Shown here piece after piece: positions 1-64,000 of a stretch of 64,000 bases of DNA. The notes under the pieces were generated by a model that saw nothing but the letters and a program-made list of their open reading frames with translations, made no database searches and was not told where the DNA came from. The first letter of the stretch is position 1; each line of letters starts with the position of its first letter. The position numbers and the translations under genes are program-made. Origin of the DNA: Marinicauda salina (lineage in GTDB: Bacteria > Pseudomonadota > Alphaproteobacteria > Caulobacterales > Maricaulaceae); NCBI RefSeq assembly GCF_003122085.1, contig NZ_QEXV01000001.1, positions 806,001 through 870,000 on the forward strand, written 5' to 3'.

Positions 1-845
1 GCCCGGTCGACATTGAGGACACTGTAGGGCAGATCGAAGGATCGGGCAGGTTCCCGCCTCACATCGAGCGTCGTTCCGAGCGTGGCTTCGACGGCGTCCA
101 CCACTTCCAGCTCGCTCAACCCGTGACCGGATCCGATGTTGAAGACGCCTGAGAACACCTGGTCGTCGCGTATCTGCTCGACGAGAAAGCTGGCCAAGTC
201 ATCAGCGTCGAAATAGTCGCGCCTATTGCGCCCCTCGCCGAATATGGTGAGCGGCCGGCCTGTCTTCGCCGCAGCGACAGCGGCGGAAACAAGCCCGTGC
301 GATGTGTTCAGCTGCCACCGCCCCACCGGGTTGCCTAGGCGCAAGACCTCGATCCGCGCACCGAACGTCGTATGAAAGTAAGACAATAAATCCTCGACCA
401 GCTTCTTGCCGAGGCCGTACGGGGTGACGGGCATGGTAGGCGCGTCTTCCGAGATCGGAGCGGAATGATTACGCCCATAGATCTGGCCGCCGCTCGACAG
501 ATAGATCAGGTTTGCGGCGGGATTAAGCGCGAAGAGGCGCTCGGCGAATGCGCACGCGTCGATGAGGTTGGTTTCGATCTCGCCTCTCGGGCCGTCGATC
601 TGGCTGGCCGGGCGCGAGCGATGTGCGAAATATACCACCGAGTCAGCCGATCGCAGCACCTCGGAAATCTCGGGCGCGCCTGCGAGCACGCCTCTGACGG
701 ACGGTGCGTTGGTGGACAGGAATTTCAGGTCGGGATTCGGAGATATGCTCTGGCCTTCGAGTCCGGCCCGCTGGATCGCTTCGCAAAAATGGCGGCCGAT
801 GAAGCCAGTGCCGCCGACCATAACGACTCTCGGCTGCGCGACCAC
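1..845 (-). CDS. NAD-dependent epimerase/dehydratase, C-terminus beyond window edge
   Basis: A short-chain-dehydrogenase-type sugar epimerase/dehydratase reads leftward off the window; 281 residues are visible without a stop. The N-terminus has the NAD-binding Rossmann motif GGTGFIG, a strand ending in SSGGQIYG, and the catalytic YxxxK as YGLGK. I chose GTG at 845 because AGGAAAG lies 6-7 nt upstream; ATG at 821 would cut off the first beta strand. It starts 11 nt after the coiled-coil gene and is probably the last gene of the operon acyltransferase, coiled-coil protein, epimerase. It likely remodels a nucleotide sugar for surface polysaccharide. The exact substrate cannot be read, and the end of the protein is missing. 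Confidence 0.85.
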   Translation of the reverse strand, partial: MVAQPRVVMVGGTGFIGRHFCEAIQRAGLEGQSISPNPDLKFLSTNAPSVRGVLAGAPEISEVLRSADSVVYFAHRSRPASQIDGPRGEIETNLIDACAFAERLFALNPAANLIYLSSGGQIYGRNHSAPISEDAPTMPVTPYGLGKKLVEDLLSYFHTTFGARIEVLRLGNPVGRWQLNTSHGLVSAAVAAAKTGRPLTIFGEGRNRRDYFDADDLASFLVEQIRDDQVFSGVFNIGSGHGLSELEVVDAVEATLGTTLDVRREPARSFDLPYSVLNVDR

Positions 846-856
846 GATGCTCTTTC

Positions 857-1855
857 CTATTGCGTCTGCGATCGAGCGCCGGAGGTGTGTCCCTCAAGCT
901 TATCGATCCGATTTCCCAGCTCGCCGACCGTTCGTTCAAGATGCTCGATCACGCGGGCTTCATTGCCGCTTTCCCGCTCGGCCTGGCGCATCAGCTCGTT
1001 GAGTTCGCGCCGAATCGCGAACACTCGATCATGAAGCGGATCGACGTCTTTCAGAAGCGAGCTTTCGCAGCGATCTAGGCGTTCGTGGGTTGAGCGGAGC
1101 TTTGCCGCCAGGTCGTCATGGCGCTCTGCGATCTGGTTGAGGCCGCCCTGGAGCTGATCGCTTGTCCGCTGGTGGTCGTCCGAGACCCGCTGGATCTGCC
1201 GGCTGAGCGAGTCGATTTCGCCATGCAGCGTCTCTCCGTACCGCGCCGCATCTTCACGCGTTCGCCCGAGAATTTCGTTCTTGCTGGCTTCTATCCGCTC
1301 CTCCATTTCGGCGTCCAGGCGCAAAACCCTTGCATTCAGATCGCCTACTCTTTGCTCAAGGGTCTCCCGAAGCGCATCCAATTTCTGGCGGTGGCCTTGA
1401 CTCTTCGACTGGTAGCTCTGCGCCAAGCGGTCTTCCACTTGTCGGATCTGCTCCTCCATTTCCGCACCAAGCTTCGAGACGTCCAGCAAGACCCGCCCCA
1501 GCTCTTCGCGAACTCCGAGAATTTCGCGCGATCTATCGTTCATCATCGTGCGCATATAGCTCAGGAGAAGTGCGAGCGTAAGCAGGGCGCTGATCACGAT
1601 GAGGGCGACGGCCCCAGCGAGCACGTGCTCGGTGAAGATCGTTGTCGAGCCGGCCGCGACGGCAGCAATTAACGAGACCCAGAACAAGCGTGTGCGCGGC
1701 GACAGGCCATGGCGAAAAGTCCAGACGCTGAAATCAAGGATGGACCCGGCCGGAGAGCCTGAACGGCGAAGGCCTGCCAAACGTCGTCTCAAACCGCTCG
1801 CGGCTCTAGAGGGCATGCGGTGGGCTCCGAGCAGCCGATGTCTCAGTCCTGCCAT
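857..1855 (-). CDS. membrane-anchored coiled-coil protein of unknown function
   Basis: The product is 332 residues from ATG 1855. A basic N-terminus is followed by two hydrophobic segments (about residues 58-74 and 79-99) and then a long, heptad-rich, highly charged coiled coil to the C-terminus (about 105-325). I recognise no family. GTG at 1933 would add 26 basic residues and overlap the upstream acyltransferase stop; ATG 1855 has a GGAG about 10 nt upstream and leaves a 40-nt gap, so I prefer it. Between an acyltransferase and a sugar epimerase on the same strand, it may scaffold or regulate a polysaccharide export or assembly complex. This is inference from position only. Confidence 0.6.
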   Translation of the reverse strand: MAGLRHRLLGAHRMPSRAASGLRRRLAGLRRSGSPAGSILDFSVWTFRHGLSPRTRLFWVSLIAAVAAGSTTIFTEHVLAGAVALIVISALLTLALLLSYMRTMMNDRSREILGVREELGRVLLDVSKLGAEMEEQIRQVEDRLAQSYQSKSQGHRQKLDALRETLEQRVGDLNARVLRLDAEMEERIEASKNEILGRTREDAARYGETLHGEIDSLSRQIQRVSDDHQRTSDQLQGGLNQIAERHDDLAAKLRSTHERLDRCESSLLKDVDPLHDRVFAIRRELNELMRQAERESGNEARVIEHLERTVGELGNRIDKLEGHTSGARSQTQ

Positions 1856-1895
1856 CAGTTTGTTGCTCCGCTCGCGGTTCGTCCGGCGTCCCGTG

Positions 1896-4883
1896 TCATT
1901 CTTCTTGTAAGGCGACGGCTTCCTCAAGCGCACGCTCGACTTCGTTGGCTAGAAGCGGTGCGAGGCTCCGTGAATAGGTGGCGCTTAGGTGATGAGGGTC
2001 TCGATAAACGAGGACGTTACCGACGATTGGCGAACAAACATTAAGTTCGCAGATAAACTCGTTCAAATCCACCACGCGCGCTGACCCTACCGCCTCTCCT
2101 GCCGGCGGGATGGGGTCATATCTGCGCAGAGCCACAGCCCGTGTTTCTGCGCAATGAGAAGGCGCTTCGAGGTGTTCGGCCACGCATTCGGGAACGTCGT
2201 GCGAGAACCGTGGAGTCTGGCGGATCGCGAGCACCGGGATGCCTGCCTCGCCGAGGCGGCGCCAGCTACTAGAGAGGCCTTCGACGACGGCTGCGTTCGA
2301 CGCGTCAGGATCGTCATACCCTGCCGCAAAGGTGCTCGACAGCATGGAAGTCACGACGAGGTCCGGCTGAAGCTCGAGAAGTCTCTCCATGACGGAATCG
2401 TTCCACTGCACACACTCGGGATACTCCTGCCCTCGCAACAGGATCGGGGTTCCAATCAGCGGGCAGCCCGACTTGGTGAACGTGACAAGCCGAAATTCGC
2501 GGGACTCGGCGATCGTGCGCAGCGCTGGGACCCAATGCGCGGCATGGCTGTCGCCGACCAATGCGATCAACGCCTTCGGGGTCTCCGTTCCATAGGCGCA
2601 CCCGTTAGGAGCGACATCATCGCGCCTGGCGTGGCAGCCTTCCCTGAACAGCTCGGGGATATCTCTTCGCGCTTCACCGGGCGTTGGCGCGACGGGGGCG
2701 TCCCCTCGGGCTCGCAAGGCTGGATCCGCCAGCGTCATGGCGCCTGGGTGATCGCCCAAAGACTGGCCGAGATCGATGAACTCACTCCGCCTCTCTTGGC
2801 CGCCGGCGGTCGCCTCTATGCTGACGGTGGAGTCAATACGCGTGCCGGGTTCCACCAGGGGAACGACATGACGTGCGAGCACCGGCGCCAACGTGCGGGA
2901 GTACGTCGCAGTGAGATGATGAGCGTCGCGGTAGACAAGCACGTTGCCGATCACGGGCGGACAGGTTTCTTCGCGACAGATCGCGTCGTTCATGTTCACG
3001 CTCGGGACTCCGGCCCGACCGGCCGCCTCCGCGACATGCGTCGCCGTCCCCGTCACCGCAGCCCGTGCGCGCACGCACGGTTCGAGGTCTTCGCGATGCG
3101 TCGCCACGCAATCGGGGATCTCGAAATCAAACCGCGGCGTGTGTTCGATCGCCAGAACGTTGATTCCGGCTTCCCGAAGACGCGCATAGGCCTCGCTCAA
3201 GCCAGCGACGACCGCCTCGTCGCTCTGTGCGGGGTCCGCGACCGCCAATCTGGTGTTTGCGATTTTGGCGGTGACCACGAGATCAGGCTGCAAGGCGAGG
3301 AGCGAGTCCATGACATTATCGTTCCATTCCGTGCAGCTTTCGTACCGCTCGCTGCCCCGCACGACCTCTCCTCGCAGGAACGGGCAGGCAGACTTGGTGT
3401 GCGTGATTAGCTGGTAGCCGCGCTCCTGCGCGATCAGGCGTAGCGCCGGCGCCCACTGAGCGGCGTGAGAGTCTCCAACGAGCGCGACAACCTGCCCGCC
3501 GTCAAGCGATTCTCCATAGGAGCATGGGTTCGCATCTGCCGAGAATTGGTCGACATGACATCCGTCCGCGTAAACCGATGGGTTGTCGCGCAGTGCCGCC
3601 TCGAGCGCCGGGATGAATGCCGTCGCGTCGGGCGGATCAAGCAACGGGTCGACCAGCGCCATGGCTCCGGGGTAGTCGCCGTAGTCGAGCGAGAGGCGAA
3701 CCGCCTGGCGCTGAGCGATCAGGCTGGGGGCGATGAGGGTCGCGGCGGCGATGCAGGAGCCGGCGAGGTAGAGCGCGCCTACGCCATAGCTGCGCGCTGC
3801 GCCCGTTCCGGCCGGGCGGTCCCGGAAGCGGTCCTCGATATGAAACTTTGATGCATGGGCGAGGGCGACCGAAATCACCGCGAGGCCTAGCCCCTCGGCG
3901 AGGTTGAAAGGGCTGCTTAGCCCGGCGGCGGCGAAGATAATGACGGGCCAATGCCACAAGTATAAGGAGTAGGAGATGTCCCCGAAATAACGCATCGGCG
4001 GCAGGGACAGCATCGCGCCGGGATCCCGCCAGAGCGGGGAGTGGGGCGTGATCAGGAGGAGGGCTGCGCCAACCGTCGGCAGCAGAGCGGCATAGCCAGG
4101 AAACGCGGTTTGTTCTGTGTATATGAAGCCGGCGGCGAGAATAAACGCGACGCCAGCCCAGCGCAGGGCGGAGGAGGTGAACGGCCCCGGCTTCACGTAA
4201 GGGTGCGCCACCGCGACCATGCCGCCGAGGGCCAACTCCCAGGCGCGCGCTTGCGTGAGAAAGTAGGTCCCGTCGTCCTGCGGCGTGCTGATGATCGAGA
4301 TTGCGAGCGAGGCGGCGAAAACTGCGGAGAAGACGAGGAAAAACAGGATGCGCTCGGGCGCTCTGCAAGCGCGCGCCGTCACCGCGGTCAGCCAAATGAA
4401 CAACGGCCAGAAAATATAGAACTGTTCCTCGATCGACAGAGACCAGTAATGCTGAAACGGGCTGGGTTCATATTCGCCATTAAGATAGTCAATAGACTGA
4501 AAGTATAAGAAGAAATTCTCGAAATAAAATGCGCTTGCGATGATCTCCCACCCAATGTTCTCCCAGCGCGTCGGCGGCAAAAAGTGGATCGTCGCCGGCG
4601 CGGAGATCGCGAGGGCTGCGCTGGCCGCGGGAAGGAGCCGCCGAATGCGGCGCTCATAGAAATTGATCAGCCTGACCCGGCCGTCACGCTCGACATTACG
4701 CAGGAGGATGCCGGTGATCAGGAACCCGGAGATTACGAAGAAGACGTCGACGCCGACGTAGCCGCCGCTGAGGCGCTCGGGAAAAATGTGAAATACGAGC
4801 ACCAGCAACACCGCGACTGCTCGCAGTCCCTGAATGTCCGGCCGAAACGCGTCACCCGCTCGTCCAGTCTTATGCGCGTTCAT
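1896..4883 (-). CDS. acyltransferase-3 family protein with two tandem SGNH domains
   Basis: This OafA/YrhL-type membrane O-acyltransferase (995 residues) probably acetylates a surface glycan. Residues 13-350 are the multi-pass acyltransferase domain, with the R-x10-H motif as R21...H32. A periplasmic SGNH hydrolase-like domain follows, and it is present twice: copy 1 about 403-678 (GDSH 470-473, DxxH D653/H656) and copy 2 about 711-988 (GDSH 777-780, DxxH D962/H965). Both copies keep the nucleophile Ser and the Asp-His pair, and both open with a matching G-D-(Y/H)-P-G-A-M segment. Relatives are usually about 650-700 residues with a single SGNH domain. It heads a minus-strand operon and is divergent from the giant glycosyltransferase gene. 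Confidence 0.9.
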   Translation of the reverse strand: MNAHKTGRAGDAFRPDIQGLRAVAVLLVLVFHIFPERLSGGYVGVDVFFVISGFLITGILLRNVERDGRVRLINFYERRIRRLLPAASAALAISAPATIHFLPPTRWENIGWEIIASAFYFENFFLYFQSIDYLNGEYEPSPFQHYWSLSIEEQFYIFWPLFIWLTAVTARACRAPERILFFLVFSAVFAASLAISIISTPQDDGTYFLTQARAWELALGGMVAVAHPYVKPGPFTSSALRWAGVAFILAAGFIYTEQTAFPGYAALLPTVGAALLLITPHSPLWRDPGAMLSLPPMRYFGDISYSLYLWHWPVIIFAAAGLSSPFNLAEGLGLAVISVALAHASKFHIEDRFRDRPAGTGAARSYGVGALYLAGSCIAAATLIAPSLIAQRQAVRLSLDYGDYPGAMALVDPLLDPPDATAFIPALEAALRDNPSVYADGCHVDQFSADANPCSYGESLDGGQVVALVGDSHAAQWAPALRLIAQERGYQLITHTKSACPFLRGEVVRGSERYESCTEWNDNVMDSLLALQPDLVVTAKIANTRLAVADPAQSDEAVVAGLSEAYARLREAGINVLAIEHTPRFDFEIPDCVATHREDLEPCVRARAAVTGTATHVAEAAGRAGVPSVNMNDAICREETCPPVIGNVLVYRDAHHLTATYSRTLAPVLARHVVPLVEPGTRIDSTVSIEATAGGQERRSEFIDLGQSLGDHPGAMTLADPALRARGDAPVAPTPGEARRDIPELFREGCHARRDDVAPNGCAYGTETPKALIALVGDSHAAHWVPALRTIAESREFRLVTFTKSGCPLIGTPILLRGQEYPECVQWNDSVMERLLELQPDLVVTSMLSSTFAAGYDDPDASNAAVVEGLSSSWRRLGEAGIPVLAIRQTPRFSHDVPECVAEHLEAPSHCAETRAVALRRYDPIPPAGEAVGSARVVDLNEFICELNVCSPIVGNVLVYRDPHHLSATYSRSLAPLLANEVERALEEAVALQEE

Positions 4884-5159
4884 GTGTCCTTCCCCAGAGC
4901 GCAGGCCGCGGTTCTATCGTCATGTGCGCCGGACGCAAGCCTTGGGACGCGCGCGCGGGTTCGGGGTGCGCCGCCCCGTGGCCGCCTTGACCTTCGAATC
5001 CAGATGGCGCAGTTCTCGATCAAGGGGGCGTTCACGTGAAAGTTTCCACTCTTCTCGCCATGTTCGTTTCGCCGCGATTGGCCGTGGAGTGAGGAGGCGG
5101 GATGGCGATCGCCTTCATGTCGCGGACAGGAATATGAACGCGTTAACGAGCGGGGCGAA
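4884..5159. promoter_or_regulatory. divergent intergenic region
   Basis: This 276-bp non-coding stretch separates the acyltransferase operon (leftward) from the giant sulfotransferase-glycosyltransferase gene (rightward), so it must hold both promoters unless transcription reads through. I see no convincing consensus boxes, RNA structure or small gene in it. The spacer before ATG 5160 has only a weak purine run (GCGGGG). Confidence 0.4.
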
Positions 5160-8100
5160 ATGACGAAGCGACGTGATACGTCGGATGCTGCGAGCGATCG
5201 ATTCGCGCCGGAAGCGGAATCGGCGACTACCATCGCGGGCGGGGCTTCGCGACCCGTCGCGCTACTTGTTCTGGGTATGCACCGATCCGGCACCTCGGCC
5301 TGGACCGGAGTGCTGGAGCGGCTTGGCGCGGCGGGCCCCAGGACGCCCCTTCCTCCCAACGAAGCCAACCCCAAAGGCTACGCCGAATCCCGTCAGCTGA
5401 TGCAGCTGCATGAGCGGATGCTCGCTGAATCCGGTTCGAGCTGGGACGACTGGTCGACCTTCAATCCGGACTGGGGGAAGTCGCAAGCCGGCCAGAGCTA
5501 TGGAGAGCAGATTAGAGCGCTGGTCGATTCCGAATACGGCGGTTCGGATGTCATTGCGGTCAAGGACCCTCGAATCTGCCGCTTTGCCAAGTACTGGATC
5601 GAGGAGGTCGAACGCGGTGGTTACGATGTGCGCGTCCTCCATGTGCTGCGCAACCCGCTTGAGGTCGCCCAGTCGCTTCAAGCGCGCGATGGAATGGAGA
5701 TTCTGCGCGGATTATTGCTCTGGCTGCGTCACGTGCTCGACGCCGAAGCGGCGACCCGGAGCAAGCCGCGAGTCTTCGCGCGCTATGAAGCCCTGGTTGA
5801 AGACTGGAGGAGGCAGATAAGCCGCGTCGGCGACGCGCTGCAGGTCGCCTGGCCGCGCCGCTCCCCGGCCGTCGATCTCGAGATTGATGATTTTCTCACT
5901 GGCGCCTTGCGCCGTCAGCAGGTTGATCGGGACGCGCTGGAGTCAAGCAGCGCGGTGCCTTCATGGGTGGCCGAGGTCTACGACCTGCTCGCCCGGGCGG
6001 CTTCGACCGGGGAAATGGACGCTCAGGCCAAGCGCCGCCTCACCCAGATCCGTGAGACTTTCGATCAGTCGAGCGCCGTTTTCGCGCCGCTGGTGGCGCG
6101 CGCGGACAGGCAGATGGCTGCGTATCGCGATCGCCTCGACGCAGCCAGTGCTCAGGCGCGCGACGCAAACGAGGAATTGGAGCAGACGCGCGCGGACCGC
6201 GACTCTCTGAAGCGCGAGCTCGCCAAGATGGAGAGCGCGGCCGGGGCGCGGCAGCGCGAACTCAACGTGATTCGCTCGGAGCGCGCCACGCTCCAGCGGA
6301 AGCTCGTCGAGGCGCGGTCGGACAGCGAACGCCTGCGAAACCATCTGGACGCTCTTCAGGTTTCGACCGAAGAACTCGAGTTCAAGCGGGAGGCTCTGAG
6401 CCGTGAACTCGCACGGTGGAAGATGCGTTCGGCCGCCACGCCTGCCAGCGCGACAGACGCCGCCGGCTCTGAGGTCGTCCGCACTCTTCGCGAGGAGCGC
6501 GCCCGTCTCGTCGAGGCCGTCGAGGGTTTGCGCGGTCAGCTGCGCGACGCAGAAGAACGCGAGCGCGATCTGCATCGCCGCCTGTTTTCTCTGACGCCGC
6601 TGGCCGGTGAGGCGTCGGGAAGCGGGCCGTCGGAGCGCGTAGCGCGGCAGATCGAGCACCTCAAGAAGGAGCGTGACTACTGGGTTGAGCAAGCGAAGAA
6701 TGCGCGAGGATGCGGCGAAGATGCCGATCTTCAACTGACCCGGATGCAGGCGCAGCTCGACTCTGCAAACGCAGGCCTGAATCAGGAGCGTGAGCGACGC
6801 AAGGCGTTGCGCAAGCAGATGATCAGGCAGCTCCAGCGCATCCAGCTGGGCAAGCCTGTCCCGGCTTCGATGCGCAAACGCTTGGAGGAGTCGCCGGCCT
6901 TCGACTGTGGCCATTATGAGCGCCAGCTAGCCAGGATCGGCCTAGAGTCCCCGGACGATCCCATTGCTCATTTCGTCAATGTAGGGGCGCATGCCGGGAT
7001 CGATCCACATCCGCTGTTCAGCGTGGATTGGTACCTGGCGCGCAATCCGGACGTGGCCGGCCAGGGGCTGAATCCGCTCGCGCACTATCTGGAGTTCGGC
7101 GATAAGGAGGGCCGGTCGCCGCATCCGCTTTTCGATCCACACTACTACTTCAGTCAGAATATGGACGCTTCCCGGGCCGGGAAGGTGTCCCTGTGCCACT
7201 ATCTCAAGCAGGGCTGGCGGGAGGGTCGCGAACCCAACGCATGGTTTTATTCCAGCTGGTATCTCGAACAGAACGAAGACGTTCGCAACGCCGGCCTGTG
7301 CCCGCTTGTGCATTATGTCTTGAGCGGCGAGGCCGAGGGCCGGAGGCCTCATCCCAGCTTTGATCCCGAATGGTATCGCGAACAGCATATCGCTGCGTCG
7401 CCGGAGCTCAGTCCGCTGGCCCACTTTCTCAGCGAGGGGCGCAAGCAGCAATTGGCGACCCAGCAAATGCGCGCCGATCACTGGAGCAACAAGCGAAAGA
7501 CAATCCTAGCGGTCGCGCACTCCGCGGGCGAGAAGCTCTTCGGCGGCGAACGCAGTTTCTACGACGTGGTAAGCTCTCTCGACCCTGAGCGTTTCCGTGT
7601 AATCGTCGTCCTGCCTGTTCCGCATCAGAATTACATAGACCTGATGAGCGGAGTCGCGGACCAGATTCACTTCGTGCGGGGCGCTTGGTGGAGGAATGGG
7701 AACGGTGCTCGCTCCGATGTGCTCGCGCGCTACCAGGAATTGATCGAGAACGAAGGCGTGGATGTCGTCTACGCGAACACCATCGTTCTCAGCGAGCCGC
7801 TTCTTGCGGCGAAAAAATGCGGGGTCCCCGGCATCTGCCATATACGAGAGGCGATCACCGAGGATCCGGATCTGCAGAGTATGATCGGGAAACGGCCCGA
7901 AGAGATCATCGAGGCGGTTCGCGATCGATCCGATTACATCATCGCCAACTCCAGACTGACCGAGCGGATCTTCTCGAAGCCGGGGCGGACCTGCCGGATT
8001 TATAACGCCGTCGATGTGGACGCCTTCGATCGGCCCGCGCCGGACCCCTCCGGGCGACCCCTCGTGGTGGGCATGCTCAGCAGCAATATCCCGAAAAAGG

Positions 8101-10640
8101 GCATCGCCGACGCGGTCGAGCTGGCCGACGCTTCGGAGAAAGCCGGGCTGAGTGTTCGCTTCCGGTTGATCGGCCCGCACACCGACGAGACCAGGCGGCT
8201 TGAGAAGGCCATGGCCGCGTCCGGACCGAAGAACGTCGAGTTTCCGGGTTATGCGTCAGACGCGAAGGAAGCGATCGAGTCCCTCGACGTCGTCATCAAT
8301 TTCTCCCATTTCGCGGAGTCCTTCGGGCGGACGATCGCCGAGGCTTCCGCCATGCGCCGACCGGTGATCGTGTACGATCACGGGGCGTTGCCCGAGGTCG
8401 TCGCGCAGGACGAGACCGGGTTCGTCATTCCCTATCGTGAACCGCTGAAGGCCCTTGAATGCCTCAAGCGATTGAGCGAGGACCCGGAACTCTTCGCCGC
8501 CATGGGCGAAGCGGGACGCGAACGCGCCGTCTCCATGTTCTCGCGCCAGGCGCTGCGCGAACAAGTCAACGAGTTCTTGGAGACCGTGACGCGCAACGCG
8601 GGCTCGGAGGCCCGCCGCGCGGGCGACAAGACTCAACCGCGGAAGCCCGGCCGCGCGACGGAGGCGGTGCCGGTATCGGTGATCGTGCCGAACTACAATT
8701 ACGAGGGCTATCTGCCGGAACGGTTGAATTCGATCCTCGAGCAGACTCGGAAGCCGGCGGAGATAATTTTCCTCGATGACAACTCTTCGGACGACAGCGT
8801 TGCGGTCGCCCGTGGGATCCTGGAAGACAGCGATATCCCCTTCAAAATCATCGCTAATGAGACGAATCGGGGCGTCTATCGCCAATGGCTGACCGGCATC
8901 GCCGAGGCTGGTCAGCCATGGGTCTGGATCGCCGAGGCCGACGACCGCTGCGAACCCGACTTCCTGGAAAGTCTGATGGCGAAAGCCGAAAAGAGCGTCA
9001 ATCTGATCTACTCCCAGTCGAAAAAGATCGACGATGAAGGCATCGTCACAGCTGAAGACAACCGCGCGCATACCGATGACATCTCTCAGACGCGCTGGAA
9101 CTCAGACTATGTGGAGGTCGGTGTACGCGAGGTTTCCGACGCGCTGATTTATCGGAACACCGTTCCTAATGCGAGCGCGGCGCTATTGCGTAAATCCGCC
9201 GTTGCGGGCATCGAGAGTAAGCTCGCTGAGATGCGCTATGCGGGCGACTGGATGCTCTACGGCCACTTGCTGCGTGGAGGAAAGGTGGCGTTCGTCTCGC
9301 GTTCGTTGAACCATTTCCGTCGGCACGCAAGTACGGTGACCAGCACGCAAGGCAAGTCGATCGCCTATCTTGAAGAGCTTGCTCGCATCCGCGAGTATTT
9401 CACCCAAAACTTCCCTGTCTTGCCGCGCCATATTGAGCGGATGGACTGGTTTCTGAACCGCGATTACAAGATAGAGGGCGTGGAGCAAAACTCCCGGGCC
9501 GAGGCGGTCAGCGGCATTCTTAAGCGCGCCGAGGCCAACACGCGCGAGCGGGCGCGCATCGCCTTCATCACGACGAATAACGGCTCCCATTATGGGGGCA
9601 GCGAGATGCTGTGGCGCGAGACCGCCATGGAAATGTGCGAACGCGGCCACGATGTCTTCGTGCTGATCAAGGCTTGGGAGCCGCGTCCGGACTTCTTTGA
9701 CGAGCTTGAGCGCGCCGGCGTCAAGCTTCTTTTCAAGGAAGACGACGGCTTTGACCAGCTGGTGGCGCGCAAGCCGGACCTCACCGTGGTCTCGATTGGC
9801 GACCAGGATGAGGGAACGGAATTCTATCAGCGGCTCGACGCGGAAAACCTGCCCTACGTGATCGTTAACCAGCTCACCAAGGAGCCGCGCTTCTGGCCGG
9901 TGCGCAAAGACAGGATCGAGGCTGTCCGAGCAGGTTACCAGAACGCGGAGAAGGTCTTTTTCACATGTTGGAACAATCACCGGGTCATGGAGGAGCGTCT
10001 CGGCGCGAAGGTCGCGAACGCTGAGTTGCACTTTAATCCGTACCATGTCGACCGCAATCAGGCGCTCCCTTGGCCGGAGAGCGAGCGGTTGCAGGTGGCG
10101 ATCCCGTCAAAGCTGCTCTTCATTCATAAGGGACAAGACATTCTCGTCGAAGTCGCCACGAAGGACCGATGGAAAGAGCGGCCTATCACGTTCAATTTCT
10201 ATGGGGTCGGTCCGGATGAAGAGCGCCTTCGCGAGATGGCGCAGGAGGCGGGGATCGAGAATTTCCACCTGCACGGGCGCGTGTCGGATATCTCGGTGAT
10301 CTGGCGCGACAACCACGCCCTTCTGATGCCCTCGCGCATGGAGGGCATGCCGATCATGCTTATCAGCGCCATGCTGTCCGCGCGCGTGCCGATTCTCACC
10401 GATATCGGAGGCCACGCAGAGGTGGTGCGTGACAACGAGTCCGGATTCATTGCGGCCAATCCAAACGCGAAGGATCTCGAGGAGGCCTTGGAGCGCGCCT
10501 ACCGGCGCCGCGATGAATGGGCCGGGATCGGTCGCGCGGCGCGCGCCGACGTGCTGGACTTCCTGCCCGCCGAGCCGGTGAACGATTTCGTGGAGAAGCT
10601 GCGCGCGGTGCTCGCGAGTCGGTTTGCGCGAGCAGCCTGA
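5160..10640 (+). CDS. giant sulfotransferase - coiled coil - triple glycosyltransferase
   Basis: One 1826-residue polypeptide with four enzymatic modules. Residues 32-300 are a P-loop sulfotransferase (GMHRSGTSA at 39-47 for the PAPS 5'-phosphosulfate, VLRNP at 162-166 near the 3'-phosphate site). About 315-560 is coiled coil. Residues 577-763 are five copies of a 38-residue repeat. About 780-1140 is a GT4-type glycosyltransferase (EsFGrtiaEA around 1053-1061). Residues 1171-1400 are a GT2 domain (SVIVPNYN; DD 1206-1207; EADD 1259-1262). Residues 1466-1820 are a second GT4 domain (EGMPIMLISAM). There is no signal peptide or membrane segment, so it is presumably cytosolic or membrane-peripheral. 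It could build and sulfate a repeat unit on one platform. The acceptor is unknown. Confidence 0.9.
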   Translation: MTKRRDTSDAASDRFAPEAESATTIAGGASRPVALLVLGMHRSGTSAWTGVLERLGAAGPRTPLPPNEANPKGYAESRQLMQLHERMLAESGSSWDDWSTFNPDWGKSQAGQSYGEQIRALVDSEYGGSDVIAVKDPRICRFAKYWIEEVERGGYDVRVLHVLRNPLEVAQSLQARDGMEILRGLLLWLRHVLDAEAATRSKPRVFARYEALVEDWRRQISRVGDALQVAWPRRSPAVDLEIDDFLTGALRRQQVDRDALESSSAVPSWVAEVYDLLARAASTGEMDAQAKRRLTQIRETFDQSSAVFAPLVARADRQMAAYRDRLDAASAQARDANEELEQTRADRDSLKRELAKMESAAGARQRELNVIRSERATLQRKLVEARSDSERLRNHLDALQVSTEELEFKREALSRELARWKMRSAATPASATDAAGSEVVRTLREERARLVEAVEGLRGQLRDAEERERDLHRRLFSLTPLAGEASGSGPSERVARQIEHLKKERDYWVEQAKNARGCGEDADLQLTRMQAQLDSANAGLNQERERRKALRKQMIRQLQRIQLGKPVPASMRKRLEESPAFDCGHYERQLARIGLESPDDPIAHFVNVGAHAGIDPHPLFSVDWYLARNPDVAGQGLNPLAHYLEFGDKEGRSPHPLFDPHYYFSQNMDASRAGKVSLCHYLKQGWREGREPNAWFYSSWYLEQNEDVRNAGLCPLVHYVLSGEAEGRRPHPSFDPEWYREQHIAASPELSPLAHFLSEGRKQQLATQQMRADHWSNKRKTILAVAHSAGEKLFGGERSFYDVVSSLDPERFRVIVVLPVPHQNYIDLMSGVADQIHFVRGAWWRNGNGARSDVLARYQELIENEGVDVVYANTIVLSEPLLAAKKCGVPGICHIREAITEDPDLQSMIGKRPEEIIEAVRDRSDYIIANSRLTERIFSKPGRTCRIYNAVDVDAFDRPAPDPSGRPLVVGMLSSNIPKKGIADAVELADASEKAGLSVRFRLIGPHTDETRRLEKAMAASGPKNVEFPGYASDAKEAIESLDVVINFSHFAESFGRTIAEASAMRRPVIVYDHGALPEVVAQDETGFVIPYREPLKALECLKRLSEDPELFAAMGEAGRERAVSMFSRQALREQVNEFLETVTRNAGSEARRAGDKTQPRKPGRATEAVPVSVIVPNYNYEGYLPERLNSILEQTRKPAEIIFLDDNSSDDSVAVARGILEDSDIPFKIIANETNRGVYRQWLTGIAEAGQPWVWIAEADDRCEPDFLESLMAKAEKSVNLIYSQSKKIDDEGIVTAEDNRAHTDDISQTRWNSDYVEVGVREVSDALIYRNTVPNASAALLRKSAVAGIESKLAEMRYAGDWMLYGHLLRGGKVAFVSRSLNHFRRHASTVTSTQGKSIAYLEELARIREYFTQNFPVLPRHIERMDWFLNRDYKIEGVEQNSRAEAVSGILKRAEANTRERARIAFITTNNGSHYGGSEMLWRETAMEMCERGHDVFVLIKAWEPRPDFFDELERAGVKLLFKEDDGFDQLVARKPDLTVVSIGDQDEGTEFYQRLDAENLPYVIVNQLTKEPRFWPVRKDRIEAVRAGYQNAEKVFFTCWNNHRVMEERLGAKVANAELHFNPYHVDRNQALPWPESERLQVAIPSKLLFIHKGQDILVEVATKDRWKERPITFNFYGVGPDEERLREMAQEAGIENFHLHGRVSDISVIWRDNHALLMPSRMEGMPIMLISAMLSARVPILTDIGGHAEVVRDNESGFIAANPNAKDLEEALERAYRRRDEWAGIGRAARADVLDFLPAEPVNDFVEKLRAVLASRFARAA

Positions 10641-10737
10641 TAGCGAAGTTGCATCCGCGCGCGGGCGCTTTGCTCATATGGCGAACCTGGAAATGGTCTC
10701 TGTTCCGGCCTCGCCTACTTTGTCGCTAATCCGACTA

Positions 10738-11380
10738 GGGCCTGTACTCAATTCGAGGATTTCCTGGGAGGGCGACGCATGATTCCTTCTGCTCAGGCAG
10801 GAGGGTTATCATGGCGCGTTATGATCTGAGCGATGAGGAGTGGCGGATCGTCGAGCCGCTGTTGCCTCGTGCCGGCCGCGGCAAGCCGCGTGTGGATGAC
10901 CGCAAGGTCGTCAACGGCATTTTCTACGTGTTGCGGACCGGCGCGCCGTGGCGGGACCTTCCCGAGCGCTACGGGCCGTATACGACGGTCTATAACCGGT
11001 TCAACCGATGGGCCAAACGCGGGGTCTGGCTGAGGATTTTCGAGGAACTGGCGCGACGCTCGCCACATTCGCTCCACCTGATCGACAGCTCGATCGTACG
11101 CGCCCACCAGCACGCGGCGGGCGGAAAAAAAGGGGGTCCGGATCACGCCGTCGGCCGTTCTCGTGGCGGACTGAGCACCAAGATCCACGCCGTCGTTGAT
11201 CAGGACGGCCTGCCGGTGAAGCTTCTCATCACGCCGGGCCAGGCGTCCGACAAGACCGCCGCGCCGCTTCTGCTGGAAAGCCTGCCGCCAGCGCGCCTGG
11301 TCGCCGATCGCGGCTACGCTCGTCGCCTCCAGACTATGGATCAATGCCGCCGCTATTGTGTCCACGCTCTAGCGGCTTAG
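10738..11380 (+). mobile_element. IS5-family (IS427-like) insertion sequence remnant
   Basis: The segment runs from a possible left terminus (GGGCCTGTACTCAATTCG, just after a TA dinucleotide) through a defective transposase. No matching right inverted repeat is visible before the rmlA stop codon at 11386, so the 3' part of the element appears lost. It sits between the giant glycosyltransferase gene and rmlA. The left boundary is a guess from position and the family's general layout. Confidence 0.55.
10811..11380 (+). pseudogene. truncated IS5-family transposase
   Basis: The N-terminus (DLSDEEWRIVEPLLP, GAPWRDLPERYG) and the two blocks with the first DDE aspartates (HLIDSS and VADRGY) are classic for IS427-group transposases. 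After VADRGY the frame ends in an unrelated 20-residue tail, so the C-terminal block with the catalytic glutamate (normally about 70 residues more) is missing. The enzyme should be inactive. An A7G5 run at 11125-11136 lies where this group often shifts frame, but here the frame is continuous across it. The start ATG 10811 has a GGAGGG ribosome site. Confidence 0.85.
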
Positions 11381-11385
11381 GAAGC

Positions 11386-12255
11386 TCAGTTGAGATCCGC
11401 CAACCGCATCAAGAAGCGTCCATAATTGGACTTCTTAAACATTTCGGCGCGTTCGCGGAGTTCGTCGATCGTGATCCAGCCTTGTTTGAAAGCGATCTCT
11501 TCCAAACACGCAATCTGCAGGCCTTGACGGCGCTCCAGCGTGCGCACGAAATCGGCCGCGTCCACAAGCGAGCTCACAGTGCCGGTGTCGAGCCAGGCGA
11601 AGCCGCGTCCCATCCGCTCGACCTTCAGATCCCCGCGCTTGAGGTAGGCTTGGTTGACGCTGGTGATCTCAAGCTCGCCGCGCGCCGAGGGTTTGACGTC
11701 GGCGGCGATGTCCAGAACGTCATTGTCGTAGAAGTATAGCCCGGTGACCGCGAAGTTCGATTTCGGTTTCTCAGGTTTCTCCTCGATTGAGAGCACTTGG
11801 CCTGTCTCATCGAACTGGACCACGCCGTAGCGCTCCGGATCGGTCACGTGATAGCCGAAGACGGTTGCGCCTTTCTCGCGGGCCGAAGCGGTCTTAAGCA
11901 GGTCGGCGAAGCCGTGTCCGTAGAAAATATTGTCGCCGAGGATGAGGCAGACTCGGTCGCCGCCGACGAAATCCCGCCCGAGAATGAACGCTTGGGCGAG
12001 CCCCTCTGGCCGTGGCTGGATCACATAAGAAAGGCTTATGCCCCATTGTGACCCGTCGCCGAGGAGGCGCTTGAAGGCGGACTGGTCTTCCGGCGTGGTG
12101 ATAATGAGTATTTCGCGGATCCCCGCATGCATCAGCACCGATAAAGGATAGTATATCATCGGCTTGTCATAAATGGGGAGCAACTGCTTGGAAGTTGCCA
12201 GAGTAATCGGATTAAGCCGCGTTCCACTGCCGCCTGCTAGCACGATGCCCTTCAT
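11386..12255 (-). CDS. rmlA: glucose-1-phosphate thymidylyltransferase
   Basis: RmlA/RfbA joins dTTP and glucose-1-phosphate to dTDP-glucose, the first step toward dTDP-L-rhamnose. The 289-residue product has the expected length and the nucleotidyltransferase signature [20 protein letters not shown] at its start, followed by the [10 protein letters not shown] and [10 protein letters not shown] segments. It is divergent from rmlC across 206 bp. Its stop lies 5 nt from the end of the transposase remnant, which converges on it. The middle genes of the pathway, rmlB and rmlD, are not in the window. Confidence 0.95.
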
Positions 12256-12461
12256 AAATGGGGACCTCTTCAGCTTGTGAAATTGATGGCGCTGCGCGCG
12301 CGTATAGCGTGCATGCCGCTAACAAGAAAGTGCGTTAGGCGACATGGGTGGTTTGGTTCCAAATCGCCTTTGGAGCGACACGGCGCGCTCCGCACTGGCG
12401 GGGCGGAAGCTCCTATTGTATGCAGGGTTTTCTGAAGCTCAATCACGAAATGGCGCGCGTC
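12256..12461. promoter_or_regulatory. rmlA-rmlC divergent intergenic region
   Basis: The 206-bp spacer between divergent rmlA and rmlC should carry both promoters. It is less GC-rich than its surroundings near the rmlC start. An in-frame extension of the rmlC frame reaches 12348, but that extra N-terminus does not look like RmlC. No operator was recognised. Confidence 0.35.
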
Positions 12462-13025
12462 ATGAATGTAGACTGTCTTGATATTCCGGACGTAAAAGTT
12501 GTTGCACCTGCTCGTTTTTCTGATGAGCGAGGTTTCTTTTCAGAGGCGTACAATGAACGCAGCTTCGCTGCGGCGGGAGTTGATGCGCGATTTGTTCAGG
12601 ACAACCACTCCTATTCGGCGAGCGTCGGCACGGTAAGAGGTCTTCATTTTCAGAGCCCGCCCTATGCCCAGGCCAAGCTCGTGCGGGTCGCTGTCGGGCG
12701 CATCTTCGACGTTGCGGTCGACATTAGGCGCGGTTCGCCGACCTTCGGCCATTCGGTTGCAGTGGAGCTCAGCGCCGACACAGGCAATCAGTTGTTCATT
12801 CCAGCCGGATTTCTACATGCCTTCATGACGCTCGAGCCAGACACCCATGTGCTTTACAAGGTTGATGCGTTTTATTCACGCGAACATGACGGGTCGGTCC
12901 GCTTTGATGATCCCGACCTCGCGATCGACTGGCCCCTGCCAGCTGAAGAGGCTGTTCTTTCGAAGAAGGACGCTGCCGCGCCATCCTGGGCGGAGTTTGA
13001 ATCGCCTTTTCAGTATGAGCGGTGA
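12462..13025 (+). CDS. rmlC: dTDP-4-dehydrorhamnose 3,5-epimerase
   Basis: RmlC inverts C3 and C5 of dTDP-4-keto-6-deoxyglucose on the way to dTDP-rhamnose. From ATG 12462 the protein is 187 residues, normal for the family, and opens with the usual strand pattern (DIPDVKVVAPARFSDERGFF). The catalytic histidine is in RGLHFQ and the catalytic tyrosine region is VLYKVDAFYS. An ATG at 12450 would add only four residues; the ribosome site is weak for both. It is a cupin-fold cytosolic dimer acting with RmlA, B and D. Confidence 0.93.
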   Translation: MNVDCLDIPDVKVVAPARFSDERGFFSEAYNERSFAAAGVDARFVQDNHSYSASVGTVRGLHFQSPPYAQAKLVRVAVGRIFDVAVDIRRGSPTFGHSVAVELSADTGNQLFIPAGFLHAFMTLEPDTHVLYKVDAFYSREHDGSVRFDDPDLAIDWPLPAEEAVLSKKDAAAPSWAEFESPFQYER

Positions 13026-13285
13026 GCGTTCGATGAGCTGAGCGACGCTCGGTTCGCGCGGCGGTGAGCGATGCACCCGACGGTTGAGGGGTGGCGAGCA
13101 AGCTGCGCTGGGGCCGGAGATTTCGAAAACCGCTGCGTCGCGCCGGGTTCGCGGCCCAAATGCGTTCGAGGCGCGAACGAGCGGCCAGGCCAGGCGTCTG
13201 AAAGGGCTGTCGCTGCCGCCTTGCTATGGGGGCGGACATCGGTCACAAGAGCCGTTTATTTTGTCGGAGTCGGGATCGAGACAGC

Positions 13286-14062
13286 ATGAAGGATCCAATA
13301 TTCATCGTTGGATCGGGGCGGTCGGGCACGAGCGTCCTGCTCAACACGATACGAAAGTCCCTCGAGATTCCTGGGCATGGGGAAGGCCACTTCTTTCCCC
13401 TCATTCGCGAAGTCAATCGAACGATCAACGGGTACTTCGATCGGCGGAAGGCCCAAGCGGAAAACGAACGCCACCTTCTCCACCATGTCGACGTGAAGGG
13501 TTTCCGCAAGCAGTTCGCCGCGACCATTCGGGACGTCTATAAAGCCCAATACGGAACCGAGGGCTTTATCGACAAGACGCCCGGCCTGCAAGGGGTCAAG
13601 GCGATCCCGCAAATGCAGGCCGCGTTCCCGAATATGCGCGTGGTGTTCGCAAAGCGCCGCGGGATCGAGGTCGTCCGGTCGGCCATGCGCAAGTTCCCGC
13701 ACGCCGATTTCAAAACCCATTGCGAAATCTGGCGCGATTGCATGGCGAGCTGGGCGGTCAGCCGGCCGAAGCTCCGCTGCGGCTATGTCGAGATCGACCA
13801 ATTCGATATCGCCAACGCCCCCGAGAAGGTCGTCGATAAGTTGGGAGCGCTGCTTGAAATCGAGGACGGCGCTCGGGAGAGAATGCTCTCCTTCTTCAAG
13901 AGCGACCGACCTCAATCGAGCGGGTCGCTAAACTCGGTGCCGTGTTCAATCGACAACGCTGATTGGTCAGAAGACCAGATCCAATCCTTCCGCGAAATTT
14001 GCGGGGGTATGATGGATGTCTACGGATATTCGGAGTCTGACCAATATTTCAAATCAGGCTAG
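13286..14062 (+). CDS. sulfotransferase family protein
   Basis: This 258-residue P-loop sulfotransferase opens with FIVGSGRSGTSVLL, the PAPS-binding loop, at residues 5-18. The region RRGIEVVRSAMRKF fits the 3'-phosphate-binding RxxxxxxxS segment. The start ATG 13286 puts the P-loop at the usual distance from the N-terminus; an upstream in-frame ATG at 13226 adds an unconserved tail. There is no signal peptide. Placed after rmlC and before sugar aminotransferase and glycosyltransferase genes, it probably sulfates a surface glycan or its precursor. The 260 bp upstream (13026-13285) shows no credible gene. Confidence 0.85.
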   Translation: MKDPIFIVGSGRSGTSVLLNTIRKSLEIPGHGEGHFFPLIREVNRTINGYFDRRKAQAENERHLLHHVDVKGFRKQFAATIRDVYKAQYGTEGFIDKTPGLQGVKAIPQMQAAFPNMRVVFAKRRGIEVVRSAMRKFPHADFKTHCEIWRDCMASWAVSRPKLRCGYVEIDQFDIANAPEKVVDKLGALLEIEDGARERMLSFFKSDRPQSSGSLNSVPCSIDNADWSEDQIQSFREICGGMMDVYGYSESDQYFKSG

Positions 14063-14066
14063 GCAA

Positions 14067-14087
14067 ACCCGCAAGGCTGCCTTGGGT
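14067..14087 (+). terminator. hairpin after sulfotransferase gene
   Basis: ACCC and AAGG (14067-14076) pair with CCTT and GGGT (14080-14087) around a CTG loop, with a GC bulge, starting 5 nt after the sulfotransferase stop. A clear T-tract is lacking, so intrinsic termination is uncertain. Confidence 0.35.
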
Positions 14088-14181
14088 CCCGTGTTGACGT
14101 GCTCGAAGCATCCGCGTCAGCGTGCGGTCTGTCGGCGCTCGTGCGCCATTTCTCGATTCCGGTGTTTCGGAGCAGTGGCGA

Positions 14182-14325
14182 TTCGCCGTGCCCGACGCCG
14201 AAGGCCCGGCGGCGGCGTTCACCACCGCCGTCGCCGTTCAGCTGCTCGCCTATCATATCGCCGTCCACAAGGGCACCGACGTCGACCAGCCGCGCAACCT
14301 GGCGAAGTCGGTGACGGTGGAATAG
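14182..14325 (+). pseudogene. orphan C-terminal tail of glmS
   Basis: The frame ends in [18 protein letters not shown] followed by [11 protein letters not shown] and stop, the near-invariant C-terminus of GlmS (glucosamine-6-phosphate synthase). Only about 48 of roughly 607 residues remain; upstream the similarity stops and the frame has no plausible start. This is a duplicated or left-behind glmS 3' end, not a working gene. The 351-bp stretch 14063-14413 holds a hairpin, this remnant and the leader of the aminotransferase, and nothing else I recognise. Confidence 0.85.
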
Positions 14326-14413
14326 CGAAACCATTCGTGACTTTATGGCGTCGCCGGATGCGCCTAGACGCGCCGGCGTCGATCCGCCGCCGCTCCGAGA
14401 GGTCCTGCAATCC

Positions 14414-15541
14414 ATGCCCGAGATGATCCCGTTCATCGATCTCGCCGCCCAGCGCGCGCGCATCCAGGACCGGCTCGACGCCGCGATCGACAAGGTGATC
14501 GGGGAGGGGCGCTACATTCTCGGCCCCGAGGTCGCCGAGCTGGAAGAGCGGCTCTCCGCATACGGACAGGCGCCGCACGCGCTGGCCTGCGCCAACGGCA
14601 CCGACGCGCTCGCGCTGCCGCTGATGGCCTGGGGAATCAAGCCCGGCGACGCGGTCTTCGCGCCGAGCTTCACCTTCGCGGCGACCGCCGAGGTCGTCGC
14701 CTGGCTGGGCGCGACCGTGGTCTTCGTCGACATCGATCCCGAGACCTATTGCATGGATCCCGACCGGCTCGCCGAGGCCGTCGAGTGGGCGAAGGGCCAG
14801 GACGGGCTGAACCCCGCCGTCGTTATCGCCGTCGACCTGTTCGGCCAGCCCGCCGATTATCCGCGCATCGCCGAGATCTGCCGGGAGAATGATCTGAAGC
14901 TCATCGCCGATTCCGCGCAGGGCTATGGCTGCACGCTCGACGGCGAGCATCCCATACACTGGGCCGATGTCGCGACCATCAGCTTCTATCCGGCCAAGCC
15001 GCTGGGCGGCTACGGAGACGGCGGCGCGGTGCTTTGCAAGGACGCCGATCTGCATGCAGTGATGAAATCGCTCCACGTCCACGGCGAGGGCGCCGACCGC
15101 TACGAATACGCGCGCATCGGCATGAACTCGCGCATGGACACCATTCAGGCCGCGGTCCTGCTGGTGAAGATGGACGTCTTCGACGACGAGATCCGGGTGC
15201 GCAATGAGGCCGCCGCGCGCTACGCCGAGGGTTTCGGCGATCTCGTCCGCCCCCACAAGGTGATCGAGGGCGGCCGCTCGGTCTGGGCCCAGTACACCAT
15301 CGAGGTCGATGACCGCGACGGGTTCCGCGCCGCGCTCGCCGATCGCGGCGTGCCGACGGCGGTCTATTATCCCCGGCCGCTGCACATGCATCCGCCGTAT
15401 GCGGATTATCCCCTCGGCCCGGGCGGGCTGCCCGTCACCGAGGCCGCCGCAGACCGCGTCGTCTCGCTGCCGATGGACGGCTATCTCGAGGGCGAACGCC
15501 AGCAGCGCGTGATCGAGGCCGTGCGCGCCGCGCTCGGCTGA
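14414..15541 (+). CDS. DegT/DnrJ/EryC1-type sugar aminotransferase
   Basis: A PLP-dependent aminotransferase that moves an amino group onto a keto nucleotide sugar. From ATG 14414 it is 375 residues, typical of the WbpE/perosamine-synthase group. The N-terminus IPFIDLAAQRARIQDRLDAA, the GTDALALPLMAWGI block, the aspartate in DSAQGYG and the PLP lysine in SFYPAKPLGG (K195) are all present. GAGAGG lies 11 nt before the start; an in-frame ATG at 14345 would add 23 unconserved residues. It probably forms an operon with the next glycosyltransferase gene, 4 nt downstream. Confidence 0.9.
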   Translation: MPEMIPFIDLAAQRARIQDRLDAAIDKVIGEGRYILGPEVAELEERLSAYGQAPHALACANGTDALALPLMAWGIKPGDAVFAPSFTFAATAEVVAWLGATVVFVDIDPETYCMDPDRLAEAVEWAKGQDGLNPAVVIAVDLFGQPADYPRIAEICRENDLKLIADSAQGYGCTLDGEHPIHWADVATISFYPAKPLGGYGDGGAVLCKDADLHAVMKSLHVHGEGADRYEYARIGMNSRMDTIQAAVLLVKMDVFDDEIRVRNEAAARYAEGFGDLVRPHKVIEGGRSVWAQYTIEVDDRDGFRAALADRGVPTAVYYPRPLHMHPPYADYPLGPGGLPVTEAAADRVVSLPMDGYLEGERQQRVIEAVRAALG

Positions 15542-15545
15542 CGCG

Positions 15546-16544
15546 ATGACCGGCGGGCGCGTCGCCGATGCGACGATCCTCATCGTCGCCTACCGCGCCC
15601 GGCAGACGGCGCCGCGGCTGGCCGCTGCGCTCGACGCGCTGACGGTGAAGCCCGCGGCGATCCTGATCCTTGAGAACGGATCGCCCGAGGACGAGCGCGT
15701 CGATCCCGCGGACCTGCCCGAGGGCGCCGAGCTGATCGTCAGCGAGGACAATCTCGGCTTCGCCGCGGGCAATAATCGGCTCGCCGAGCGGGCCGAGACC
15801 GAGTGGCTCGTTCTGCTCAACCCAGACGCGTTTCCCAGGCCGGACTGGCTCGCCGAGCTTCTGGCGGCGGCCGAGCGCCACTCCGACGCCGACCTGTTCG
15901 GCTCCACGCAGTGGGCCGCCGACGCGCCCGGCGTGCTCGACGGCGCCGGCGATGTCATGCTCGCCTTCGGCGTTCCCTATCGCGGCGGCTACGGCAAGCG
16001 CATGGACCCGCCGGCCGAAGGCGAGGTGTTCGCGCCCTGCGGCGCGGCGATGATGGTTCGCCGCGACGTGTTCGCCGCGCTCGGCGGTTTCGACGAGGAC
16101 TATTTCTGCTATGTCGAGGACGTCGACCTGGGCTATCGCGCCCGCCTTGCGGGCCGCCGCGTGATCCAGGTGAGCGCCGCCCAGGTCGATCATGTCGGCT
16201 ACGGCGCGACCGGCCGGCGCTCCGAATTCGCCACCTATCACGGCGTCCGCAATCGCTTCTGGTGCTTTTTCAAGAATACGCCGGGCTGGCTGGTCTGGGC
16301 GCTCGCGCCGGTCCACCTGGCGCTGACGGCCGTGTTCTGGCTGTCGGCGGCGCGTTTCGGCCATTTCGGGTTGTTCGGGCGGGCGCTGCGAGATGCGCTG
16401 GCGGGCTGGCCGCGCCTGATGGAGAAGCGTCGCGCCGTACAATCGCGCCGCGCGGCGACCGTCGGCGAGATCGCCCGTGCCCTGGCCTGGAATCCGATGC
16501 GCCTGCTGACCCGCGCGCCCGATGTGCGCGGCGATCGCGGCTGA
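15546..16544 (+). CDS. family 2 glycosyltransferase
   Basis: The 332-residue product resembles rhamnosyltransferase-type GT2 enzymes: an N-terminal strand ATILIVAYRARQTA, then LENGSPEDE, the SEDNLGFAAGNN segment, the metal-binding region LNPDAFP, and the GGFDEDYFCYVEDVDLGYR block. A hydrophobic stretch near residues 258-280 may attach it to the membrane. It would transfer a sugar from a nucleotide donor to a growing polysaccharide or lipid-linked unit. The gene starts 4 nt after the aminotransferase. Confidence 0.9.
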   Translation: MTGGRVADATILIVAYRARQTAPRLAAALDALTVKPAAILILENGSPEDERVDPADLPEGAELIVSEDNLGFAAGNNRLAERAETEWLVLLNPDAFPRPDWLAELLAAAERHSDADLFGSTQWAADAPGVLDGAGDVMLAFGVPYRGGYGKRMDPPAEGEVFAPCGAAMMVRRDVFAALGGFDEDYFCYVEDVDLGYRARLAGRRVIQVSAAQVDHVGYGATGRRSEFATYHGVRNRFWCFFKNTPGWLVWALAPVHLALTAVFWLSAARFGHFGLFGRALRDALAGWPRLMEKRRAVQSRRAATVGEIARALAWNPMRLLTRAPDVRGDRG

Positions 16545-16645
16545 TCGCCGGGGTATGCGTTTCGTCGCCGATCGCCTTTGATTCCGTGCGCCCGACGGGC
16601 TAATCAGCGTGGCGAGGGAGCCAAGTCCGACAGACGCGAGCGACG

Positions 16646-17614
16646 ATGCCCGAGATCGACGACGCCGTGCGCCGCTACGCAGCGCGCTTCAAAGACCGCC
16701 CCGAACGCGCCCAGCCGCTGTCGGCGCACCTGCGGGAGCTCGAGGCGGAATCCGTCCACATCATCCGCGAGGTCGCCGCCGAGTTCGAGCGTCCGGTGAT
16801 GCTCTACTCGATCGGCAAGGACTCCGCGGTGATGCTGCATCTCGCGATGAAGGCGTTCTGGCCCTCGCGCCCGCCCTTTCCGCTGCAGCACGTCGACACG
16901 ACGTGGAAGTTCCGCGACATGATCGCCTTCCGCGACGCCATCGCCCGCGAGCTGGGCCTGGAGATGCGCGTCGAGATAAACGAGGAGGGCGTCGAACGGG
17001 GGATCAATCCGATCGACTCGGGCTCGAACCTGCACACCCAGGTGATGAAGACCGAGGCGTTGAGGAACGCCATGGCCCGCCACGGCTACGACGCGGCCTT
17101 CGGCGGGGCGCGGCGCGACGAGGAGAAATCCCGCGCCAAGGAGCGCATCTTCTCGTTCCGGGACGGCAATCACGGCTGGGAGCCGCGCAATCAGCGCCCG
17201 GAACTCTGGCGCAACTTCAACACGCGCATCCGCAAGGGCGAGTCGATCCGCGTCTTCCCGCTGTCCAACTGGACCGAGCTCGACATCTGGCAGTACATCC
17301 TCGAGGAGGACATCCCGATCGTGCCGCTCTACTTCGCCGCCGAGCGGCCGACCGTGGAGCGCGACGGGACCATCGTGATGGTCGATGACGACCGGCTGCC
17401 GCTCGAGCCCGGCGAGACCCCGGTCGATCGCTGGATCCGCTTCCGCACGCTGGGCTGTTATCCGCTCACCGGCGCGATCGAGTCGCGCGCCGCGACGCTG
17501 GAAGAGATCGTCATGGAGATGCTCACCGCGCGCACGTCGGAGCGCTCGGGACGTCTGATCGATTTCGACGAGTCCGGCTCGATGGAGAAGAAGAAGCGCG
17601 AGGGGTATTTCTGA
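16646..17614 (+). CDS. cysD: sulfate adenylyltransferase subunit 2
   Basis: CysD is the catalytic half of ATP sulfurylase, which makes adenylyl sulfate (APS) from ATP and sulfate. The 322-residue product has the PP-loop motif [14 protein letters not shown], then [25 protein letters not shown] and the [15 protein letters not shown] segment typical of CysD. It is about 20 residues longer at the N-terminus than many homologues. The stop overlaps the start of cysNC by one base (TGATG), so the two are translationally coupled, fitting the heterodimer. Confidence 0.97.
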
Positions 17615-19509
17615 TGACTCACCAGGAAACCCGCGCCGAGATCATCTCCCGCCTCGCCCGTTCGGGCGACCGCGGCGTACTGCGCTTCATCACCTGCGGC
17701 TCGGTCGACGACGGCAAGTCCACCCTGATCGGCCGGCTGCTCTACGACTCCAAGCTGCTGTTCGAGGACCAGCTTACCGTGCTCGAGCGCGATTCGCGCA
17801 AGCACGGCACGGCCGGCGAGGAGATCGACTTCGCGCTGCTGCTCGACGGCCTCGAGGCCGAGCGCGAGCAGGGCATCACGATCGACGTGGCCTACCGCTT
17901 CTTCAACACCGAGAAGCGCAAGTTCGTCGTCGCCGACACGCCCGGCCACGAGCAGTACACCCGCAACATGGCGACCGGCGCCTCGACGGCCGATCTCGCC
18001 GTCATCCTCGTCGACGCCCGTCAGGGCGTGCTCGCCCAGACCCTGCGCCACACCTACATCGCCAACATGATGGGCATCCGCCACGTCGTGCTGGCGGTCA
18101 ACAAGATGGACCTCGTCGAGCATTCGCGCTCGCGCTTCCACCAGATCGTCTCGGAATACCTCGAGACCGCCGACGGGCTCGATTTCGAGACCATCACGCC
18201 GATCCCGATCTCGGCGCGCTTCGGCGACAACGTCACGCGCCGCTCGGAGGCCATGGACTGGCATGACGGGCCGACGCTGATCGAGCATCTCGAGAACGTC
18301 GAAGCCCATGTCGACGCCAAGACGCACGCCTTCCGCCTGCCCGTGCAGTGGGTCAATCGCCCGAATCACGACTTCCGCGGTTTCTCCGGCACCATCGCCG
18401 CCGGCGAGGTCGCCGTCGGCGACGAGATCGTGGTCGCCGCCTCGGGCGTGAAGGCGACGGTCTCCCGCATCGTCACCGCCGACGGCGATCTCGAACGCGC
18501 CGGCGCCGAGCAGGCGGTCACGATCGTGCTCGACCGCGAGATCGACGTGGCCCGCGGCGACGTGCTGGTCGCCGCCGACGACCGCCCGGAGGTGTCCAGC
18601 CAGTTCGCCGCCGAGCTGCTGTGGATGAACGAGGAGGAGCTGCTGCCCGGCCGCTCCTATCTCCTGAAGGCCGGCCCGCAGGTGACGCCGGCGACGGTGA
18701 CGACGCTCAAGCACAAGCTCGACATCAACACGTTCGACAAGGAGCCCGGCCGGAATCTCGGGCTCAACGAGATCGGCGTGTGCAATCTCTCCACCGCCCG
18801 GCCGATCGCGTTCGATCCGTACAAGGAGATCCGCGAGACCGGCTCCTTCATCCTGATCGACCGCTTCACCAACCAGACGGTGGCGGCGGGCATGATCGAG
18901 TTCGGGCTGCGCCGGGCGAGCAACATCCACCTGCATGCGCTCGACGTGAGCAAGGAGCGCCGCGCGGCGATCAAGGGCCAGAAGCCGGCGATTCTCTGGT
19001 TCACCGGGCTGTCGGGCGCGGGCAAGTCGACCATCGCCAACCTGGTCGAGCAGAAGCTCGCAGAGGCCGGCCACCACACCTACACGCTCGACGGCGACAA
19101 TATCCGCCACGGGCTGAACAAGGATCTCGGCTTCACCGACGCCGACCGGGTGGAGAATATCCGCCGCATTGGCGAGGTGGCGAAGCTGTTCGTCGACGCC
19201 GGCCTGATCGTGACGTGCTCCTTCATCTCGCCGTTCCGTTCCGAACGCCGGATGGTCCGCGAGCTGGTCGAGGAGGGCGAGTTCATCGAGATCTTCGTCG
19301 ACGCGCCGCTGGAAGTCTGCATGCAGCGCGACCCGAAGGGCCTCTACCGCAAGGCGCAGGCGGGCGAGATCAAGAACTTCACCGGCTTCGACAGCCCCTA
19401 CGAGGCGCCGGAGCACGCCGAGCTCGTCGTCGAGACCGCCGATCTCACCGCCGAGGAGGCGGCCGATCAGGTCATCGCGAAACTGAAGGAAGCCGGTCGG
19501 CTGGGGTAA
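17614..19509 (+). CDS. cysNC: bifunctional sulfate adenylyltransferase subunit 1 / APS kinase
   Basis: The 631-residue fusion combines the regulatory GTPase of ATP sulfurylase (Cys[16 protein letters not shown] near residue 29, [17 protein letters not shown]) with an APS kinase (Cys[13 protein letters not shown] near residue 465, then the [14 protein letters not shown] region). Together with CysD it converts sulfate to PAPS. It is the last gene on the plus strand here and converges on cysH with a 19-bp gap. A PAPS-forming fusion beside several sulfotransferase genes points to sulfation as one destination of the product. Confidence 0.97.
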
Positions 19510-19528
19510 GGCGCCGGTCGCGGACGCG

Positions 19529-20275
19529 TCAGCGCTCCTGGCGGACGATCTTGCCGTCGGCGCCGATATGAATGCCGCACTCTGTCTTGTCCTGGTCGGC
19601 CCAGCGCCCGGCGCGCGGGTCGGCCTGCGCGTCGGCGACCGGCGACGTGCACGGCGCGCAGCCCACCGAGGGATATCCGCGCGCAAGGAGCGGGTGATCG
19701 GGCAGGTCGTGCGCGCGGGCGTAGGCGCGCAGATCCTCCGCCGTCCAGTCGTAGAGCGGGTTCAGCTTGAGCTTGCCGTCCTGGATCTCGACGCGCGGCA
19801 GTTCGCTGCGCTCGCCGCCGTGGTGGCGCTTCCGGCCCGAGATCCAGACCTTGTAGGGCTGAAGCGCGCGGACCAGCGGCAGCGTCTTGCGGACGTGGCA
19901 GCACAGGTCGGGATTGCGCTTGTGAAGATCGCCGCCGGGGTCGTCGGCGGCCAGATCGTGGGCGCTCGGCTGGAGCGTCTGCACGTTCGTCAGCCCGAGG
20001 CGTTCGACAAGTTGATCGCGGTACGCCAGCGTCTCGGGGAAGAGCTTGCCCGTATTGATGAACAGCACCGGCGCGTCGGGCGCCACCTTGGCCAGCTGAT
20101 GCAGGATCACGGCGGACTCGGTGCCGAACGAGGAGACCACGCACGCCTCGCCGGGAAAGATCCGCGTGAGCGTGCGCTCGATCGCGCCGGACGCGTCGAG
20201 ATCCTCCAGCGCGGCGTCGAGCGCCTGGGCGCCGGCCTCGAGCGCGAGGCGGTATTCGGATTTCAGTGCGGCCAT
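19529..20275 (-). CDS. cysH: phosphoadenylyl/adenylyl-sulfate reductase, APS-reductase type
   Basis: This reduces activated sulfate to sulfite with thioredoxin electrons. The 248-residue product has the nucleotide-binding SSFGTESAVILHQ, the catalytic KTECGIH (Cys233), and the CC...CxxC pattern C125-C126 and C206/C209. These four cysteines bind the 4Fe-4S cluster of reductases that accept APS directly; PAPS-only enzymes of the E. coli type lack them. Start ATG 20275 has GAGGGG six nt upstream, so the longer frame to 20350 is rejected. It lies 130 bp downstream of cysQ on the same strand. Confidence 0.92.
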   Translation of the reverse strand: MAALKSEYRLALEAGAQALDAALEDLDASGAIERTLTRIFPGEACVVSSFGTESAVILHQLAKVAPDAPVLFINTGKLFPETLAYRDQLVERLGLTNVQTLQPSAHDLAADDPGGDLHKRNPDLCCHVRKTLPLVRALQPYKVWISGRKRHHGGERSELPRVEIQDGKLKLNPLYDWTAEDLRAYARAHDLPDHPLLARGYPSVGCAPCTSPVADAQADPRAGRWADQDKTECGIHIGADGKIVRQER

Positions 20276-20405
20276 TGAAGCCCCTCGAACGGTCCGCGTC
20301 TGCCGCGCCTCGCGCCTGTCCGCAATGCGTCGCCGGGACGCAGGGTCCAACCCAGCATAGCCGGATCGGCGGCCGAACCCACCCCCGGGCCGCGCCGGGA
20401 CGCGC

Positions 20406-21200
20406 TCAGGCCGGCTTGGCTCCCCACGCGACGAACGGGCCGTTGCGGTAGCCGGCCTCGGCCTTGCCGTAGAGAAAGGCTTCGCCCTCGGGCGTGGTGA
20501 CCGTTCCGCCGGCGGCGGAGAGCACGGCGTGGCCGGCGGCGGTGTCCCACTCCATCGTCGGGCCGAAGCGGGGATAGAGATCGGCGCCGCCCTCGGCGAC
20601 GCGGCAGAACTTGAGCGACGAGCCGGCGCTGATCGACTCCGTGACTCCGTGCGTCTCGGCGAAGCGCCGCGTCTGCTCGTCGGCGTGCGAGCGGCTCATC
20701 ACCGCCGTCAGTCCCGCCGCGGGACGCGTGCGCGTGCGGATCGGCGCGAGCATGTCGGGATCGAAGGCCGCTCCCGGCGCCAGATCGGCCGCAGATGCGG
20801 CCTCGCCGCCGAGATAGATCCGCGCCTTGGCCGGGGCGTAGACGCAGCCCACGACCGGCCGGCGGTCCGAGACCAGCGCGATATTGATCGTGAACTCGCC
20901 GTTCTTGTTGATGAACTCCTTGGTGCCGTCGACCGGGTCGACGAGGAGGAAGTCGCCGCGCGTGTCGGCGCGCTCGCCGGCCTCGAAGCGCTCCTCGGCG
21001 AGCACGGGCACGCCCGCCAGTTCGCGCGCCAGCGCGGCCAGGATGACGTCCTCGGCCCGCCGATCGGCCTCGGTCACCGGGGAACGGTCGGCCTTCTGCT
21101 CGGGCGTGAATTCGGTGGCGTAGACCGCCATAACCGGCCTGGCGGCGTCAGCGGCGATGCCGGCGAACAGCCGGGCGAGGGCGTCTGGTTCGGTCGTCAT
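20406..21200 (-). CDS. cysQ: 3'(2'),5'-bisphosphate nucleotidase
   Basis: CysQ removes the 3'-phosphate of PAP, the by-product of sulfotransferases and PAPS reductases, and so keeps these from product inhibition. The product (264 residues from ATG 21200) belongs to the inositol-monophosphatase fold: metal site residues in PVLAEERFE, the signature LVDPVDGTKEFI, and the second motif MEWDTAAGHAVLSAAGG. An in-frame start at 21326 adds an unrelated stretch. It is likely transcribed together with cysH. Confidence 0.95.
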   Translation of the reverse strand: MTTEPDALARLFAGIAADAARPVMAVYATEFTPEQKADRSPVTEADRRAEDVILAALARELAGVPVLAEERFEAGERADTRGDFLLVDPVDGTKEFINKNGEFTINIALVSDRRPVVGCVYAPAKARIYLGGEAASAADLAPGAAFDPDMLAPIRTRTRPAAGLTAVMSRSHADEQTRRFAETHGVTESISAGSSLKFCRVAEGGADLYPRFGPTMEWDTAAGHAVLSAAGGTVTTPEGEAFLYGKAEAGYRNGPFVAWGAKPA

Positions 21201-21324
21201 GTCGGGAAATCTCGGCGCAGTCGGGAAGGGTCGCCCACCATGCCGATCGCGCCGGACAAGGCAAGTCGCGGCGGTTGTTCGACCATCACTTGAACTTTGC
21301 AGCGTAACGACGGATTTTACGATC

Positions 21325-21630
21325 ATGAGCGATCAGGATTCCGCCGCTGCGCCCGACCCGCTCGACGCCGCCTCCGAGCGCCTGTCCCAGGCGGTCGCCC
21401 GCATCGAGTCGCGTCTGGAGGGCATGCAGGCCCGGCTGAACATGGCCGAGGGCGATGTGCGCGCCGCGCATGGAACCGACGAAGATCGCGCGCGCCTGGC
21501 CGAGGAGCTCGACGCCGCCCGCGCCCGCGAGGCCGAGCTCGCCGACGCCGCCCGCGAGGCCGGCGCGGCGCTGGACGAGGCCCTTGCGGAGCTTCGCGCC
21601 ACGCTCGCCGACGAAGCGGAGCGGCCCTGA
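21325..21630 (+). CDS. DUF4164-like coiled-coil protein
   Basis: A 101-residue, acidic, alanine-rich coiled coil (heptads over most of its length) with no signal peptide, starting at ATG 21325. One base separates its stop from the zapA start. A small DUF4164-type coiled-coil gene directly before zapA is a recurrent arrangement in alphaproteobacteria, which supports the assignment and suggests a cell-division or cell-envelope role. The family call rests on context and composition rather than on a sharp motif. Confidence 0.7.
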   Translation: MSDQDSAAAPDPLDAASERLSQAVARIESRLEGMQARLNMAEGDVRAAHGTDEDRARLAEELDAARAREAELADAAREAGAALDEALAELRATLADEAERP

Positions 21631-21631
21631 C

Positions 21632-22000
21632 ATGTCGAAGGTCACCATCTCCCTCAACGGCCGCGCCTTCACGATCGGGTGCGAAGAGGGTCAGCAGGCC
21701 TATCTGCGCGAGCTGGCCTCGCATCTCGACGGCCATGTGCGCGAGATCTCCGAAAAGGTCGGCCAGATCGGCGATCTGCGCCTGCTGCTGATGGCCTCGC
21801 TCATCGTCGCCGACGAGCTGCGCGAGGCGCAGGGCCGCGTCCAGACGGTCGAGGAGGAGCTCGACGCGTTGAAGTCGCGGCTCTCGGACGCCGATTCGAA
21901 ACGCCGCAATGATCGCGCCCAGGCCGCCGAGGCGCTGGTCCAGGCCGCCGAACGTCTTGAAGCCCTGGCCGCCGACGGCGACGCTGGGGAAAGCGCTTGA
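21632..22000 (+). CDS. zapA: cell division protein ZapA
   Basis: ZapA binds FtsZ and bundles its protofilaments at mid-cell. The 122-residue product has the ZapA N-terminal beta region VTISLNGRAFTIGCEEGQQ and YLRELASHLDGHVREI, followed by a long coiled coil. The helix block GQIGDLRLLLMASLIVADEL is characteristic. The start ATG 21632 follows the stop of the preceding gene by one base. The 6S RNA and fau genes follow, the standard neighbourhood of zapA. Confidence 0.93.
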   Translation: MSKVTISLNGRAFTIGCEEGQQAYLRELASHLDGHVREISEKVGQIGDLRLLLMASLIVADELREAQGRVQTVEEELDALKSRLSDADSKRRNDRAQAAEALVQAAERLEALAADGDAGESA

Positions 22001-22029
22001 GGCGGACCGGGTCCGGGCCCATGTTCATG

Positions 22030-22197
22030 CAAGGCGGTTTCTGGAGCGTGCGTCAGACGACAGCATCCCGGCGACCTTACATCTCTGAGAGGGAGCTACC
22101 TCTGTCCGGGGCCGTGGCCCCGGTCACGCGGCGCCCACCTGGTTATCCGGGTCATCAGGGATCGATGTTCGTCGACGGCGCATCCGGAGCCGCCGCT
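22030..22197 (+). ncRNA. ssrS: 6S RNA
   Basis: Between zapA and fau, the classical site of 6S RNA, lies about 165 nt able to fold into one long rod. The 5' part 22033-22054 (GGCGGTTTCTGGAGCG...) pairs almost fully, with G-U pairs, to 22174-22194 (...GCATCCGGAGCCGCC). CCCGG (22067-22071) pairs with CCGGG (22147-22151). The apical stem is CCGGGG/CCCCGG around a CCGTGG loop, and AGAGG/CCTCT makes a small inner hairpin. 6S RNA mimics an open promoter and sequesters the housekeeping RNA polymerase. Exact ends are estimated from the pairing. Confidence 0.8.
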
Positions 22198-22208
22198 CCG
22201 TTTCCTCC

Positions 22209-22784
22209 ATGTTTCTGAACTGGCGAAAGACGCGCGCGCGGGCGACCGCGGCGAAGGCGCGCCGGATCGCCTACGAGATGGATCCCGAGGCGGGCCATCG
22301 GCTGGCGGCGAACTTCCCCGACGAGGCCTGGCCGGCGATCCACGCGACGGTGGCGGGCTATCGCGCGATCCACGACGAGATCGATCCCGAGCCGCTGATG
22401 GAGACCTTCTTCTGCGAGCAGGCCCGGCTCTGCCTGCCCTGCGTCGCCGGACCCGACCAGCCGCTGGTGTTTCGCGCGTGGTCGCCCGGCGATCCGCTGG
22501 TGCGCGGCGCGTTCGGCGTCGAGGAGCCCGCTCCCGAGGCGCCGGAGGCGCGGCCGCGCCTGGTCCTGCTGCCTCTATTGGGCTTCGACGAGGCGGGCCG
22601 CCGGATCGGTTACGGGGCCGGCTTCTACGACCGCACGCTGGAGGCGCTGCGCCGGCAGGGACCGGTCACGGCGGTGGGCATCGCCTACGAGGCCCAGAAG
22701 CTCGACCGCGTGCCGGCCGCGCGTCACGACGCGCCCGTCGACTGGATCGTCACCGAGCAGCGCGCCTACCGCACGGGGACGTGA
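22209..22784 (+). CDS. fau: 5-formyltetrahydrofolate cyclo-ligase
   Basis: The enzyme (also called YgfA or MTHFS) uses ATP to convert 5-formyl-THF to 5,10-methenyl-THF. The 191-residue product has the conserved LVLLPLLGFDEAGRRIGYGA block followed by GFYDRTL, equivalent to the GxGxGYYDR phosphate-binding loop, and the C-terminal DWIVTEQ segment. The basic N-terminus RKTRARATAAKARR matches the family's usual start. Its position just after 6S RNA supports both calls. Confidence 0.93.
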   Translation: MFLNWRKTRARATAAKARRIAYEMDPEAGHRLAANFPDEAWPAIHATVAGYRAIHDEIDPEPLMETFFCEQARLCLPCVAGPDQPLVFRAWSPGDPLVRGAFGVEEPAPEAPEARPRLVLLPLLGFDEAGRRIGYGAGFYDRTLEALRRQGPVTAVGIAYEAQKLDRVPAARHDAPVDWIVTEQRAYRTGT

Positions 22785-22804
22785 CGGCCGGCCGCAGCGG
22801 GGCG
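22785..22804 (+). repeat. 20-bp direct repeat, left copy
   Basis: The sequence beginning CGGCCGGCCGCAGCGG starts on the base after the fau stop codon and recurs perfectly at 24470-24489; the match ends sharply on both sides. The two copies enclose the haloperoxidase gene. Confidence 0.8.
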
Positions 22805-22811
22805 TGCTTCG

Positions 22812-24287
22812 TCAGCGAGCCGCGGCCGGAGGCGCCTGGGAGCCGTCCACCTCGGCGGTGCCGTCGAAATAGCTCTGGATCGTTGGCCACACATACGCCG
22901 AAACGCGTCGGCCCATTTCCAGCCCCTCGATATTATCGGCGGCGATGTGATAGCCGCCATAGAGGCGTGAAATCCCCGCGGCCTCGGCGGTCTCGGAGAA
23001 AGTCGGGAAATGAAGCGTCACCGGCGTTTCGTGGCCCGGCTCGGTGAGCGAGCCCGCCATGCGCTCGACGCTGTAGCCGAAATGGTCCGATCCGGTGAAT
23101 CGCGCGAGCGTCGCCGCAGACGCCGCGCTCACGGTGGAATGTCCGGACGGATAGCCGGCGAAGGGCGGCGTCGGGAACTCGAACGGGGAGTACGGCATCC
23201 AGTCGGAGCCCGACAGGCTCACCGTGCCTTCGCCGGGACCGCCCCAGCCCTCGATCGTGTCGTCGCCGAAATAATAGCGCACCAGCGTCCAGGGCCGGGA
23301 AGTGTCGTAGTAGATCTTGCTGTCCCACGAGGCGATGAAAGCGTCCATCGCCGTGTTGGCCACCGCGAAATAGAGCTTCACGTCCGTGTCGAGATCGTTC
23401 TGGTCGCGGCAGCTGACGACCTGGGACATCTGCAGCCAGTGTCCGGACTGTCCCGTCGATTGGGGGCCGTCGCGCATGAACTCGACCAGCGCCTTCTGCT
23501 CGACCGTCAGCTCGGCGTTCATGCGCGCGACTTCCTCGATCTCCTCGCGCAGCTGGTCCTCGCCGACGAGCGGCGGCGGCGGCGCGCGGAACTGGTCAGC
23601 GCTTTCCAGGCCGAACGGTTCGACCCGGTACCAGTGCGGCGTCAGCCATTCCTGCACCGCCACGCCGCCTTCTCCGTCGCTGGCGGGAATGGGCTGCCAG
23701 CGATCGGGATCGACGATCCGGTAGGGGCCGTTCACCGGCCGGTACATGGTGTAGTCGGAATAGGGGGAGCCGTCGGAGCCCCGCTCATCGCCCAGCTGAT
23801 TGGCGCCGTCGTGATGGCGCGCCTCGAGGACGGCCTCGGCGGCCAGCCGCCCGACCCCTTCCGGCCGGGACGGATCGCGCGTCACCAGTTCGGGGTCCAG
23901 CCCGAAGGCCTCGAATTCCCGGCGCAGGAAGTCGGCCTGTTCGGGATACTGATCGAGCGCCGCGATGAAGCTCGCATAGGCGATCGCGACGCGCTTGTTC
24001 TCCAGCGTGCGTTCCTCGGGCGGCCTGCGCAGCGCGTCTCCGTAGCCGGTGCCGACGGCGACATCGTCATAGGCTGCCCACGCGTCGAATGCAGCGGTTT
24101 GCACGATCGCCATCTGTCGCGACAACACGGTCGGGCGGGCGCCGAAGACTTGGACATCGGACGCCGCGGCCTCCAGGGAGACATCCAGCCAGTGGTAGGC
24201 TGCGCTTGGCGTGAAATCCTCCGGTCCGGTCGCGCAGGTGCGCGTCTCGGCGCTCGCGGCGAGAAGCATCAGGCTTTCAATGATCAT
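22812..24287 (-). CDS. vanadium-dependent haloperoxidase / PAP2-family protein
   Basis: The 491-residue protein carries the vanadate-binding set of haloperoxidases and acid phosphatases: K324 and R331 (SKIYYDTSRPW), S381-G382-H383 (GYPSGHS), R441 and H447 (SRLYGGYHIAADN). Vanadium enzymes of this kind oxidise halides with hydrogen peroxide; related PAP2 proteins are phosphatases, and the sequence alone does not separate the two. Start ATG 24287 has a strong GGGAGG seven nt upstream; the frame to 24563 is non-coding extension. The N-terminus (IIESLMLLAASAETRTCA) may be a short signal peptide. It stands alone, flanked by a 20-bp direct repeat. Confidence 0.85.
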   Translation of the reverse strand: MIIESLMLLAASAETRTCATGPEDFTPSAAYHWLDVSLEAAASDVQVFGARPTVLSRQMAIVQTAAFDAWAAYDDVAVGTGYGDALRRPPEERTLENKRVAIAYASFIAALDQYPEQADFLRREFEAFGLDPELVTRDPSRPEGVGRLAAEAVLEARHHDGANQLGDERGSDGSPYSDYTMYRPVNGPYRIVDPDRWQPIPASDGEGGVAVQEWLTPHWYRVEPFGLESADQFRAPPPPLVGEDQLREEIEEVARMNAELTVEQKALVEFMRDGPQSTGQSGHWLQMSQVVSCRDQNDLDTDVKLYFAVANTAMDAFIASWDSKIYYDTSRPWTLVRYYFGDDTIEGWGGPGEGTVSLSGSDWMPYSPFEFPTPPFAGYPSGHSTVSAASAATLARFTGSDHFGYSVERMAGSLTEPGHETPVTLHFPTFSETAEAAGISRLYGGYHIAADNIEGLEMGRRVSAYVWPTIQSYFDGTAEVDGSQAPPAAAR

Positions 24288-24561
24288 GGTCGTCCCTCCC
24301 TTGAGCGCGACCCTAACTTCGCGACAGGGGCGCGCAACCCGTTGGTCGTCGGGTCCTCGCAATCGAATCAGGCGCCTGATCGCTGGATCAGCTCTGCTTC
24401 GAGCCTGTGCGGCGCCGGCCCCGGGCTGACGCCGTCCGTCTCGGAGCCGCGCCCGCGCCGACGCATGTCCGGCCGGCCGCAGCGGGGCGGATTGGAATTC
24501 GTCCGCGGACGGCCTAGAAAGCCCGCGCCTTCGGACGACCTTCCCGACCCAGGAGCCCCGC
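24288..24561. promoter_or_regulatory. divergent intergenic region, haloperoxidase / ferredoxin reductase
   Basis: This 274-bp spacer lies between divergent genes and contains the right copy of the 20-bp direct repeat (24470-24489). Both promoters should be here; I recognise no specific operator. Confidence 0.35.
24470..24489 (+). repeat. 20-bp direct repeat, right copy
   Basis: Perfect repeat of 22785-22804, same orientation, 72 bp before the ferredoxin reductase start. The spacing between copies is about 1.7 kb and contains only the haloperoxidase gene. Confidence 0.8.
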
Positions 24562-25332
24562 ATGGCGGCCGTGACCCAGCAGACGGTGATTTCCGTTCGC
24601 CACTACACCGACCGGCTGTTCGCCTTCCGCGTCACCCGGCCGGCGAGCTTCCGCTTCCGCTCGGGCGAGTTCGTGATGCTCGGCCTCGAGGTCGACGGAA
24701 AGCCGCTGCTGCGCGCCTATTCGATGGCGAGCCCGGCCTGGGACGACGAGCTCGAATTCTTCTCCATCAAGGTGCCCGACGGGCCGCTCACCTCGCGGCT
24801 CCAGCATATCGAGCCCGGCGACGAGATCCTGCTCGGCGCCAAGGCCACCGGCACGCTGGTGCTCGACGCGCTTCTGCCCGGCGACCGGCTCTACCTGCTC
24901 TCCACGGGCACCGGCATCGCGCCTTTCGCCAGCATCGTGCGCGACCCCGAGACCTATGAGCGCTACAGCCGGGTGATCCTCACCCACACCTGCCGCGAGG
25001 CCGCCGAGCTGGAATACGGCCGCGAACTGGTCGCCGCGGTGAAGGCCGATCCGCTGGTCGGCGAGCTGGCGAGCGAGAAGCTCGTCTACTATCCCAGCGT
25101 CACGCGCGAGGCCTTCGAGCGCACCGGGCGCATCACGAAGCTGATCGACGAGGGGACGCTGTTCGAGGAGATCGGCGCGCCGCCTTTCGATCCCGCCTGC
25201 GACCGCGTGATGATCTGCGGCTCGAAGGCGATGCTCGAGGACTGCCGCAAGCGCGTCGAGGCCGCGGGCCTGACCGAAGGCTCGAACTCGCGGCCCGCCG
25301 AGTTCGTCGTCGAGAAGGCGTTCGTGGGCTGA
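24562..25332 (+). CDS. fpr: ferredoxin--NADP+ reductase
   Basis: A flavoenzyme exchanging electrons between NADPH and ferredoxin/flavodoxin. The 256-residue product has the FAD-binding LLRAYSMASPAWDDELEFFS (RxYS motif), the SIKVPDGPLTSRLQ segment, the NADP-binding STGTGIAPFASIVRDPE and the C-terminal VMICGSKAMLEDC, ending in the short FVVEKAFVG typical of the bacterial subclass. A ribosome site AGGAG lies just upstream. It may serve sulfite reduction or oxidative-stress defence; the neighbours do not decide this. Confidence 0.93.
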   Translation: MAAVTQQTVISVRHYTDRLFAFRVTRPASFRFRSGEFVMLGLEVDGKPLLRAYSMASPAWDDELEFFSIKVPDGPLTSRLQHIEPGDEILLGAKATGTLVLDALLPGDRLYLLSTGTGIAPFASIVRDPETYERYSRVILTHTCREAAELEYGRELVAAVKADPLVGELASEKLVYYPSVTREAFERTGRITKLIDEGTLFEEIGAPPFDPACDRVMICGSKAMLEDCRKRVEAAGLTEGSNSRPAEFVVEKAFVG

Positions 25333-25376
25333 GACTACAGTCTTTATCCTGTTGCTGACGCCGGTTCGGGGAAGTC

Positions 25377-26192
25377 ATGCGCATCGCCTTTTTCGGAGAC
25401 ATCGTGGGCAAGTCCGGGCGCATCGCGCTGGCCGATCACCTGCCTGGGCTGCGCGACCGCCTGGCGCTCGACTTCGTCGTCGTCAACGCGGAGAACGCCG
25501 CCGGCGGGTTCGGGATCACCGAGAAGACCGCGAACGAGCTGTTCGACGCCGGCGCCGACGTGCTCACCCTGGGCAACCACGCCTGGGACCAGGCCGAGGC
25601 GCTCGGCTATATCGAGCGCGAACCGCGTTTGCTGCGCCCGGTGAACTATCCCGAGGGCGCCGCGCCCGGCCGCGGCGCCTCGCTCTACGATCTGCCGGAC
25701 GGCCGGCGCGTGCTGGTGATGAACGTGTTGCTGCGCGTGTTCATGCAGCCGCTCGACGATCCCTTCGCCGCCGTCGACGCCCAGCTAAGGGCCTGCCCGC
25801 TCGGGGCGGTCGCCGATGCGATCCTCGTCGACATGCACGGCGAGGCGACGAGCGAGAAGCAGGCGATGGGCGTCTATTGCGACGGCCGGGCGAGCGTGTG
25901 CGTGGGCACGCACACGCACGTCCCGACCGCCGATCATCGCATTCTTCCAGGGGGCACGGCCTATCTCACGGATGCGGGCATGTGCGGCGACTACGATTCG
26001 GTGCTGGGCATGGACAAGGCCGAGCCGGTCAATCGCTTCGTCACCCACATGCGCTCGGGCCGCTTCCAGCCCGCGGAGGGCGAGGGGACGGTGAGCGGGC
26101 TGTTCGTGGAGACCGACGACAAGACCGGGCTGGCCACGCGCTGCGCGCCGATCCGGGTCGGCGGCGCGCTGGCGGAGGCGCATCCCGGCTAA
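25377..26192 (+). CDS. YmdB/TIGR00282-type metallophosphoesterase
   Basis: This 271-residue calcineurin-like phosphoesterase belongs to the family typified by B. subtilis YmdB, which hydrolyses cyclic nucleotides. Metal-binding residues are visible in FFGDIVGKSGR, NAENAAGGFG, LGNHAWDQ, DMHGEATSEKQAMG and GTHTHVPTAD. The C-terminal LTDAGMCGDYDSVLGMD block is a family hallmark. GGGGAAG precedes ATG 25377. It stands alone between fpr and the type II secretion operon. Confidence 0.9.
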   Translation: MRIAFFGDIVGKSGRIALADHLPGLRDRLALDFVVVNAENAAGGFGITEKTANELFDAGADVLTLGNHAWDQAEALGYIEREPRLLRPVNYPEGAAPGRGASLYDLPDGRRVLVMNVLLRVFMQPLDDPFAAVDAQLRACPLGAVADAILVDMHGEATSEKQAMGVYCDGRASVCVGTHTHVPTADHRILPGGTAYLTDAGMCGDYDSVLGMDKAEPVNRFVTHMRSGRFQPAEGEGTVSGLFVETDDKTGLATRCAPIRVGGALAEAHPG

Positions 26193-26271
26193 TCTCAGCG
26201 CGGCCTCTCGGAAGCGGTCGGAAGACTCTCTACAGTGGGGGCGGTGGAGTTGTCCGGCGGAGGGGGCGCTG

Positions 26272-27861
26272 GTGCCGCAGGATCCGCGTATCAAAGCTTT
26301 CAGGAGGTCCGGCCGGCTTGGCGAGGCCGACGCCGATCACGCTGCGGCGCTGATCGCGGAGACCGGCGAGCCGCTGGACCAGGTTCTCACAAAGCTCGGT
26401 CTGTTGACCGAGCTGGAGATCGCCGCGCATTTCGCCGAGCTCGCCGGGCTCGAGATGGCGCAAGGCGTCGCTGATCTGCCCGCGCCCGATGATGACGGTC
26501 TCGACGCCGGCCTGAACCCGGCTTTCCTGCGCGCCCAACGCATTCTCCCTGTCGGCGAGAGCGATGGAAGCGTCCTCGCCGCCCTGGTCGATCCGGCGGA
26601 GGGGGAAGCGGCCGACGCGCTTGCATTCGCCCTGTCGCGTCCGGTCAGACCCATTGTCGTGCCCGCTTCGCTGTTCGAACGGCTTTACGCGCGCCGCTTC
26701 GCCGCAGAGCCCGCCCGCGACGAGCCGGGCCAGGACATCTCCGCCGATGCGGAACGCTTGAGGGATATGGCGAGCGCGGCGCCCGTCATCCGTCTCGTCG
26801 ACCGGCTCATCACCGAAGCCGCCGAGACGCGCGCGTCCGACATCCATATCGAGCCGGGCGCGCGGGAGGCGGTCGTGCGACGGCGGATCGACGGCGTGCT
26901 GCGCGAGACGGGCCGGCTCGCGGTCACCCAGGCGCTCGCCGCGATCTCCCGCATCAAGGTGCTTGCCGATCTCGACATCGCCGAGCACCGCCGACCGCAG
27001 GACGGTCGCATGAGCTTTCCGGTGGCCGGGCGCAGCATCGATCTGCGGGTGTCGGTCGTTCCCACCGATCACGGCGAAAGCCTCGTCGTGCGATTGCTCG
27101 ATCCGGACGCCGGCCTGCGCGATCTGGAAAGCCTCGGCTTTTCCGAGACGATGACGGATATCTCGCGGCGCTGCCTGGCGCGGCCGAACGGCATATTGCT
27201 CGTGACCGGCCCGACGGGGAGCGGCAAGACCACCACGCTCTACGCGTTCCTGCGGCATCTCGCCGACGGCGAACGCAAGATTCTCACGATCGAGGATCCG
27301 ATCGAGTATCGTCTCGCCGGCATCTCGCAGTCTCAGGTCAGTCCGGCGATCGGGCTGGATTTCGCCGGCGCGCTGCGGTCGTTTCTCCGTCACGACCCGG
27401 ACGTGATCATGGTGGGCGAGATCCGCGACGAGGAGACTGCGCGCACCGCCGTGCAGGCGGCGCTGACCGGCCATCTCGTGCTGTCCACGCTGCACACCAA
27501 TGACGCGCCCGGCGCCGTGACGCGACTGAACGACATGGGGATCGAGCCCTATCTCGTGGCCTCCACCCTGATTGGCGCGTTCGCGCAACGACTGGTGCGC
27601 ACGATCTGTCGAGAGTGCGCCGGATCGGGATGCCAGGCCTGCGACGGGACCGGGCTCGCCGGCCGGATGGCGATCGCCGAGGGATTCGAAATGGATGAGG
27701 GGCTCAGCGAGCTCGTCCGCGCCGAGGCCGGAGAAGGCGCCCTGCGCGAGGCGCTGCGTCGCGACGGGTTTGCACCGATGGCCGCCGACGGGCGGGCCAA
27801 GATCGCCGCCGGTCTGACGCGAGACGAAGAGGTCGAACGCGCGGTGGGACGCCATGACTGA
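26272..27861 (+). CDS. gspE: type II secretion ATPase GspE
   Basis: GspE powers pseudopilus assembly for export of folded proteins through the outer membrane. The 529-residue product has the N-terminal MshEN-like domain, Walker A GPTGSGKTTTLY (near residue 313), the Asp box IEDPIEYRL, Walker B region VGEIRDEETA and the His box GHLVLSTLHTNDA. The zinc module is compressed to C-x2-C-x4-C-x2-C (CRECAGSGCQAC) without the usual long loop. The GTG start 26272 is supported by GGAGGGGG upstream. First gene of the operon; it overlaps gspF by 8 nt. Confidence 0.97.
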   Translation: MPQDPRIKAFRRSGRLGEADADHAAALIAETGEPLDQVLTKLGLLTELEIAAHFAELAGLEMAQGVADLPAPDDDGLDAGLNPAFLRAQRILPVGESDGSVLAALVDPAEGEAADALAFALSRPVRPIVVPASLFERLYARRFAAEPARDEPGQDISADAERLRDMASAAPVIRLVDRLITEAAETRASDIHIEPGAREAVVRRRIDGVLRETGRLAVTQALAAISRIKVLADLDIAEHRRPQDGRMSFPVAGRSIDLRVSVVPTDHGESLVVRLLDPDAGLRDLESLGFSETMTDISRRCLARPNGILLVTGPTGSGKTTTLYAFLRHLADGERKILTIEDPIEYRLAGISQSQVSPAIGLDFAGALRSFLRHDPDVIMVGEIRDEETARTAVQAALTGHLVLSTLHTNDAPGAVTRLNDMGIEPYLVASTLIGAFAQRLVRTICRECAGSGCQACDGTGLAGRMAIAEGFEMDEGLSELVRAEAGEGALREALRRDGFAPMAADGRAKIAAGLTRDEEVERAVGRHD

Positions 27862-29056
27862 CGGCGTGAGCTGGCGCTATGTGGCCGAAGCCCGCGACGG
27901 GCGCACGGTCAAGGGGCGCCTGCCCGGCGCGAGCGAGCAGGCGGTCGCCGATCGCCTGCGCGCCGATGGACTGCGTCCGGTCCTGATCCGTCAGGCGCGC
28001 GGGCGGCTCTTCGGTTCGGGTCCGCCCCGTCTTTCGCCCAAACAGTATGCGCGCGTGGTGCGCTCGCTCGCCGATCTGCTCGGTTCGGGAATTCCCCTGC
28101 GCGACGCGCTCGCCATGCTGGTCCGGCGCGAGAAGGACGGGCGGACGAAGGCCCTGCTTTCGCGACTCGAGGCCCGCGTTTCGGCGGGCGACAGCCTCAC
28201 CGCGGCGCTGCGCGCCGACCCGCTCGACCCGCCGCGCCTCCTGCCCGCGATCAGTTCGGCCGGCGAGGCGAGCGGCGAACTCGCCGCCTCGCTCGACCAG
28301 CTCGCCTCGCAGATGGAGGCGGACCAGGCGGTGCGCGCCGAAATCACCGGCCAGCTCGTCTATCCCGCCGCGCTGCTGGCGCTGATCTTCGCCACGCTGG
28401 TCTTCCTTGCGTGGTTCGTCCTGCCTCAGTTCGATTCGCTGTTCGCCAACACCGGCGCGCCGCCGCCGCCGGAGACCGCCGCCATCCTCGCCGCCGGAAA
28501 GGCGATACGCGCCGCCGGGCTGTGGATCGCGCTCGCGGTTCTGCTCGGGCTGCTCGGAGGACGGCGCGTGCTGGAGGCCCGGCCGGGGGTCGGCGATCGA
28601 ATCGCCGGAGCGATCCCGGTCATGCGCGGCGTGCGCGCCAAGCTCGACACGGCGCGCTACTGCCGCAGCCTGTCGCTTCTCCTGGCCGCCGGGCAACCGC
28701 TCGCGCGCGCCGAGCCGGTGGCGCGCTCCGCGGTCGCCTCGCCGATCCGGCGCGCCGCGCTCGTCGCGGCCGGCGAGCGGCTCCGGAGCGGCCAGTCCTT
28801 CGCGAGCGCTCTGCGCGACGAGGCCGCCTTGCCGGAAGAGATCGCCGGGTTCGTCGAACTCGGCGAGAAGACCGGCCGGCTGGCTGCGCTGCTTGCTCGC
28901 GCGGCGGACATCTACGAAAGCGAAGCGCGGCAAACCCTTAAACGGACGGTGGAATTGCTAGGCCCAGCGATGACGGCCATACTTGGCCTGTTCGTGGCTG
29001 CCGTGATCGCGTCCGTGATCTCCGGCGTGCTCAGCCTGAACGAGGTGGTGTATTGA
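27854..29056 (+). CDS. gspF: type II secretion inner-membrane protein GspF
   Basis: GspF is the polytopic platform protein that couples the ATPase to the pseudopilus. The 400-residue product has two T2SSF domains, each starting with a conserved RxLADLLGSGIPLRDAL-like helix (about residues 70-190 and 265-385), and three hydrophobic segments (about 170-195, 215-235 and 368-395). The N-terminal extension GRTVKGRLPGASEQAVADRL is typical. It overlaps gspE and gspG, consistent with translational coupling. Confidence 0.95.
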   Translation: MTDGVSWRYVAEARDGRTVKGRLPGASEQAVADRLRADGLRPVLIRQARGRLFGSGPPRLSPKQYARVVRSLADLLGSGIPLRDALAMLVRREKDGRTKALLSRLEARVSAGDSLTAALRADPLDPPRLLPAISSAGEASGELAASLDQLASQMEADQAVRAEITGQLVYPAALLALIFATLVFLAWFVLPQFDSLFANTGAPPPPETAAILAAGKAIRAAGLWIALAVLLGLLGGRRVLEARPGVGDRIAGAIPVMRGVRAKLDTARYCRSLSLLLAAGQPLARAEPVARSAVASPIRRAALVAAGERLRSGQSFASALRDEAALPEEIAGFVELGEKTGRLAALLARAADIYESEARQTLKRTVELLGPAMTAILGLFVAAVIASVISGVLSLNEVVY

Positions 29057-29493
29057 TGATGACCCGCCGCGGCCGGTCCCAGAACGGCTTCACCCTGTTC
29101 GAACTCCTCGTCGTGCTGGCGATCCTGGCGTTGCTCGCCGCCATCGTCGCGCCCCGCGTGATCGGCTATCTCGGACGCGCCAAGTCCGACGTCGCCGAGA
29201 CGCAGATGTCCAATATCGTCACGGCCCTGGAACTCTACTATCTCGACATGGGCCGATACCCCTCCGAGTCGGAGGGCCTTCAGGCGCTGGTGGAGATGTC
29301 TGGCGAGGGCGAGACTCCCAATGCGCGCTGGCAGGGCCCCTATCTCGACGACGAGTCCGGCCTGATCGATCCTTGGGGGCGGCCCTATGTCTATGCCCGC
29401 CTGGAGGACGCGGACAGGGTCGAGATCCTCACCTACGGACGCGACGGCGAGGCGGGGGGAGACGGCGAGGATGCCGACATCACCAAGCGCTGA
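29053..29493 (+). CDS. gspG: type II secretion major pseudopilin GspG
   Basis: The major pseudopilin forms the shaft of the piston. The 146-residue product has a type III signal peptide: a short basic leader ending in G, then FTLFELLVVLAILALLAAIV with the invariant Glu at +5. Downstream, DMGRYPSESEGLQAL and GPYLDDESGLIDPWGRPYVY are diagnostic for GspG, as is the acidic calcium-site region near the C-terminus. The start overlaps the gspF stop by 4 nt. Confidence 0.97.
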   Translation: MMMTRRGRSQNGFTLFELLVVLAILALLAAIVAPRVIGYLGRAKSDVAETQMSNIVTALELYYLDMGRYPSESEGLQALVEMSGEGETPNARWQGPYLDDESGLIDPWGRPYVYARLEDADRVEILTYGRDGEAGGDGEDADITKR

Positions 29494-29917
29494 CAGGTTC
29501 GCGCACGCAGCCGGCTTCACCCTGTTCGAGACCCTGGTCGCGCTCGCGATCGCGTCGAGCGTGGCCGCTACGGCGGCTGCCTTCGTGCGCATGAACTCCC
29601 CCGGACCGGCGATGACGGCGATGATCGACCGGACGGCCGCCGATCTCGCCCGAGCGCGTCTGGAAGCGCGTCGCACCGGTCGCCCGGTCGATGTGCGGGT
29701 GAACGACGAGGGTTACGCCATTCCCGCCCTCGCCGTCGTCCGGACGTGGAGACCCGGCGTGGAGGCGCGATGGTCGCGGGCGGCGGAGACGGGTTTCGAG
29801 CTGATTCCCGGTCCCGCCGCGGCGGAGCCGATCCGGCTGGAACTCGACTATTCCGGGCTGGAGGCGGAGATTCTTGTTCGGTCAGTCAGCGGGCGGATCG
29901 ATGTCCGACGGGGGTAG
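29471..29917 (+). CDS. gspH: type II secretion minor pseudopilin GspH
   Basis: A 148-residue pseudopilin with leader ending in AAG and the N-methylated helix FTLFETLVALAIASSVAAT. The body lacks GspG hallmarks and fits GspH (the segment RARLEARRTGRPVDVRVNDE is like the family's mid-region). ATG 29471 lies inside the end of gspG (23-nt overlap), and the leader length from it is right for a prepilin. Expected to help assemble or cap the pseudopilus. Confidence 0.88.
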   Translation: MPTSPSADRFAHAAGFTLFETLVALAIASSVAATAAAFVRMNSPGPAMTAMIDRTAADLARARLEARRTGRPVDVRVNDEGYAIPALAVVRTWRPGVEARWSRAAETGFELIPGPAAAEPIRLELDYSGLEAEILVRSVSGRIDVRRG

Positions 29918-30266
29918 GAGAGACGCGGGCTACGCGCTCAGCGAGGTGCTGGTCGCCGCTGCGATCGCGGCCGGCGTGCTGATCGCCGCGATGACGGGTC
30001 TGTCCGCGAGCCTGCGCGGCGCGCGCGCCGCCGACGAGGCGCGGATCGAACAGCTTGTCGCCGCCAATATCGCCGCGCGCCTGAGGGCCGGGCTGCCCGT
30101 CGATCTCGCCGTCGAAGGCTATGAGGGCTGGCGCGTCGACATGAGCGCGATCGACGAGCCGACCGATCCGCGGACCGGCGCGGCCCTGTCCGAGGCGCGG
30201 ATCCTCCCGCCGGGCCGCACGAGCGCCGGTTATGCCTTGATCGTGCTTCACGAGGGGGCGGGATGA
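29901..30266 (+). CDS. gspI: type II secretion minor pseudopilin GspI
   Basis: A 121-residue product with prepilin leader MSDGGRRDAG and helix YALSEVLVAAAIAAGVLIAA. Aromatic Tyr replaces the usual Phe at +1. The small size and position between gspH and gspJ support GspI, a component of the tip complex with J and K. The start lies within the end of gspH. Confidence 0.83.
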   Translation: MSDGGRRDAGYALSEVLVAAAIAAGVLIAAMTGLSASLRGARAADEARIEQLVAANIAARLRAGLPVDLAVEGYEGWRVDMSAIDEPTDPRTGAALSEARILPPGRTSAGYALIVLHEGAG

Positions 30267-30889
30267 GCGGACCGAGGAACGACGCCGGGTTTTCGCTGAC
30301 CGAGACGCTCGTCGCGGTCGCCATTCTCGCCGCGGTGTCCGTGGCGCTGGCGCCCGCGATCCGCAGCGCGTTCGTCGCCCACAAGGCGCTCGGCGAGGCG
30401 AGCGAGGCCGCGTCGGCCCACCTCCATCTGGAGCATGCGCTGCGCGACCTTCTCGCCGCGGCCCTGCAACTTCCCGGCAGCGGGGATGCGCCGACATTCG
30501 AGGGCAATCCCGGGTCGATCCGCTTCGCCGCCCGCCCTCCGGGAAGCCGCTCGCCTTTGGTCGTCGGGATCGAGGTCGCCGGGCGCGAGGATGCGCAGAG
30601 CGTCCGCATTACGCTGACGCCGCTCGACGGCGGGCCCAGCGCCGGTGATACGATCGGCGGCGCCTACAGCGAGCTGCGGTTCCTGTTCTACGGGGAGGCG
30701 GAGGAAGGCGAGCCGGCGCGCTGGCGCCGGAACTGGGACGCTTCACGCCCGCCGCGCCTCGTCGTGCTCGACATGGCGCGGCGTCCCGGCGACGACGCCC
30801 TGCGTCGCATCGAGGTCGCCGTGGGCGGGCGGGCGGAGCTCGCCTGTGATTACGATTCCGGCCTGCAGGCTTGCCGTCAGGGCATATGA
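30263..30889 (+). CDS. gspJ: type II secretion minor pseudopilin GspJ
   Basis: A 208-residue pseudopilin with leader ending in DAG and helix FSLTETLVAVAILAAVSVAL. The larger body with beta-rich segments (SIRFAARPPGSRSPLVVGIE, ELRFLFYGEAE, RRIEVAVGGRAELACDYD) fits GspJ, part of the I-J-K tip. It overlaps gspI by 4 nt and gspL by 4 nt (ATGA). Confidence 0.88.
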   Translation: MSGPRNDAGFSLTETLVAVAILAAVSVALAPAIRSAFVAHKALGEASEAASAHLHLEHALRDLLAAALQLPGSGDAPTFEGNPGSIRFAARPPGSRSPLVVGIEVAGREDAQSVRITLTPLDGGPSAGDTIGGAYSELRFLFYGEAEEGEPARWRRNWDASRPPRLVVLDMARRPGDDALRRIEVAVGGRAELACDYDSGLQACRQGI

Positions 30890-31809
30890 TGAACGTTCTC
30901 GCCGCGCTGAAATCATGGGGCCGCGCGCTCGCCACCAGCCTCGACTGGGCGTTTCGCGAGGCGAGCCGGCCGTTCCCCGCGCCGCTTCGTCGGGCGGGCG
31001 TGCGTCGTCGCATGAGCGTCGTGCGCCCCGGCGCCGACGGGCGCCTCGTTGCGGCCGGAGTCGCCGAACAGTCCTGGCTCGGTCACTGGCGGAGCATCCC
31101 GGATCGGCGGGACGGGAGCGGGCTCGATACGCTGGCGCTGCTTCCCGAGGACCGGGTCCTGAAGCGCAGGCTCGTCCTCGGTCCGGCAGCCGCGGACCAT
31201 GCCGGCCAGGCGGTGGCGCATCGCTTCACCGAGCTTTGCCCCCTGCCGGTCGACGAGGCGACCTGGTCATGGCGCGTGGTCGGTCCGTCGCAGGGCGGCG
31301 GATGCGAGGTCGAACTCGCCATCGCGCGTCAGAGCGAGACGGAGGCCTGTCTGGACTCCGCCGAGAGTCGGACGACGATCGTCGCAGCCGGGCTGGAGGA
31401 GGCTGGTCCCGTCCATATTCTCGCGCGGCGCGCGGCCGGCGGCGCGCGGCCGGCGAAGCTCCTGCCCGCCGTCGTCGTGCTGGCGCTCGTGTTTGCAGCC
31501 TGGGCGACGGGGTGGCGGATTGATCGCGATCTGGCCGCGCTCGAGGCCGAGCGCGAGGCCCTTCTGGCCGAGGCGCGCGGTCTGCGCGCCGAAACCGAAA
31601 CCGCCGCCGCGCTCGGCCCCGTGATCGCCCGTCAGCGGGCCTATCCTGATCTCGACGACGTGCTGCGCGCTCTGGAATCCGGCGTGGCGTCCCTGCCGGA
31701 GAGCGCGGCCGTCGGCGGCATCGGCGCGAACCAGCGCGAACTCGTCATCCATGACGCCTCGCCGGCGCGGCGCGAAGTGCTGCGTGAACGCATCGGAGCG
31801 GACCAGTGA
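30886..31809 (+). CDS. gspL: type II secretion assembly-platform protein GspL-like
   Basis: The 307-residue product has a soluble N-terminal part, one hydrophobic segment near residues 190-208 (LLPAVVVLALVFAAWATGW) and a periplasmic coiled-coil and ferredoxin-like part, the layout of GspL/PilN-type proteins that recruit GspE to the membrane. The sequence is poorly conserved, so the name relies on operon position between gspJ and gspM and on topology. ATG 30886 overlaps the gspJ stop (ATGA). Confidence 0.8.
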   Translation: MMNVLAALKSWGRALATSLDWAFREASRPFPAPLRRAGVRRRMSVVRPGADGRLVAAGVAEQSWLGHWRSIPDRRDGSGLDTLALLPEDRVLKRRLVLGPAAADHAGQAVAHRFTELCPLPVDEATWSWRVVGPSQGGGCEVELAIARQSETEACLDSAESRTTIVAAGLEEAGPVHILARRAAGGARPAKLLPAVVVLALVFAAWATGWRIDRDLAALEAEREALLAEARGLRAETETAAALGPVIARQRAYPDLDDVLRALESGVASLPESAAVGGIGANQRELVIHDASPARREVLRERIGADQ

Positions 31810-32369
31810 AGCCGCTGGCCGCTCTCTCTCCCCGCGCCCGGCGGGCCGTCGCCTGGACGGTGACCGGCCTGGCGCTCGTCTTGCCGCTGCTGGCGATCGC
31901 GGGCTGGGCGTGGGCGCTGGCCGGAGAGCATGCAAGCCGCGCTCAGCGGCTTGCCGAGCTCCGCGCCCTCGAGACGCGGGTGGTCGAAGCCCGGGCCGAA
32001 GCGACCGCCAACCCCCGTCTCGCCCTGATCGCCGATCCGGACCTGCGCGCCAGTCTGCGTTCGCCTTCCGCGGCCGAGGCCCGCCTCGTCGAGCAGGGCG
32101 ACGCGCTGGCTGCGCGACTGGAAGCCGCCGGGCTCCAGCCCGCGCTGTCGCAGGAAGTCGAACGCGTCACGCTCGGCGGCGTGGAGGAAGTGCGCATGAG
32201 GCTGACCGCTCGGGGAGATGCGGCCGCGATCCTGGAAGCGCTCGGGGGCGGAGTCGCGCCCGATCTTCGCGTTTTCTCCTTCCGTCTCGAACCGCTGGGC
32301 GACGGCGAGGCCCGCCTCCGCCTCGTCCTCGTGCGCGCGACATCCGGAGGCGACGAAGATGCGGATTGA
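31806..32369 (+). CDS. gspM: type II secretion platform protein GspM-like
   Basis: A 187-residue bitopic protein: short cytoplasmic N-terminus, transmembrane segment about residues 16-38 (AWTVTGLALVLPLLAIAGWAWAL), a coiled-coil stretch and a compact C-terminal domain. This is the standard GspM/PilO-like design that partners GspL. It overlaps gspL by 4 nt and the next gene by 11 nt. Confidence 0.83.
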   Translation: MKPLAALSPRARRAVAWTVTGLALVLPLLAIAGWAWALAGEHASRAQRLAELRALETRVVEARAEATANPRLALIADPDLRASLRSPSAAEARLVEQGDALAARLEAAGLQPALSQEVERVTLGGVEEVRMRLTARGDAAAILEALGGGVAPDLRVFSFRLEPLGDGEARLRLVLVRATSGGDEDAD

Positions 32370-32781
32370 CGCCCCGACCCTTCTGGCCGGCGCGGCGATC
32401 ATCGCCGCGTCGGCGTGGGGGTTGGGCCAGATCCTGGCCCCGCCGCCCGACGCGAGATCGCCGCAGCGTCCCGCCCTGGAGGCCGGGCCGGTCCCCGACG
32501 GCGCCGCGCTGCAGGCCGTCGCCGCCCGGCTCCGCCGCCCCGAGCCTGCGAGCGCCCCCGAGCCGGCGGCGTCCCCCCGGCCGACTCCGGCCGTCGAGGT
32601 CCGGTTGATCGGCCTGGTGGAGTCAGACACAGGTTGGGTGGCCCTGATTTCGCATGCCGGCGAAACGACGACGGTGCGACCCGGCGGCAGCGTCGGCGGC
32701 TACTCCCTGACGGAGGTCGGTGCGCGCTCGGTCGTGCTCGAACGCGAGGGGGAGCGCCTGCGCCTGGAACTCGAGTCGTAA
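32359..32781 (+). CDS. GspN/GspC-like inner-membrane protein (homology-region domain)
   Basis: The 140-residue product has one N-terminal membrane segment (about 8-27), a proline-rich linker and a small beta domain (VRLIGLVESDTGWVALISHA... to ...SVVLEREGERLRLEL). That domain resembles the HR domain with which GspC contacts the secretin. In Xanthomonas xps operons the equivalent short gene, xpsN, also sits just before gspD. It therefore likely links the inner-membrane platform to GspD; no PDZ domain is present. Confidence 0.75.
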   Translation: MRIDAPTLLAGAAIIAASAWGLGQILAPPPDARSPQRPALEAGPVPDGAALQAVAARLRRPEPASAPEPAASPRPTPAVEVRLIGLVESDTGWVALISHAGETTTVRPGGSVGGYSLTEVGARSVVLEREGERLRLELES

Positions 32782-32849
32782 ATCGGGCGAGGCATGACGA
32801 ATGTGCGGGACGTGGGCTAGTTTGGCTGATTGCGGCTGAGGGGAATGGA

Positions 32850-34904
32850 ATGACGGGCTCGGTTATGGCGCGGATCGCGTCAGCGGCTTTGGCGGCGTTA
32901 TGCCTTCAGGCCTGCGAGACGTTCGCCCCCGACGCCGGCGGCGATGAGCCGGCGCGGTCGCCGGAGCCCGCCGCCGAGCCGGCCCCGGACCCGGATCCGC
33001 AAGCGCTCGACTTCAGCGTTCCCTCTTCCGAACCCGCCGAGCGCGATGAAGAGCGCCTTGTCTATTTTCGCGACATGGCCGGGGCGTCCGCCCTGGATTC
33101 GGACGGTCTGTCCGAGCGTGATTTCCGCACCGGGACGCTGGGACTCGATTTCGTGGACGCTCCGGTCGCCGACGTAGCGCGGGCGGTGGTCTCCGAGGCG
33201 CTCGGCGAGCAGGTCGCCGTAGCGAGCGGTGTTGACGGGCGCATCACCCTGACGGCTCCCGAGCCCGCCCCCGTTCGCAGCGCGCTGCGGGCGCTGGAAG
33301 CCGTGCTCGCCGAGTCCGGCCTCGCCCTGGTCGAGCTGGAGGAGGGCTTCCTTCTCACGACCCGGGATCGCGCAGGCTCCGCCGGCGGAGTCGCAGCCCC
33401 GCGTCTCGGCTTCGGCGCGCGGATCGTGCCCGTCACGAACACCACGCCGACTGAACTGCTGCCGCTCATCGATCCCTTCATCACCGATCAGGTCGAGATC
33501 GCCTTCGACGACGCCGAAGGGATCATCATCCTCACCGGGCCCGGTCCCGACGTGGAGAGCGCCAGAAGCGCGATCGAGCTTTTCGACCGGCCTTACCTGG
33601 TCGATCGGGTGTTCGGCATGTTCGAGCTTCACTACATCGACGCGCGCACGGCGAAGTCCGAAATCGACACCCTGCTGCAGGGCATGGGGCTGTCGCCGGA
33701 AACGGTTCGCACCCTGGCCCTGCCGCGGCTCAATCTCCTTTTCGTGGCGACGCGCGAGCGCGCCCGTTTCGATGAGATCGAGGGGTGGATCGATCGATTC
33801 GACCGGCCCTCCGGCGGCGACGAGCGGCGCCTTCGCTATTACGTGGGGCGCAACACGCCCGCCGAAACGCTGGCGAGGCAGATCTCCGCGGCTTTCGCCG
33901 GCTCCGGCGCCGGAACGGGTCAGTCGGGCGAGCTGCCGCGCTTCTCCGGCGATGACGCGGCGACGAGCGACGAGGCCGGACAGGATGACGAACCCGGCGG
34001 GCGGCTCACCATCATCCCCGACGAGCTCAATAACGGCCTGATCATCCGCGCGACAGACCAGGAGTACCGCGAGATCGTCCAGCTGCTCGAGCGCATGGAC
34101 GTGATGCCTCCGCAGGTTCTCATCGAGGCGACGATCGCCGAGGTGCGCCTCACCGACGAGCTGAGTTTCGGCGTGCGCTGGTTCTTCGAGGAGCAGGTCG
34201 GCGAGGGCGACCACCAGCTGAACTTCACCGACTCGCCCACCGGGTCGTTCGGTCCCGCCTTTCCGGGGTTCAACTACGCCTTCGTCGGGTCGGACATCAA
34301 CGCGGCCCTGTCGGCCCTGGATTCGGTGACCGATGTCAGCGTCCTGTCCGCGCCCTCCATCATGGTCCAGAACAACCAGACCGCCAATCTCCAGGTCGGC
34401 GACGAGGTGCCCATCGTCACCCAGACCGCCCAGGCCGTCAGCGATCCCAACGCGCCGCTGGTCCAGAACGTCACCCTCCGCGAGACGGGGGTGATCCTGG
34501 AGGTGAGCCCGCGCATCAACGCCAGCGGCATGGTCGTGCTCGACGTGACGCAGGAAGTGTCCAGCGCGCGTCCGAGCACCACGTCGGGCATCGACTCCCC
34601 GACGATCCAGCAGCTGCGCTTCACCAGCACCGTGGCGGTGAGGAGCCGCAACACCATCGCGCTGGGCGGGCTCATTCGCGAGCAGGCGACCGAACTCGAC
34701 GACGCCGTGCCGCTGCTGGGCCGCATCCCGGGAATCGGCAACGCGTTCCGCTCTCGCACCGAACGCACGGAGCGGCGCGAGGTGGTCATCTTCCTGACGC
34801 CGCGCATCATCTCCACCGAGGCCGAGGTCGACGAGGCGCTCCAGCGCATTCGCCGCGAACTCGGCGCGCTCGAGGATCGCTATCCCGATCTGTTCGAGGA
34901 GTGA
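32850..34904 (+). CDS. gspD: type II secretion secretin GspD
   Basis: The outer-membrane channel of the system. The 684-residue product starts with a lipoprotein signal ending in the lipobox LCLQAC, unlike many secretins. A Pro/Glu-rich linker, N0-N3 domains and the secretin core follow (VLSAPSIMVQNNQTANLQVG, EVPIVTQTAQ, VTLRETGVILEVSPRIN, NTIALGGLIREQ, VPLLGRIPGIGNAFRS, REVVIFLTPRII). ATG 32850 follows GAGGGG; a second ATG five codons later is possible. The gene is 68 bp after its predecessor, the only real gap in the operon. Confidence 0.95.
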   Translation: MTGSVMARIASAALAALCLQACETFAPDAGGDEPARSPEPAAEPAPDPDPQALDFSVPSSEPAERDEERLVYFRDMAGASALDSDGLSERDFRTGTLGLDFVDAPVADVARAVVSEALGEQVAVASGVDGRITLTAPEPAPVRSALRALEAVLAESGLALVELEEGFLLTTRDRAGSAGGVAAPRLGFGARIVPVTNTTPTELLPLIDPFITDQVEIAFDDAEGIIILTGPGPDVESARSAIELFDRPYLVDRVFGMFELHYIDARTAKSEIDTLLQGMGLSPETVRTLALPRLNLLFVATRERARFDEIEGWIDRFDRPSGGDERRLRYYVGRNTPAETLARQISAAFAGSGAGTGQSGELPRFSGDDAATSDEAGQDDEPGGRLTIIPDELNNGLIIRATDQEYREIVQLLERMDVMPPQVLIEATIAEVRLTDELSFGVRWFFEEQVGEGDHQLNFTDSPTGSFGPAFPGFNYAFVGSDINAALSALDSVTDVSVLSAPSIMVQNNQTANLQVGDEVPIVTQTAQAVSDPNAPLVQNVTLRETGVILEVSPRINASGMVVLDVTQEVSSARPSTTSGIDSPTIQQLRFTSTVAVRSRNTIALGGLIREQATELDDAVPLLGRIPGIGNAFRSRTERTERREVVIFLTPRIISTEAEVDEALQRIRRELGALEDRYPDLFEE

Positions 34905-35719
34905 TGCGTCCCGATCGCCCGATCCGCCGCGAAGAGGGCTCGGCCCTCGTCTATGTCCTGTGGATCACGCTCCTCCTCTCGGTCCTGATGGCGGGCGCGG
35001 CGCTGTTCGCGCGCACCCAGATCATCGCCGCGCGGGTTGAACAGACCGTCCTTTCCGAACGTCTCGCCCTGCGGTCGGCGCTCGATCTCGTCGCCTATCG
35101 CGGCGCCATCGCAGGGCGGGCCTATTTCGAAGGCCTTCCGGACACGGTGGCGTTCGGCGGCTACGAGATCCTGGTCGAGCGCGCGCCGAACCATGGCCGG
35201 CTCGATGTCAATCTCGCCGACGAGACGGCGTGGATGCGTCTTTTCCAATCGCTCGGCGCGGAAGACGCGCTTGCGCGCCGCCTGACCGACCAGGTGCTCG
35301 ACTGGCGCGACAGCGATACCGATCCGAGGCCTGACGGCGCCGAGGCGAACGCCTATTCCGGCTCCGCCAAGCAGATCGGCAACAGGGCGTTCTTCCATAT
35401 CGGCGAGCTGGAGAACGTGCTGGACATCACTCCGGCGCGGCTGGCCTGCATGGCGCCCTATCTGACCGTGCTCGGCGGTACGGGCCCGGTGCAGGGGGCG
35501 CCGCTCCAGGGGCTGGAGCTTCCCGCGCGCAGCGACGGGATGCGCGTGGCGCTGCGTGCTGCAATCGTGGGTGAAGCCGGGTCGGGGCGCGCGCTGACCG
35601 GTCTGGCGCAATTCGGCGCGTCGGATACGCGCCCCTTCGAATGGGTCCATATCGGCGCGGACGACGGGATCGCGGCGTCTTGCCCGGAGGGCGCCTTCGA
35701 GAGCGCAGCCGCTACCTAG
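34904..35719 (+). CDS. gspK: type II secretion minor pseudopilin GspK
   Basis: The 271-residue product is the large tip pseudopilin. It has the prepilin-like segment EEGSALVYVLWITLLLSVLMAG (without Glu at +5, as usual for GspK) and the alpha-domain hallmarks DVNLADETAWMRLF, TDQVLDWRDSDTDPRPDGAE and FFHIGELENVLDITP. ATG 34904 overlaps the gspD stop by one base. In most operons gspK lies between J and L; here it is last. Confidence 0.92.
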   Translation: MRPDRPIRREEGSALVYVLWITLLLSVLMAGAALFARTQIIAARVEQTVLSERLALRSALDLVAYRGAIAGRAYFEGLPDTVAFGGYEILVERAPNHGRLDVNLADETAWMRLFQSLGAEDALARRLTDQVLDWRDSDTDPRPDGAEANAYSGSAKQIGNRAFFHIGELENVLDITPARLACMAPYLTVLGGTGPVQGAPLQGLELPARSDGMRVALRAAIVGEAGSGRALTGLAQFGASDTRPFEWVHIGADDGIAASCPEGAFESAAAT

Positions 35720-35790
35720 ATGCATGCCGCCGCATATGATTACTTAGCGCTTCGCGTGATCGCCGAACGCCCGTTCTTGGGGGGGACGAT

Positions 35791-38700
35791 ATGTTCGACA
35801 GGCTGATTCACAGGCCGCACCAGCGCCGCATGATCTGGGCGACGGTGCTCGTCGGGATCATCGCCGTGCTGTTCTGGACGCAGTCGCGTTATCCCTCGCT
35901 TGACGAAAAGGCGATGATGAGCGGCGCGATCCAGCTCGAGGATCCGCTGAGCTTCGAGGCCTTGCTGCCGCTCTTGCCCGACCATTCGGTCGTCGAGCGG
36001 ATCGTGATCACCACGCTCAACTGGATGAAGACGAACCGCAACGGCATGACGTTCGGCGTGCTGTTCGCGGCGGCCTTCCTGACCATGCTCGGCTATCTCC
36101 GCCGACGCAGCTTCCAGGGCCCGTTCGCCAACGCCTTCTATGGTCTCGCGCTCGGCGCCCCGCTCGGCGTGTGCGTCAATTGCGCGGCCCCGATCGCGAA
36201 GGGTCTCTACACCGGCGGATCACGGGCGGAGACGACGCTGGCGGCGATGGTCGCCTCGCCGACTCTGAACATCGTCGTCCTGACGATGGCGTTTTCGCTT
36301 CTCCCCTTCTACATCGCCGTCACCAAGCTCGTTCTGAGCCTCGGCGTCATCCTTCTCGCCGTGCCCATACTGTGCCGCTTCATCCCGCCGGAACGTCTCA
36401 GCGCCGAGGTGCCCGATCCGCACGACGTGCCCGCGGCGCCGCTCCCGGAGGAAGCGCCGCCAACGGAGAGCTTCGGCCGCTCGATCCTCGAATTCGGCAA
36501 GGATTTCGGCGGGAACCTCTGGTTCATCGTGAGCCGGACGGTGCCGCTCATGCTGTTGGCGGGATTTCTCGGCGCGGTCGTGGCGACCTTCTTTCCGGTG
36601 GACTCGATCTCGGGGGAGAATTTCGGCCCGCTCGGGCTCGTCTTCGCCGCGCTCGTCGGAACCTTCCTGCCGGTGCCGATCGGATTCGACGTCGTCGTCT
36701 CGGGCGCGCTGCTGAACGGCGGGATGGGCCACGGCTACATCATGACGCTCGTGTTCACGCTCGGCTCCTTCTCGATCTATTCCCTGTTCATCGTCGCGAC
36801 CTCGATCGGCATGCGCGCCGCGTTCATGCTCGGCGGCACGATCATGCTGACCGGTCTCGTCGCCGGAGCGGGCGCGCAAGCCTGGCACGGCTACCAGACC
36901 CAGCGCGCGCTCGACATTCTGACAGCGGCCGAGGAGGCGGTGATCCCGCGCGCCGAGGCCGCCGCTATGCCCGCAACCCCGCTCGACGAGGCCGCTGGCC
37001 GGAGCGCGTCGGGCGGGGGCGAGCCGACGGTCACGGTGTCGGCGACGCCCTTCAATCCGCGTTCGCCGGAAGGCGACGCGCCCTTCACCCGCATCGAGGC
37101 CTGGCGCCTCGGCGTCGACAAGCCGGTCGAATTCTCCTTCGCCGACATGTGGCCGCCGTTCTGGGAAGGCCGCTCGGTCACGAGCGGGGACATAGACCGG
37201 GACGGCGATCTCGATCTCGTCTTCGCGTCCACCGAAGCCGGCCTCTACGCCTACGCCAATGACGGCGACGGGCGGTTCACGCCGATCGAGCTCGACCTGG
37301 GCGCTGTCGCCGACCTGCCGGTCTTCAACGCGGCGCTCGTCGATCTCGACGATGACGGCTGGCTCGACCTTTTCGTGGCGACCTACCGGGAGGGGATGTT
37401 CGTCATCCCGAACCGCGAGGGCGAGCTGGATCCGTCATCGCGCAGGCCCGTCGAGAACAGCGACGACGCCTTGCTCGCCCTGTCGCTGAGCTTCGCCGAT
37501 ATAGAGGGCGACGGCGATCTGGACGCGGCGCTGGGCAACTGGGCGGCGGGCTGGTACCGGCGCATCCCCGGCGAAGAGTCGCGCAATCGCATTCTCCTGA
37601 ACGAGTCCGGGCGTCTCACCGGCGCGCGCCACGCCGACCTCCCGGGCATTCCGGGGGAGACGCTGTCGATCCTGTTCTCCGACATGGACCAGGACGGCGC
37701 CGTCGATCTTCTCGTCGGAAACGATTTCGAGGTCCCCGACTATTTCTATTTCGGCGACGGCGACGGCGGGTTCGATCCGGTCACCCGCCAGGACGGGCGG
37801 ATCGAGCACACCACGACGACGACGATGGCGTTGAAGACCGCCGATCTCGACAACGATCTCGATTTCGAGATCTACGCCGCCCAGATCGCCGGCCGGTCGA
37901 GCGGCGTGTCGGACCGTCTGCGGATGCGTCCCATCGCGCGCTACTGCGAGGGCATCGAGCGCGAGAGCGACCGTGAGACGTGCCAGCGGAATATCGACAT
38001 CAAGCGCTGGTACCGCGCGGGGCACAGCTTCGATCCGGCTTACGCCGACCGGTGCCAGCAGATGGAGGGGCGCTATCGCGACGAGTGCCGCGCCATGCTG
38101 GTCAAGGACCTCGCCATCCAGAACCGCGACCCGTCCATCTGCGGCATGATCCCCGCCGGCCAGCTGCGCGTGCGCCAGCTCTGCGACATCCATTTCCAGC
38201 CGCCGCGTCCCGTCACGGACGAGGAGGAAGACGCCGCCATCTCGCAGATCCTCGGGCGCAACGTGCTGCTCGTCGAAGGCCGGGACGGCGCCTATTCCGA
38301 CGAGGCGGAGGCGCGCGGCGTCGAGGTCGGCGGCTGGAGCTGGGACGTGAAGATCGCCGATTTCGACAATGACGGCTGGCAGGACATCTATATCGTCAAC
38401 GGCACCTGGGTGCCCAACGAGGTCACGCCGTCGAACATCTTTCTCAGCAATGATGGGACGGGCCGTTTCTCCGAGGAGACGGAGCGCTTCGGCCTGACCG
38501 ATTTCCTGATGACCGCCGCCGCGATTACGGCCGATCTCGACAATGACGGCGATCTCGACCTCGTCACCGTGCCGGTGAATGCGCCGACCATCGCCTACAT
38601 CAATAACAGCCAGGACGGCCACGCCATCGCCTTCCGGCTGGAGGACGAGATCGGCAATCATTACGGCGTCGGCGCGCGCATCGAGATCGAGACCGCGTCC

Positions 38701-38898
38701 GGCCGCCAGGTTCGCGAGATCCAGTCGGGCGGAGGCTTCATGAGCTTCGATGCGCCCGTCGCTCATTTCGGACTGGGCGAGGACGAGGTCGTCGACGAGG
38801 TTGTCGTCCACTGGCCGGACGGCGGCTCGACCGTGATCGACGAAGCGCTCGACGCGGGGGCCACATACACGATCGCCCGGTCAGGTTCTCGGGCCTGA
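35791..38898 (+). CDS. permease fused to FG-GAP/VCBS repeats and ASPIC/UnbV domain
   Basis: A 1035-residue fusion. Residues 10-360 form a multi-pass permease of the DUF318/ArsP_1 kind with a CVNC pair (128-131) and the VASPTLNIVVLTMAF segment. Residues 440-930 hold FG-GAP-type calcium-binding repeats (DxDxDGxxD at 467, 518, 570, 631, 857 and 915, plus a weaker one at 685), interrupted at 719-798 by a six-cysteine insert. Residues 955-1028 are an ASPIC/UnbV domain (GNHYGVGARIEI...VHWPDGG). The permease part suggests metal or metalloid export, and the beta-propeller should face the periplasm. I do not know this architecture from named proteins. The gene follows gspK by 71 bp. Confidence 0.85.
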   Translation: MFDRLIHRPHQRRMIWATVLVGIIAVLFWTQSRYPSLDEKAMMSGAIQLEDPLSFEALLPLLPDHSVVERIVITTLNWMKTNRNGMTFGVLFAAAFLTMLGYLRRRSFQGPFANAFYGLALGAPLGVCVNCAAPIAKGLYTGGSRAETTLAAMVASPTLNIVVLTMAFSLLPFYIAVTKLVLSLGVILLAVPILCRFIPPERLSAEVPDPHDVPAAPLPEEAPPTESFGRSILEFGKDFGGNLWFIVSRTVPLMLLAGFLGAVVATFFPVDSISGENFGPLGLVFAALVGTFLPVPIGFDVVVSGALLNGGMGHGYIMTLVFTLGSFSIYSLFIVATSIGMRAAFMLGGTIMLTGLVAGAGAQAWHGYQTQRALDILTAAEEAVIPRAEAAAMPATPLDEAAGRSASGGGEPTVTVSATPFNPRSPEGDAPFTRIEAWRLGVDKPVEFSFADMWPPFWEGRSVTSGDIDRDGDLDLVFASTEAGLYAYANDGDGRFTPIELDLGAVADLPVFNAALVDLDDDGWLDLFVATYREGMFVIPNREGELDPSSRRPVENSDDALLALSLSFADIEGDGDLDAALGNWAAGWYRRIPGEESRNRILLNESGRLTGARHADLPGIPGETLSILFSDMDQDGAVDLLVGNDFEVPDYFYFGDGDGGFDPVTRQDGRIEHTTTTTMALKTADLDNDLDFEIYAAQIAGRSSGVSDRLRMRPIARYCEGIERESDRETCQRNIDIKRWYRAGHSFDPAYADRCQQMEGRYRDECRAMLVKDLAIQNRDPSICGMIPAGQLRVRQLCDIHFQPPRPVTDEEEDAAISQILGRNVLLVEGRDGAYSDEAEARGVEVGGWSWDVKIADFDNDGWQDIYIVNGTWVPNEVTPSNIFLSNDGTGRFSEETERFGLTDFLMTAAAITADLDNDGDLDLVTVPVNAPTIAYINNSQDGHAIAFRLEDEIGNHYGVGARIEIETASGRQVREIQSGGGFMSFDAPVAHFGLGEDEVVDEVVVHWPDGGSTVIDEALDAGATYTIARSGSRA

Positions 38899-38925
38899 GA
38901 CGGCATCACCGGAGACGCAATCCGA

Positions 38926-40203
38926 ATGAAACACTACCTGATAGGAGCCGCGGCCGGCGGCGGTCTCGTCATCGCGGGCGTTGTCATGGGCGCGCTGCTC
39001 TTCGGGGGCGGGCCCGGCCAGCAGCCGCCGCAAACGGACTCCGAACCGGTCGCCGGTTCCGAGCAGCCCCTGGATAGCGGGCGCGACCCGGCCATGGCCG
39101 AGGCCGAAACGGCGTATGCGGCGGGCGATCTCGCCGGCGCGTACGAGGCGCTGCTGCCGCTCGCTGAAAGCGGCCATCCGCTCGCCCAGCAGCGCATCGG
39201 CTACATGTACAAGGAGGGGCTTCATGTCGAGGCCGACCCGGCCGAGGCGATCAGCTGGCTCGAGCGCGCCGTGGAGCAGGGCAATGAGGGAGCCGGCGCG
39301 CTGCTGGCCGAGCTTCTCCGCGAGCGGTCGATCAGCCAGCCGGTTTCCGGGGCGGTGATCGAGGACCTTTCCCGCGCGGCCGAGCTCGGCGATGTCGAGG
39401 CCCAGGCGGTGCTCGGCTCCTACTACCTCGCCGGACACGGCGTCGCCGCCGATCCGGAGCGGGCCGTGGAGCTTCTTCGCGACGCCGCCGAAGCCGGGGA
39501 CATGCGCGCCCAGAGCAATCTGGGCTACGCCTACGCGACCGGAACCGGCGTCGCGGCGGACCAGGCGGAGGCGCGCCGCTGGTACGGCGTCGCGGCGGAG
39601 GCGGGGCTGGTGCGCGCGCAGACCGCCTATGCCCTGATGCTCGAAGAAGGCCGCGGCGGCGCCGAGGACTTCGCCGAAGCGATGCGCTGGTATCTCAACG
39701 CCGCCGAGGGCGGTCACAGGCCGGCCATGGCCCGCCTTGGGCGCCTGATCCTCGAAGAGCGCATGCAGCCTCCCAACGCGTTGCGTGCGGCCGAGTTCGT
39801 ACGCGCTGCGGCCGAGGACGGCGCCGACGGCGCGGTCGACTGGCTTCGGGCGCGCCAGAGCGAAGGCGTGGCGGAGGCGGGCACTCAGCTCGCGATGATG
39901 TATCAGGCGGGCGCCGGCGTGTCCGAGGATCCCGAGCGAGCGCTGGCGCTCCTTGAGGAGAGCGCCGCAGCCGGAGAGCCGGTCGCGCAATACCATCTCA
40001 GCCGGCGCTATGCGTCAGGCGACGGGGTCGACCAGGACTATGTCGAGGCGCACAAGCTGGCCAATCTCGCCGCGGCCCAGGGGCTGGAGCCGGCCGTCGA
40101 GGCGCGTCGCCTGGTCGCTCAGCTCATGACCGAGGACCAGATCGCCGAGGCCCAGGCGGCGGCCGCGGCCTGGCGGGAGACGCATGATGGCGCGGCGCCC
40201 TGA
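38926..40203 (+). CDS. Sel1-repeat protein with N-terminal membrane anchor
   Basis: The 425-residue product has an N-terminal hydrophobic segment (about 5-27), a Pro/Gln-rich linker and about eight Sel1-like repeats (A-x2-G-x2-x-A-Q-x2-L-G-x2-Y-x2-G-x-G-V pattern, e.g. AEAGDMRAQSNLGYAYATGT). Such solenoids mediate protein-protein contacts in the periplasm. It lies 27 bp after the permease fusion and overlaps the next Sel1 gene by 20 nt. No catalytic domain is present. Confidence 0.88.
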   Translation: MKHYLIGAAAGGGLVIAGVVMGALLFGGGPGQQPPQTDSEPVAGSEQPLDSGRDPAMAEAETAYAAGDLAGAYEALLPLAESGHPLAQQRIGYMYKEGLHVEADPAEAISWLERAVEQGNEGAGALLAELLRERSISQPVSGAVIEDLSRAAELGDVEAQAVLGSYYLAGHGVAADPERAVELLRDAAEAGDMRAQSNLGYAYATGTGVAADQAEARRWYGVAAEAGLVRAQTAYALMLEEGRGGAEDFAEAMRWYLNAAEGGHRPAMARLGRLILEERMQPPNALRAAEFVRAAAEDGADGAVDWLRARQSEGVAEAGTQLAMMYQAGAGVSEDPERALALLEESAAAGEPVAQYHLSRRYASGDGVDQDYVEAHKLANLAAAQGLEPAVEARRLVAQLMTEDQIAEAQAAAAAWRETHDGAAP

Positions 40204-41422
40204 TCCTGCGCGTCGATATTTGCCGGCGCTGATGCTGCTGGCCGCGACCATCGCCCCGGTCGAGGCCCAGGCGCCGGATCCGGCGGACGGAGCCGGTTTC
40301 TCGGAGGCGCGCGGCGATCTCCTGGCCCGCGCCGAAGCCGGCGCGCCGGACGCGCAGCGCAGGCTCGCCGACCTCCTGCGCGACGGCCGGGCCGGCGAGC
40401 AGGATTTCGCGCGCGCCGCGCTCTGGTACGAACGCGCTGCGCGACAGGGGGATGCGCCCGCACAGAACGCGCTCGGCCGTCTTTATGTCGAAGGCCTCGG
40501 CGTCGAGCGAGACGCCGAGGCGGCGGTGGATTGGCTCCGGCGCGCCGCCGAGGCCGGCGATCCCGCGCATCAGCACGATTACGGGCTGGCGCTGGAGAAC
40601 GGGCTCGGCGGAGCAGGTCGGGAGGACGCGGCTGCGCAGTGGTATCGGCGCGCCGCCGATCGCGGTCACGCCCCGGCCCAGACGAGCCTCGGCGTGCTCT
40701 ATCTCGAAGGGCGCGGGGTGGAGCGCGACGCCGCGCGGGCGCGCGCGCTGTTTCGGCGCGCCGCCGAGGCGGGCGACGCGCGTGCGCAGAACAATCTCGG
40801 TCTTGTCTATGCGCGAGGGGCGGGGGTGGAGCGCGATTACGAAGCCGCCGCGCGCTGGTTCGCCGCTGCGGCCGAACAGGGGCTGGCCCAGGCCATGACC
40901 AATCTCGGCGTCCTGCGGGCGAACGGGTTCGGCGTCGAACTCGACGAGGCCGAGGCCGCCGAGCTTTACCGTGCGGGCGCCCAGGCGGAGAGCGCGCGGC
41001 TGAGCGTTCTGCTCGACCGGATCGGCCTTCCCGCCGGCGCGCGGCTGGCGGCGCCCGCCGACGAACCCGGCGCGCTCGGCCGCGATCGGCGCGCGGCCGA
41101 GCTGGGCGACCCGGTCGCTCAATTCGCGATGGGCTATCGCTTCTCTCACGCCATCGGCGTGCGGCGTGACGCCGGCGAGGCGGCGCGCTGGTTTCGCGCC
41201 GCGGCGGAGAACGGCTCGCGCGACGCCGGTTTCAATCTCGGCCTGATGTATGCGCGCGGCGAGGGCGTGCCGCAGTCCTATGTCGAGGCCTATCGTTGGC
41301 TGAATTTCGCCGCGGCGGGCGAAGTGCCAGGAGCCGCCGAGGTGCGCGACGTCCTCGTCGAACGCATGTCGCGGGGCCAACGCGCCGAGATCCGGGAACG
41401 CGCCGGTCCGGTCGGCCCCTAG
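40184..41422 (+). CDS. secreted Sel1-repeat protein
   Basis: The 412-residue product has a signal peptide (basic MARRPDPARR, hydrophobic YLPALMLLAATIAPV, cleavage near EAQA) and about nine Sel1-like repeats (e.g. AAEAGDARAQNNLGLVYARG, EQGLAQAMTNLGVLRANG) through nearly the whole chain. The start at 40184, or the adjacent ATG at 40187, lies inside the end of the preceding Sel1 gene. The two are probably diverged duplicates working together. No enzyme domain is seen. Confidence 0.88.
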   Translation: MMARRPDPARRYLPALMLLAATIAPVEAQAPDPADGAGFSEARGDLLARAEAGAPDAQRRLADLLRDGRAGEQDFARAALWYERAARQGDAPAQNALGRLYVEGLGVERDAEAAVDWLRRAAEAGDPAHQHDYGLALENGLGGAGREDAAAQWYRRAADRGHAPAQTSLGVLYLEGRGVERDAARARALFRRAAEAGDARAQNNLGLVYARGAGVERDYEAAARWFAAAAEQGLAQAMTNLGVLRANGFGVELDEAEAAELYRAGAQAESARLSVLLDRIGLPAGARLAAPADEPGALGRDRRAAELGDPVAQFAMGYRFSHAIGVRRDAGEAARWFRAAAENGSRDAGFNLGLMYARGEGVPQSYVEAYRWLNFAAAGEVPGAAEVRDVLVERMSRGQRAEIRERAGPVGP

Positions 41423-41524
41423 TCGTCCGGAAAGGGAAAATCCGGCGCTGTCATCGGAATTTGCTGTTGGAGCGGGCGGTCCATGTGTTACGCATGTTGA
41501 TGATGCAGCTCGGGGGCTGAATTG

Positions 41525-41953
41525 ATGAAGTCCTTCATTGCAGCTTTGGCGCTGTCTCTCTTCGTTGCGGCGCCGGCCGCCGCGGAGACGCTGCGCGCCG
41601 ACGAGCGATTCACCCAGACCCGTCTCGTTTTCTCGGTGAACGGCTCATACACGAACTACACCCTCACCGTTTCCGGGCCGCAGGGGTTTCACGCCCAGGC
41701 CCATGGCGAGCGCAGCGCGCCGACGCTGCGGCTGGCCGATTACGGCGAGGTCCCCGACGGGGTCTACAACTATCAGCTGACCGCCGCGACCGACCGGTTC
41801 CGCGAACAGGTCAGCCAGGCGAGCCGGATGAATAACGGCCGCGAAAACACGACGATGCGTCCGCGCGTCGGCGCGTCGGTCTCGGGCGCGTTCCATGTCC
41901 GCGACGGCCGCATCCGGGAATTCGAGGATATCGAGGAATCGCAGGGCCTCTGA
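41525..41953 (+). CDS. small secreted protein of unknown function
   Basis: The 142-residue product has a clear signal peptide (KSFIAALALSLFVAAPAAAE) followed by a beta-rich body with an Ig-like look (TRLVFSVNGSYTNYTLTVSG, PDGVYNYQLTAATD). I recognise no family. ATG 41525 is preferred over TTG 41522. It lies 35 bp before the secreted repeat protein gene and may be its partner or chaperone. No cysteines occur in the mature part. Confidence 0.75.
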   Translation: MKSFIAALALSLFVAAPAAAETLRADERFTQTRLVFSVNGSYTNYTLTVSGPQGFHAQAHGERSAPTLRLADYGEVPDGVYNYQLTAATDRFREQVSQASRMNNGRENTTMRPRVGASVSGAFHVRDGRIREFEDIEESQGL

Positions 41954-41988
41954 CGACGCCTGCGCTGGCCAAGGCTGGGGAGCGAATC

Positions 41989-43359
41989 ATGAAGAAGTTT
42001 TTGTTGAGCGCCGCGCTCGGACCCGTTCTGGGCGTCCTGGGGCTTCAGGCCGTCGAAGCGCAGACCGTTCTGAGCACGACTGACGCCACCATTAATGACA
42101 GCCTGTGCGTCGGCACCGACTGTACGAGCAGCGAAACCTTCGGCTTCGACACGATCCGGATCAAGGAGAACAACACCCGGCTTCGTTTCGACGATACGAG
42201 CGCGTCCGGCAGTTTCCCCGCCAATGATTGGGAGCTCATCGCCAACGAGAGCGAGAACGGCGGCGTGAACGCCTTCTTCATCGAGGACGACACCGCCGGG
42301 CGCAACATTCTCGCGCTCGAAGCCGGCGCGCCGGCGAACTCGCTTTATGTCGAGTCCGACGGCGACGTCGGATTCGGCACGTCCAATCCGGTCGCCGATC
42401 TGCACATGGTCACCGGCGACTCGCCGTTCCTCCGCCTGGAGCAGGACGGCTCCTCAGGCTTCACGCCGCAGACCTGGGACATCGCGGGCAACGAGACGAA
42501 CTTCTTCATCCGCGACGCGACGAACGGCAGCACGTTGCCCTTCCGCATCCGCCCGGGCGCGCCGTCGAACGCGATTGATATTGATGATGATGGAGATGTG
42601 TTCGTCGGCTTGGCTTCGAACTCGACGAATATCGGCGACCTCGTTCTCGGCGGCGGCGGCGTGAAGCTGCTCGATCTCGTTTCCGATACGGCGGGGCAAA
42701 TTCGGTTTATCGGCGACACCACCAATCGCCGGATCGTCGCGCGCGATGCGGATACTGGGCCCGCCGATACGCAGATCATCATGCGTGACAGTGAGCTTGC
42801 GTTCGCCGGCGCGGATACCAGTGACGCCAACATGTTTGCAACTTTCGATACAGGTGGACTCGATATCGGGTCGCACACCGACTCCACGGTCCGGTTGATG
42901 ACGATCCAGTCGAGCACGGCCGCGCAGATGCGCCTGGTCGGCGCCACGAACAACCGACGTTTTGTCGCCTCCGACACGCCGCTTGGCGCCGCCGATACGC
43001 AGATCATCATGCGTGATAGCGAAGTTGCCATAACGGGGCCTGACGCGAGCAGCCCGTGGGCGACCATCACTTCCAGCGGCATTGTTACGAACGGCGGTGG
43101 CGCGTGTGATCCGGGGCCCTGCGACGACGTGTTCAACCCGGACGTTTTCCAGCCGCTCTCGATCGACGAGCACGCCGGTCTCATGTGGGAGAACAGCTAT
43201 CTTCCCGGCGTCGGTCCGACCCCGGAGGGCGCTCCGATCAATCTCGGCCAGAAGGTCACGGGCGTGCTGCACGAACTCGAAGTCGCGCACATCTATATCG
43301 AGCAGCTCAACAATCGGGTGAACGCGCTTGAGGCGGAGCTCGCCGAGCAAGAGGGCTAG
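41989..43359 (+). CDS. secreted fibre-like repeat protein
   Basis: The 456-residue product has a signal peptide (KKFLLSAALGPVLGVLGLQAVEAQ) and a beta-repeat body resembling phage tail-fibre and trimeric surface proteins (DGDVGFGTSNPVADLHM). A region of about 45 residues is duplicated: TNRRIVARDADTGPADTQII...MRDSELAFAG and NNRRFVASDTPLGAADTQII...MRDSEVAITG. The C-terminus is a short coiled coil (VTGVLHELEVAHIYIEQLNN), usual for trimerisation before an S74 chaperone, but the protein stops there. It may be a surface fibre or a type II secretion substrate; this is inference. Confidence 0.75.
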   Translation: MKKFLLSAALGPVLGVLGLQAVEAQTVLSTTDATINDSLCVGTDCTSSETFGFDTIRIKENNTRLRFDDTSASGSFPANDWELIANESENGGVNAFFIEDDTAGRNILALEAGAPANSLYVESDGDVGFGTSNPVADLHMVTGDSPFLRLEQDGSSGFTPQTWDIAGNETNFFIRDATNGSTLPFRIRPGAPSNAIDIDDDGDVFVGLASNSTNIGDLVLGGGGVKLLDLVSDTAGQIRFIGDTTNRRIVARDADTGPADTQIIMRDSELAFAGADTSDANMFATFDTGGLDIGSHTDSTVRLMTIQSSTAAQMRLVGATNNRRFVASDTPLGAADTQIIMRDSEVAITGPDASSPWATITSSGIVTNGGGACDPGPCDDVFNPDVFQPLSIDEHAGLMWENSYLPGVGPTPEGAPINLGQKVTGVLHELEVAHIYIEQLNNRVNALEAELAEQEG

Positions 43360-43365
43360 CAGGGT

Positions 43366-43406
43366 CGCTTCAAAAAGCGCCTTTCCCAACAATAATATTA
43401 TTGGGA
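43366..43406 (+). terminator. hairpins after the fibre-like gene
   Basis: CGCTT-caaa-AAGCG (43366-43379) is followed by CCTTTCCC, and then by the palindrome CAATAATATTATTG (43390-43403). Either could end transcription of the 41.5-43.4 kb genes; neither has a long T-tract. Confidence 0.35.
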
Positions 43407-43410
43407 GCAC

Positions 43411-43461
43411 GCACGGTCGAACCGGTAGGAGAATTCCCACGCTTAAATGGTTCGACCGTGC
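43411..43461. repeat. perfect 13-bp inverted repeat
   Basis: GCACGGTCGAACC (43411-43423) and GGTTCGACCGTGC (43449-43461) are exact inverted copies around a 25-nt spacer. The surrounding 43360-43625 stretch has no gene and is visibly poorer in G and C than the flanks. Confidence 0.8.
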
Positions 43462-43625
43462 TCCGCTAACAAAGCGACGGCCGATTTGGCTGCTCGGATG
43501 GTTTCTCATACGCTGCAATGCGCGGGAAAATCGCAACACTGCGTGCTAACCTCATCGCCGATAGGGCGTGAGTGTGCAAACCTTCAGGCGATTCCTTGCA
43601 GCATTCTGCTTGTTCTAGTACAGAT

Positions 43626-44234
43626 ATGCCAGTCTTCGAAAAGAATGGTCGGCGCCTTCTATACATTCATATACCCAAAACCGGCGGAACGACTGTCGAG
43701 GAGACTCTTCTAGCAAACGGTCACCGGATGAGTTACCGCCGTGGGGGGCGCTACGGGCCGCTGACACTCGAAGATCGCGAACGCGGATGCTCGCCGCAGC
43801 ACATGCACGCGGCATTGCTGGAGGAAACCTTCGACCCGGAGAATTTCGACGAGATATTTGCGCTGGTCCGCCATCCTGTCGACCGCTTCGTTTCCCAATA
43901 TAAATTCCTACTTGCCGCAGGGCGCAAAGTGCCCGATTTCCACACTTGGATGGAGGGTGTGCCTGAGCGACTTCGCCGCGACCCTTTCGTATATGACAAC
44001 CATCTTCGCCCGCAGCACGAGTTTATCTGGACTTCGCGATGCCGCGTGTTCCGGCTGGAGGAGGGGCTCGATGCAGTGTTCGCCGCGCTGTCCGAGCCAG
44101 GCGAGAAAATTAGTTATGGCGGTGAAGCGTGGATCCGGCTCGCCCATGACGATGCATCCGCTTGGCGTGAATCCGCGCGTGATCACGTGAAATCGCTCTA
44201 CTTCGACGATTTTGTCTCCTTCGGCTATGACTGA
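43626..44234 (+). CDS. sulfotransferase family 2-like protein
   Basis: The 202-residue product opens with RLLYIHIPKTGGTTVEETLL, the PAPS P-loop of heparan/chondroitin-type (Sulfotransfer_2) enzymes, and has LVRHPVDRFVSQYKFLL, the 3'-phosphate-binding R/S segment. It lacks the N-terminal membrane anchor of the eukaryotic relatives. ATG 43626 puts the P-loop near residue 15; upstream extension to 43572 is not conserved. It overlaps the next glycosyltransferase gene by 8 nt, suggesting co-translation and joint action on one glycan. Confidence 0.87.
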   Translation: MPVFEKNGRRLLYIHIPKTGGTTVEETLLANGHRMSYRRGGRYGPLTLEDRERGCSPQHMHAALLEETFDPENFDEIFALVRHPVDRFVSQYKFLLAAGRKVPDFHTWMEGVPERLRRDPFVYDNHLRPQHEFIWTSRCRVFRLEEGLDAVFAALSEPGEKISYGGEAWIRLAHDDASAWRESARDHVKSLYFDDFVSFGYD

Positions 44235-45429
44235 CGCGTGGCAGATACGCGCCGCAAGACGGGTGCCCATGCGCGTTCAAATCAAATCCCTCGACGCGGC
44301 GGTTAAGGGCCGAACCGAGCCAGAATCCAGACTGGCCAGCGCCAGTGAGACGTTGAGGCTCGCTGTGTCCGGACGGGTCGAAGCGGGCCCACGTCCGGAT
44401 TTATTCCTGGAGATAAACGACGAGACGCGTAAGGCCCGAGAGGCGTTGCATGGGAAGGTCGAGGCCGCGCGCGGGTTTCCGATCGGCCGCTTGCGACTGG
44501 AGAACGTTTATGTCGCCGGCCATGAGGGCGCGATCCTCGATCCGGTGAATGAGGCCTGCTGGACCGGAATGACCGCAGGGTGGCCGGAGGAAGCTGCCTT
44601 GAAGCGCCTCAAGGAATTTGACTTCGCGCGGCAGGCCGGTGTCTCTCACTTTGTGCTCGATGATTTTCGAACGCTCGCCGACAAGGGTTTATCGCTGGAC
44701 CGGGTCGAGCGAGCCGCTGTGCTGACAGGCCCCGGCGGCAGGATCTACGGTCATTGGCTGATCGACGTCCTACCACGCCTCGATCATTATCTCGAAGATA
44801 CGCTGGAGCCGGGCACCCTGTACCTTACTAACCCGCTGAAACCGTTCATGCGTGAAATCCTCACCGCTGTCGGCGCGGATTGGTTGGCGCTTCGCGATTA
44901 CCATCCGAGCCGGATTCATGCAGTGGATGAACTCATCATAGAGACGCTGCCGCGCCATTTCCATGTCGTCCAAGCTTCACGGCTGCATGCGGGCCTGGAG
45001 CGGCTGGAGCATGGTCTTCCCGCAGTTGCGGACACCGGGATCGAGCCCGCGCGAAAAATCTATGTTTCAAGGGCGCGCTGGCAGCGGCGCACTCTCGTCA
45101 ACGGCGTTGAGATCGAGGCTTATCTCGCTGGACGGGGCTGGAGGGTCGTCCACCCAGAGACCCTCACCGTTGCGGAACAACGCGCGCTATTTTCGTGCGC
45201 GGAAATAGTACTGGGAGAAGACGGGTCGGGTTTGCACAACACCCTTTTTTCGCCGCCGGGAGCACGTCTTCTCGTGATCAATCTGGGACGTTCGAATCTC
45301 TTTCACGCAAGCCTATCCGATATCAAGGAGCAGCATATAGCCTATATCGACGCAGAGCCGAACGGGGCGAAAGGTTGGCATCTGCCGATCGATCGACTAG
45401 CCGATACCCTCGCCGAGGTCGACCGATAA
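44227..45429 (+). CDS. GT61 (DUF563) glycosyltransferase
   Basis: The 400-residue product has the GT61 family blocks: YGHWLIDVLPRLDHYLED, KIYVSRARWQRRTLVNGVEI, then RVVHPETLTVAEQRALFSCA and EIVLGEDGSGLHNTLFSPPG. Family members transfer pentoses, GlcNAc or other sugars in plants, animals and bacteria. ATG 44227 overlaps the upstream sulfotransferase stop; ATG 44269 is a possible later start. It lies between two sulfotransferase genes, so its product glycan is a candidate for sulfation. Confidence 0.85.
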   Translation: MTDAWQIRAARRVPMRVQIKSLDAAVKGRTEPESRLASASETLRLAVSGRVEAGPRPDLFLEINDETRKAREALHGKVEAARGFPIGRLRLENVYVAGHEGAILDPVNEACWTGMTAGWPEEAALKRLKEFDFARQAGVSHFVLDDFRTLADKGLSLDRVERAAVLTGPGGRIYGHWLIDVLPRLDHYLEDTLEPGTLYLTNPLKPFMREILTAVGADWLALRDYHPSRIHAVDELIIETLPRHFHVVQASRLHAGLERLEHGLPAVADTGIEPARKIYVSRARWQRRTLVNGVEIEAYLAGRGWRVVHPETLTVAEQRALFSCAEIVLGEDGSGLHNTLFSPPGARLLVINLGRSNLFHASLSDIKEQHIAYIDAEPNGAKGWHLPIDRLADTLAEVDR

Positions 45430-45495
45430 GCAAAAGTCTCAAGGGTTGCACGCGGAAAGGAAGGCGTTCGAACGGCTTAGCAGGGAAGAGAGGGC

Positions 45496-46212
45496 ATGAC
45501 CCATTTTGTTCAGCTTCACACCCGAAACAGTCTCGACGCGTTTCGCGATGCTCCAGACAACCTGGTATTCGTTCATATCGGCAAGTGCGGAGGAGCGTCA
45601 GTCTGGGATGGCCTCCAGCGTAGCCAAGTAATCGAAGCACGTTTTTCGGAAGTCGGCAAGGTACACTTTGCAAAACCGCGCCGTTTTGACGCCGCGAAGC
45701 TACTCTTCCTAGTCCGAAACCCGATAGAGAGAACGATCTCGGCCTTCAATTGGCGGCGCAAGCTCGTTGTCGACGAGGCGGTGCAGAAGGACCGCTTTGC
45801 CGGGGAATACGACGTGATCGTCAAATATGGGTCGATCAACGCGCTGGCCGAGGCTCTGTATACGGACGCGGGCTTGGACCCGTTAGCGGACAGCGACTTC
45901 CAAACCATCCACCACCTAAAAGAAGATATCGCCCACTACCTGGCTGACTTGGTGGGCCATGCGTCCCGCGACCAGATCGTTTCGGTCATGGTCACCGATT
46001 ATCTCAATGCCTATATGAAGCGTGTCTTCGGGCTCGACGACGTCAAGCGCTTGCATGAGAACCGCCCGAACGCGGTGGCGAATGACGCCGAATTGTCCGA
46101 ACGGGCGCGCGCTAATCTGCGGCGCTATCTGCAAGCCGATTACGCAGTGATCAAACGGTTGCGGGAGCGCGGGTTCATCGATTCACAAGAATTCGAGATG
46201 TTGATGCGCTGA
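45496..46212 (+). CDS. sulfotransferase family 2-like protein
   Basis: The 238-residue product has LVFVHIGKCGGASVWDGL as P-loop (IGKCGG in place of the usual IPKTGG) and LFLVRNPIERTISAFNWRR as the 3'-phosphate-binding segment. The Cys in place of Thr in the loop is a notable change, although Lys and the two Gly are kept. ATG 45496 has AGAGAGGG upstream. It is the last plus-strand gene of a sulfotransferase, GT61, sulfotransferase trio and converges on the CmcI-like fragment. Confidence 0.82.
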   Translation: MTHFVQLHTRNSLDAFRDAPDNLVFVHIGKCGGASVWDGLQRSQVIEARFSEVGKVHFAKPRRFDAAKLLFLVRNPIERTISAFNWRRKLVVDEAVQKDRFAGEYDVIVKYGSINALAEALYTDAGLDPLADSDFQTIHHLKEDIAHYLADLVGHASRDQIVSVMVTDYLNAYMKRVFGLDDVKRLHENRPNAVANDAELSERARANLRRYLQADYAVIKRLRERGFIDSQEFEMLMR

Positions 46213-46257
46213 ACATGGCCCGACCCCCGCGTTTAACACCCGACGGGTCGACCGGAA

Positions 46258-46533
46258 TCATCGACGTCTCAACCAAGCATTGGGCGCGTACGTTATGTTG
46301 TGGCCATAGAAATCACATAGCCCGGTGTCGATTTGGTGGGCGTCGCCCGTCGCATCCAGGAACGTTTCGACCGCCCGGTTCGGCCTATCATCGAAGCGCC
46401 CATATTGCGCGCCGGGTAGATCGGCGACAACGCCGTCCTCCATCACGAAAAAATTGCCAGCCTCCATTTGCGGGTCGAAGAAATCGACCGCCTTGCGCGC
46501 CGCGCGGTCGGCTAGCATGCGGGCGGCGCTCAT
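46258..46533 (-). pseudogene. C-terminal fragment of a CmcI (cephalosporin hydroxylase)-like protein
   Basis: The 91-residue frame (FFDPQMEAGNFFVMEDGVVA ... GLCDFYGHNITYAPNAWLRR) resembles the C-terminal third of CmcI-family SAM-dependent proteins, which are usually over 200 residues; the N-terminal SAM-binding part is absent. Its ATG overlaps the stop of the upstream family 2 glycosyltransferase (ATGA), so it may still be translated. It is either a truncated remnant or a small coupled protein. The family call is from memory of the pattern and is moderate. Confidence 0.5.
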
Positions 46534-47411
46534 CCGTTCAGCTGATCGCATTCCGCTCGAAGCTGTCCGATCAAGCGCGGACGGTATTGCGGACTCCTGA
46601 ATCGCACTCCCTGAAGCTCGGTGTATTCGTCGTCCATCTGCTTGCGCGCCGGCGCGGCCTGGTTTGTCGCCGCCCCCCCATGCACCTGATGGAACGTGCC
46701 TTCGCCGAGGATCATCCAGGGGTCCCCGACCGCCTCGACCGCGCGCTTCCAGAAATCCAGGTTCACCTTGCCGCCTCCCGGTGACCGGAAGCGCTCATCG
46801 AGACCGCCGAGCTGGTCCCACAGTGACCGCGGAAGGAAGACGGCGTTGCTTTCTGCTATCGGCTTGAACCAGCCCTTGGCGGAAGACGCCGCGAACACCG
46901 AGATCTCGAACAGGCGATAGCCGTTCTCGCGCCAATCGACGCTGGCGAGCAGCTCGTCCTCGACTTCCTGGTCATAACCCTCGAACACCGACTTCATCTG
47001 GACATCAGGGCCCAGATGAAAGCCGTAAGTTCCGATCAGGCCCTGCGGGTCGATCCGGTGCGCATTGAGAGCGTACTTGAGCAGGCCGGGCGACGCGAGG
47101 CGGGCGCCGTCGATCATCAGGCCGATCAGCGGCGCTCGCGCGGTCCGCACCGCTGCATTGATGGCGCTGGACGGAGAGGGGCTGGCGTCGTCGATTCTGA
47201 TGACGCGCGTCTCGGGCGCGATCGCCTTGAGCTCGGCTTCGTCCACGGGAACCGAGGAACCGTTATCCACCACGATGATCTCGTAGCGGAGCGGACCGAT
47301 CCCGCGCTGGTAGTCACGGCTGAGCGAGTAGATCGTGCGGGGCAGTTCGCGCGCCATGTTGTAGGCGGCGACGACGAGACTCAGCTGGGGGCGCGGACGG
47401 AAGGGAAGCAT
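46530..47411 (-). CDS. family 2 glycosyltransferase
   Basis: The 293-residue product has the GT2 pattern LSLVVAAYNMARELPRTIYS, EIIVVDNGSS, SPSSAINAAVRTARAPLIGL followed by MIDGAR (the DxD-type position reads DGA), and the acceptor-side segment LPRSLWDQLGGLDERFRSPG. No membrane segment. It begins directly after the stop of the double methyltransferase gene on the same strand and is followed with overlap by the CmcI-like fragment. Substrate unknown; it is part of the surface-sugar island. Confidence 0.85.
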   Translation of the reverse strand: MLPFRPRPQLSLVVAAYNMARELPRTIYSLSRDYQRGIGPLRYEIIVVDNGSSVPVDEAELKAIAPETRVIRIDDASPSPSSAINAAVRTARAPLIGLMIDGARLASPGLLKYALNAHRIDPQGLIGTYGFHLGPDVQMKSVFEGYDQEVEDELLASVDWRENGYRLFEISVFAASSAKGWFKPIAESNAVFLPRSLWDQLGGLDERFRSPGGGKVNLDFWKRAVEAVGDPWMILGEGTFHQVHGGAATNQAAPARKQMDDEYTELQGVRFRSPQYRPRLIGQLRAECDQLNG

Positions 47412-48698
47412 CTAGGCGCGACCCGGCCTCAGAATTTCCTTCAGGACATCTCTCGTCGGGCGCTTGGCTTCGCGCCGGTCGATCAGCTTGATGGGAGGGT
47501 CCTCGGGTGTGGGGCCCGGACGCCCGTCCAACATGGGCGCGAAATTGTCCGCCATCAGTTTGCGCATGACCGGATTATAGCGAGACCAGAGCGCAGAGTT
47601 CTTCGGCTTCAAGCCGGTTATTGCGAGCAGGCCCGTCGGCGCGGTGTCCAGCCAGGTGAGCTGCAGGTCGGGCCGGTTCTCGGCGATCAGTTCGACGGCG
47701 CGCCAGACATCGCCGGTCCAGACCCGGCTTTCCCTTTCCCGGCGGGCTTGGATGGGGTGGTTCGGCAGAACGTCGTCGATCAAAATCACTCCGTCCGGCG
47801 CCATGAACCGCTCGATATTCATGAAATCCCGAACGACAAACTCGCTAAGGTGCATGCCGTCGATAAAGGCGAGATCGATCGGGCCGGAGATCGCATCCTT
47901 TGCATGAAAGAAAAAGAAGTCGTCGCTGGTGCATTCGAACAGCCGGACATTCTCGAACGAATCGCCAAGAGCCGGACACGGGTCGACGCCGATGGATTCG
48001 CATTCGCTTAGCTTGAGACTGGATCCCTTGCGTACGCCGATCTCGACATAGCGGCGCGGCTCGACGATTTCGTGGATGTCCTCAAGCGCCTCGAGATAAC
48101 CACGCGCGCCTTTGACGGTCTCGGCGCCTTCGATCGCGCTCGGCGTGTCCTCGATCGGCGGGCAGTCCATGCGCGGCGCCGACTTTATCTGTGCGACTTC
48201 GCCCCCTTTGGAAAAGACGCCAACGAGATCGTTCCACGGACCGCGCTGGTCCATCCATACATGAACCAGCCTCATCCCTGTCCAGTCGGCGAGCGCCCGC
48301 CAAGCGTCGGGGTAGAAGCGGTAGCAGTCCACGGGATAGCGGTGGATTGGCCCTGCAGAGGGCGCAATCAGGAAAGCGAGGCCGCCAGGTTTGAGGATGC
48401 GTTCAATCTCGCTCGCGACGCGCCAGAAATGGGCGCAGTGCTCAAGCATCTGACCTGAAACGACGAGATCAAAGCTGCCATCTTCTTCCGGAATATCGTA
48501 GGGGCTGTCGAGTACGACATCGACGCCCGGGCCGGCTTCGAGATCGAAACCTACAAAGGCGTCGGCGCCGGAGAACAGCTCGCGATAGCTGCCATTGACG
48601 CTCTGCGAGCCGAGATCGGCGATCTTCAGCGCGTTGCGATCGTCAGGGAGATACCAGCGGACGCAGCGCTCCATATTCTCGGCCGACGAGGCATGCAT
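47412..48698 (-). CDS. fusion of two class I methyltransferase domains
   Basis: The 428-residue product holds two SAM-dependent folds. Residues 1-170 are Methyltransf_11-like (IADLGSQSVNGSYRELF, FDLEAGPGVDVV, DLVVSGQMLEHCAHFW, ILKPGGLAFLI). Residues 200-370 are Methyltransf_24-like (YVEIGVRKGSSLKLS, IDLAFIDGMHLSEFVVRDF, GVILIDDVLPNHP). Such enzymes O-methylate sugars or acyl groups in polysaccharide clusters. It abuts the glycosyltransferase gene (stop and start adjacent). Both SAM motifs look intact. Confidence 0.82.
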   Translation of the reverse strand: MHASSAENMERCVRWYLPDDRNALKIADLGSQSVNGSYRELFSGADAFVGFDLEAGPGVDVVLDSPYDIPEEDGSFDLVVSGQMLEHCAHFWRVASEIERILKPGGLAFLIAPSAGPIHRYPVDCYRFYPDAWRALADWTGMRLVHVWMDQRGPWNDLVGVFSKGGEVAQIKSAPRMDCPPIEDTPSAIEGAETVKGARGYLEALEDIHEIVEPRRYVEIGVRKGSSLKLSECESIGVDPCPALGDSFENVRLFECTSDDFFFFHAKDAISGPIDLAFIDGMHLSEFVVRDFMNIERFMAPDGVILIDDVLPNHPIQARRERESRVWTGDVWRAVELIAENRPDLQLTWLDTAPTGLLAITGLKPKNSALWSRYNPVMRKLMADNFAPMLDGRPGPTPEDPPIKLIDRREAKRPTRDVLKEILRPGRA

Positions 48699-48733
48699 CT
48701 GAATTCCCCCGAAACAACCGCCAGTTAGGCAAG

Positions 48734-48802
48734 GCCGGCCGCTTTCTGATCTGCCCGATTGATGTTCTAAGGGTCCGATCGCCCTGATCGCAAGCGGCCG
48801 GC
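48734..48802. repeat. 11-bp perfect inverted repeat, possible terminator
   Basis: GCCGGCCGCTT (48734-48744) and AAGCGGCCGGC (48792-48802) are exact inverted copies with a 47-nt spacer in the 109-bp gap between the epimerase stop and the methyltransferase start (both minus strand). It could terminate the epimerase transcript or mark a former element end. Confidence 0.5.
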
Positions 48803-48807
48803 TGAGA

Positions 48808-49779
48808 TCAGGTCGACCCCCCCTCCCGATACTCCCGGAACCACTCCGCGAACCGGGCGACGCCCTCGGCCAGCGGCGTTTCGGGGACCGCGCCGTAATC
48901 GGCCTTGAGCTTCGTCACGTCGGCGCAGGTGTGGGTGACGTCGCCGGGCTGCGGGCCGACGGTCTCGATCTTCGCGTCGACGCCGAGCTCGGCCTCCAGC
49001 GCCTCGACCAGGGCGCGGGTCTCGACCGGGTTCGAGCCGCCGATATTGTAGACTTCGTTGCGCGGTCCGGGGGCGTCGTCGAGCACGCGCAGCAGCGGCG
49101 CGATCACATCGTCGATATAGGTGAAGTCGCGCTCGTTGCGGCCGTGGTTGAACAGCCGGATCGTCTCGCCCTCGAGCATGGCGTCGGCGAACAGCCAGTA
49201 GGCCATGTCCGGCCGGCCCCAGGGCCCGTAGACGGTGAAGAAGCGCAGCCCCGTCTGCGGCAGGCCGTAAAGATGCGTGTAGGCCGCGCTCATCAGCTCG
49301 TCGGCGCGCTTGGTCGCCGCGTAGAGCGAGACCGGCGCGTCGGCGGCGTCGGCCTCGCGGAAAGCGCCGGGGCGCTCGCCATAGACCGAACTCGACGAGG
49401 CGTAGACGAGGTGGGCGAGGCGGTCGCCCAGCGCCCGGGCGGCCTCCAGCACGGCGAGATGGCCGGTGACGTTGGCGCGCGTGTAGGCGAAGGGCGCCTC
49501 CAGCGAGTAGCGCACGCCCGCCTGGGCGGCGAGATGCAGGATGCGCTCGGGCTCGGCGTCGATCATGAACCGCGTCGCCGCCTCGTGATCGCCGAGATCG
49601 ATCTGTTCGAAGGAGAAGCCGTCACGGGCGGCGAGCCGCGCCAGGCGGGCCCGCTTCAGTCCGACATCGTAGTAGGGCGACAGGCAGTCCAGGCCGATCA
49701 CGCGCTCGCCGCGTTCGAGCAGCGCCTTGGACGCATGGTAGCCGATGAAGCCGGCCGCGCCGGTGACCAGGATCGTCAT
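48808..49779 (-). CDS. NAD-dependent epimerase, UDP-glucuronate 4-epimerase-like
   Basis: The 323-residue product has GAAGFIGYHASKALLERG (NAD-binding), the LDCLSPYYDVGLKRARL segment typical of UDP-glucuronate 4-epimerases, the active-site YASSSSVYG and YAATKRADE (YxxxK), and FFTVYGPWGRPDMA. It would make UDP-galacturonate for lipopolysaccharide or capsule. ATG 49779 gives the usual N-terminus MTILVTG; the extension to 49839 is rejected. The serA gene is divergent, 153 bp away. Confidence 0.88.
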   Translation of the reverse strand: MTILVTGAAGFIGYHASKALLERGERVIGLDCLSPYYDVGLKRARLARLAARDGFSFEQIDLGDHEAATRFMIDAEPERILHLAAQAGVRYSLEAPFAYTRANVTGHLAVLEAARALGDRLAHLVYASSSSVYGERPGAFREADAADAPVSLYAATKRADELMSAAYTHLYGLPQTGLRFFTVYGPWGRPDMAYWLFADAMLEGETIRLFNHGRNERDFTYIDDVIAPLLRVLDDAPGPRNEVYNIGGSNPVETRALVEALEAELGVDAKIETVGPQPGDVTHTCADVTKLKADYGAVPETPLAEGVARFAEWFREYREGGST

Positions 49780-49932
49780 GTCCGTTCGGCGCTCCCCCGG
49801 ATTGCCGGCGCATCCTAGGAAGGGGCGCCGGGCTGTCAACGACGCGCCGAGCTGCGTCGTCCCCCGCGCCCGCCTTGCTTTTCATCAGCGCTTCCCCATG
49901 CTTGCCGCGCTGCAGCAAGAACCGGAGATTCC

Positions 49933-51165
49933 ATGCCTGACGCCCCGCTTTTCGACGCTCTTCTCGTCGAGAACGTCCACGCCGACGCCGAGAACGCCCT
50001 GCAGGCCTACGGGCCCGTTTCGGTGCGCCGGATCGACGGGTCGCCGGAGCGGGCGACGCTGGAGCGCGAGGCTGCGAGCGCCAACGTGCTGGGCATCCGC
50101 TCGCGGACCCAGGTCGACAAGGCGCTGCTCGAATCGGCGAGCGCGCTGCGGGCGGTCGGGTGCTTCTGCATCGGCACCAACCAGGTCGATCTCGCCGAGA
50201 CCGCGCGCCGCGGGATCCCCGTCTTCAACGCGCCCTTCGCCAATACGCGCTCGGTCGCCGAGCTGACGATGGCCAGCGTGATCATGCTGATGCGCCGCAT
50301 CCCGGAGAAGATGACCGCGATCCGCGAGGGCGGCTGGCTCAAGACCGCCGCCGGCGCCAACGAGGTGCGCAAGAAGAAGCTCGGCATCGTCGGCTACGGC
50401 AATATCGGCGCGCAGCTCTCGGTGATCGCCTCGGCGCTGGGCATGCACGTCTATTTCTACGACATCGAGCCGAAGCTCGCCCACGGCAACGCCCGGCCCG
50501 TCGAATCGCTCGACGAGCTTCTCGCGCTCAGCGACGTGGTCACGCTCCACGTGCCCTCGACGCCGCGCACGCAGGGCATGATGACCCGGGAACGCATCGA
50601 GCAGATGAAGCCGGGATCCTACCTGATCAACCAGGCCCGCGGCGATCTCGTCGACATCGACGCGCTGGCCGACGCGCTCGAGAGCGGGCATCTCGCCGGC
50701 GCGGCCGTCGACGTCTTTCCCGTCGAGCCGAAGAGCAAGGACGAGGCGTTCGAGAGCCCGCTGACGCGGTTCTCGAACGTGATCCTCACTCCGCATATCG
50801 GCGGCTCGACGCTCGAGGCCCAGGCCGCCATCGGCGCGGACGCCGGCCACAAGCTGTCGCGCTTCCTCTACGAGGGCGCGACGGTGCATTCGGTCAACTT
50901 CCCCGAGATCGAGCCCGGCCCGCTGCAGCCCGGCCGCACCCGCCTGCTGGCGCCGCACATGAACGCGCCGGGCTTCCTGCGGCGGCTCAACGACCGCGCC
51001 GAACGCGCCGGCGCCAACGTCGCTGCGCAGTTCCTGCAGACCAAGGGCGAGCTCGGCTACGCCATCGCCGATCTCGAGGGCGAGTTGCCCGCCGACTTCC
51101 TGGACACGATCGAGGCGATCGAGGGCGCCATCTGGGCGCGGCTCATCAACGGCCCGGAGGCCTGA
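49933..51165 (+). CDS. serA: D-3-phosphoglycerate dehydrogenase
   Basis: SerA catalyses the first step of serine synthesis. The 410-residue product has the same length as the E. coli enzyme: substrate domain, NAD-binding LGIVGYGNIGAQLSVIASAL, catalytic Arg/Glu/His in NQARGDLVD, the substrate-domain return LTPHIGGSTLEAQAAIG, and a C-terminal ACT-like domain (about 335-410) that usually binds serine for feedback control. It converges on glmM with a 2-bp gap. Confidence 0.95.
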   Translation: MPDAPLFDALLVENVHADAENALQAYGPVSVRRIDGSPERATLEREAASANVLGIRSRTQVDKALLESASALRAVGCFCIGTNQVDLAETARRGIPVFNAPFANTRSVAELTMASVIMLMRRIPEKMTAIREGGWLKTAAGANEVRKKKLGIVGYGNIGAQLSVIASALGMHVYFYDIEPKLAHGNARPVESLDELLALSDVVTLHVPSTPRTQGMMTRERIEQMKPGSYLINQARGDLVDIDALADALESGHLAGAAVDVFPVEPKSKDEAFESPLTRFSNVILTPHIGGSTLEAQAAIGADAGHKLSRFLYEGATVHSVNFPEIEPGPLQPGRTRLLAPHMNAPGFLRRLNDRAERAGANVAAQFLQTKGELGYAIADLEGELPADFLDTIEAIEGAIWARLINGPEA

Positions 51166-51167
51166 TC

Positions 51168-52523
51168 TCAGGCCACCGCGCCGGCGACCTCGACGGCGGC
51201 GCAGACCTCGCTGACGACCATGTCGATGAGCTTGCGGTCGCCCTCGGCCATCACGCGGACCACCGGCTCGGTGCCGGACTTGCGGACCAGCAGCCGGCCG
51301 TCGGCGCCGAGCCGCTTCTCGCCGGCGGCGATCGCGGCCCTGACGTCGTCATGGTCAAGCGGGCTGGCGCCGCGCTCGTAGCGCACGTTCCTGAGCAGCT
51401 GCGGCGACGGTTCGAACACGTGCAGCAGCTCGCTCGCCGGCTTTCCGGATTCGATGAGCAGGCGCAGCACCTGCAGGGCCGCGATCAGCCCGTCGCCGGT
51501 GGTGGCGTATTCCGACAGCACGATGTGGCCCGACTGCTCGCCGCCCAGATTGGCGCCGATCTCGCGCATGCGCTCGACGACGTATCGGTCGCCCACCTTG
51601 GTGCGGTCGAGCTTGAGGCCGGCCTCGGCCAGGGTCTTCTCCAGCCCGATATTCGACATCTGCGTGGCCACGACGGTGTCGGAGGCGAGCTGGCCGGTCT
51701 GTTTCCAGGCCAGCGCGATGCGCGCCAGGACCTGGTCGCCGTCGACGATCTCGCCGGCCTCGTCGCAGAGGATGAGCCGGTCGGCGTCGCCGTCGAGCGC
51801 GAGGCCGAGATCGGCGCGGTAGCGCGTGACGTTCTCCGACAGGGCGTCGGGCGAGACCGCGCCGCAATCCTCGTTGATGTTGAAGCCGTCGGGCTCGACA
51901 TTGATCGGGATGACGTCGGCGCCGAGCTCCCACAGCACGGTCGGGGCCACCTTGTAGGCCGCGCCGTTGGCGCAATCGACGACCACGCGCAGGCCGGTCA
52001 GGCGCATCTGGCGGGGGAAGGTCGCCTTGACGATCTCGACATAGCGCGCCTGGGCGTCGTCGATGCGACGGGCCCGGCCGAGATCGGCCGGCGCGGCCAG
52101 CGCGTCGGCCATGTCGCCGTCCATGAAGCCTTCGATCTCGAGCTCGGCGTCGTCGCCGAGTTTCTCGCCGTCGGGGCCGAACAGCTTGATGCCGTTATCC
52201 TCGAACGGGTTGTGCGAGGCCGTGATCATCACGCCCATATCCGCGCGCAGCGAGCGCGTCAGCGTGGCCACCGCGGGGGTGGGCAGCGGGCCGAACTGCA
52301 GCACGTCCATGCCCGCGCTGGTGAAGCCCGAGACCAGGGCGGATTCGATCATGTAGCCCGACAGGCGCGTGTCCTTGCCGATCACCACGGAGTGGCGCCG
52401 CCCGTTGTCGCGCCGGAAATGCCGCGCCGCGGCCATGCCCAGACGCAGCGCCGTCTCCGCGGTCATCGGAAACGTGTTGGTCGCGCCGCGAACCCCGTCG
52501 GTGCCGAAATACTTCTTGGTCAT
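51168..52523 (-). CDS. glmM: phosphoglucosamine mutase
   Basis: GlmM converts glucosamine-6-phosphate to glucosamine-1-phosphate for UDP-GlcNAc, feeding peptidoglycan and LPS. The 451-residue product starts [19 protein letters not shown], has the phosphoserine loop [16 protein letters not shown], the metal loop [11 protein letters not shown] and the sugar loop GEQSGHIV. Start ATG 52523 has AGAAGGG upstream. It follows the transaldolase by 17 nt and ends the minus-strand run from kdsB. Confidence 0.97.
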
Positions 52524-52540
52524 CGTCCCTTCTCTCCGGC

Positions 52541-53197
52541 TCAGGCGAGTCCGCCGCGGCCGGTCTTCTCCCAGTCGGCGAGGAAGGCTTCTAGCCCCGT
52601 GTCGGTCAGGGGGTGCCGGATCATCTCGTCGAAGGTTTTCGGCGGAAGCGTGGCGGCGTCGCAGCCGACCAGCGCGGCCGCCTCGACATGGCCGGGATTG
52701 CGCAGCGAGGCCGCGAGGATCCGCGTCTCGAAGCCGTGCCGGTCGTAATGGGCGCGGATGTCGCGCAAGAGCCCGATCCCGTCGCCGCCGGCGTCCTCCA
52801 CCCGGCCGACGAAGGGCGAAACGAAGGTCGCGCCCGCCTTCGCCGCAAGCATCGCCTGGTTCAGCGAGAAGCACAGCGTGACGTTGGTCGCGACGCCCTC
52901 GTCGGCGAAGCTGCGGCAGGCCTCGAGGCCCGGCCCGGTCAGCGGCAGCTTGATCACCACGTTGTCGGCGATCTCGCGCAGCCTGCGGCCCTCGCGGAGC
53001 ATGCCCTCGACATCGGTCGCCACGACCTCGGCCGAGACCGGTCCGGAGACGGCCGCGCAGATCGCCGCCACGCGGTCGAACACGTCGGCGCCCGATTTCG
53101 CGATCAGCGACGGGTTGGTGGTCACGCCGTCCACGAGCCCGGCGCGGGCCCGCCCGGCGATCTCGTCGATTTCGGCGGTGTCGAGGAAAAGCTGCAT
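52541..53197 (-). CDS. tal: transaldolase / fructose-6-phosphate aldolase family protein
   Basis: The 218-residue product belongs to the short transaldolase group (TalC/Fsa): [28 protein letters not shown], the Schiff-base lysine in [35 protein letters not shown] and [14 protein letters not shown]. Members act either as transaldolase in the pentose phosphate pathway or as F6P aldolase; transaldolase is likelier here since tkt and pgi are nearby. ATG 53197 gives the standard N-terminus. It lies 94 bp after the O-antigen ligase gene. Confidence 0.93.
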
Positions 53198-53291
53198 CCG
53201 TATCCCTGTCAGGCGCGGCGATGCGCCGCGCGCAAAGGAAGCACCGACGCGGCGCGCCGCGCAAGGCGCTTGGCGCAGCCGGTCGGCCGCC

Positions 53292-54590
53292 CTACTCGGC
53301 CAGCAGGCGGGCGAAGCGCTCGCGTCCGGCGCGGTCGTGTTCGTGCTCGCCGCCGTCGCGCGGCGCGGCGCGGGCGCGATCCGGCTTGAGGCTGAGCGCG
53401 GCGGTGAGCGCGAGGGCGAGCCCGGCGTGATGCCATTCCTGCCAGAGCCCGTAGCCCACCGAGACGGCGACGACCCACAGCGTGAAGGCGAAGACGAGCC
53501 CGGCGGCGACCGGACTCGAGGGCGCGCGCCGCTCCAGTCCGGCCGCGGCGAGCATGCACGCCGCCGTCGTGAGCATGGCGCCGACGAGGCCGGTTTCGAG
53601 CCAGATCTGGAGCCCGGCGTTGTGGGCGTGCAGCGGGATGAGATCGAACTCGACGCCGCGCAGCTCTGCGGGCCGGCTGAGCACGCGCGCCGCATCGAGG
53701 CCGTGGCCGAAGATCGGCCGTTCGGCGATGAGGCCGGCGGTCTCCCGCCAGATCTCGATGCGCATCGCCCAGCTCAGCGGCAGGCGGTTCAACGCGTCGT
53801 CCGGCAGGGCGTCGATCAGGAAGCGCATCATCGCCGGTGCGAACAGGATCGACAGCGCGGTCACGACGAGCGCGGCCTGCAGCGTGCGCCGGGGAAACGC
53901 GATGGCGAGCGCCGCCGCGCCGGTCGCCGCCAGGAAGGCGATCATGTTGGCGGTCACGTCGAAGGCGTTCGACGCGAACAGCGCCGCCAGCCAGACGCCG
54001 ACCGCGGCGCAGCGCAGGAAGGCGCCGCCGGCCCGCCAGAGCAGCATCGCCGCCGGGCCCGAGAGCATGAGCACGGCGAAGCTGCCGCGGCTGAGATTGC
54101 GGTCGATATGGCCCTGCAGGGCCTCGAGCCCGCCGGTATAGCCCTCGAACGCGATCTTGAAGCTGTAGGTGATCACGCCGTTCGTCCCGGCCTCGAACAG
54201 GAAGTAGAGCAGCGCGGCGGCGGCGGAGAAGACGACCATGGTCCGCAGCGTCCGCAAGGCCCGGCCGGTCGCCTGCGCCGCGGCCAGCGGAATCATCGCG
54301 AACAGCGGCGTGAGCAGGGCCAGCTTGAGGAGCTGATCGGGACGGTCATAGGGCGACCAGAGCCAGCTCAGGCAGATCCACTCGATGGCGAGCACGGCGA
54401 AGGCGAGCGCCGGTCCCGGCGCGCGCAGCCGCGATCCGACGAGGCGGGGCGCGGCCAGGGCGCCGCCCGCGATCGCGCCCGCCGGGGCGAGACCCAGCCC
54501 GCCGGCCGCGGCGAACACCCCCGCCAGCGGAAAGACGAGGCGATAGATCCATCGCGCGCGACGGGTCCCGGGGCCGAGTCGTCCGGTCAT
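53292..54590 (-). CDS. O-antigen ligase/polymerase family membrane protein
   Basis: A 432-residue protein with about 10-12 hydrophobic segments and the Wzy_C/WaaL-type periplasmic signature IPLHAHNAGLQIWLETGLVG (about residue 317), preceded by the conserved AERPIFGHGL region. Such proteins ligate or polymerise polysaccharide at the periplasmic face of the inner membrane. Its start overlaps the stop of the sulfotransferase gene (ATGA), so the two are translationally coupled. WaaL and Wzy cannot be separated by sequence here. Confidence 0.88.
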   Translation of the reverse strand: MTGRLGPGTRRARWIYRLVFPLAGVFAAAGGLGLAPAGAIAGGALAAPRLVGSRLRAPGPALAFAVLAIEWICLSWLWSPYDRPDQLLKLALLTPLFAMIPLAAAQATGRALRTLRTMVVFSAAAALLYFLFEAGTNGVITYSFKIAFEGYTGGLEALQGHIDRNLSRGSFAVLMLSGPAAMLLWRAGGAFLRCAAVGVWLAALFASNAFDVTANMIAFLAATGAAALAIAFPRRTLQAALVVTALSILFAPAMMRFLIDALPDDALNRLPLSWAMRIEIWRETAGLIAERPIFGHGLDAARVLSRPAELRGVEFDLIPLHAHNAGLQIWLETGLVGAMLTTAACMLAAAGLERRAPSSPVAAGLVFAFTLWVVAVSVGYGLWQEWHHAGLALALTAALSLKPDRARAAPRDGGEHEHDRAGRERFARLLAE

Positions 54591-55294
54591 CGTCCGCCGC
54601 CAATGCTCCGTCGCCTGAGCGGCGCGGGCTCCAGCCGCGCGCCGGGCTGCGGTCGCAGGACCGGCGCGACGCGCGCATAGAGCGGCTGGACAATGCGGTT
54701 GTAGCCCCGTCGCATGGCGTCGGCGATGTCCCGATCGGTGCGCCTAGCGCTGCGGTTGCTGCGAGGGTAGTCGGCGAGATCGGAGTCGGTCTCGGCGAAG
54801 GCCTTGAGCCGCTCCAGGCTGTCGGGCTCGCCGGTGCGCAGGACCAGGAGCTGGTCGCGGCGACCCTCGCGCTCGAAGAAGGCTTCGACTTCGGCGTTGT
54901 GCGCCTCGTAGACGGCGATGTGCTCCTCGCGAAAGCCGTGGGGATAGTAGCGCCCGAAGATGTAGCGCTGGCTGTGGGTGACCGGGTGGGCGTGCCGGTT
55001 GTGGCGCAGCAGGCTTTCGTACCACTCCGCGGAATCGCGCACCGTCAGGACGAATCGCGCCCGGTCGCCGTAGGCCTCGAGAAACGGCTTGTACATGTAG
55101 GGATGCGGCCAATCGACGAAGACGTCGGCGGTTTCGTAGTGCGCCATCACGGTGTCGAGGTCGCCGGTCCGGAACGCCTTCCAGATCTTGAAGCGGCGGT
55201 GCCGGGTCTCGAATCCCATCGCCGCCATCGCGTCGTGGAGACTGGTCAGCCCCGTCTTCATGAAGCCCAGGCCGAGGAATTTGAGATCGCTCAT
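54587..55294 (-). CDS. sulfotransferase family protein (Sulfotransfer_4-like)
   Basis: The 235-residue product starts LKFLGLGFMKTGLTSLHDAM, the P-loop form of the Sulfotransfer_4 group (GxGFxRTGTxSL), followed by RFVLTVRDSAEWYESLLRHN, the 3'-phosphate-binding R/S segment. ATG 55294 overlaps the histidine phosphatase stop (ATGA); the long frame to 55684 is not coding there. Encoded between kdsB and an O-antigen ligase, it may sulfate an LPS or O-chain sugar. The C-terminus is basic and proline-rich. Confidence 0.83.
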   Translation of the reverse strand: MSDLKFLGLGFMKTGLTSLHDAMAAMGFETRHRRFKIWKAFRTGDLDTVMAHYETADVFVDWPHPYMYKPFLEAYGDRARFVLTVRDSAEWYESLLRHNRHAHPVTHSQRYIFGRYYPHGFREEHIAVYEAHNAEVEAFFEREGRRDQLLVLRTGEPDSLERLKAFAETDSDLADYPRSNRSARRTDRDIADAMRRGYNRIVQPLYARVAPVLRPQPGARLEPAPLRRRSIGGGR

Positions 55295-55959
55295 GGCGCT
55301 CCGCCTCCTCCCGCAGGGGCGGCGTCGAGGCGGACCGCGTCCGGCGCGGCGTTCCAGGACAGCAGTTCGACCGCGCCGTCCTCGCCGATGCGCGCGGCGC
55401 ACATGTGGCCGGTGCGCACCTTGGCGTCGCCGACGGGCGCGTCGTCGCCCGCCAGCAGCCGATGGAAATAGCGCAGCACGCCGTTCGACGTCACGACGAG
55501 CACGGCGGCGTCGGGATCGCGCTCGCGGGTGACCGACTTGAACACGGCGCGCGCATTGTCGCGCAGCGTCGACGGCGAGGGCGACCAGCCCGCGCCGGAG
55601 GGCGGGATGGAGCGTTCGCGCCAGTCGCGGATGGCGGCCTCGCCCCAGGTCTCGGCGATCTCGGCGTCGGACTTGCCGCCCCACACGCCGTAATCGATCT
55701 CGCGCAGGCGCTCGTCGATCTCGACCTCGCCGGTGAAGCCGCAGGATTCCCCGGCCAGCCGCGCGCCGGTGCGCGTGCGCTTGAGCGGTCCGGCGAGGAT
55801 GCGATCGAGCACGACGCCGGCCGAGCGGATGGCGCGGCCGATCTCGCGCGACTGCTCGAGACCCTGCTCGGTGAGCGGCAGGTCCTCGTTGGCGCCGACC
55901 CAGACCGGCGTGTCCTCCGGGCCGAACGTGTTTCCGTGGCGGGCGAGGATCAGCAGCAT
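55291..55959 (-). CDS. histidine phosphatase family protein
   Basis: The 222-residue product has the phosphoglycerate-mutase-like catalytic motif LARHGNTFGPED, followed by NEDLPLTEQGLEQSREIGRAI and LREIDYGVWGGKSDAEI. The usual second His-containing motif reads VLVVTSNGVLRYF, with Asn where most members have His (SHG), which may weaken or alter activity. It starts one base after kdsB. Substrate unknown; it may dephosphorylate a sugar phosphate in the same pathway. Confidence 0.85.
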   Translation of the reverse strand: MLLILARHGNTFGPEDTPVWVGANEDLPLTEQGLEQSREIGRAIRSAGVVLDRILAGPLKRTRTGARLAGESCGFTGEVEIDERLREIDYGVWGGKSDAEIAETWGEAAIRDWRERSIPPSGAGWSPSPSTLRDNARAVFKSVTRERDPDAAVLVVTSNGVLRYFHRLLAGDDAPVGDAKVRTGHMCAARIGEDGAVELLSWNAAPDAVRLDAAPAGGGGAP

Positions 55960-55960
55960 C

Positions 55961-56740
55961 TCAGACCAGCTCCCCTTCGCGGGCGATGATCGCCTCGGCG
56001 GTCTCGGCGTCGCCGGGACTGTCCACCGAACACGGCGTGCGCCCGCGATAATCCGTGATCACCACGCGGATGGGTATGCCGTTTTCGAGCGCGCGCAGCT
56101 GCTCCAGGCTCTCGGCCCTCTCGAGCGGAGAGGGTTCGAGTTTCACCAGTTCTTCCAACGTCTTGAAGCGATAGGCGTAGAGACCCACGTGCTTGTAGAC
56201 CGGCGTGCCCGCCTCCGGGTGGCGCTGGAACGGGATGATCGCCTTGGAGAAGTAGAGGGCGTTCCCCGCATGATCGAACACCACCGTCGTGCCGCCGACC
56301 TCGCCGGCGGCCTTGGCGCGCTTCGTCGCCTCCAGGGCCTCGCCGGCGAACTCCACCGCCGGCGTGGCCATGGGCAGCGACGGGTCTTCAGCCATCGCCG
56401 CGGCGACGGCCTCGATCACCCAGGGCGGGGTGAGCGGCGCGTCGCCCTGCAGGTTGAGGATGACGTCGTCGTCTCCGGCGAAGCCCTTGACCGCCTCGAA
56501 CACCCGCTCGGTGCCGTTTCGGCAGGTCTCCGGCGTCATCACGGCTTCGCCCCCGCCGGCCTCGACCGCGTCGCGGATGCGCGCGTCGTCGGTGGCGACG
56601 ATGACGCGATCGACGCTCGGCGCGGCCGCGGCGACGCGGCGCACGCGCTCGACCATCGCTGTGCCGGCGATCGGATGCAGCGGCTTTCCGGGGAACCGGG
56701 TCGAGCCGTAGCGGGCGGGGATGACGGCGATGACGCTCAT
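55961..56740 (-). CDS. kdsB: 3-deoxy-manno-octulosonate cytidylyltransferase
   Basis: KdsB makes CMP-Kdo, the donor for the inner core of lipopolysaccharide. The 259-residue product has IPARYGSTRFPGKPLHPIAG, VIVATDDARI, NGTERVFEAV, ILNLQGDAPL and KHVGLYAYR. The position after NLQGD reads APL where many homologues have PEP or EPL, a modest change. It is the first gene of the minus-strand run kdsB, phosphatase, sulfotransferase, O-antigen ligase, tal, glmM, and is divergent from yebC over 192 bp. Confidence 0.93.
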   Translation of the reverse strand: MSVIAVIPARYGSTRFPGKPLHPIAGTAMVERVRRVAAAAPSVDRVIVATDDARIRDAVEAGGGEAVMTPETCRNGTERVFEAVKGFAGDDDVILNLQGDAPLTPPWVIEAVAAAMAEDPSLPMATPAVEFAGEALEATKRAKAAGEVGGTTVVFDHAGNALYFSKAIIPFQRHPEAGTPVYKHVGLYAYRFKTLEELVKLEPSPLERAESLEQLRALENGIPIRVVITDYRGRTPCSVDSPGDAETAEAIIAREGELV

Positions 56741-56932
56741 GACGGCGATCGGGGCTGAAACGGCGAGGGGGACTGTCTTGCACGGCCGGGCCCGAAGCGC
56801 AAAGCCGCCAGGGCCTTTGCCCGCGTCCGCCTCATGGGATAGAAGGCGCGCTTGCGACCCGCGCGCCGCGCCGACCGGGCCTGCGGCCGGAGGCGCCCGG
56901 GGTCGTCAGCCTGCTTGCAAGGAGGTTTCCGC

Positions 56933-57697
<765 letters not shown>

Positions 57698-57720
57698 CCG
57701 GCCGCGAGGGGAACGCGCTC

Positions 57721-58347
57721 ATGCTGATCGCGGTCGACGGCCCGCTGGCCTCGGGCAAGGGCACGATCGCGCGCGCGCTGGCGGCGCGCTACGGCCTGCC
57801 CCATCTCGACACCGGCGCGCTGTATCGCGCCGTCGCCGTCGCGATGATGGAGGCCGGCGAGGATCCGGCCGACCCGGACGCCGCCGAGCGCGCCGCGCGC
57901 AATCTCGACCCCGACGCGATCGACGAGGCGAAGATCCGCACCGCCGGCGCCGGGGCGGCGGCCTCGGTGGTCTCGGCGCACCCCGGCGTGCGCGCCGCGC
58001 TGCTGAAGGTCCAGAAGGATTTCGCCGCCCGCCCGGGAGGCGCCGTGCTCGACGGTCGCGATATCGGCACCGTCATAGCGCCGGATGCCGAGGTGAAGCT
58101 GTTCGTCACCGCCGGCGAGGAAGCCCGCGCCTGGCGGCGTCGCTCCGAGCTGGTGGGCCGCGGCGAGACCATCGCCTACGACCAGGTGCTCGCCCAGCTC
58201 CGGGAGCGCGACGCGCGCGACGCCTCGCGCAGCGACGCGCCGATGACGAAGGCCGCCGACGCCGTGGAACTCGACACCACGGACATGACGATCGACGAGG
58301 CCGTCCAGGCCGCGATCGACATCGTCGAACAGCGGAGGACGCGCTGA
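57721..58347 (+). CDS. cmk: cytidylate kinase
   Basis: Cmk phosphorylates CMP and dCMP. The 208-residue product has the P-loop AVDGPLASGKGTIARALAAR, YGLPHLDTGALYRAVA, the DGRDIGTVIAPDAEVKLFVT block and the LID-type RRRSEL and RERDARDASRSDAPM segments. In many alphaproteobacteria rpsA follows; here an aldo-keto reductase overlaps the end instead. GAGGGG lies before ATG 57721. It can recycle CMP released from CMP-Kdo. Confidence 0.95.
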   Translation: MLIAVDGPLASGKGTIARALAARYGLPHLDTGALYRAVAVAMMEAGEDPADPDAAERAARNLDPDAIDEAKIRTAGAGAAASVVSAHPGVRAALLKVQKDFAARPGGAVLDGRDIGTVIAPDAEVKLFVTAGEEARAWRRRSELVGRGETIAYDQVLAQLRERDARDASRSDAPMTKAADAVELDTTDMTIDEAVQAAIDIVEQRRTR

Positions 58348-59138
58348 AGGGGGCGGCCTCCCGCCTGGCCTTCGGCGTCTCCGGCGCCCACGGAACGCCG
58401 CTCGTCCCGGCGCGCGAGACGGTCGATCTCATTCATGAAGCCCGCGCGCGCGGCGTGCGCGTTTTCGACACCGCGCCGGCCTACGGCGCCGGCGAGGCCG
58501 AGCGCCGGCTCGGCCGCGCGCTTGCGGGGATGGATCGCGACGCCGTCTGCGTCTCCACCAAGGCCGGCGTGACCAGCCGCGGGCTGCGCGGGCGGCGCCG
58601 GGATTTCTCGCCCGATGCGATCGAGACCTCTCTGCGCGCCAGCCTCGACCGGCTCGGGCTGGAGGGGGTCGACGTGCTCTTCCTCCACGGCGCCGATCCG
58701 GCCGAGTTGACGCCGGGGCTGATCGAGCGGCTCGACCGCCTGAAGGACGCCGGCGCCTTCGCCCGGCTCGGCGCGACCGGCCGCGGGGCCGAGCTCGACG
58801 CCGCACTCGACACCGGCCGGATCGACGCGCTGATGACGCCGGTTCATCCCTTCCTCGACGCCGGGGGCGAGGCCCGGCTCGTCCGCGCCGCCGAGGCGGG
58901 CGTAAGTGTCTTCGCCATCGAGACGGCCGGTCCGGGCCGGACGGCGATCCGGCTTCCGCGGCGGCCCGCCGATCTCTACGCGGTGGGGCGCGGCCTGCTC
59001 GCCTCGGGTGGAGACGATCGCCGCGTTCCTGTGGCCGAAGGCCTCGCCGCCGCGCTCGCCCGTCCCGAGGTCGCCGTGGCCGTGTTCACCACGACGCGGC
59101 GCGCCCACCTGATCGAGAACGCCGCGGTCGCGGGGTGA
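58344..59138 (+). CDS. aldo/keto reductase family protein, probable CTG start
   Basis: A TIM-barrel oxidoreductase-like protein of 264 residues if read from CTG 58344. Conserved parts: strand 1 RLAFGVSGAHGTPL, FDTAPAYGAGEAERRLGRAL (Asp and Tyr of the catalytic tetrad), VCVSTKAG (Lys) and DVLFLHGAD (His). No ATG, GTG or TTG exists in frame before GTG 58455, yet homology clearly starts about 30 codons earlier. CTG 58344 has GGAGG five nt upstream and overlaps the cmk stop (CTGA). It is shorter than typical family members (about 320). Confidence 0.78.
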   Translation: MKGAASRLAFGVSGAHGTPLVPARETVDLIHEARARGVRVFDTAPAYGAGEAERRLGRALAGMDRDAVCVSTKAGVTSRGLRGRRRDFSPDAIETSLRASLDRLGLEGVDVLFLHGADPAELTPGLIERLDRLKDAGAFARLGATGRGAELDAALDTGRIDALMTPVHPFLDAGGEARLVRAAEAGVSVFAIETAGPGRTAIRLPRRPADLYAVGRGLLASGGDDRRVPVAEGLAAALARPEVAVAVFTTTRRAHLIENAAVAG

Positions 59139-59212
59139 GGCGCGCGGCTGAATCGACTTTCGCCGCGCGAGTGGCTAGGCCTCCGGCCCGGGACAGTCGC
59201 AGACCGTTGATC

Positions 59213-60172
59213 ATGCACCACGAACTCCTCGCGAAACTGAAGGCGCTCGGCGAGCCCACGCGGCTCAGAATCGTCACCCTGCTCTCCCGCGGGGAGCTGA
59301 CGGTGAGCGAGATCATGCACGTGCTGGGACAGAGCCAGCCGCGCGTGAGCCGGCACTTGAAGCTGCTCGCCGACGCCGGGCTGTGCGAGCGCTTTCCCGA
59401 GGGCGGCTGGGTGTTCTACCGGCTCGCGCGCAACCGCGTCGGCGAGAAGCTCGCCGCGCTGATCGAGGAGATGTCCGACAGCGCCGACGCCGACATCGCC
59501 CGCGATCTCGCAAGGCTCGAGGACATCAAGCGCCTGCGCGCGGAGACCGCGGAGAAGTATTTCGAAAAGGCGGCCGGGGGCTGGGCGCGCATCCGCAGCC
59601 TGCAATTTCCAGAGGCCGGCGTCGAAGACGCGATGCGCGAGATGGCGGGCGACCGGCGCTTCGGTCTGCATCTCGACGTCGGCACCGGCACGGGACGCAT
59701 GCTCGAGCTGTTCGCCGACCGCGCCGCGGAAGGCATGGGCGTCGATCTCAGCCGCGAGATGCTGTCCGTCGCGCGCAGCAAGATCTCCGAGGCCGGCCTC
59801 AGCCGGCATTTCGTGCGCCAGGCCGACGCCTCCGCGCTGCCCGTCGAGACCGGCGCGGCCGATCTCGTGACCGTTCACCAGGTGCTGCACTATCTCGACG
59901 CGCCCGGCCGCGCGATCGCCGAATGCGCGCGCGTGCTCGCCCCCGGCGGGCTGTTCCTGATCGTCGATTTCGCCGAGCATGAATTCGAAGCCTTCCGGGT
60001 CGAGCATCACCATCGCCATCTCGGCTTCGCCCCGGAAACCATGTCGGCCTGGCTCGCCGAGGCCGGCCTCGTCGAGGCCGAGCGGCGCGAGCTGCCGCCC
60101 GAGGGCGTCGAATCCGGTCTGACGGTGACGATCTGGAGCGCGGAGAAACCGGCCGGGGAGGCCGTCCCATGA
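59213..60172 (+). CDS. ArsR-family regulator fused to SAM-dependent methyltransferase
   Basis: The 319-residue product has an N-terminal winged helix (LKALGEPTRLRIVTLLSRGE, TVSEIMHVLGQSQPRVSRHL, VFYRL; residues 1-85) and a C-terminal class I methyltransferase (HLDVGTGTGRMLELFADRA, GVDLSREMLSVARSK, DLVTVHQVLHYLDAPGRAI, LAPGGLFLIVDFAEHE; about 145-310). This fusion is common in alphaproteobacteria, sometimes near methionine-cycle genes. ATG 59213 is chosen over the 59135 frame start. It overlaps pgi by 4 nt. Confidence 0.9.
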   Translation: MHHELLAKLKALGEPTRLRIVTLLSRGELTVSEIMHVLGQSQPRVSRHLKLLADAGLCERFPEGGWVFYRLARNRVGEKLAALIEEMSDSADADIARDLARLEDIKRLRAETAEKYFEKAAGGWARIRSLQFPEAGVEDAMREMAGDRRFGLHLDVGTGTGRMLELFADRAAEGMGVDLSREMLSVARSKISEAGLSRHFVRQADASALPVETGAADLVTVHQVLHYLDAPGRAIAECARVLAPGGLFLIVDFAEHEFEAFRVEHHHRHLGFAPETMSAWLAEAGLVEAERRELPPEGVESGLTVTIWSAEKPAGEAVP

Positions 60173-61713
60173 GTGATCTGTCCGCTCTCAAGCCCCACGC
60201 CGAGCGCCTGCTGGCGCGCGAGCTCGCCTCGCTCGTCGGCGTCGACGCCGCTCGCGACGCCGCGCTGGTGATCGAGGCCGCCGGGCTGACGCTCGACGCG
60301 CGCCATCAGCGCCTCGATGCGGCGGCCTGGGAGACGTTGACCGGGCTCGCGCGCAGCGCGGGCGTCGAGGCCCGCCGCGACGCGCTGCTCGGCGGCGACG
60401 TCGTCAACGAGACCGAGAACCGGCCGGCGCTTCATCCCGCCCTGCGCAATCCCGATCGGCTTCGCGACGCCGCGCTCGCCGAGCGACTGCGCACCGCCCG
60501 GGCAGCGACGCGGCGCATCGCCGAGGCTGCCGCCGCGCCGGATTTCCTGGACGGGCGTCCGGTGCGCCGGGTGATCAATATCGGCATCGGCGGTTCGGAT
60601 CTCGGTCCGCGCTTTCTCTATGACGCGCTGAAGGCGTACAGGCGCGACGGCGTCGAGGTGCGCTTCGTCTCCAATCTCGACCCGGCCGATCTCGACGACG
60701 CCATGGAGGGCGCCGATCCGGCGACGACGCTGGTCTGCGTCACCTCGAAGTCCTTCACCACCCAGGAAACCCTGATGAACGCCCGCGCCGCCCGGGCGCG
60801 CCTGGCCGAGGCTCTGGGCGAGGAGGGGGCGCGGAAGCGCTTTCTCGCCGCCACCGCCGCGCCGGACAAGGCCGCCGCGTTCGGCGTCGCCGAGGACCGG
60901 ATTTTCCCCTTCGAGGACGGCGTCGGCGGTCGCTACTCGGTGTGGTCGGCGGCCGGGCTATGCCTCGAGATCGGGCTCGGCCCGGACGTCTTCGACCGGT
61001 TGCTCGCCGGGGCCCGGGCGATGGACGATCATTTCGCCGACGCCCCGCTCGCGCGGAACATGCCCGTCGCCAAGGGGCTGATCGATGTCTGGACCCGCGC
61101 CGGGCTGGGCCGGCTCACGCGCTGCGTGGCGGCCTACGCCAGCCGGCTGGAGAAGCTGCCCGCCTATCTCCAGCAGCTCGAGATGGAGAGCCTCGGCAAG
61201 CGGGTCACCCGCGCCGGCGCGCCGCTGGCCGAGGGTCATGGCGGCCAGCTCGTCTGGGGCGGGCGGGGCTCGGACGTCCAGCACTCCTTCTTCCAGTGGC
61301 TGCACCAGGCGCTTTCCGATGCGCCGGTCGACTTCATCGCGCTCGAATCGATGGCGGCGAGCTCCGACGAGCGCGCCCAGGCGCTCACCGCCAATCTCGT
61401 CGCCCAGGGCGCGGCGCTCCTGACCGGCCGCGTCGAGGACGGCGATCTCGCCGCCCACCGCTTCATGCCGGGCGGGCGCTCGAGCTCCGTGCTGATCCTG
61501 CCGGACGTCGACCCGGCTTCGCTGGGCGCGCTGATCGCGCTGCACGAGCACAAGGTCTTCGTCGAGAGCGTGCTCTACGACCTCAACCCGTTCGACCAGT
61601 GGGGCGTGGAACTGGGCAAGCAGCTTGCGCGCTCGATTCTTTCCGGCGATGTCAGCGGCTTCGATTCCGCTACGCTCGATCTGCTGCGCCGGCTCGGCGT
61701 GGCGGGGCCGTGA
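60169..61713 (+). CDS. pgi: glucose-6-phosphate isomerase
   Basis: Pgi interconverts glucose-6-phosphate and fructose-6-phosphate. The 514-residue product has NIGIGGSDLGPRFLYDAL, TSKSFTTQETLMNARAAR, FPFEDGVGGRYSVWSAAGL, and the signature GQLVWGGRGSDVQHSFFQWLHQ, where the family usually has GxxGTNxQHSFxQLxHQG. The GSDVQHSF variant keeps the key Gln-His. The C-terminal LYDLNPFDQWGVELGKQLA is standard. The start overlaps the upstream ArsR-methyltransferase stop. Confidence 0.95.
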   Translation: MSDLSALKPHAERLLARELASLVGVDAARDAALVIEAAGLTLDARHQRLDAAAWETLTGLARSAGVEARRDALLGGDVVNETENRPALHPALRNPDRLRDAALAERLRTARAATRRIAEAAAAPDFLDGRPVRRVINIGIGGSDLGPRFLYDALKAYRRDGVEVRFVSNLDPADLDDAMEGADPATTLVCVTSKSFTTQETLMNARAARARLAEALGEEGARKRFLAATAAPDKAAAFGVAEDRIFPFEDGVGGRYSVWSAAGLCLEIGLGPDVFDRLLAGARAMDDHFADAPLARNMPVAKGLIDVWTRAGLGRLTRCVAAYASRLEKLPAYLQQLEMESLGKRVTRAGAPLAEGHGGQLVWGGRGSDVQHSFFQWLHQALSDAPVDFIALESMAASSDERAQALTANLVAQGAALLTGRVEDGDLAAHRFMPGGRSSSVLILPDVDPASLGALIALHEHKVFVESVLYDLNPFDQWGVELGKQLARSILSGDVSGFDSATLDLLRRLGVAGP

Positions 61714-61771
61714 TCCCGCCCGCGCCGAATCCCGCTAGCTTGCCGAAAACCGAAGGGGCCGACCGCTCGCC

Positions 61772-63778
61772 ATGACCGATACTCCCGCCCTCGACCCCGC
61801 CCGGATGAAGGCGCTCGCCGACTCGCTGCGCGCGCTGTCGATGGACGCCGTCGAGAAAGCGAAGTCCGGCCATCCCGGCATGCCGATGGGCATGGCCGAC
61901 GTCGCCGCGGTGCTGTGGAGCCGGCATCTCAAGTTCGACGCCGCCGATCCCGACTGGGCCGACCGCGACCGCTTCGTGCTGTCGGCCGGCCACGGCTCGA
62001 TGCTGCTCTACTCGCTGCTGCATCTCAGCGGCGTCGCCGGCGTGACGCTCGACGATCTCAAGGATTTCCGCCAGCTCGGCTCGAAGACGCCCGGTCATCC
62101 CGAGTTCGGCGACACGCCGGGCGTGGAGACGACGACCGGCCCGCTGGGCCAGGGCCTGTCCACGGCGGTCGGCATGGCGCTCGCCGAGCGCATGATGAAC
62201 GCGCATTTCGGCGACGAGCTTGTCGATCACCGGACCTGGGTGATCGCCTCCGACGGCGATCTGCAGGAGGGCGTGAGCCACGAGGCGATCTCGCTGGCCG
62301 GCCATCTGAAGCTCGCGAAGCTGGTCGTGTTCTGGGACGACAACGAGATCTCGATCGACGGGAAGACCTCGCTGTCGGACTCGATGGATCACGGCGCGCG
62401 CTTCGAGGCCGCCGGCTGGAAAGTGCTCCGCGTCGACGGCCACGACGCCGCCGCGGTCGATCAGGCGATCGAGCAGGCGAAGGCGTCCGACCGGCCGGTG
62501 ATGATCGCCTGCCGGACCGTCATCGGCTACGGCGCGCCGACCAAGGCCGGTTCGGAGAAATCGCACGGCGCGCCGCTCGGCGAAGACGAGATCGCCGGCG
62601 CCCGCGAGGCGCTCGGCTGGAGCCATCCGCCCTTCGAGATTCCCGCCGAGATCGCCGACGACTGGGCGCGCATCGGCGCGCGCGCGGCGTCGGCGCGCGA
62701 GGCCTGGGAGCGCCGGCTCGCCGAATCTTCGAAGTCCGCCGAGTTCCGCGCGCGCATGGAGCGCGCCGCGCCGGCGGCCGCCATCGAGGCGCTGAAAAAG
62801 CACGCCGCGCAGGTCGCCGCCGACAAGCCCGTGCTCGCCACGCGGGCGGCCTCGGGCAAGGCGATCGAGGCCTTCGCCGAGGCCTATCCGGGTCTCGTCG
62901 GCGGCTCGGCCGATCTCACCGGCTCGAACAACACCCGCGCGCCGTCGCAGTCGGAAGTCTCGGCGGAGAACTATGCGGGGAGCTACATCCATTACGGCGT
63001 GCGCGAGCACGGCATGGCCGCGGCGATGAACGGGATGAGCCTGCACGGCGGGGTGCGTCCCTATGGCGGGACCTTCCTGATCTTCTCCGACTATTGCCGT
63101 CCGGCGGTGCGCCTGTCGGCGCTGATGCGCCAGCCGGTCGTCTATGTCTTCACCCACGACTCCATCGGGCTGGGCGAGGACGGGCCGACTCACCAGCCCG
63201 TCGAGCATCTCTCCGCGCTCCGGGCCATGCCCAATGTCGAGATCTTCCGGCCGTGCGACGCGCTGGAGACCGCCGAGGCCTGGGCCTGCGCGCTCGAGCG
63301 CACGGACGGGCCGACGGCGCTCGCCCTGTCGCGCCAGAAGACGCCGCATCTGCGCGAGGACACGGGCGCGCGCAATTTCACCGCCCACGGCGCCTACGTG
63401 CTGCGCGAGGCGCCGGCCGAAATCAACAAGGGCCGGCCGCAGATCACGCTGATCGGCACGGGCACGGAAGTGAAGCTCGCCGTCGAGGCGCAGGCCGCGC
63501 TGATGGACAAGGGCGTCGCCGCGCGCGTCGTCTCCGCGCCGTCGATCGAGCGTTTCCTCAAGCAGGATCGCGCCTATCGCGACGCCATCGTCGATCCGCG
63601 CCTGCCCTGCGTCGCCGTCGAGGCGGCGGCGCGCTGGGGCTGGGACGCGCTGATCGGACCCGAGGGCGGTTTCGTGGGCATGGACGGCTTCGGCGCCTCG
63701 GCGCCGGCCGAGGCGCTCTACGCCCATTTCGGCATCACGACCGAGGCGGTGGTCCGCGAAGCGCTGAAGCGGGTGTGA
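61772..63778 (+). CDS. tkt: transketolase
   Basis: Thiamine-diphosphate enzyme of the pentose phosphate and Calvin-type pathways. The 668-residue product is full length: DAVEKAKSGHPGMPMGMADV, LSAGHGSMLLYSLLHLSG, GPLGQGLSTAVGMALAE, the ThDP fold motif ASDGDLQEGVSHEAISLAGH with WDDNEISIDG, YIHYGVREHGMAAAMNGM, THDSIGLGEDGPTHQPVEHL and VVSAPSIERF. It follows pgi by 58 bp and, with tal nearby, covers the non-oxidative branch. Confidence 0.97.
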   Translation: MTDTPALDPARMKALADSLRALSMDAVEKAKSGHPGMPMGMADVAAVLWSRHLKFDAADPDWADRDRFVLSAGHGSMLLYSLLHLSGVAGVTLDDLKDFRQLGSKTPGHPEFGDTPGVETTTGPLGQGLSTAVGMALAERMMNAHFGDELVDHRTWVIASDGDLQEGVSHEAISLAGHLKLAKLVVFWDDNEISIDGKTSLSDSMDHGARFEAAGWKVLRVDGHDAAAVDQAIEQAKASDRPVMIACRTVIGYGAPTKAGSEKSHGAPLGEDEIAGAREALGWSHPPFEIPAEIADDWARIGARAASAREAWERRLAESSKSAEFRARMERAAPAAAIEALKKHAAQVAADKPVLATRAASGKAIEAFAEAYPGLVGGSADLTGSNNTRAPSQSEVSAENYAGSYIHYGVREHGMAAAMNGMSLHGGVRPYGGTFLIFSDYCRPAVRLSALMRQPVVYVFTHDSIGLGEDGPTHQPVEHLSALRAMPNVEIFRPCDALETAEAWACALERTDGPTALALSRQKTPHLREDTGARNFTAHGAYVLREAPAEINKGRPQITLIGTGTEVKLAVEAQAALMDKGVAARVVSAPSIERFLKQDRAYRDAIVDPRLPCVAVEAAARWGWDALIGPEGGFVGMDGFGASAPAEALYAHFGITTEAVVREALKRV

Positions 63779-63782
63779 CGCG

Positions 63783-64000
63783 CTACGCCCGCTCCGCCGC
63801 CCCGTAGGCCAGCAGCCGGCGCAGCGTGTCGAGCGCCTTGTCCCCGCCCATGGCGGCGAAATCCGCGACGCCGACCGGCTCGCCGGACAAGAAGCGTTCG
63901 AGCCCCGACTCGGCGGCGCGGTCGAAGCTGATCGGCCCGCCCGGCGCGACGAGGGCGACATGGCGCTCGTCCTCGTCGGCCAGGCGCAGCTGGACCAGCG
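63783..64000 (-). CDS. C-terminal fragment of an unidentified protein (window edge)
   Basis: A minus-strand frame runs from the window edge to a TAG at 63783-63785, giving 71 C-terminal residues (VALVAPGGPISFDRAAESGL, VADFAAMGGDKALDTLRRLL). Codon use fits the neighbours and it converges on tkt with a 4-bp gap. Too little is present to name a family. Confidence 0.55.
   Translation of the reverse strand, partial: LVQLRLADEDERHVALVAPGGPISFDRAAESGLERFLSGEPVGVADFAAMGGDKALDTLRRLLAYGAAERA

Follow-up and report, generated by a model that had tools for sequence, protein, structure and literature searches.

Few bacterial polysaccharide sulfotransferases have been characterised. In Klebsiella, the proteins WbbB and ORF6-O7 have a coiled-coil ruler with a terminating enzyme at one end and polymerising glycosyltransferase (GT) modules at the other, and all terminated O-antigen examples have a Wzt with a C-terminal CBM (PMC11231755). 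For sulfated glycans, gene clusters that combine an ABC exporter, rml genes, cysNDC and sulfotransferases are described in Vibrio sp. KMM 8419 (PMC11641403) and Cobetia marina KMM 1449 (PMC11766843), both of which have chemically proven sulfated rhamnose-containing capsules. We analysed a stretch of 64,000 nucleotides of Marinicauda salina, hereafter named the window, that encodes a protein resembling the former in layout, within a locus resembling the latter in gene content.

Layout of the 1826-residue protein

Positions 5160-10640 (+) of the window form one uninterrupted frame of 1826 codons. In the encoded protein, a predicted sulfotransferase is followed by a linker, five 38-residue repeats, a GT4 module, a GT2 module and a second GT4 module. 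The features of the frame are as follows.

5160..10640 (+): predicted sulfotransferase-coiled coil-repeat-GT4-GT2-GT4 protein, 1826 aa (ORF, Pfam, orthologues)
5247..6011 (+): predicted sulfotransferase domain, aa 30-284; 5'-PSB GMHRSGTS 39-46, KDPR 135-138, 3'-PB R164/S172 (alignment, model, fold match)
6021..6854 (+): long helical/coiled-coil spacer, ~aa 288-565, poorly conserved in sequence (model, orthologue comparison)
6894..7475 (+): five ~38-aa repeats, aa 579-772, all-helical in the model (model, repeat analysis, Pfam)
7497..8609 (+): first GT4 module, aa 780-1150; both Glu of EX7E present (E1053, E1061) (Pfam, alignment, fold match)
8667..9479 (+): GT2 module, aa 1170-1440; D1206/D1207, EADD 1259-1262, GDW 1362-1364 (Pfam, alignment)
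9549..10619 (+): second GT4 module, aa 1464-1820; Ser1736 at the second Glu of EX7E (Pfam, alignment)

Pfam detects Glycos_transf_1 twice (1.8e-44), Glycos_transf_2 (3.3e-28) and Glyco_transf_4 (1.5e-13) in the protein. Three other genomes, those of Maricaulis alexandrii (L037, 1994 aa), another Maricaulis species (L161, 2089 aa) and Robiginitomaculum antarcticum (L066, 2011 aa), encode orthologues over the full length, with 41-75% identity per catalytic module, and the frame is therefore real rather than a product of chance. The complete GT4-GT2-GT4 set with the same N-terminal half is present in 4 of the 137 genomes of the family, the window genome included. Hence, the layout proposed by an earlier sequence-only reading, with a sulfotransferase, a coiled coil, repeats and GT4-GT2-GT4 in a single frame, is borne out by the ORF, Pfam, the model and the orthologues.

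Distribution of the module combination

Phaeobacter sp. G2, Ruegeria sp. PR1b (on pSD20) and a Pseudophaeobacter MAG divide the modules of the 1826-aa protein between two neighbouring genes, the first encoding the sulfotransferase and coiled coil and the second the repeats and GT4-GT2-GT4. Roseobacter plasmids host this two-gene version, and the second Phaeobacter protein is colinear with residues 619-1760 of the 1826-aa protein. Such an arrangement argues that the sulfotransferase and the GTs act together.

Searching genomes with a ten-sequence sulfotransferase profile returned at least 80 sulfotransferase loci in Alpha-, Gamma- and Deltaproteobacteria and others. In at least 20 of the 80 matches listed, the sulfotransferase is joined to a detectable GT module, and at least 19 more have a neighbouring gene that encodes a GT or repeat segment; both counts are lower bounds, and 8 further loci run off a contig end. 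Other fusions have the orders sulfotransferase-coiled coil-WbsX-GT4-GT2, sulfotransferase-GT2-GT2-GT4 and sulfotransferase-repeats-GT4-GT4-GT2 (Sinimarinibacterium, 1944 aa). Judged by these sequences, the sulfotransferase-coiled-coil-GT combination is a modular class in which the GT4-GT2-GT4 order is one variant. This domain-architecture scan removes the idea of a one-off combination, since many genomes carry the sulfotransferase-coiled-coil unit, frequently in fusion with GTs, and uniqueness of the fusion is rejected.

In a relative (L122/L156), an apparent 25,156-codon frame that starts in a sulfotransferase is an artefact in which 24,000 codons (72 kb) are masked N. At the same place, a Wzt-like gene ends immediately before the sulfotransferase start. 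Elsewhere (L049:7887-9182), a Wzt-like ATPase with a C-terminal DUF29 replacing Wzt_C lies beside a sulfotransferase-GT-WbsX fusion. The window genome (2.9 Mb) itself has about eleven Sulfotransfer_3 matches, of which four fall in open frames ~690-770 codons long.

Genetic environment

The genes that surround the frame are listed below.

3..845 (-): NAD-dependent epimerase/dehydratase-like protein, its frame running off the window edge (synteny, translation)
857..1933 (-): membrane/coiled-coil protein, also next to the locus in Maricaulis and Robiginitomaculum (synteny)
1896..4883 (-): AT3 acyltransferase carrying two SGNH domains (Pfam, synteny)
10811-11739 (+): IS4/5-type transposase, between the 1826-codon gene and rmlA
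11386..12255 (-): rmlA, dTDP-rhamnose (NCBIfam)
12348..13025 (+): rmlC, dTDP-rhamnose (NCBIfam)
13226..14062 (+): second, stand-alone Sulfotransfer_3 protein, named ST2 (Pfam, synteny)
14345..15541 (+): DegT/DnrJ/EryC1 sugar aminotransferase (Pfam)
15546..16544 (+): stand-alone GT2 (Pfam)
16646..17614 (+): cysD, ATP sulfurylase small subunit
17614..19509 (+): cysNC, ATP sulfurylase/APS kinase, the genome's only APS kinase
19529..20350 (-): cysH, with CC...CxxC cysteines of APS-reductase type
20406..21326 (-): cysQ, PAP phosphatase

The epimerase/dehydratase-like gene (3..845) also adjoins the locus in Maricaulis and Robiginitomaculum, ST2 orthologues adjoin it in three of three relatives, and the Robiginitomaculum locus keeps ST2, the rml genes and the exporter. 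In the window and in both Maricaulis genomes, cysQ-cysNC-cysD lie near the gene together with ST2, rmlA and rmlC; no transposase insertion between the homologous gene and rmlA was seen in the Maricaulis loci. The gene wzm is located just left of the window (contig 1, 805092-805886), followed by rmlB, rmlD and wzt. In Pfam, the Wzt of the window genome matches ABC_tran only, without Wzt_C, and with 229-269 aa the Wzt proteins of this genome and its close relatives, the latter having 256-269 aa, leave no room for a C-terminal CBM.

The only cysD and cysH copies of the window genome lie in the locus, which must thus also serve sulfur assimilation. For this reason, the cys genes are not dedicated evidence for glycan sulfation. 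The CC...CxxC cysteine pattern marks APS reductases. Since CysH has cysteines of this type, PAPS, and with it APS kinase, is probably not needed for assimilation in the window genome; the NCBIfam APS-reductase model TIGR02055 scores below its cut-off on this protein. APS kinase is encoded once per genome in all four orthologue-bearing genomes, and in Robiginitomaculum it sits elsewhere in the genome.

Farther along the window, the gene at 35791-38898 (+) encodes a 1035-aa protein with an ArsP_1-type permease, FG-GAP repeats and an ASPIC/UnbV domain, and adjoins a cluster of type II secretion genes at 26-36 kb. It is followed by two neighbouring Sel1-repeat proteins with six strong repeats apiece (38926-41422, +).

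A proposed role in assembly and sulfation of a surface glycan

On balance, we favour the view that the 1826-aa protein is a single-chain assembly and sulfation protein for an ABC-exported surface glycan, which would extend a lipid-linked glycan and sulfate it before export. The C-terminal GT4-GT2-GT4 part, at the cytoplasmic membrane, would lengthen a lipid-linked glycan that probably contains rhamnose. The N-terminal sulfotransferase, kept at a distance by the coiled coil and the repeats, would move sulfate from PAPS onto this glycan. PAPS would be made by CysD and CysNC and PAP cleared by CysQ, RmlABCD would supply dTDP-rhamnose, and the product would be exported through Wzm/Wzt. What we observe is the gene and module content, catalytic motifs conserved outside the second GT4, the kept synteny and the two-gene version elsewhere, together with a gene set like that of the marine bacteria whose sulfated capsules are proven; we infer the activity, the order of the sugars, the sulfated residue, the membrane site and the polymeric nature of the product.

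Given the ABC polysaccharide exporter encoded in the locus, a polymer appears likelier than an oligosaccharide. The earlier proposal that the protein could build and sulfate an oligosaccharide is well supported as regards building and sulfating a glycan, by the domains, the intact sulfotransferase motifs, the two-gene version and the linkage of PAPS-synthesis and PAP-removal genes, but less so for the size of the product. Nor does the protein look like a self-contained assembly line: rmlABCD, the ABC exporter, the PAPS genes, another GT2 and modifying enzymes would be needed, and one of its GTs is atypical. Several points weigh against the assembly and sulfation reading as a whole. Sulfation of the product could instead be the task of the stand-alone ST2, EX7E is altered in the second GT4, the cys genes are shared with assimilation, the APS-reductase model falls short of its cut-off on CysH, and the APS kinase of Robiginitomaculum is not at the locus. 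If the reading is correct, sulfation and polymer assembly joined in one protein, beside a supply of PAPS, would provide a compact way for bacteria to make a sulfated polysaccharide.

The spacer and a possible chain-terminating role

In the AlphaFold model, long helices occupy residues 288-562. The linker that connects the sulfotransferase to the repeats has ~290 residues in the 1826-aa protein and is mostly coiled coil. Its length is 291, 411, 469 or 480 residues in four orthologues, and its identity drops to 13%, while the catalytic modules stay at 41-75%. From this sequence comparison, the spacer varies in length and sequence and the catalytic parts stay constant. The repeat array that follows consists of five units starting at residue 579, four of them exactly 38 residues long, for which no known family was found in Pfam at E <= 1.

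A linker of such variable length (291-480 aa) and sequence (down to 13% identity) would suit a chain terminator with a ruler, in which the sulfotransferase, by analogy with the N-terminal Kdo transferase of WbbB or the methyltransferase-kinase of WbdD and ORF6-O7, caps the non-reducing end when the chain spans the coiled coil, and the sulfate stops growth. The sulfate cap may also be an export mark. The parts of the protein have the same order as in WbbB and ORF6-O7, and the locus likewise combines rml genes with an ABC exporter (PMC11231755). In addition, the genes for relatives of the sulfotransferase-coiled-coil protein lie near a gene for a Wzt that has the Wzt_C domain, and in many cases follow it immediately, with seven cases confirmed; they are found in Dyella, Rhodanobacter, Stenotrophomonas, Desulfonema, Mesorhizobium and a deltaproteobacterium. 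In known systems, the Wzt_C domain reads the terminal cap. However, neither the Wzt of the window genome nor those of its close relatives have the CBM that all terminated O-antigen examples possess (PMC11231755), and the proven marine sulfated capsules carry sulfate inside the repeat (PMC11641403, PMC11766843). We thus regard termination as a tentative possibility, the confidence of which overlaps that of the assembly and sulfation reading, because a cap is a special case of the latter. It is equally tentative that sulfate at the non-reducing end tells a bacterial polysaccharide chain to stop growing and that the sulfated end is an export signal in the relatives having a CBM-bearing Wzt. For the wider family, the position beside Wzt_C transporters suggests a new chain-termination chemistry.

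The glycosyltransferase modules

The assembly and sulfation reading relies on the C-terminal modules for glycan extension. The first GT4 module has a GT-B fold that matches HepE at Z 33, and E1053 and E1061 of its EX7E motif are kept in all four orthologues. The GT2 module keeps its acidic metal/base residues (D1206/D1207, EADD, D1363), with EADD instead of DADD, a Glu replacing the first Asp of DXD. In the second GT4, where Pfam matches the Glycos_transf_1 profile at residues 1650-1795, the motif reads EGMPIMLIS; the second Glu of EX7E is replaced by Ser1736, and Ser is found in four of four orthologues. Yet this module is among the most conserved ones (64-75% identity across orthologues), which argues that it is under selection but atypical. 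On sequence grounds we consider it GT4-like, with an uncertain sugar-transfer activity. Hence, of the three glycosyltransferases announced by the sequence-only reading, the first GT4 and the GT2 keep their motifs, but the second GT4 has an EX7E altered throughout the orthologues. The structure model of the GT part has a pLDDT of 73 with eight aligned rows and was left out of module-packing arguments; the fold search of this part covered mainly the first GT4.

Three different GT modules would also fit one linkage each, giving a short non-repeating glycan (adaptor, core extension or protein-linked oligosaccharide), while other enzymes encoded in the locus would make the polymer. A stand-alone GT2 is indeed encoded downstream, and a partial scan of the locus proteins showed no Wzy or synthase-type polymerase. 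Nevertheless, we find a short product unlikely: multi-module GTs of this kind are polymerases in ABC-dependent pathways (PMC11231755), and the large exporter locus suggests a polymer.

The sulfotransferase domain

The AlphaFold model of residues 1-779, obtained with 36 aligned sequences (mean pLDDT 84, and ~95 over the sulfotransferase and the repeats), shows a globular domain up to ~residue 284. Its best matches among solved structures are the tyrosylprotein sulfotransferases TPST1/2 (Z ~16, 3.8-4.2 Å, ~212 residues). Further PAPS sulfotransferases match at Z 10-14.5, and these enzymes rank well above other P-loop folds in the structure search, which included Foldseek. Residues G39MHRSGTS46, N70, G73, E76, P137, R138, R164, S172 and W188 are invariant in 36 of 36 aligned proteins, and K135/D136 are nearly so. 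By its invariance alone, E76 is a candidate catalytic base. In Pfam, Sulfotransfer_3 at residues 36-232 reaches 20.3 bits, under a cut-off of 27 bits that is a detection threshold and not a biochemical feature; the orthologue L026 scores 32.3 bits, above it. The assignment holds despite the sub-threshold score, because of the conservation across the 36 proteins and the AlphaFold fold match, and the N-terminal domain is a predicted PAPS-dependent sulfotransferase. The sequence-only reading had made the same assignment and had named loss of key residues as what would overturn it; in the 36-protein alignment, these residues are kept. It had also called for structure prediction, and the model supports the sulfotransferase domain, the long helices and the helical repeat array.

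It is very improbable that this domain belongs to a P-loop relative of another function (glycan-binding or kinase-like) and lacks sulfotransferase activity, any sulfation being left to ST2, since its low Sulfotransfer_3 score (20 vs 27 bits) has to be set against 5'-PSB and 3'-PB residues invariant in 36 proteins, PAPS sulfotransferases as top structural matches and linked PAPS genes.

Comparison with known systems

In a full-text literature search, we found no described sulfotransferase-coiled-coil-GT protein; a chain-termination survey outside this search may list sulfotransferases. The sequence-only reading, which knew this combination from no described system, thus agrees with the literature searched, but the layout is common in genomes and parallels WbbB and ORF6-O7. 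The sulfotransferase-coiled-coil proteins fused to WbsX/GT4/GT2 share with the 1826-aa protein a homologous N-terminal domain, a coiled coil and often the same repeats. They differ from it in their GT sets and orders, and no biochemical characterisation of them was found.

The clusters of strains KMM 8419 and KMM 1449 share the ABC exporter, the dTDP-rhamnose genes, cysNDC(Q) and sulfotransferase genes with the window locus. In contrast, the available parts of the two reports describe sulfotransferases and GTs as separate genes and mention no such fusion.

Like WbbB of Klebsiella pneumoniae O12, the 1826-aa protein has, in one chain, an N-terminal domain in the place of a chain-modifying enzyme, a coiled coil and C-terminal GTs, in an ABC-dependent pathway. 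However, the N-terminal enzyme of WbbB is a beta-Kdo transferase (GT99) combined with two GT modules, instead of a predicted sulfotransferase, 38-aa repeats and GT4-GT2-GT4, and the O12 Wzt has a CBM, unlike that of the window locus. ORF6-O7 of Klebsiella pneumoniae O7 similarly has an N-terminal modifying enzyme, a coiled coil and C-terminal GTs, encoded in an rml-containing ABC locus. In that case, a methyltransferase-kinase is joined to two GT2 modules with no comparable repeat array described, whereas a predicted sulfotransferase and repeats are found here. Two features of the WbbB/WbdD type are therefore present, namely a predicted modifying enzyme and GTs at opposite ends of a coiled coil and an ABC-transporter-dependent locus. 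A Wzt with a cap-reading C-terminal CBM is absent from the window genome and close relatives, and for this reason the protein does not belong to the WbbB/WbdD terminator class as defined, although it may work like one. Overall, what is new with respect to these systems is a predicted sulfotransferase in the modifying position of a single-chain enzyme-coiled coil-GT assembly protein.
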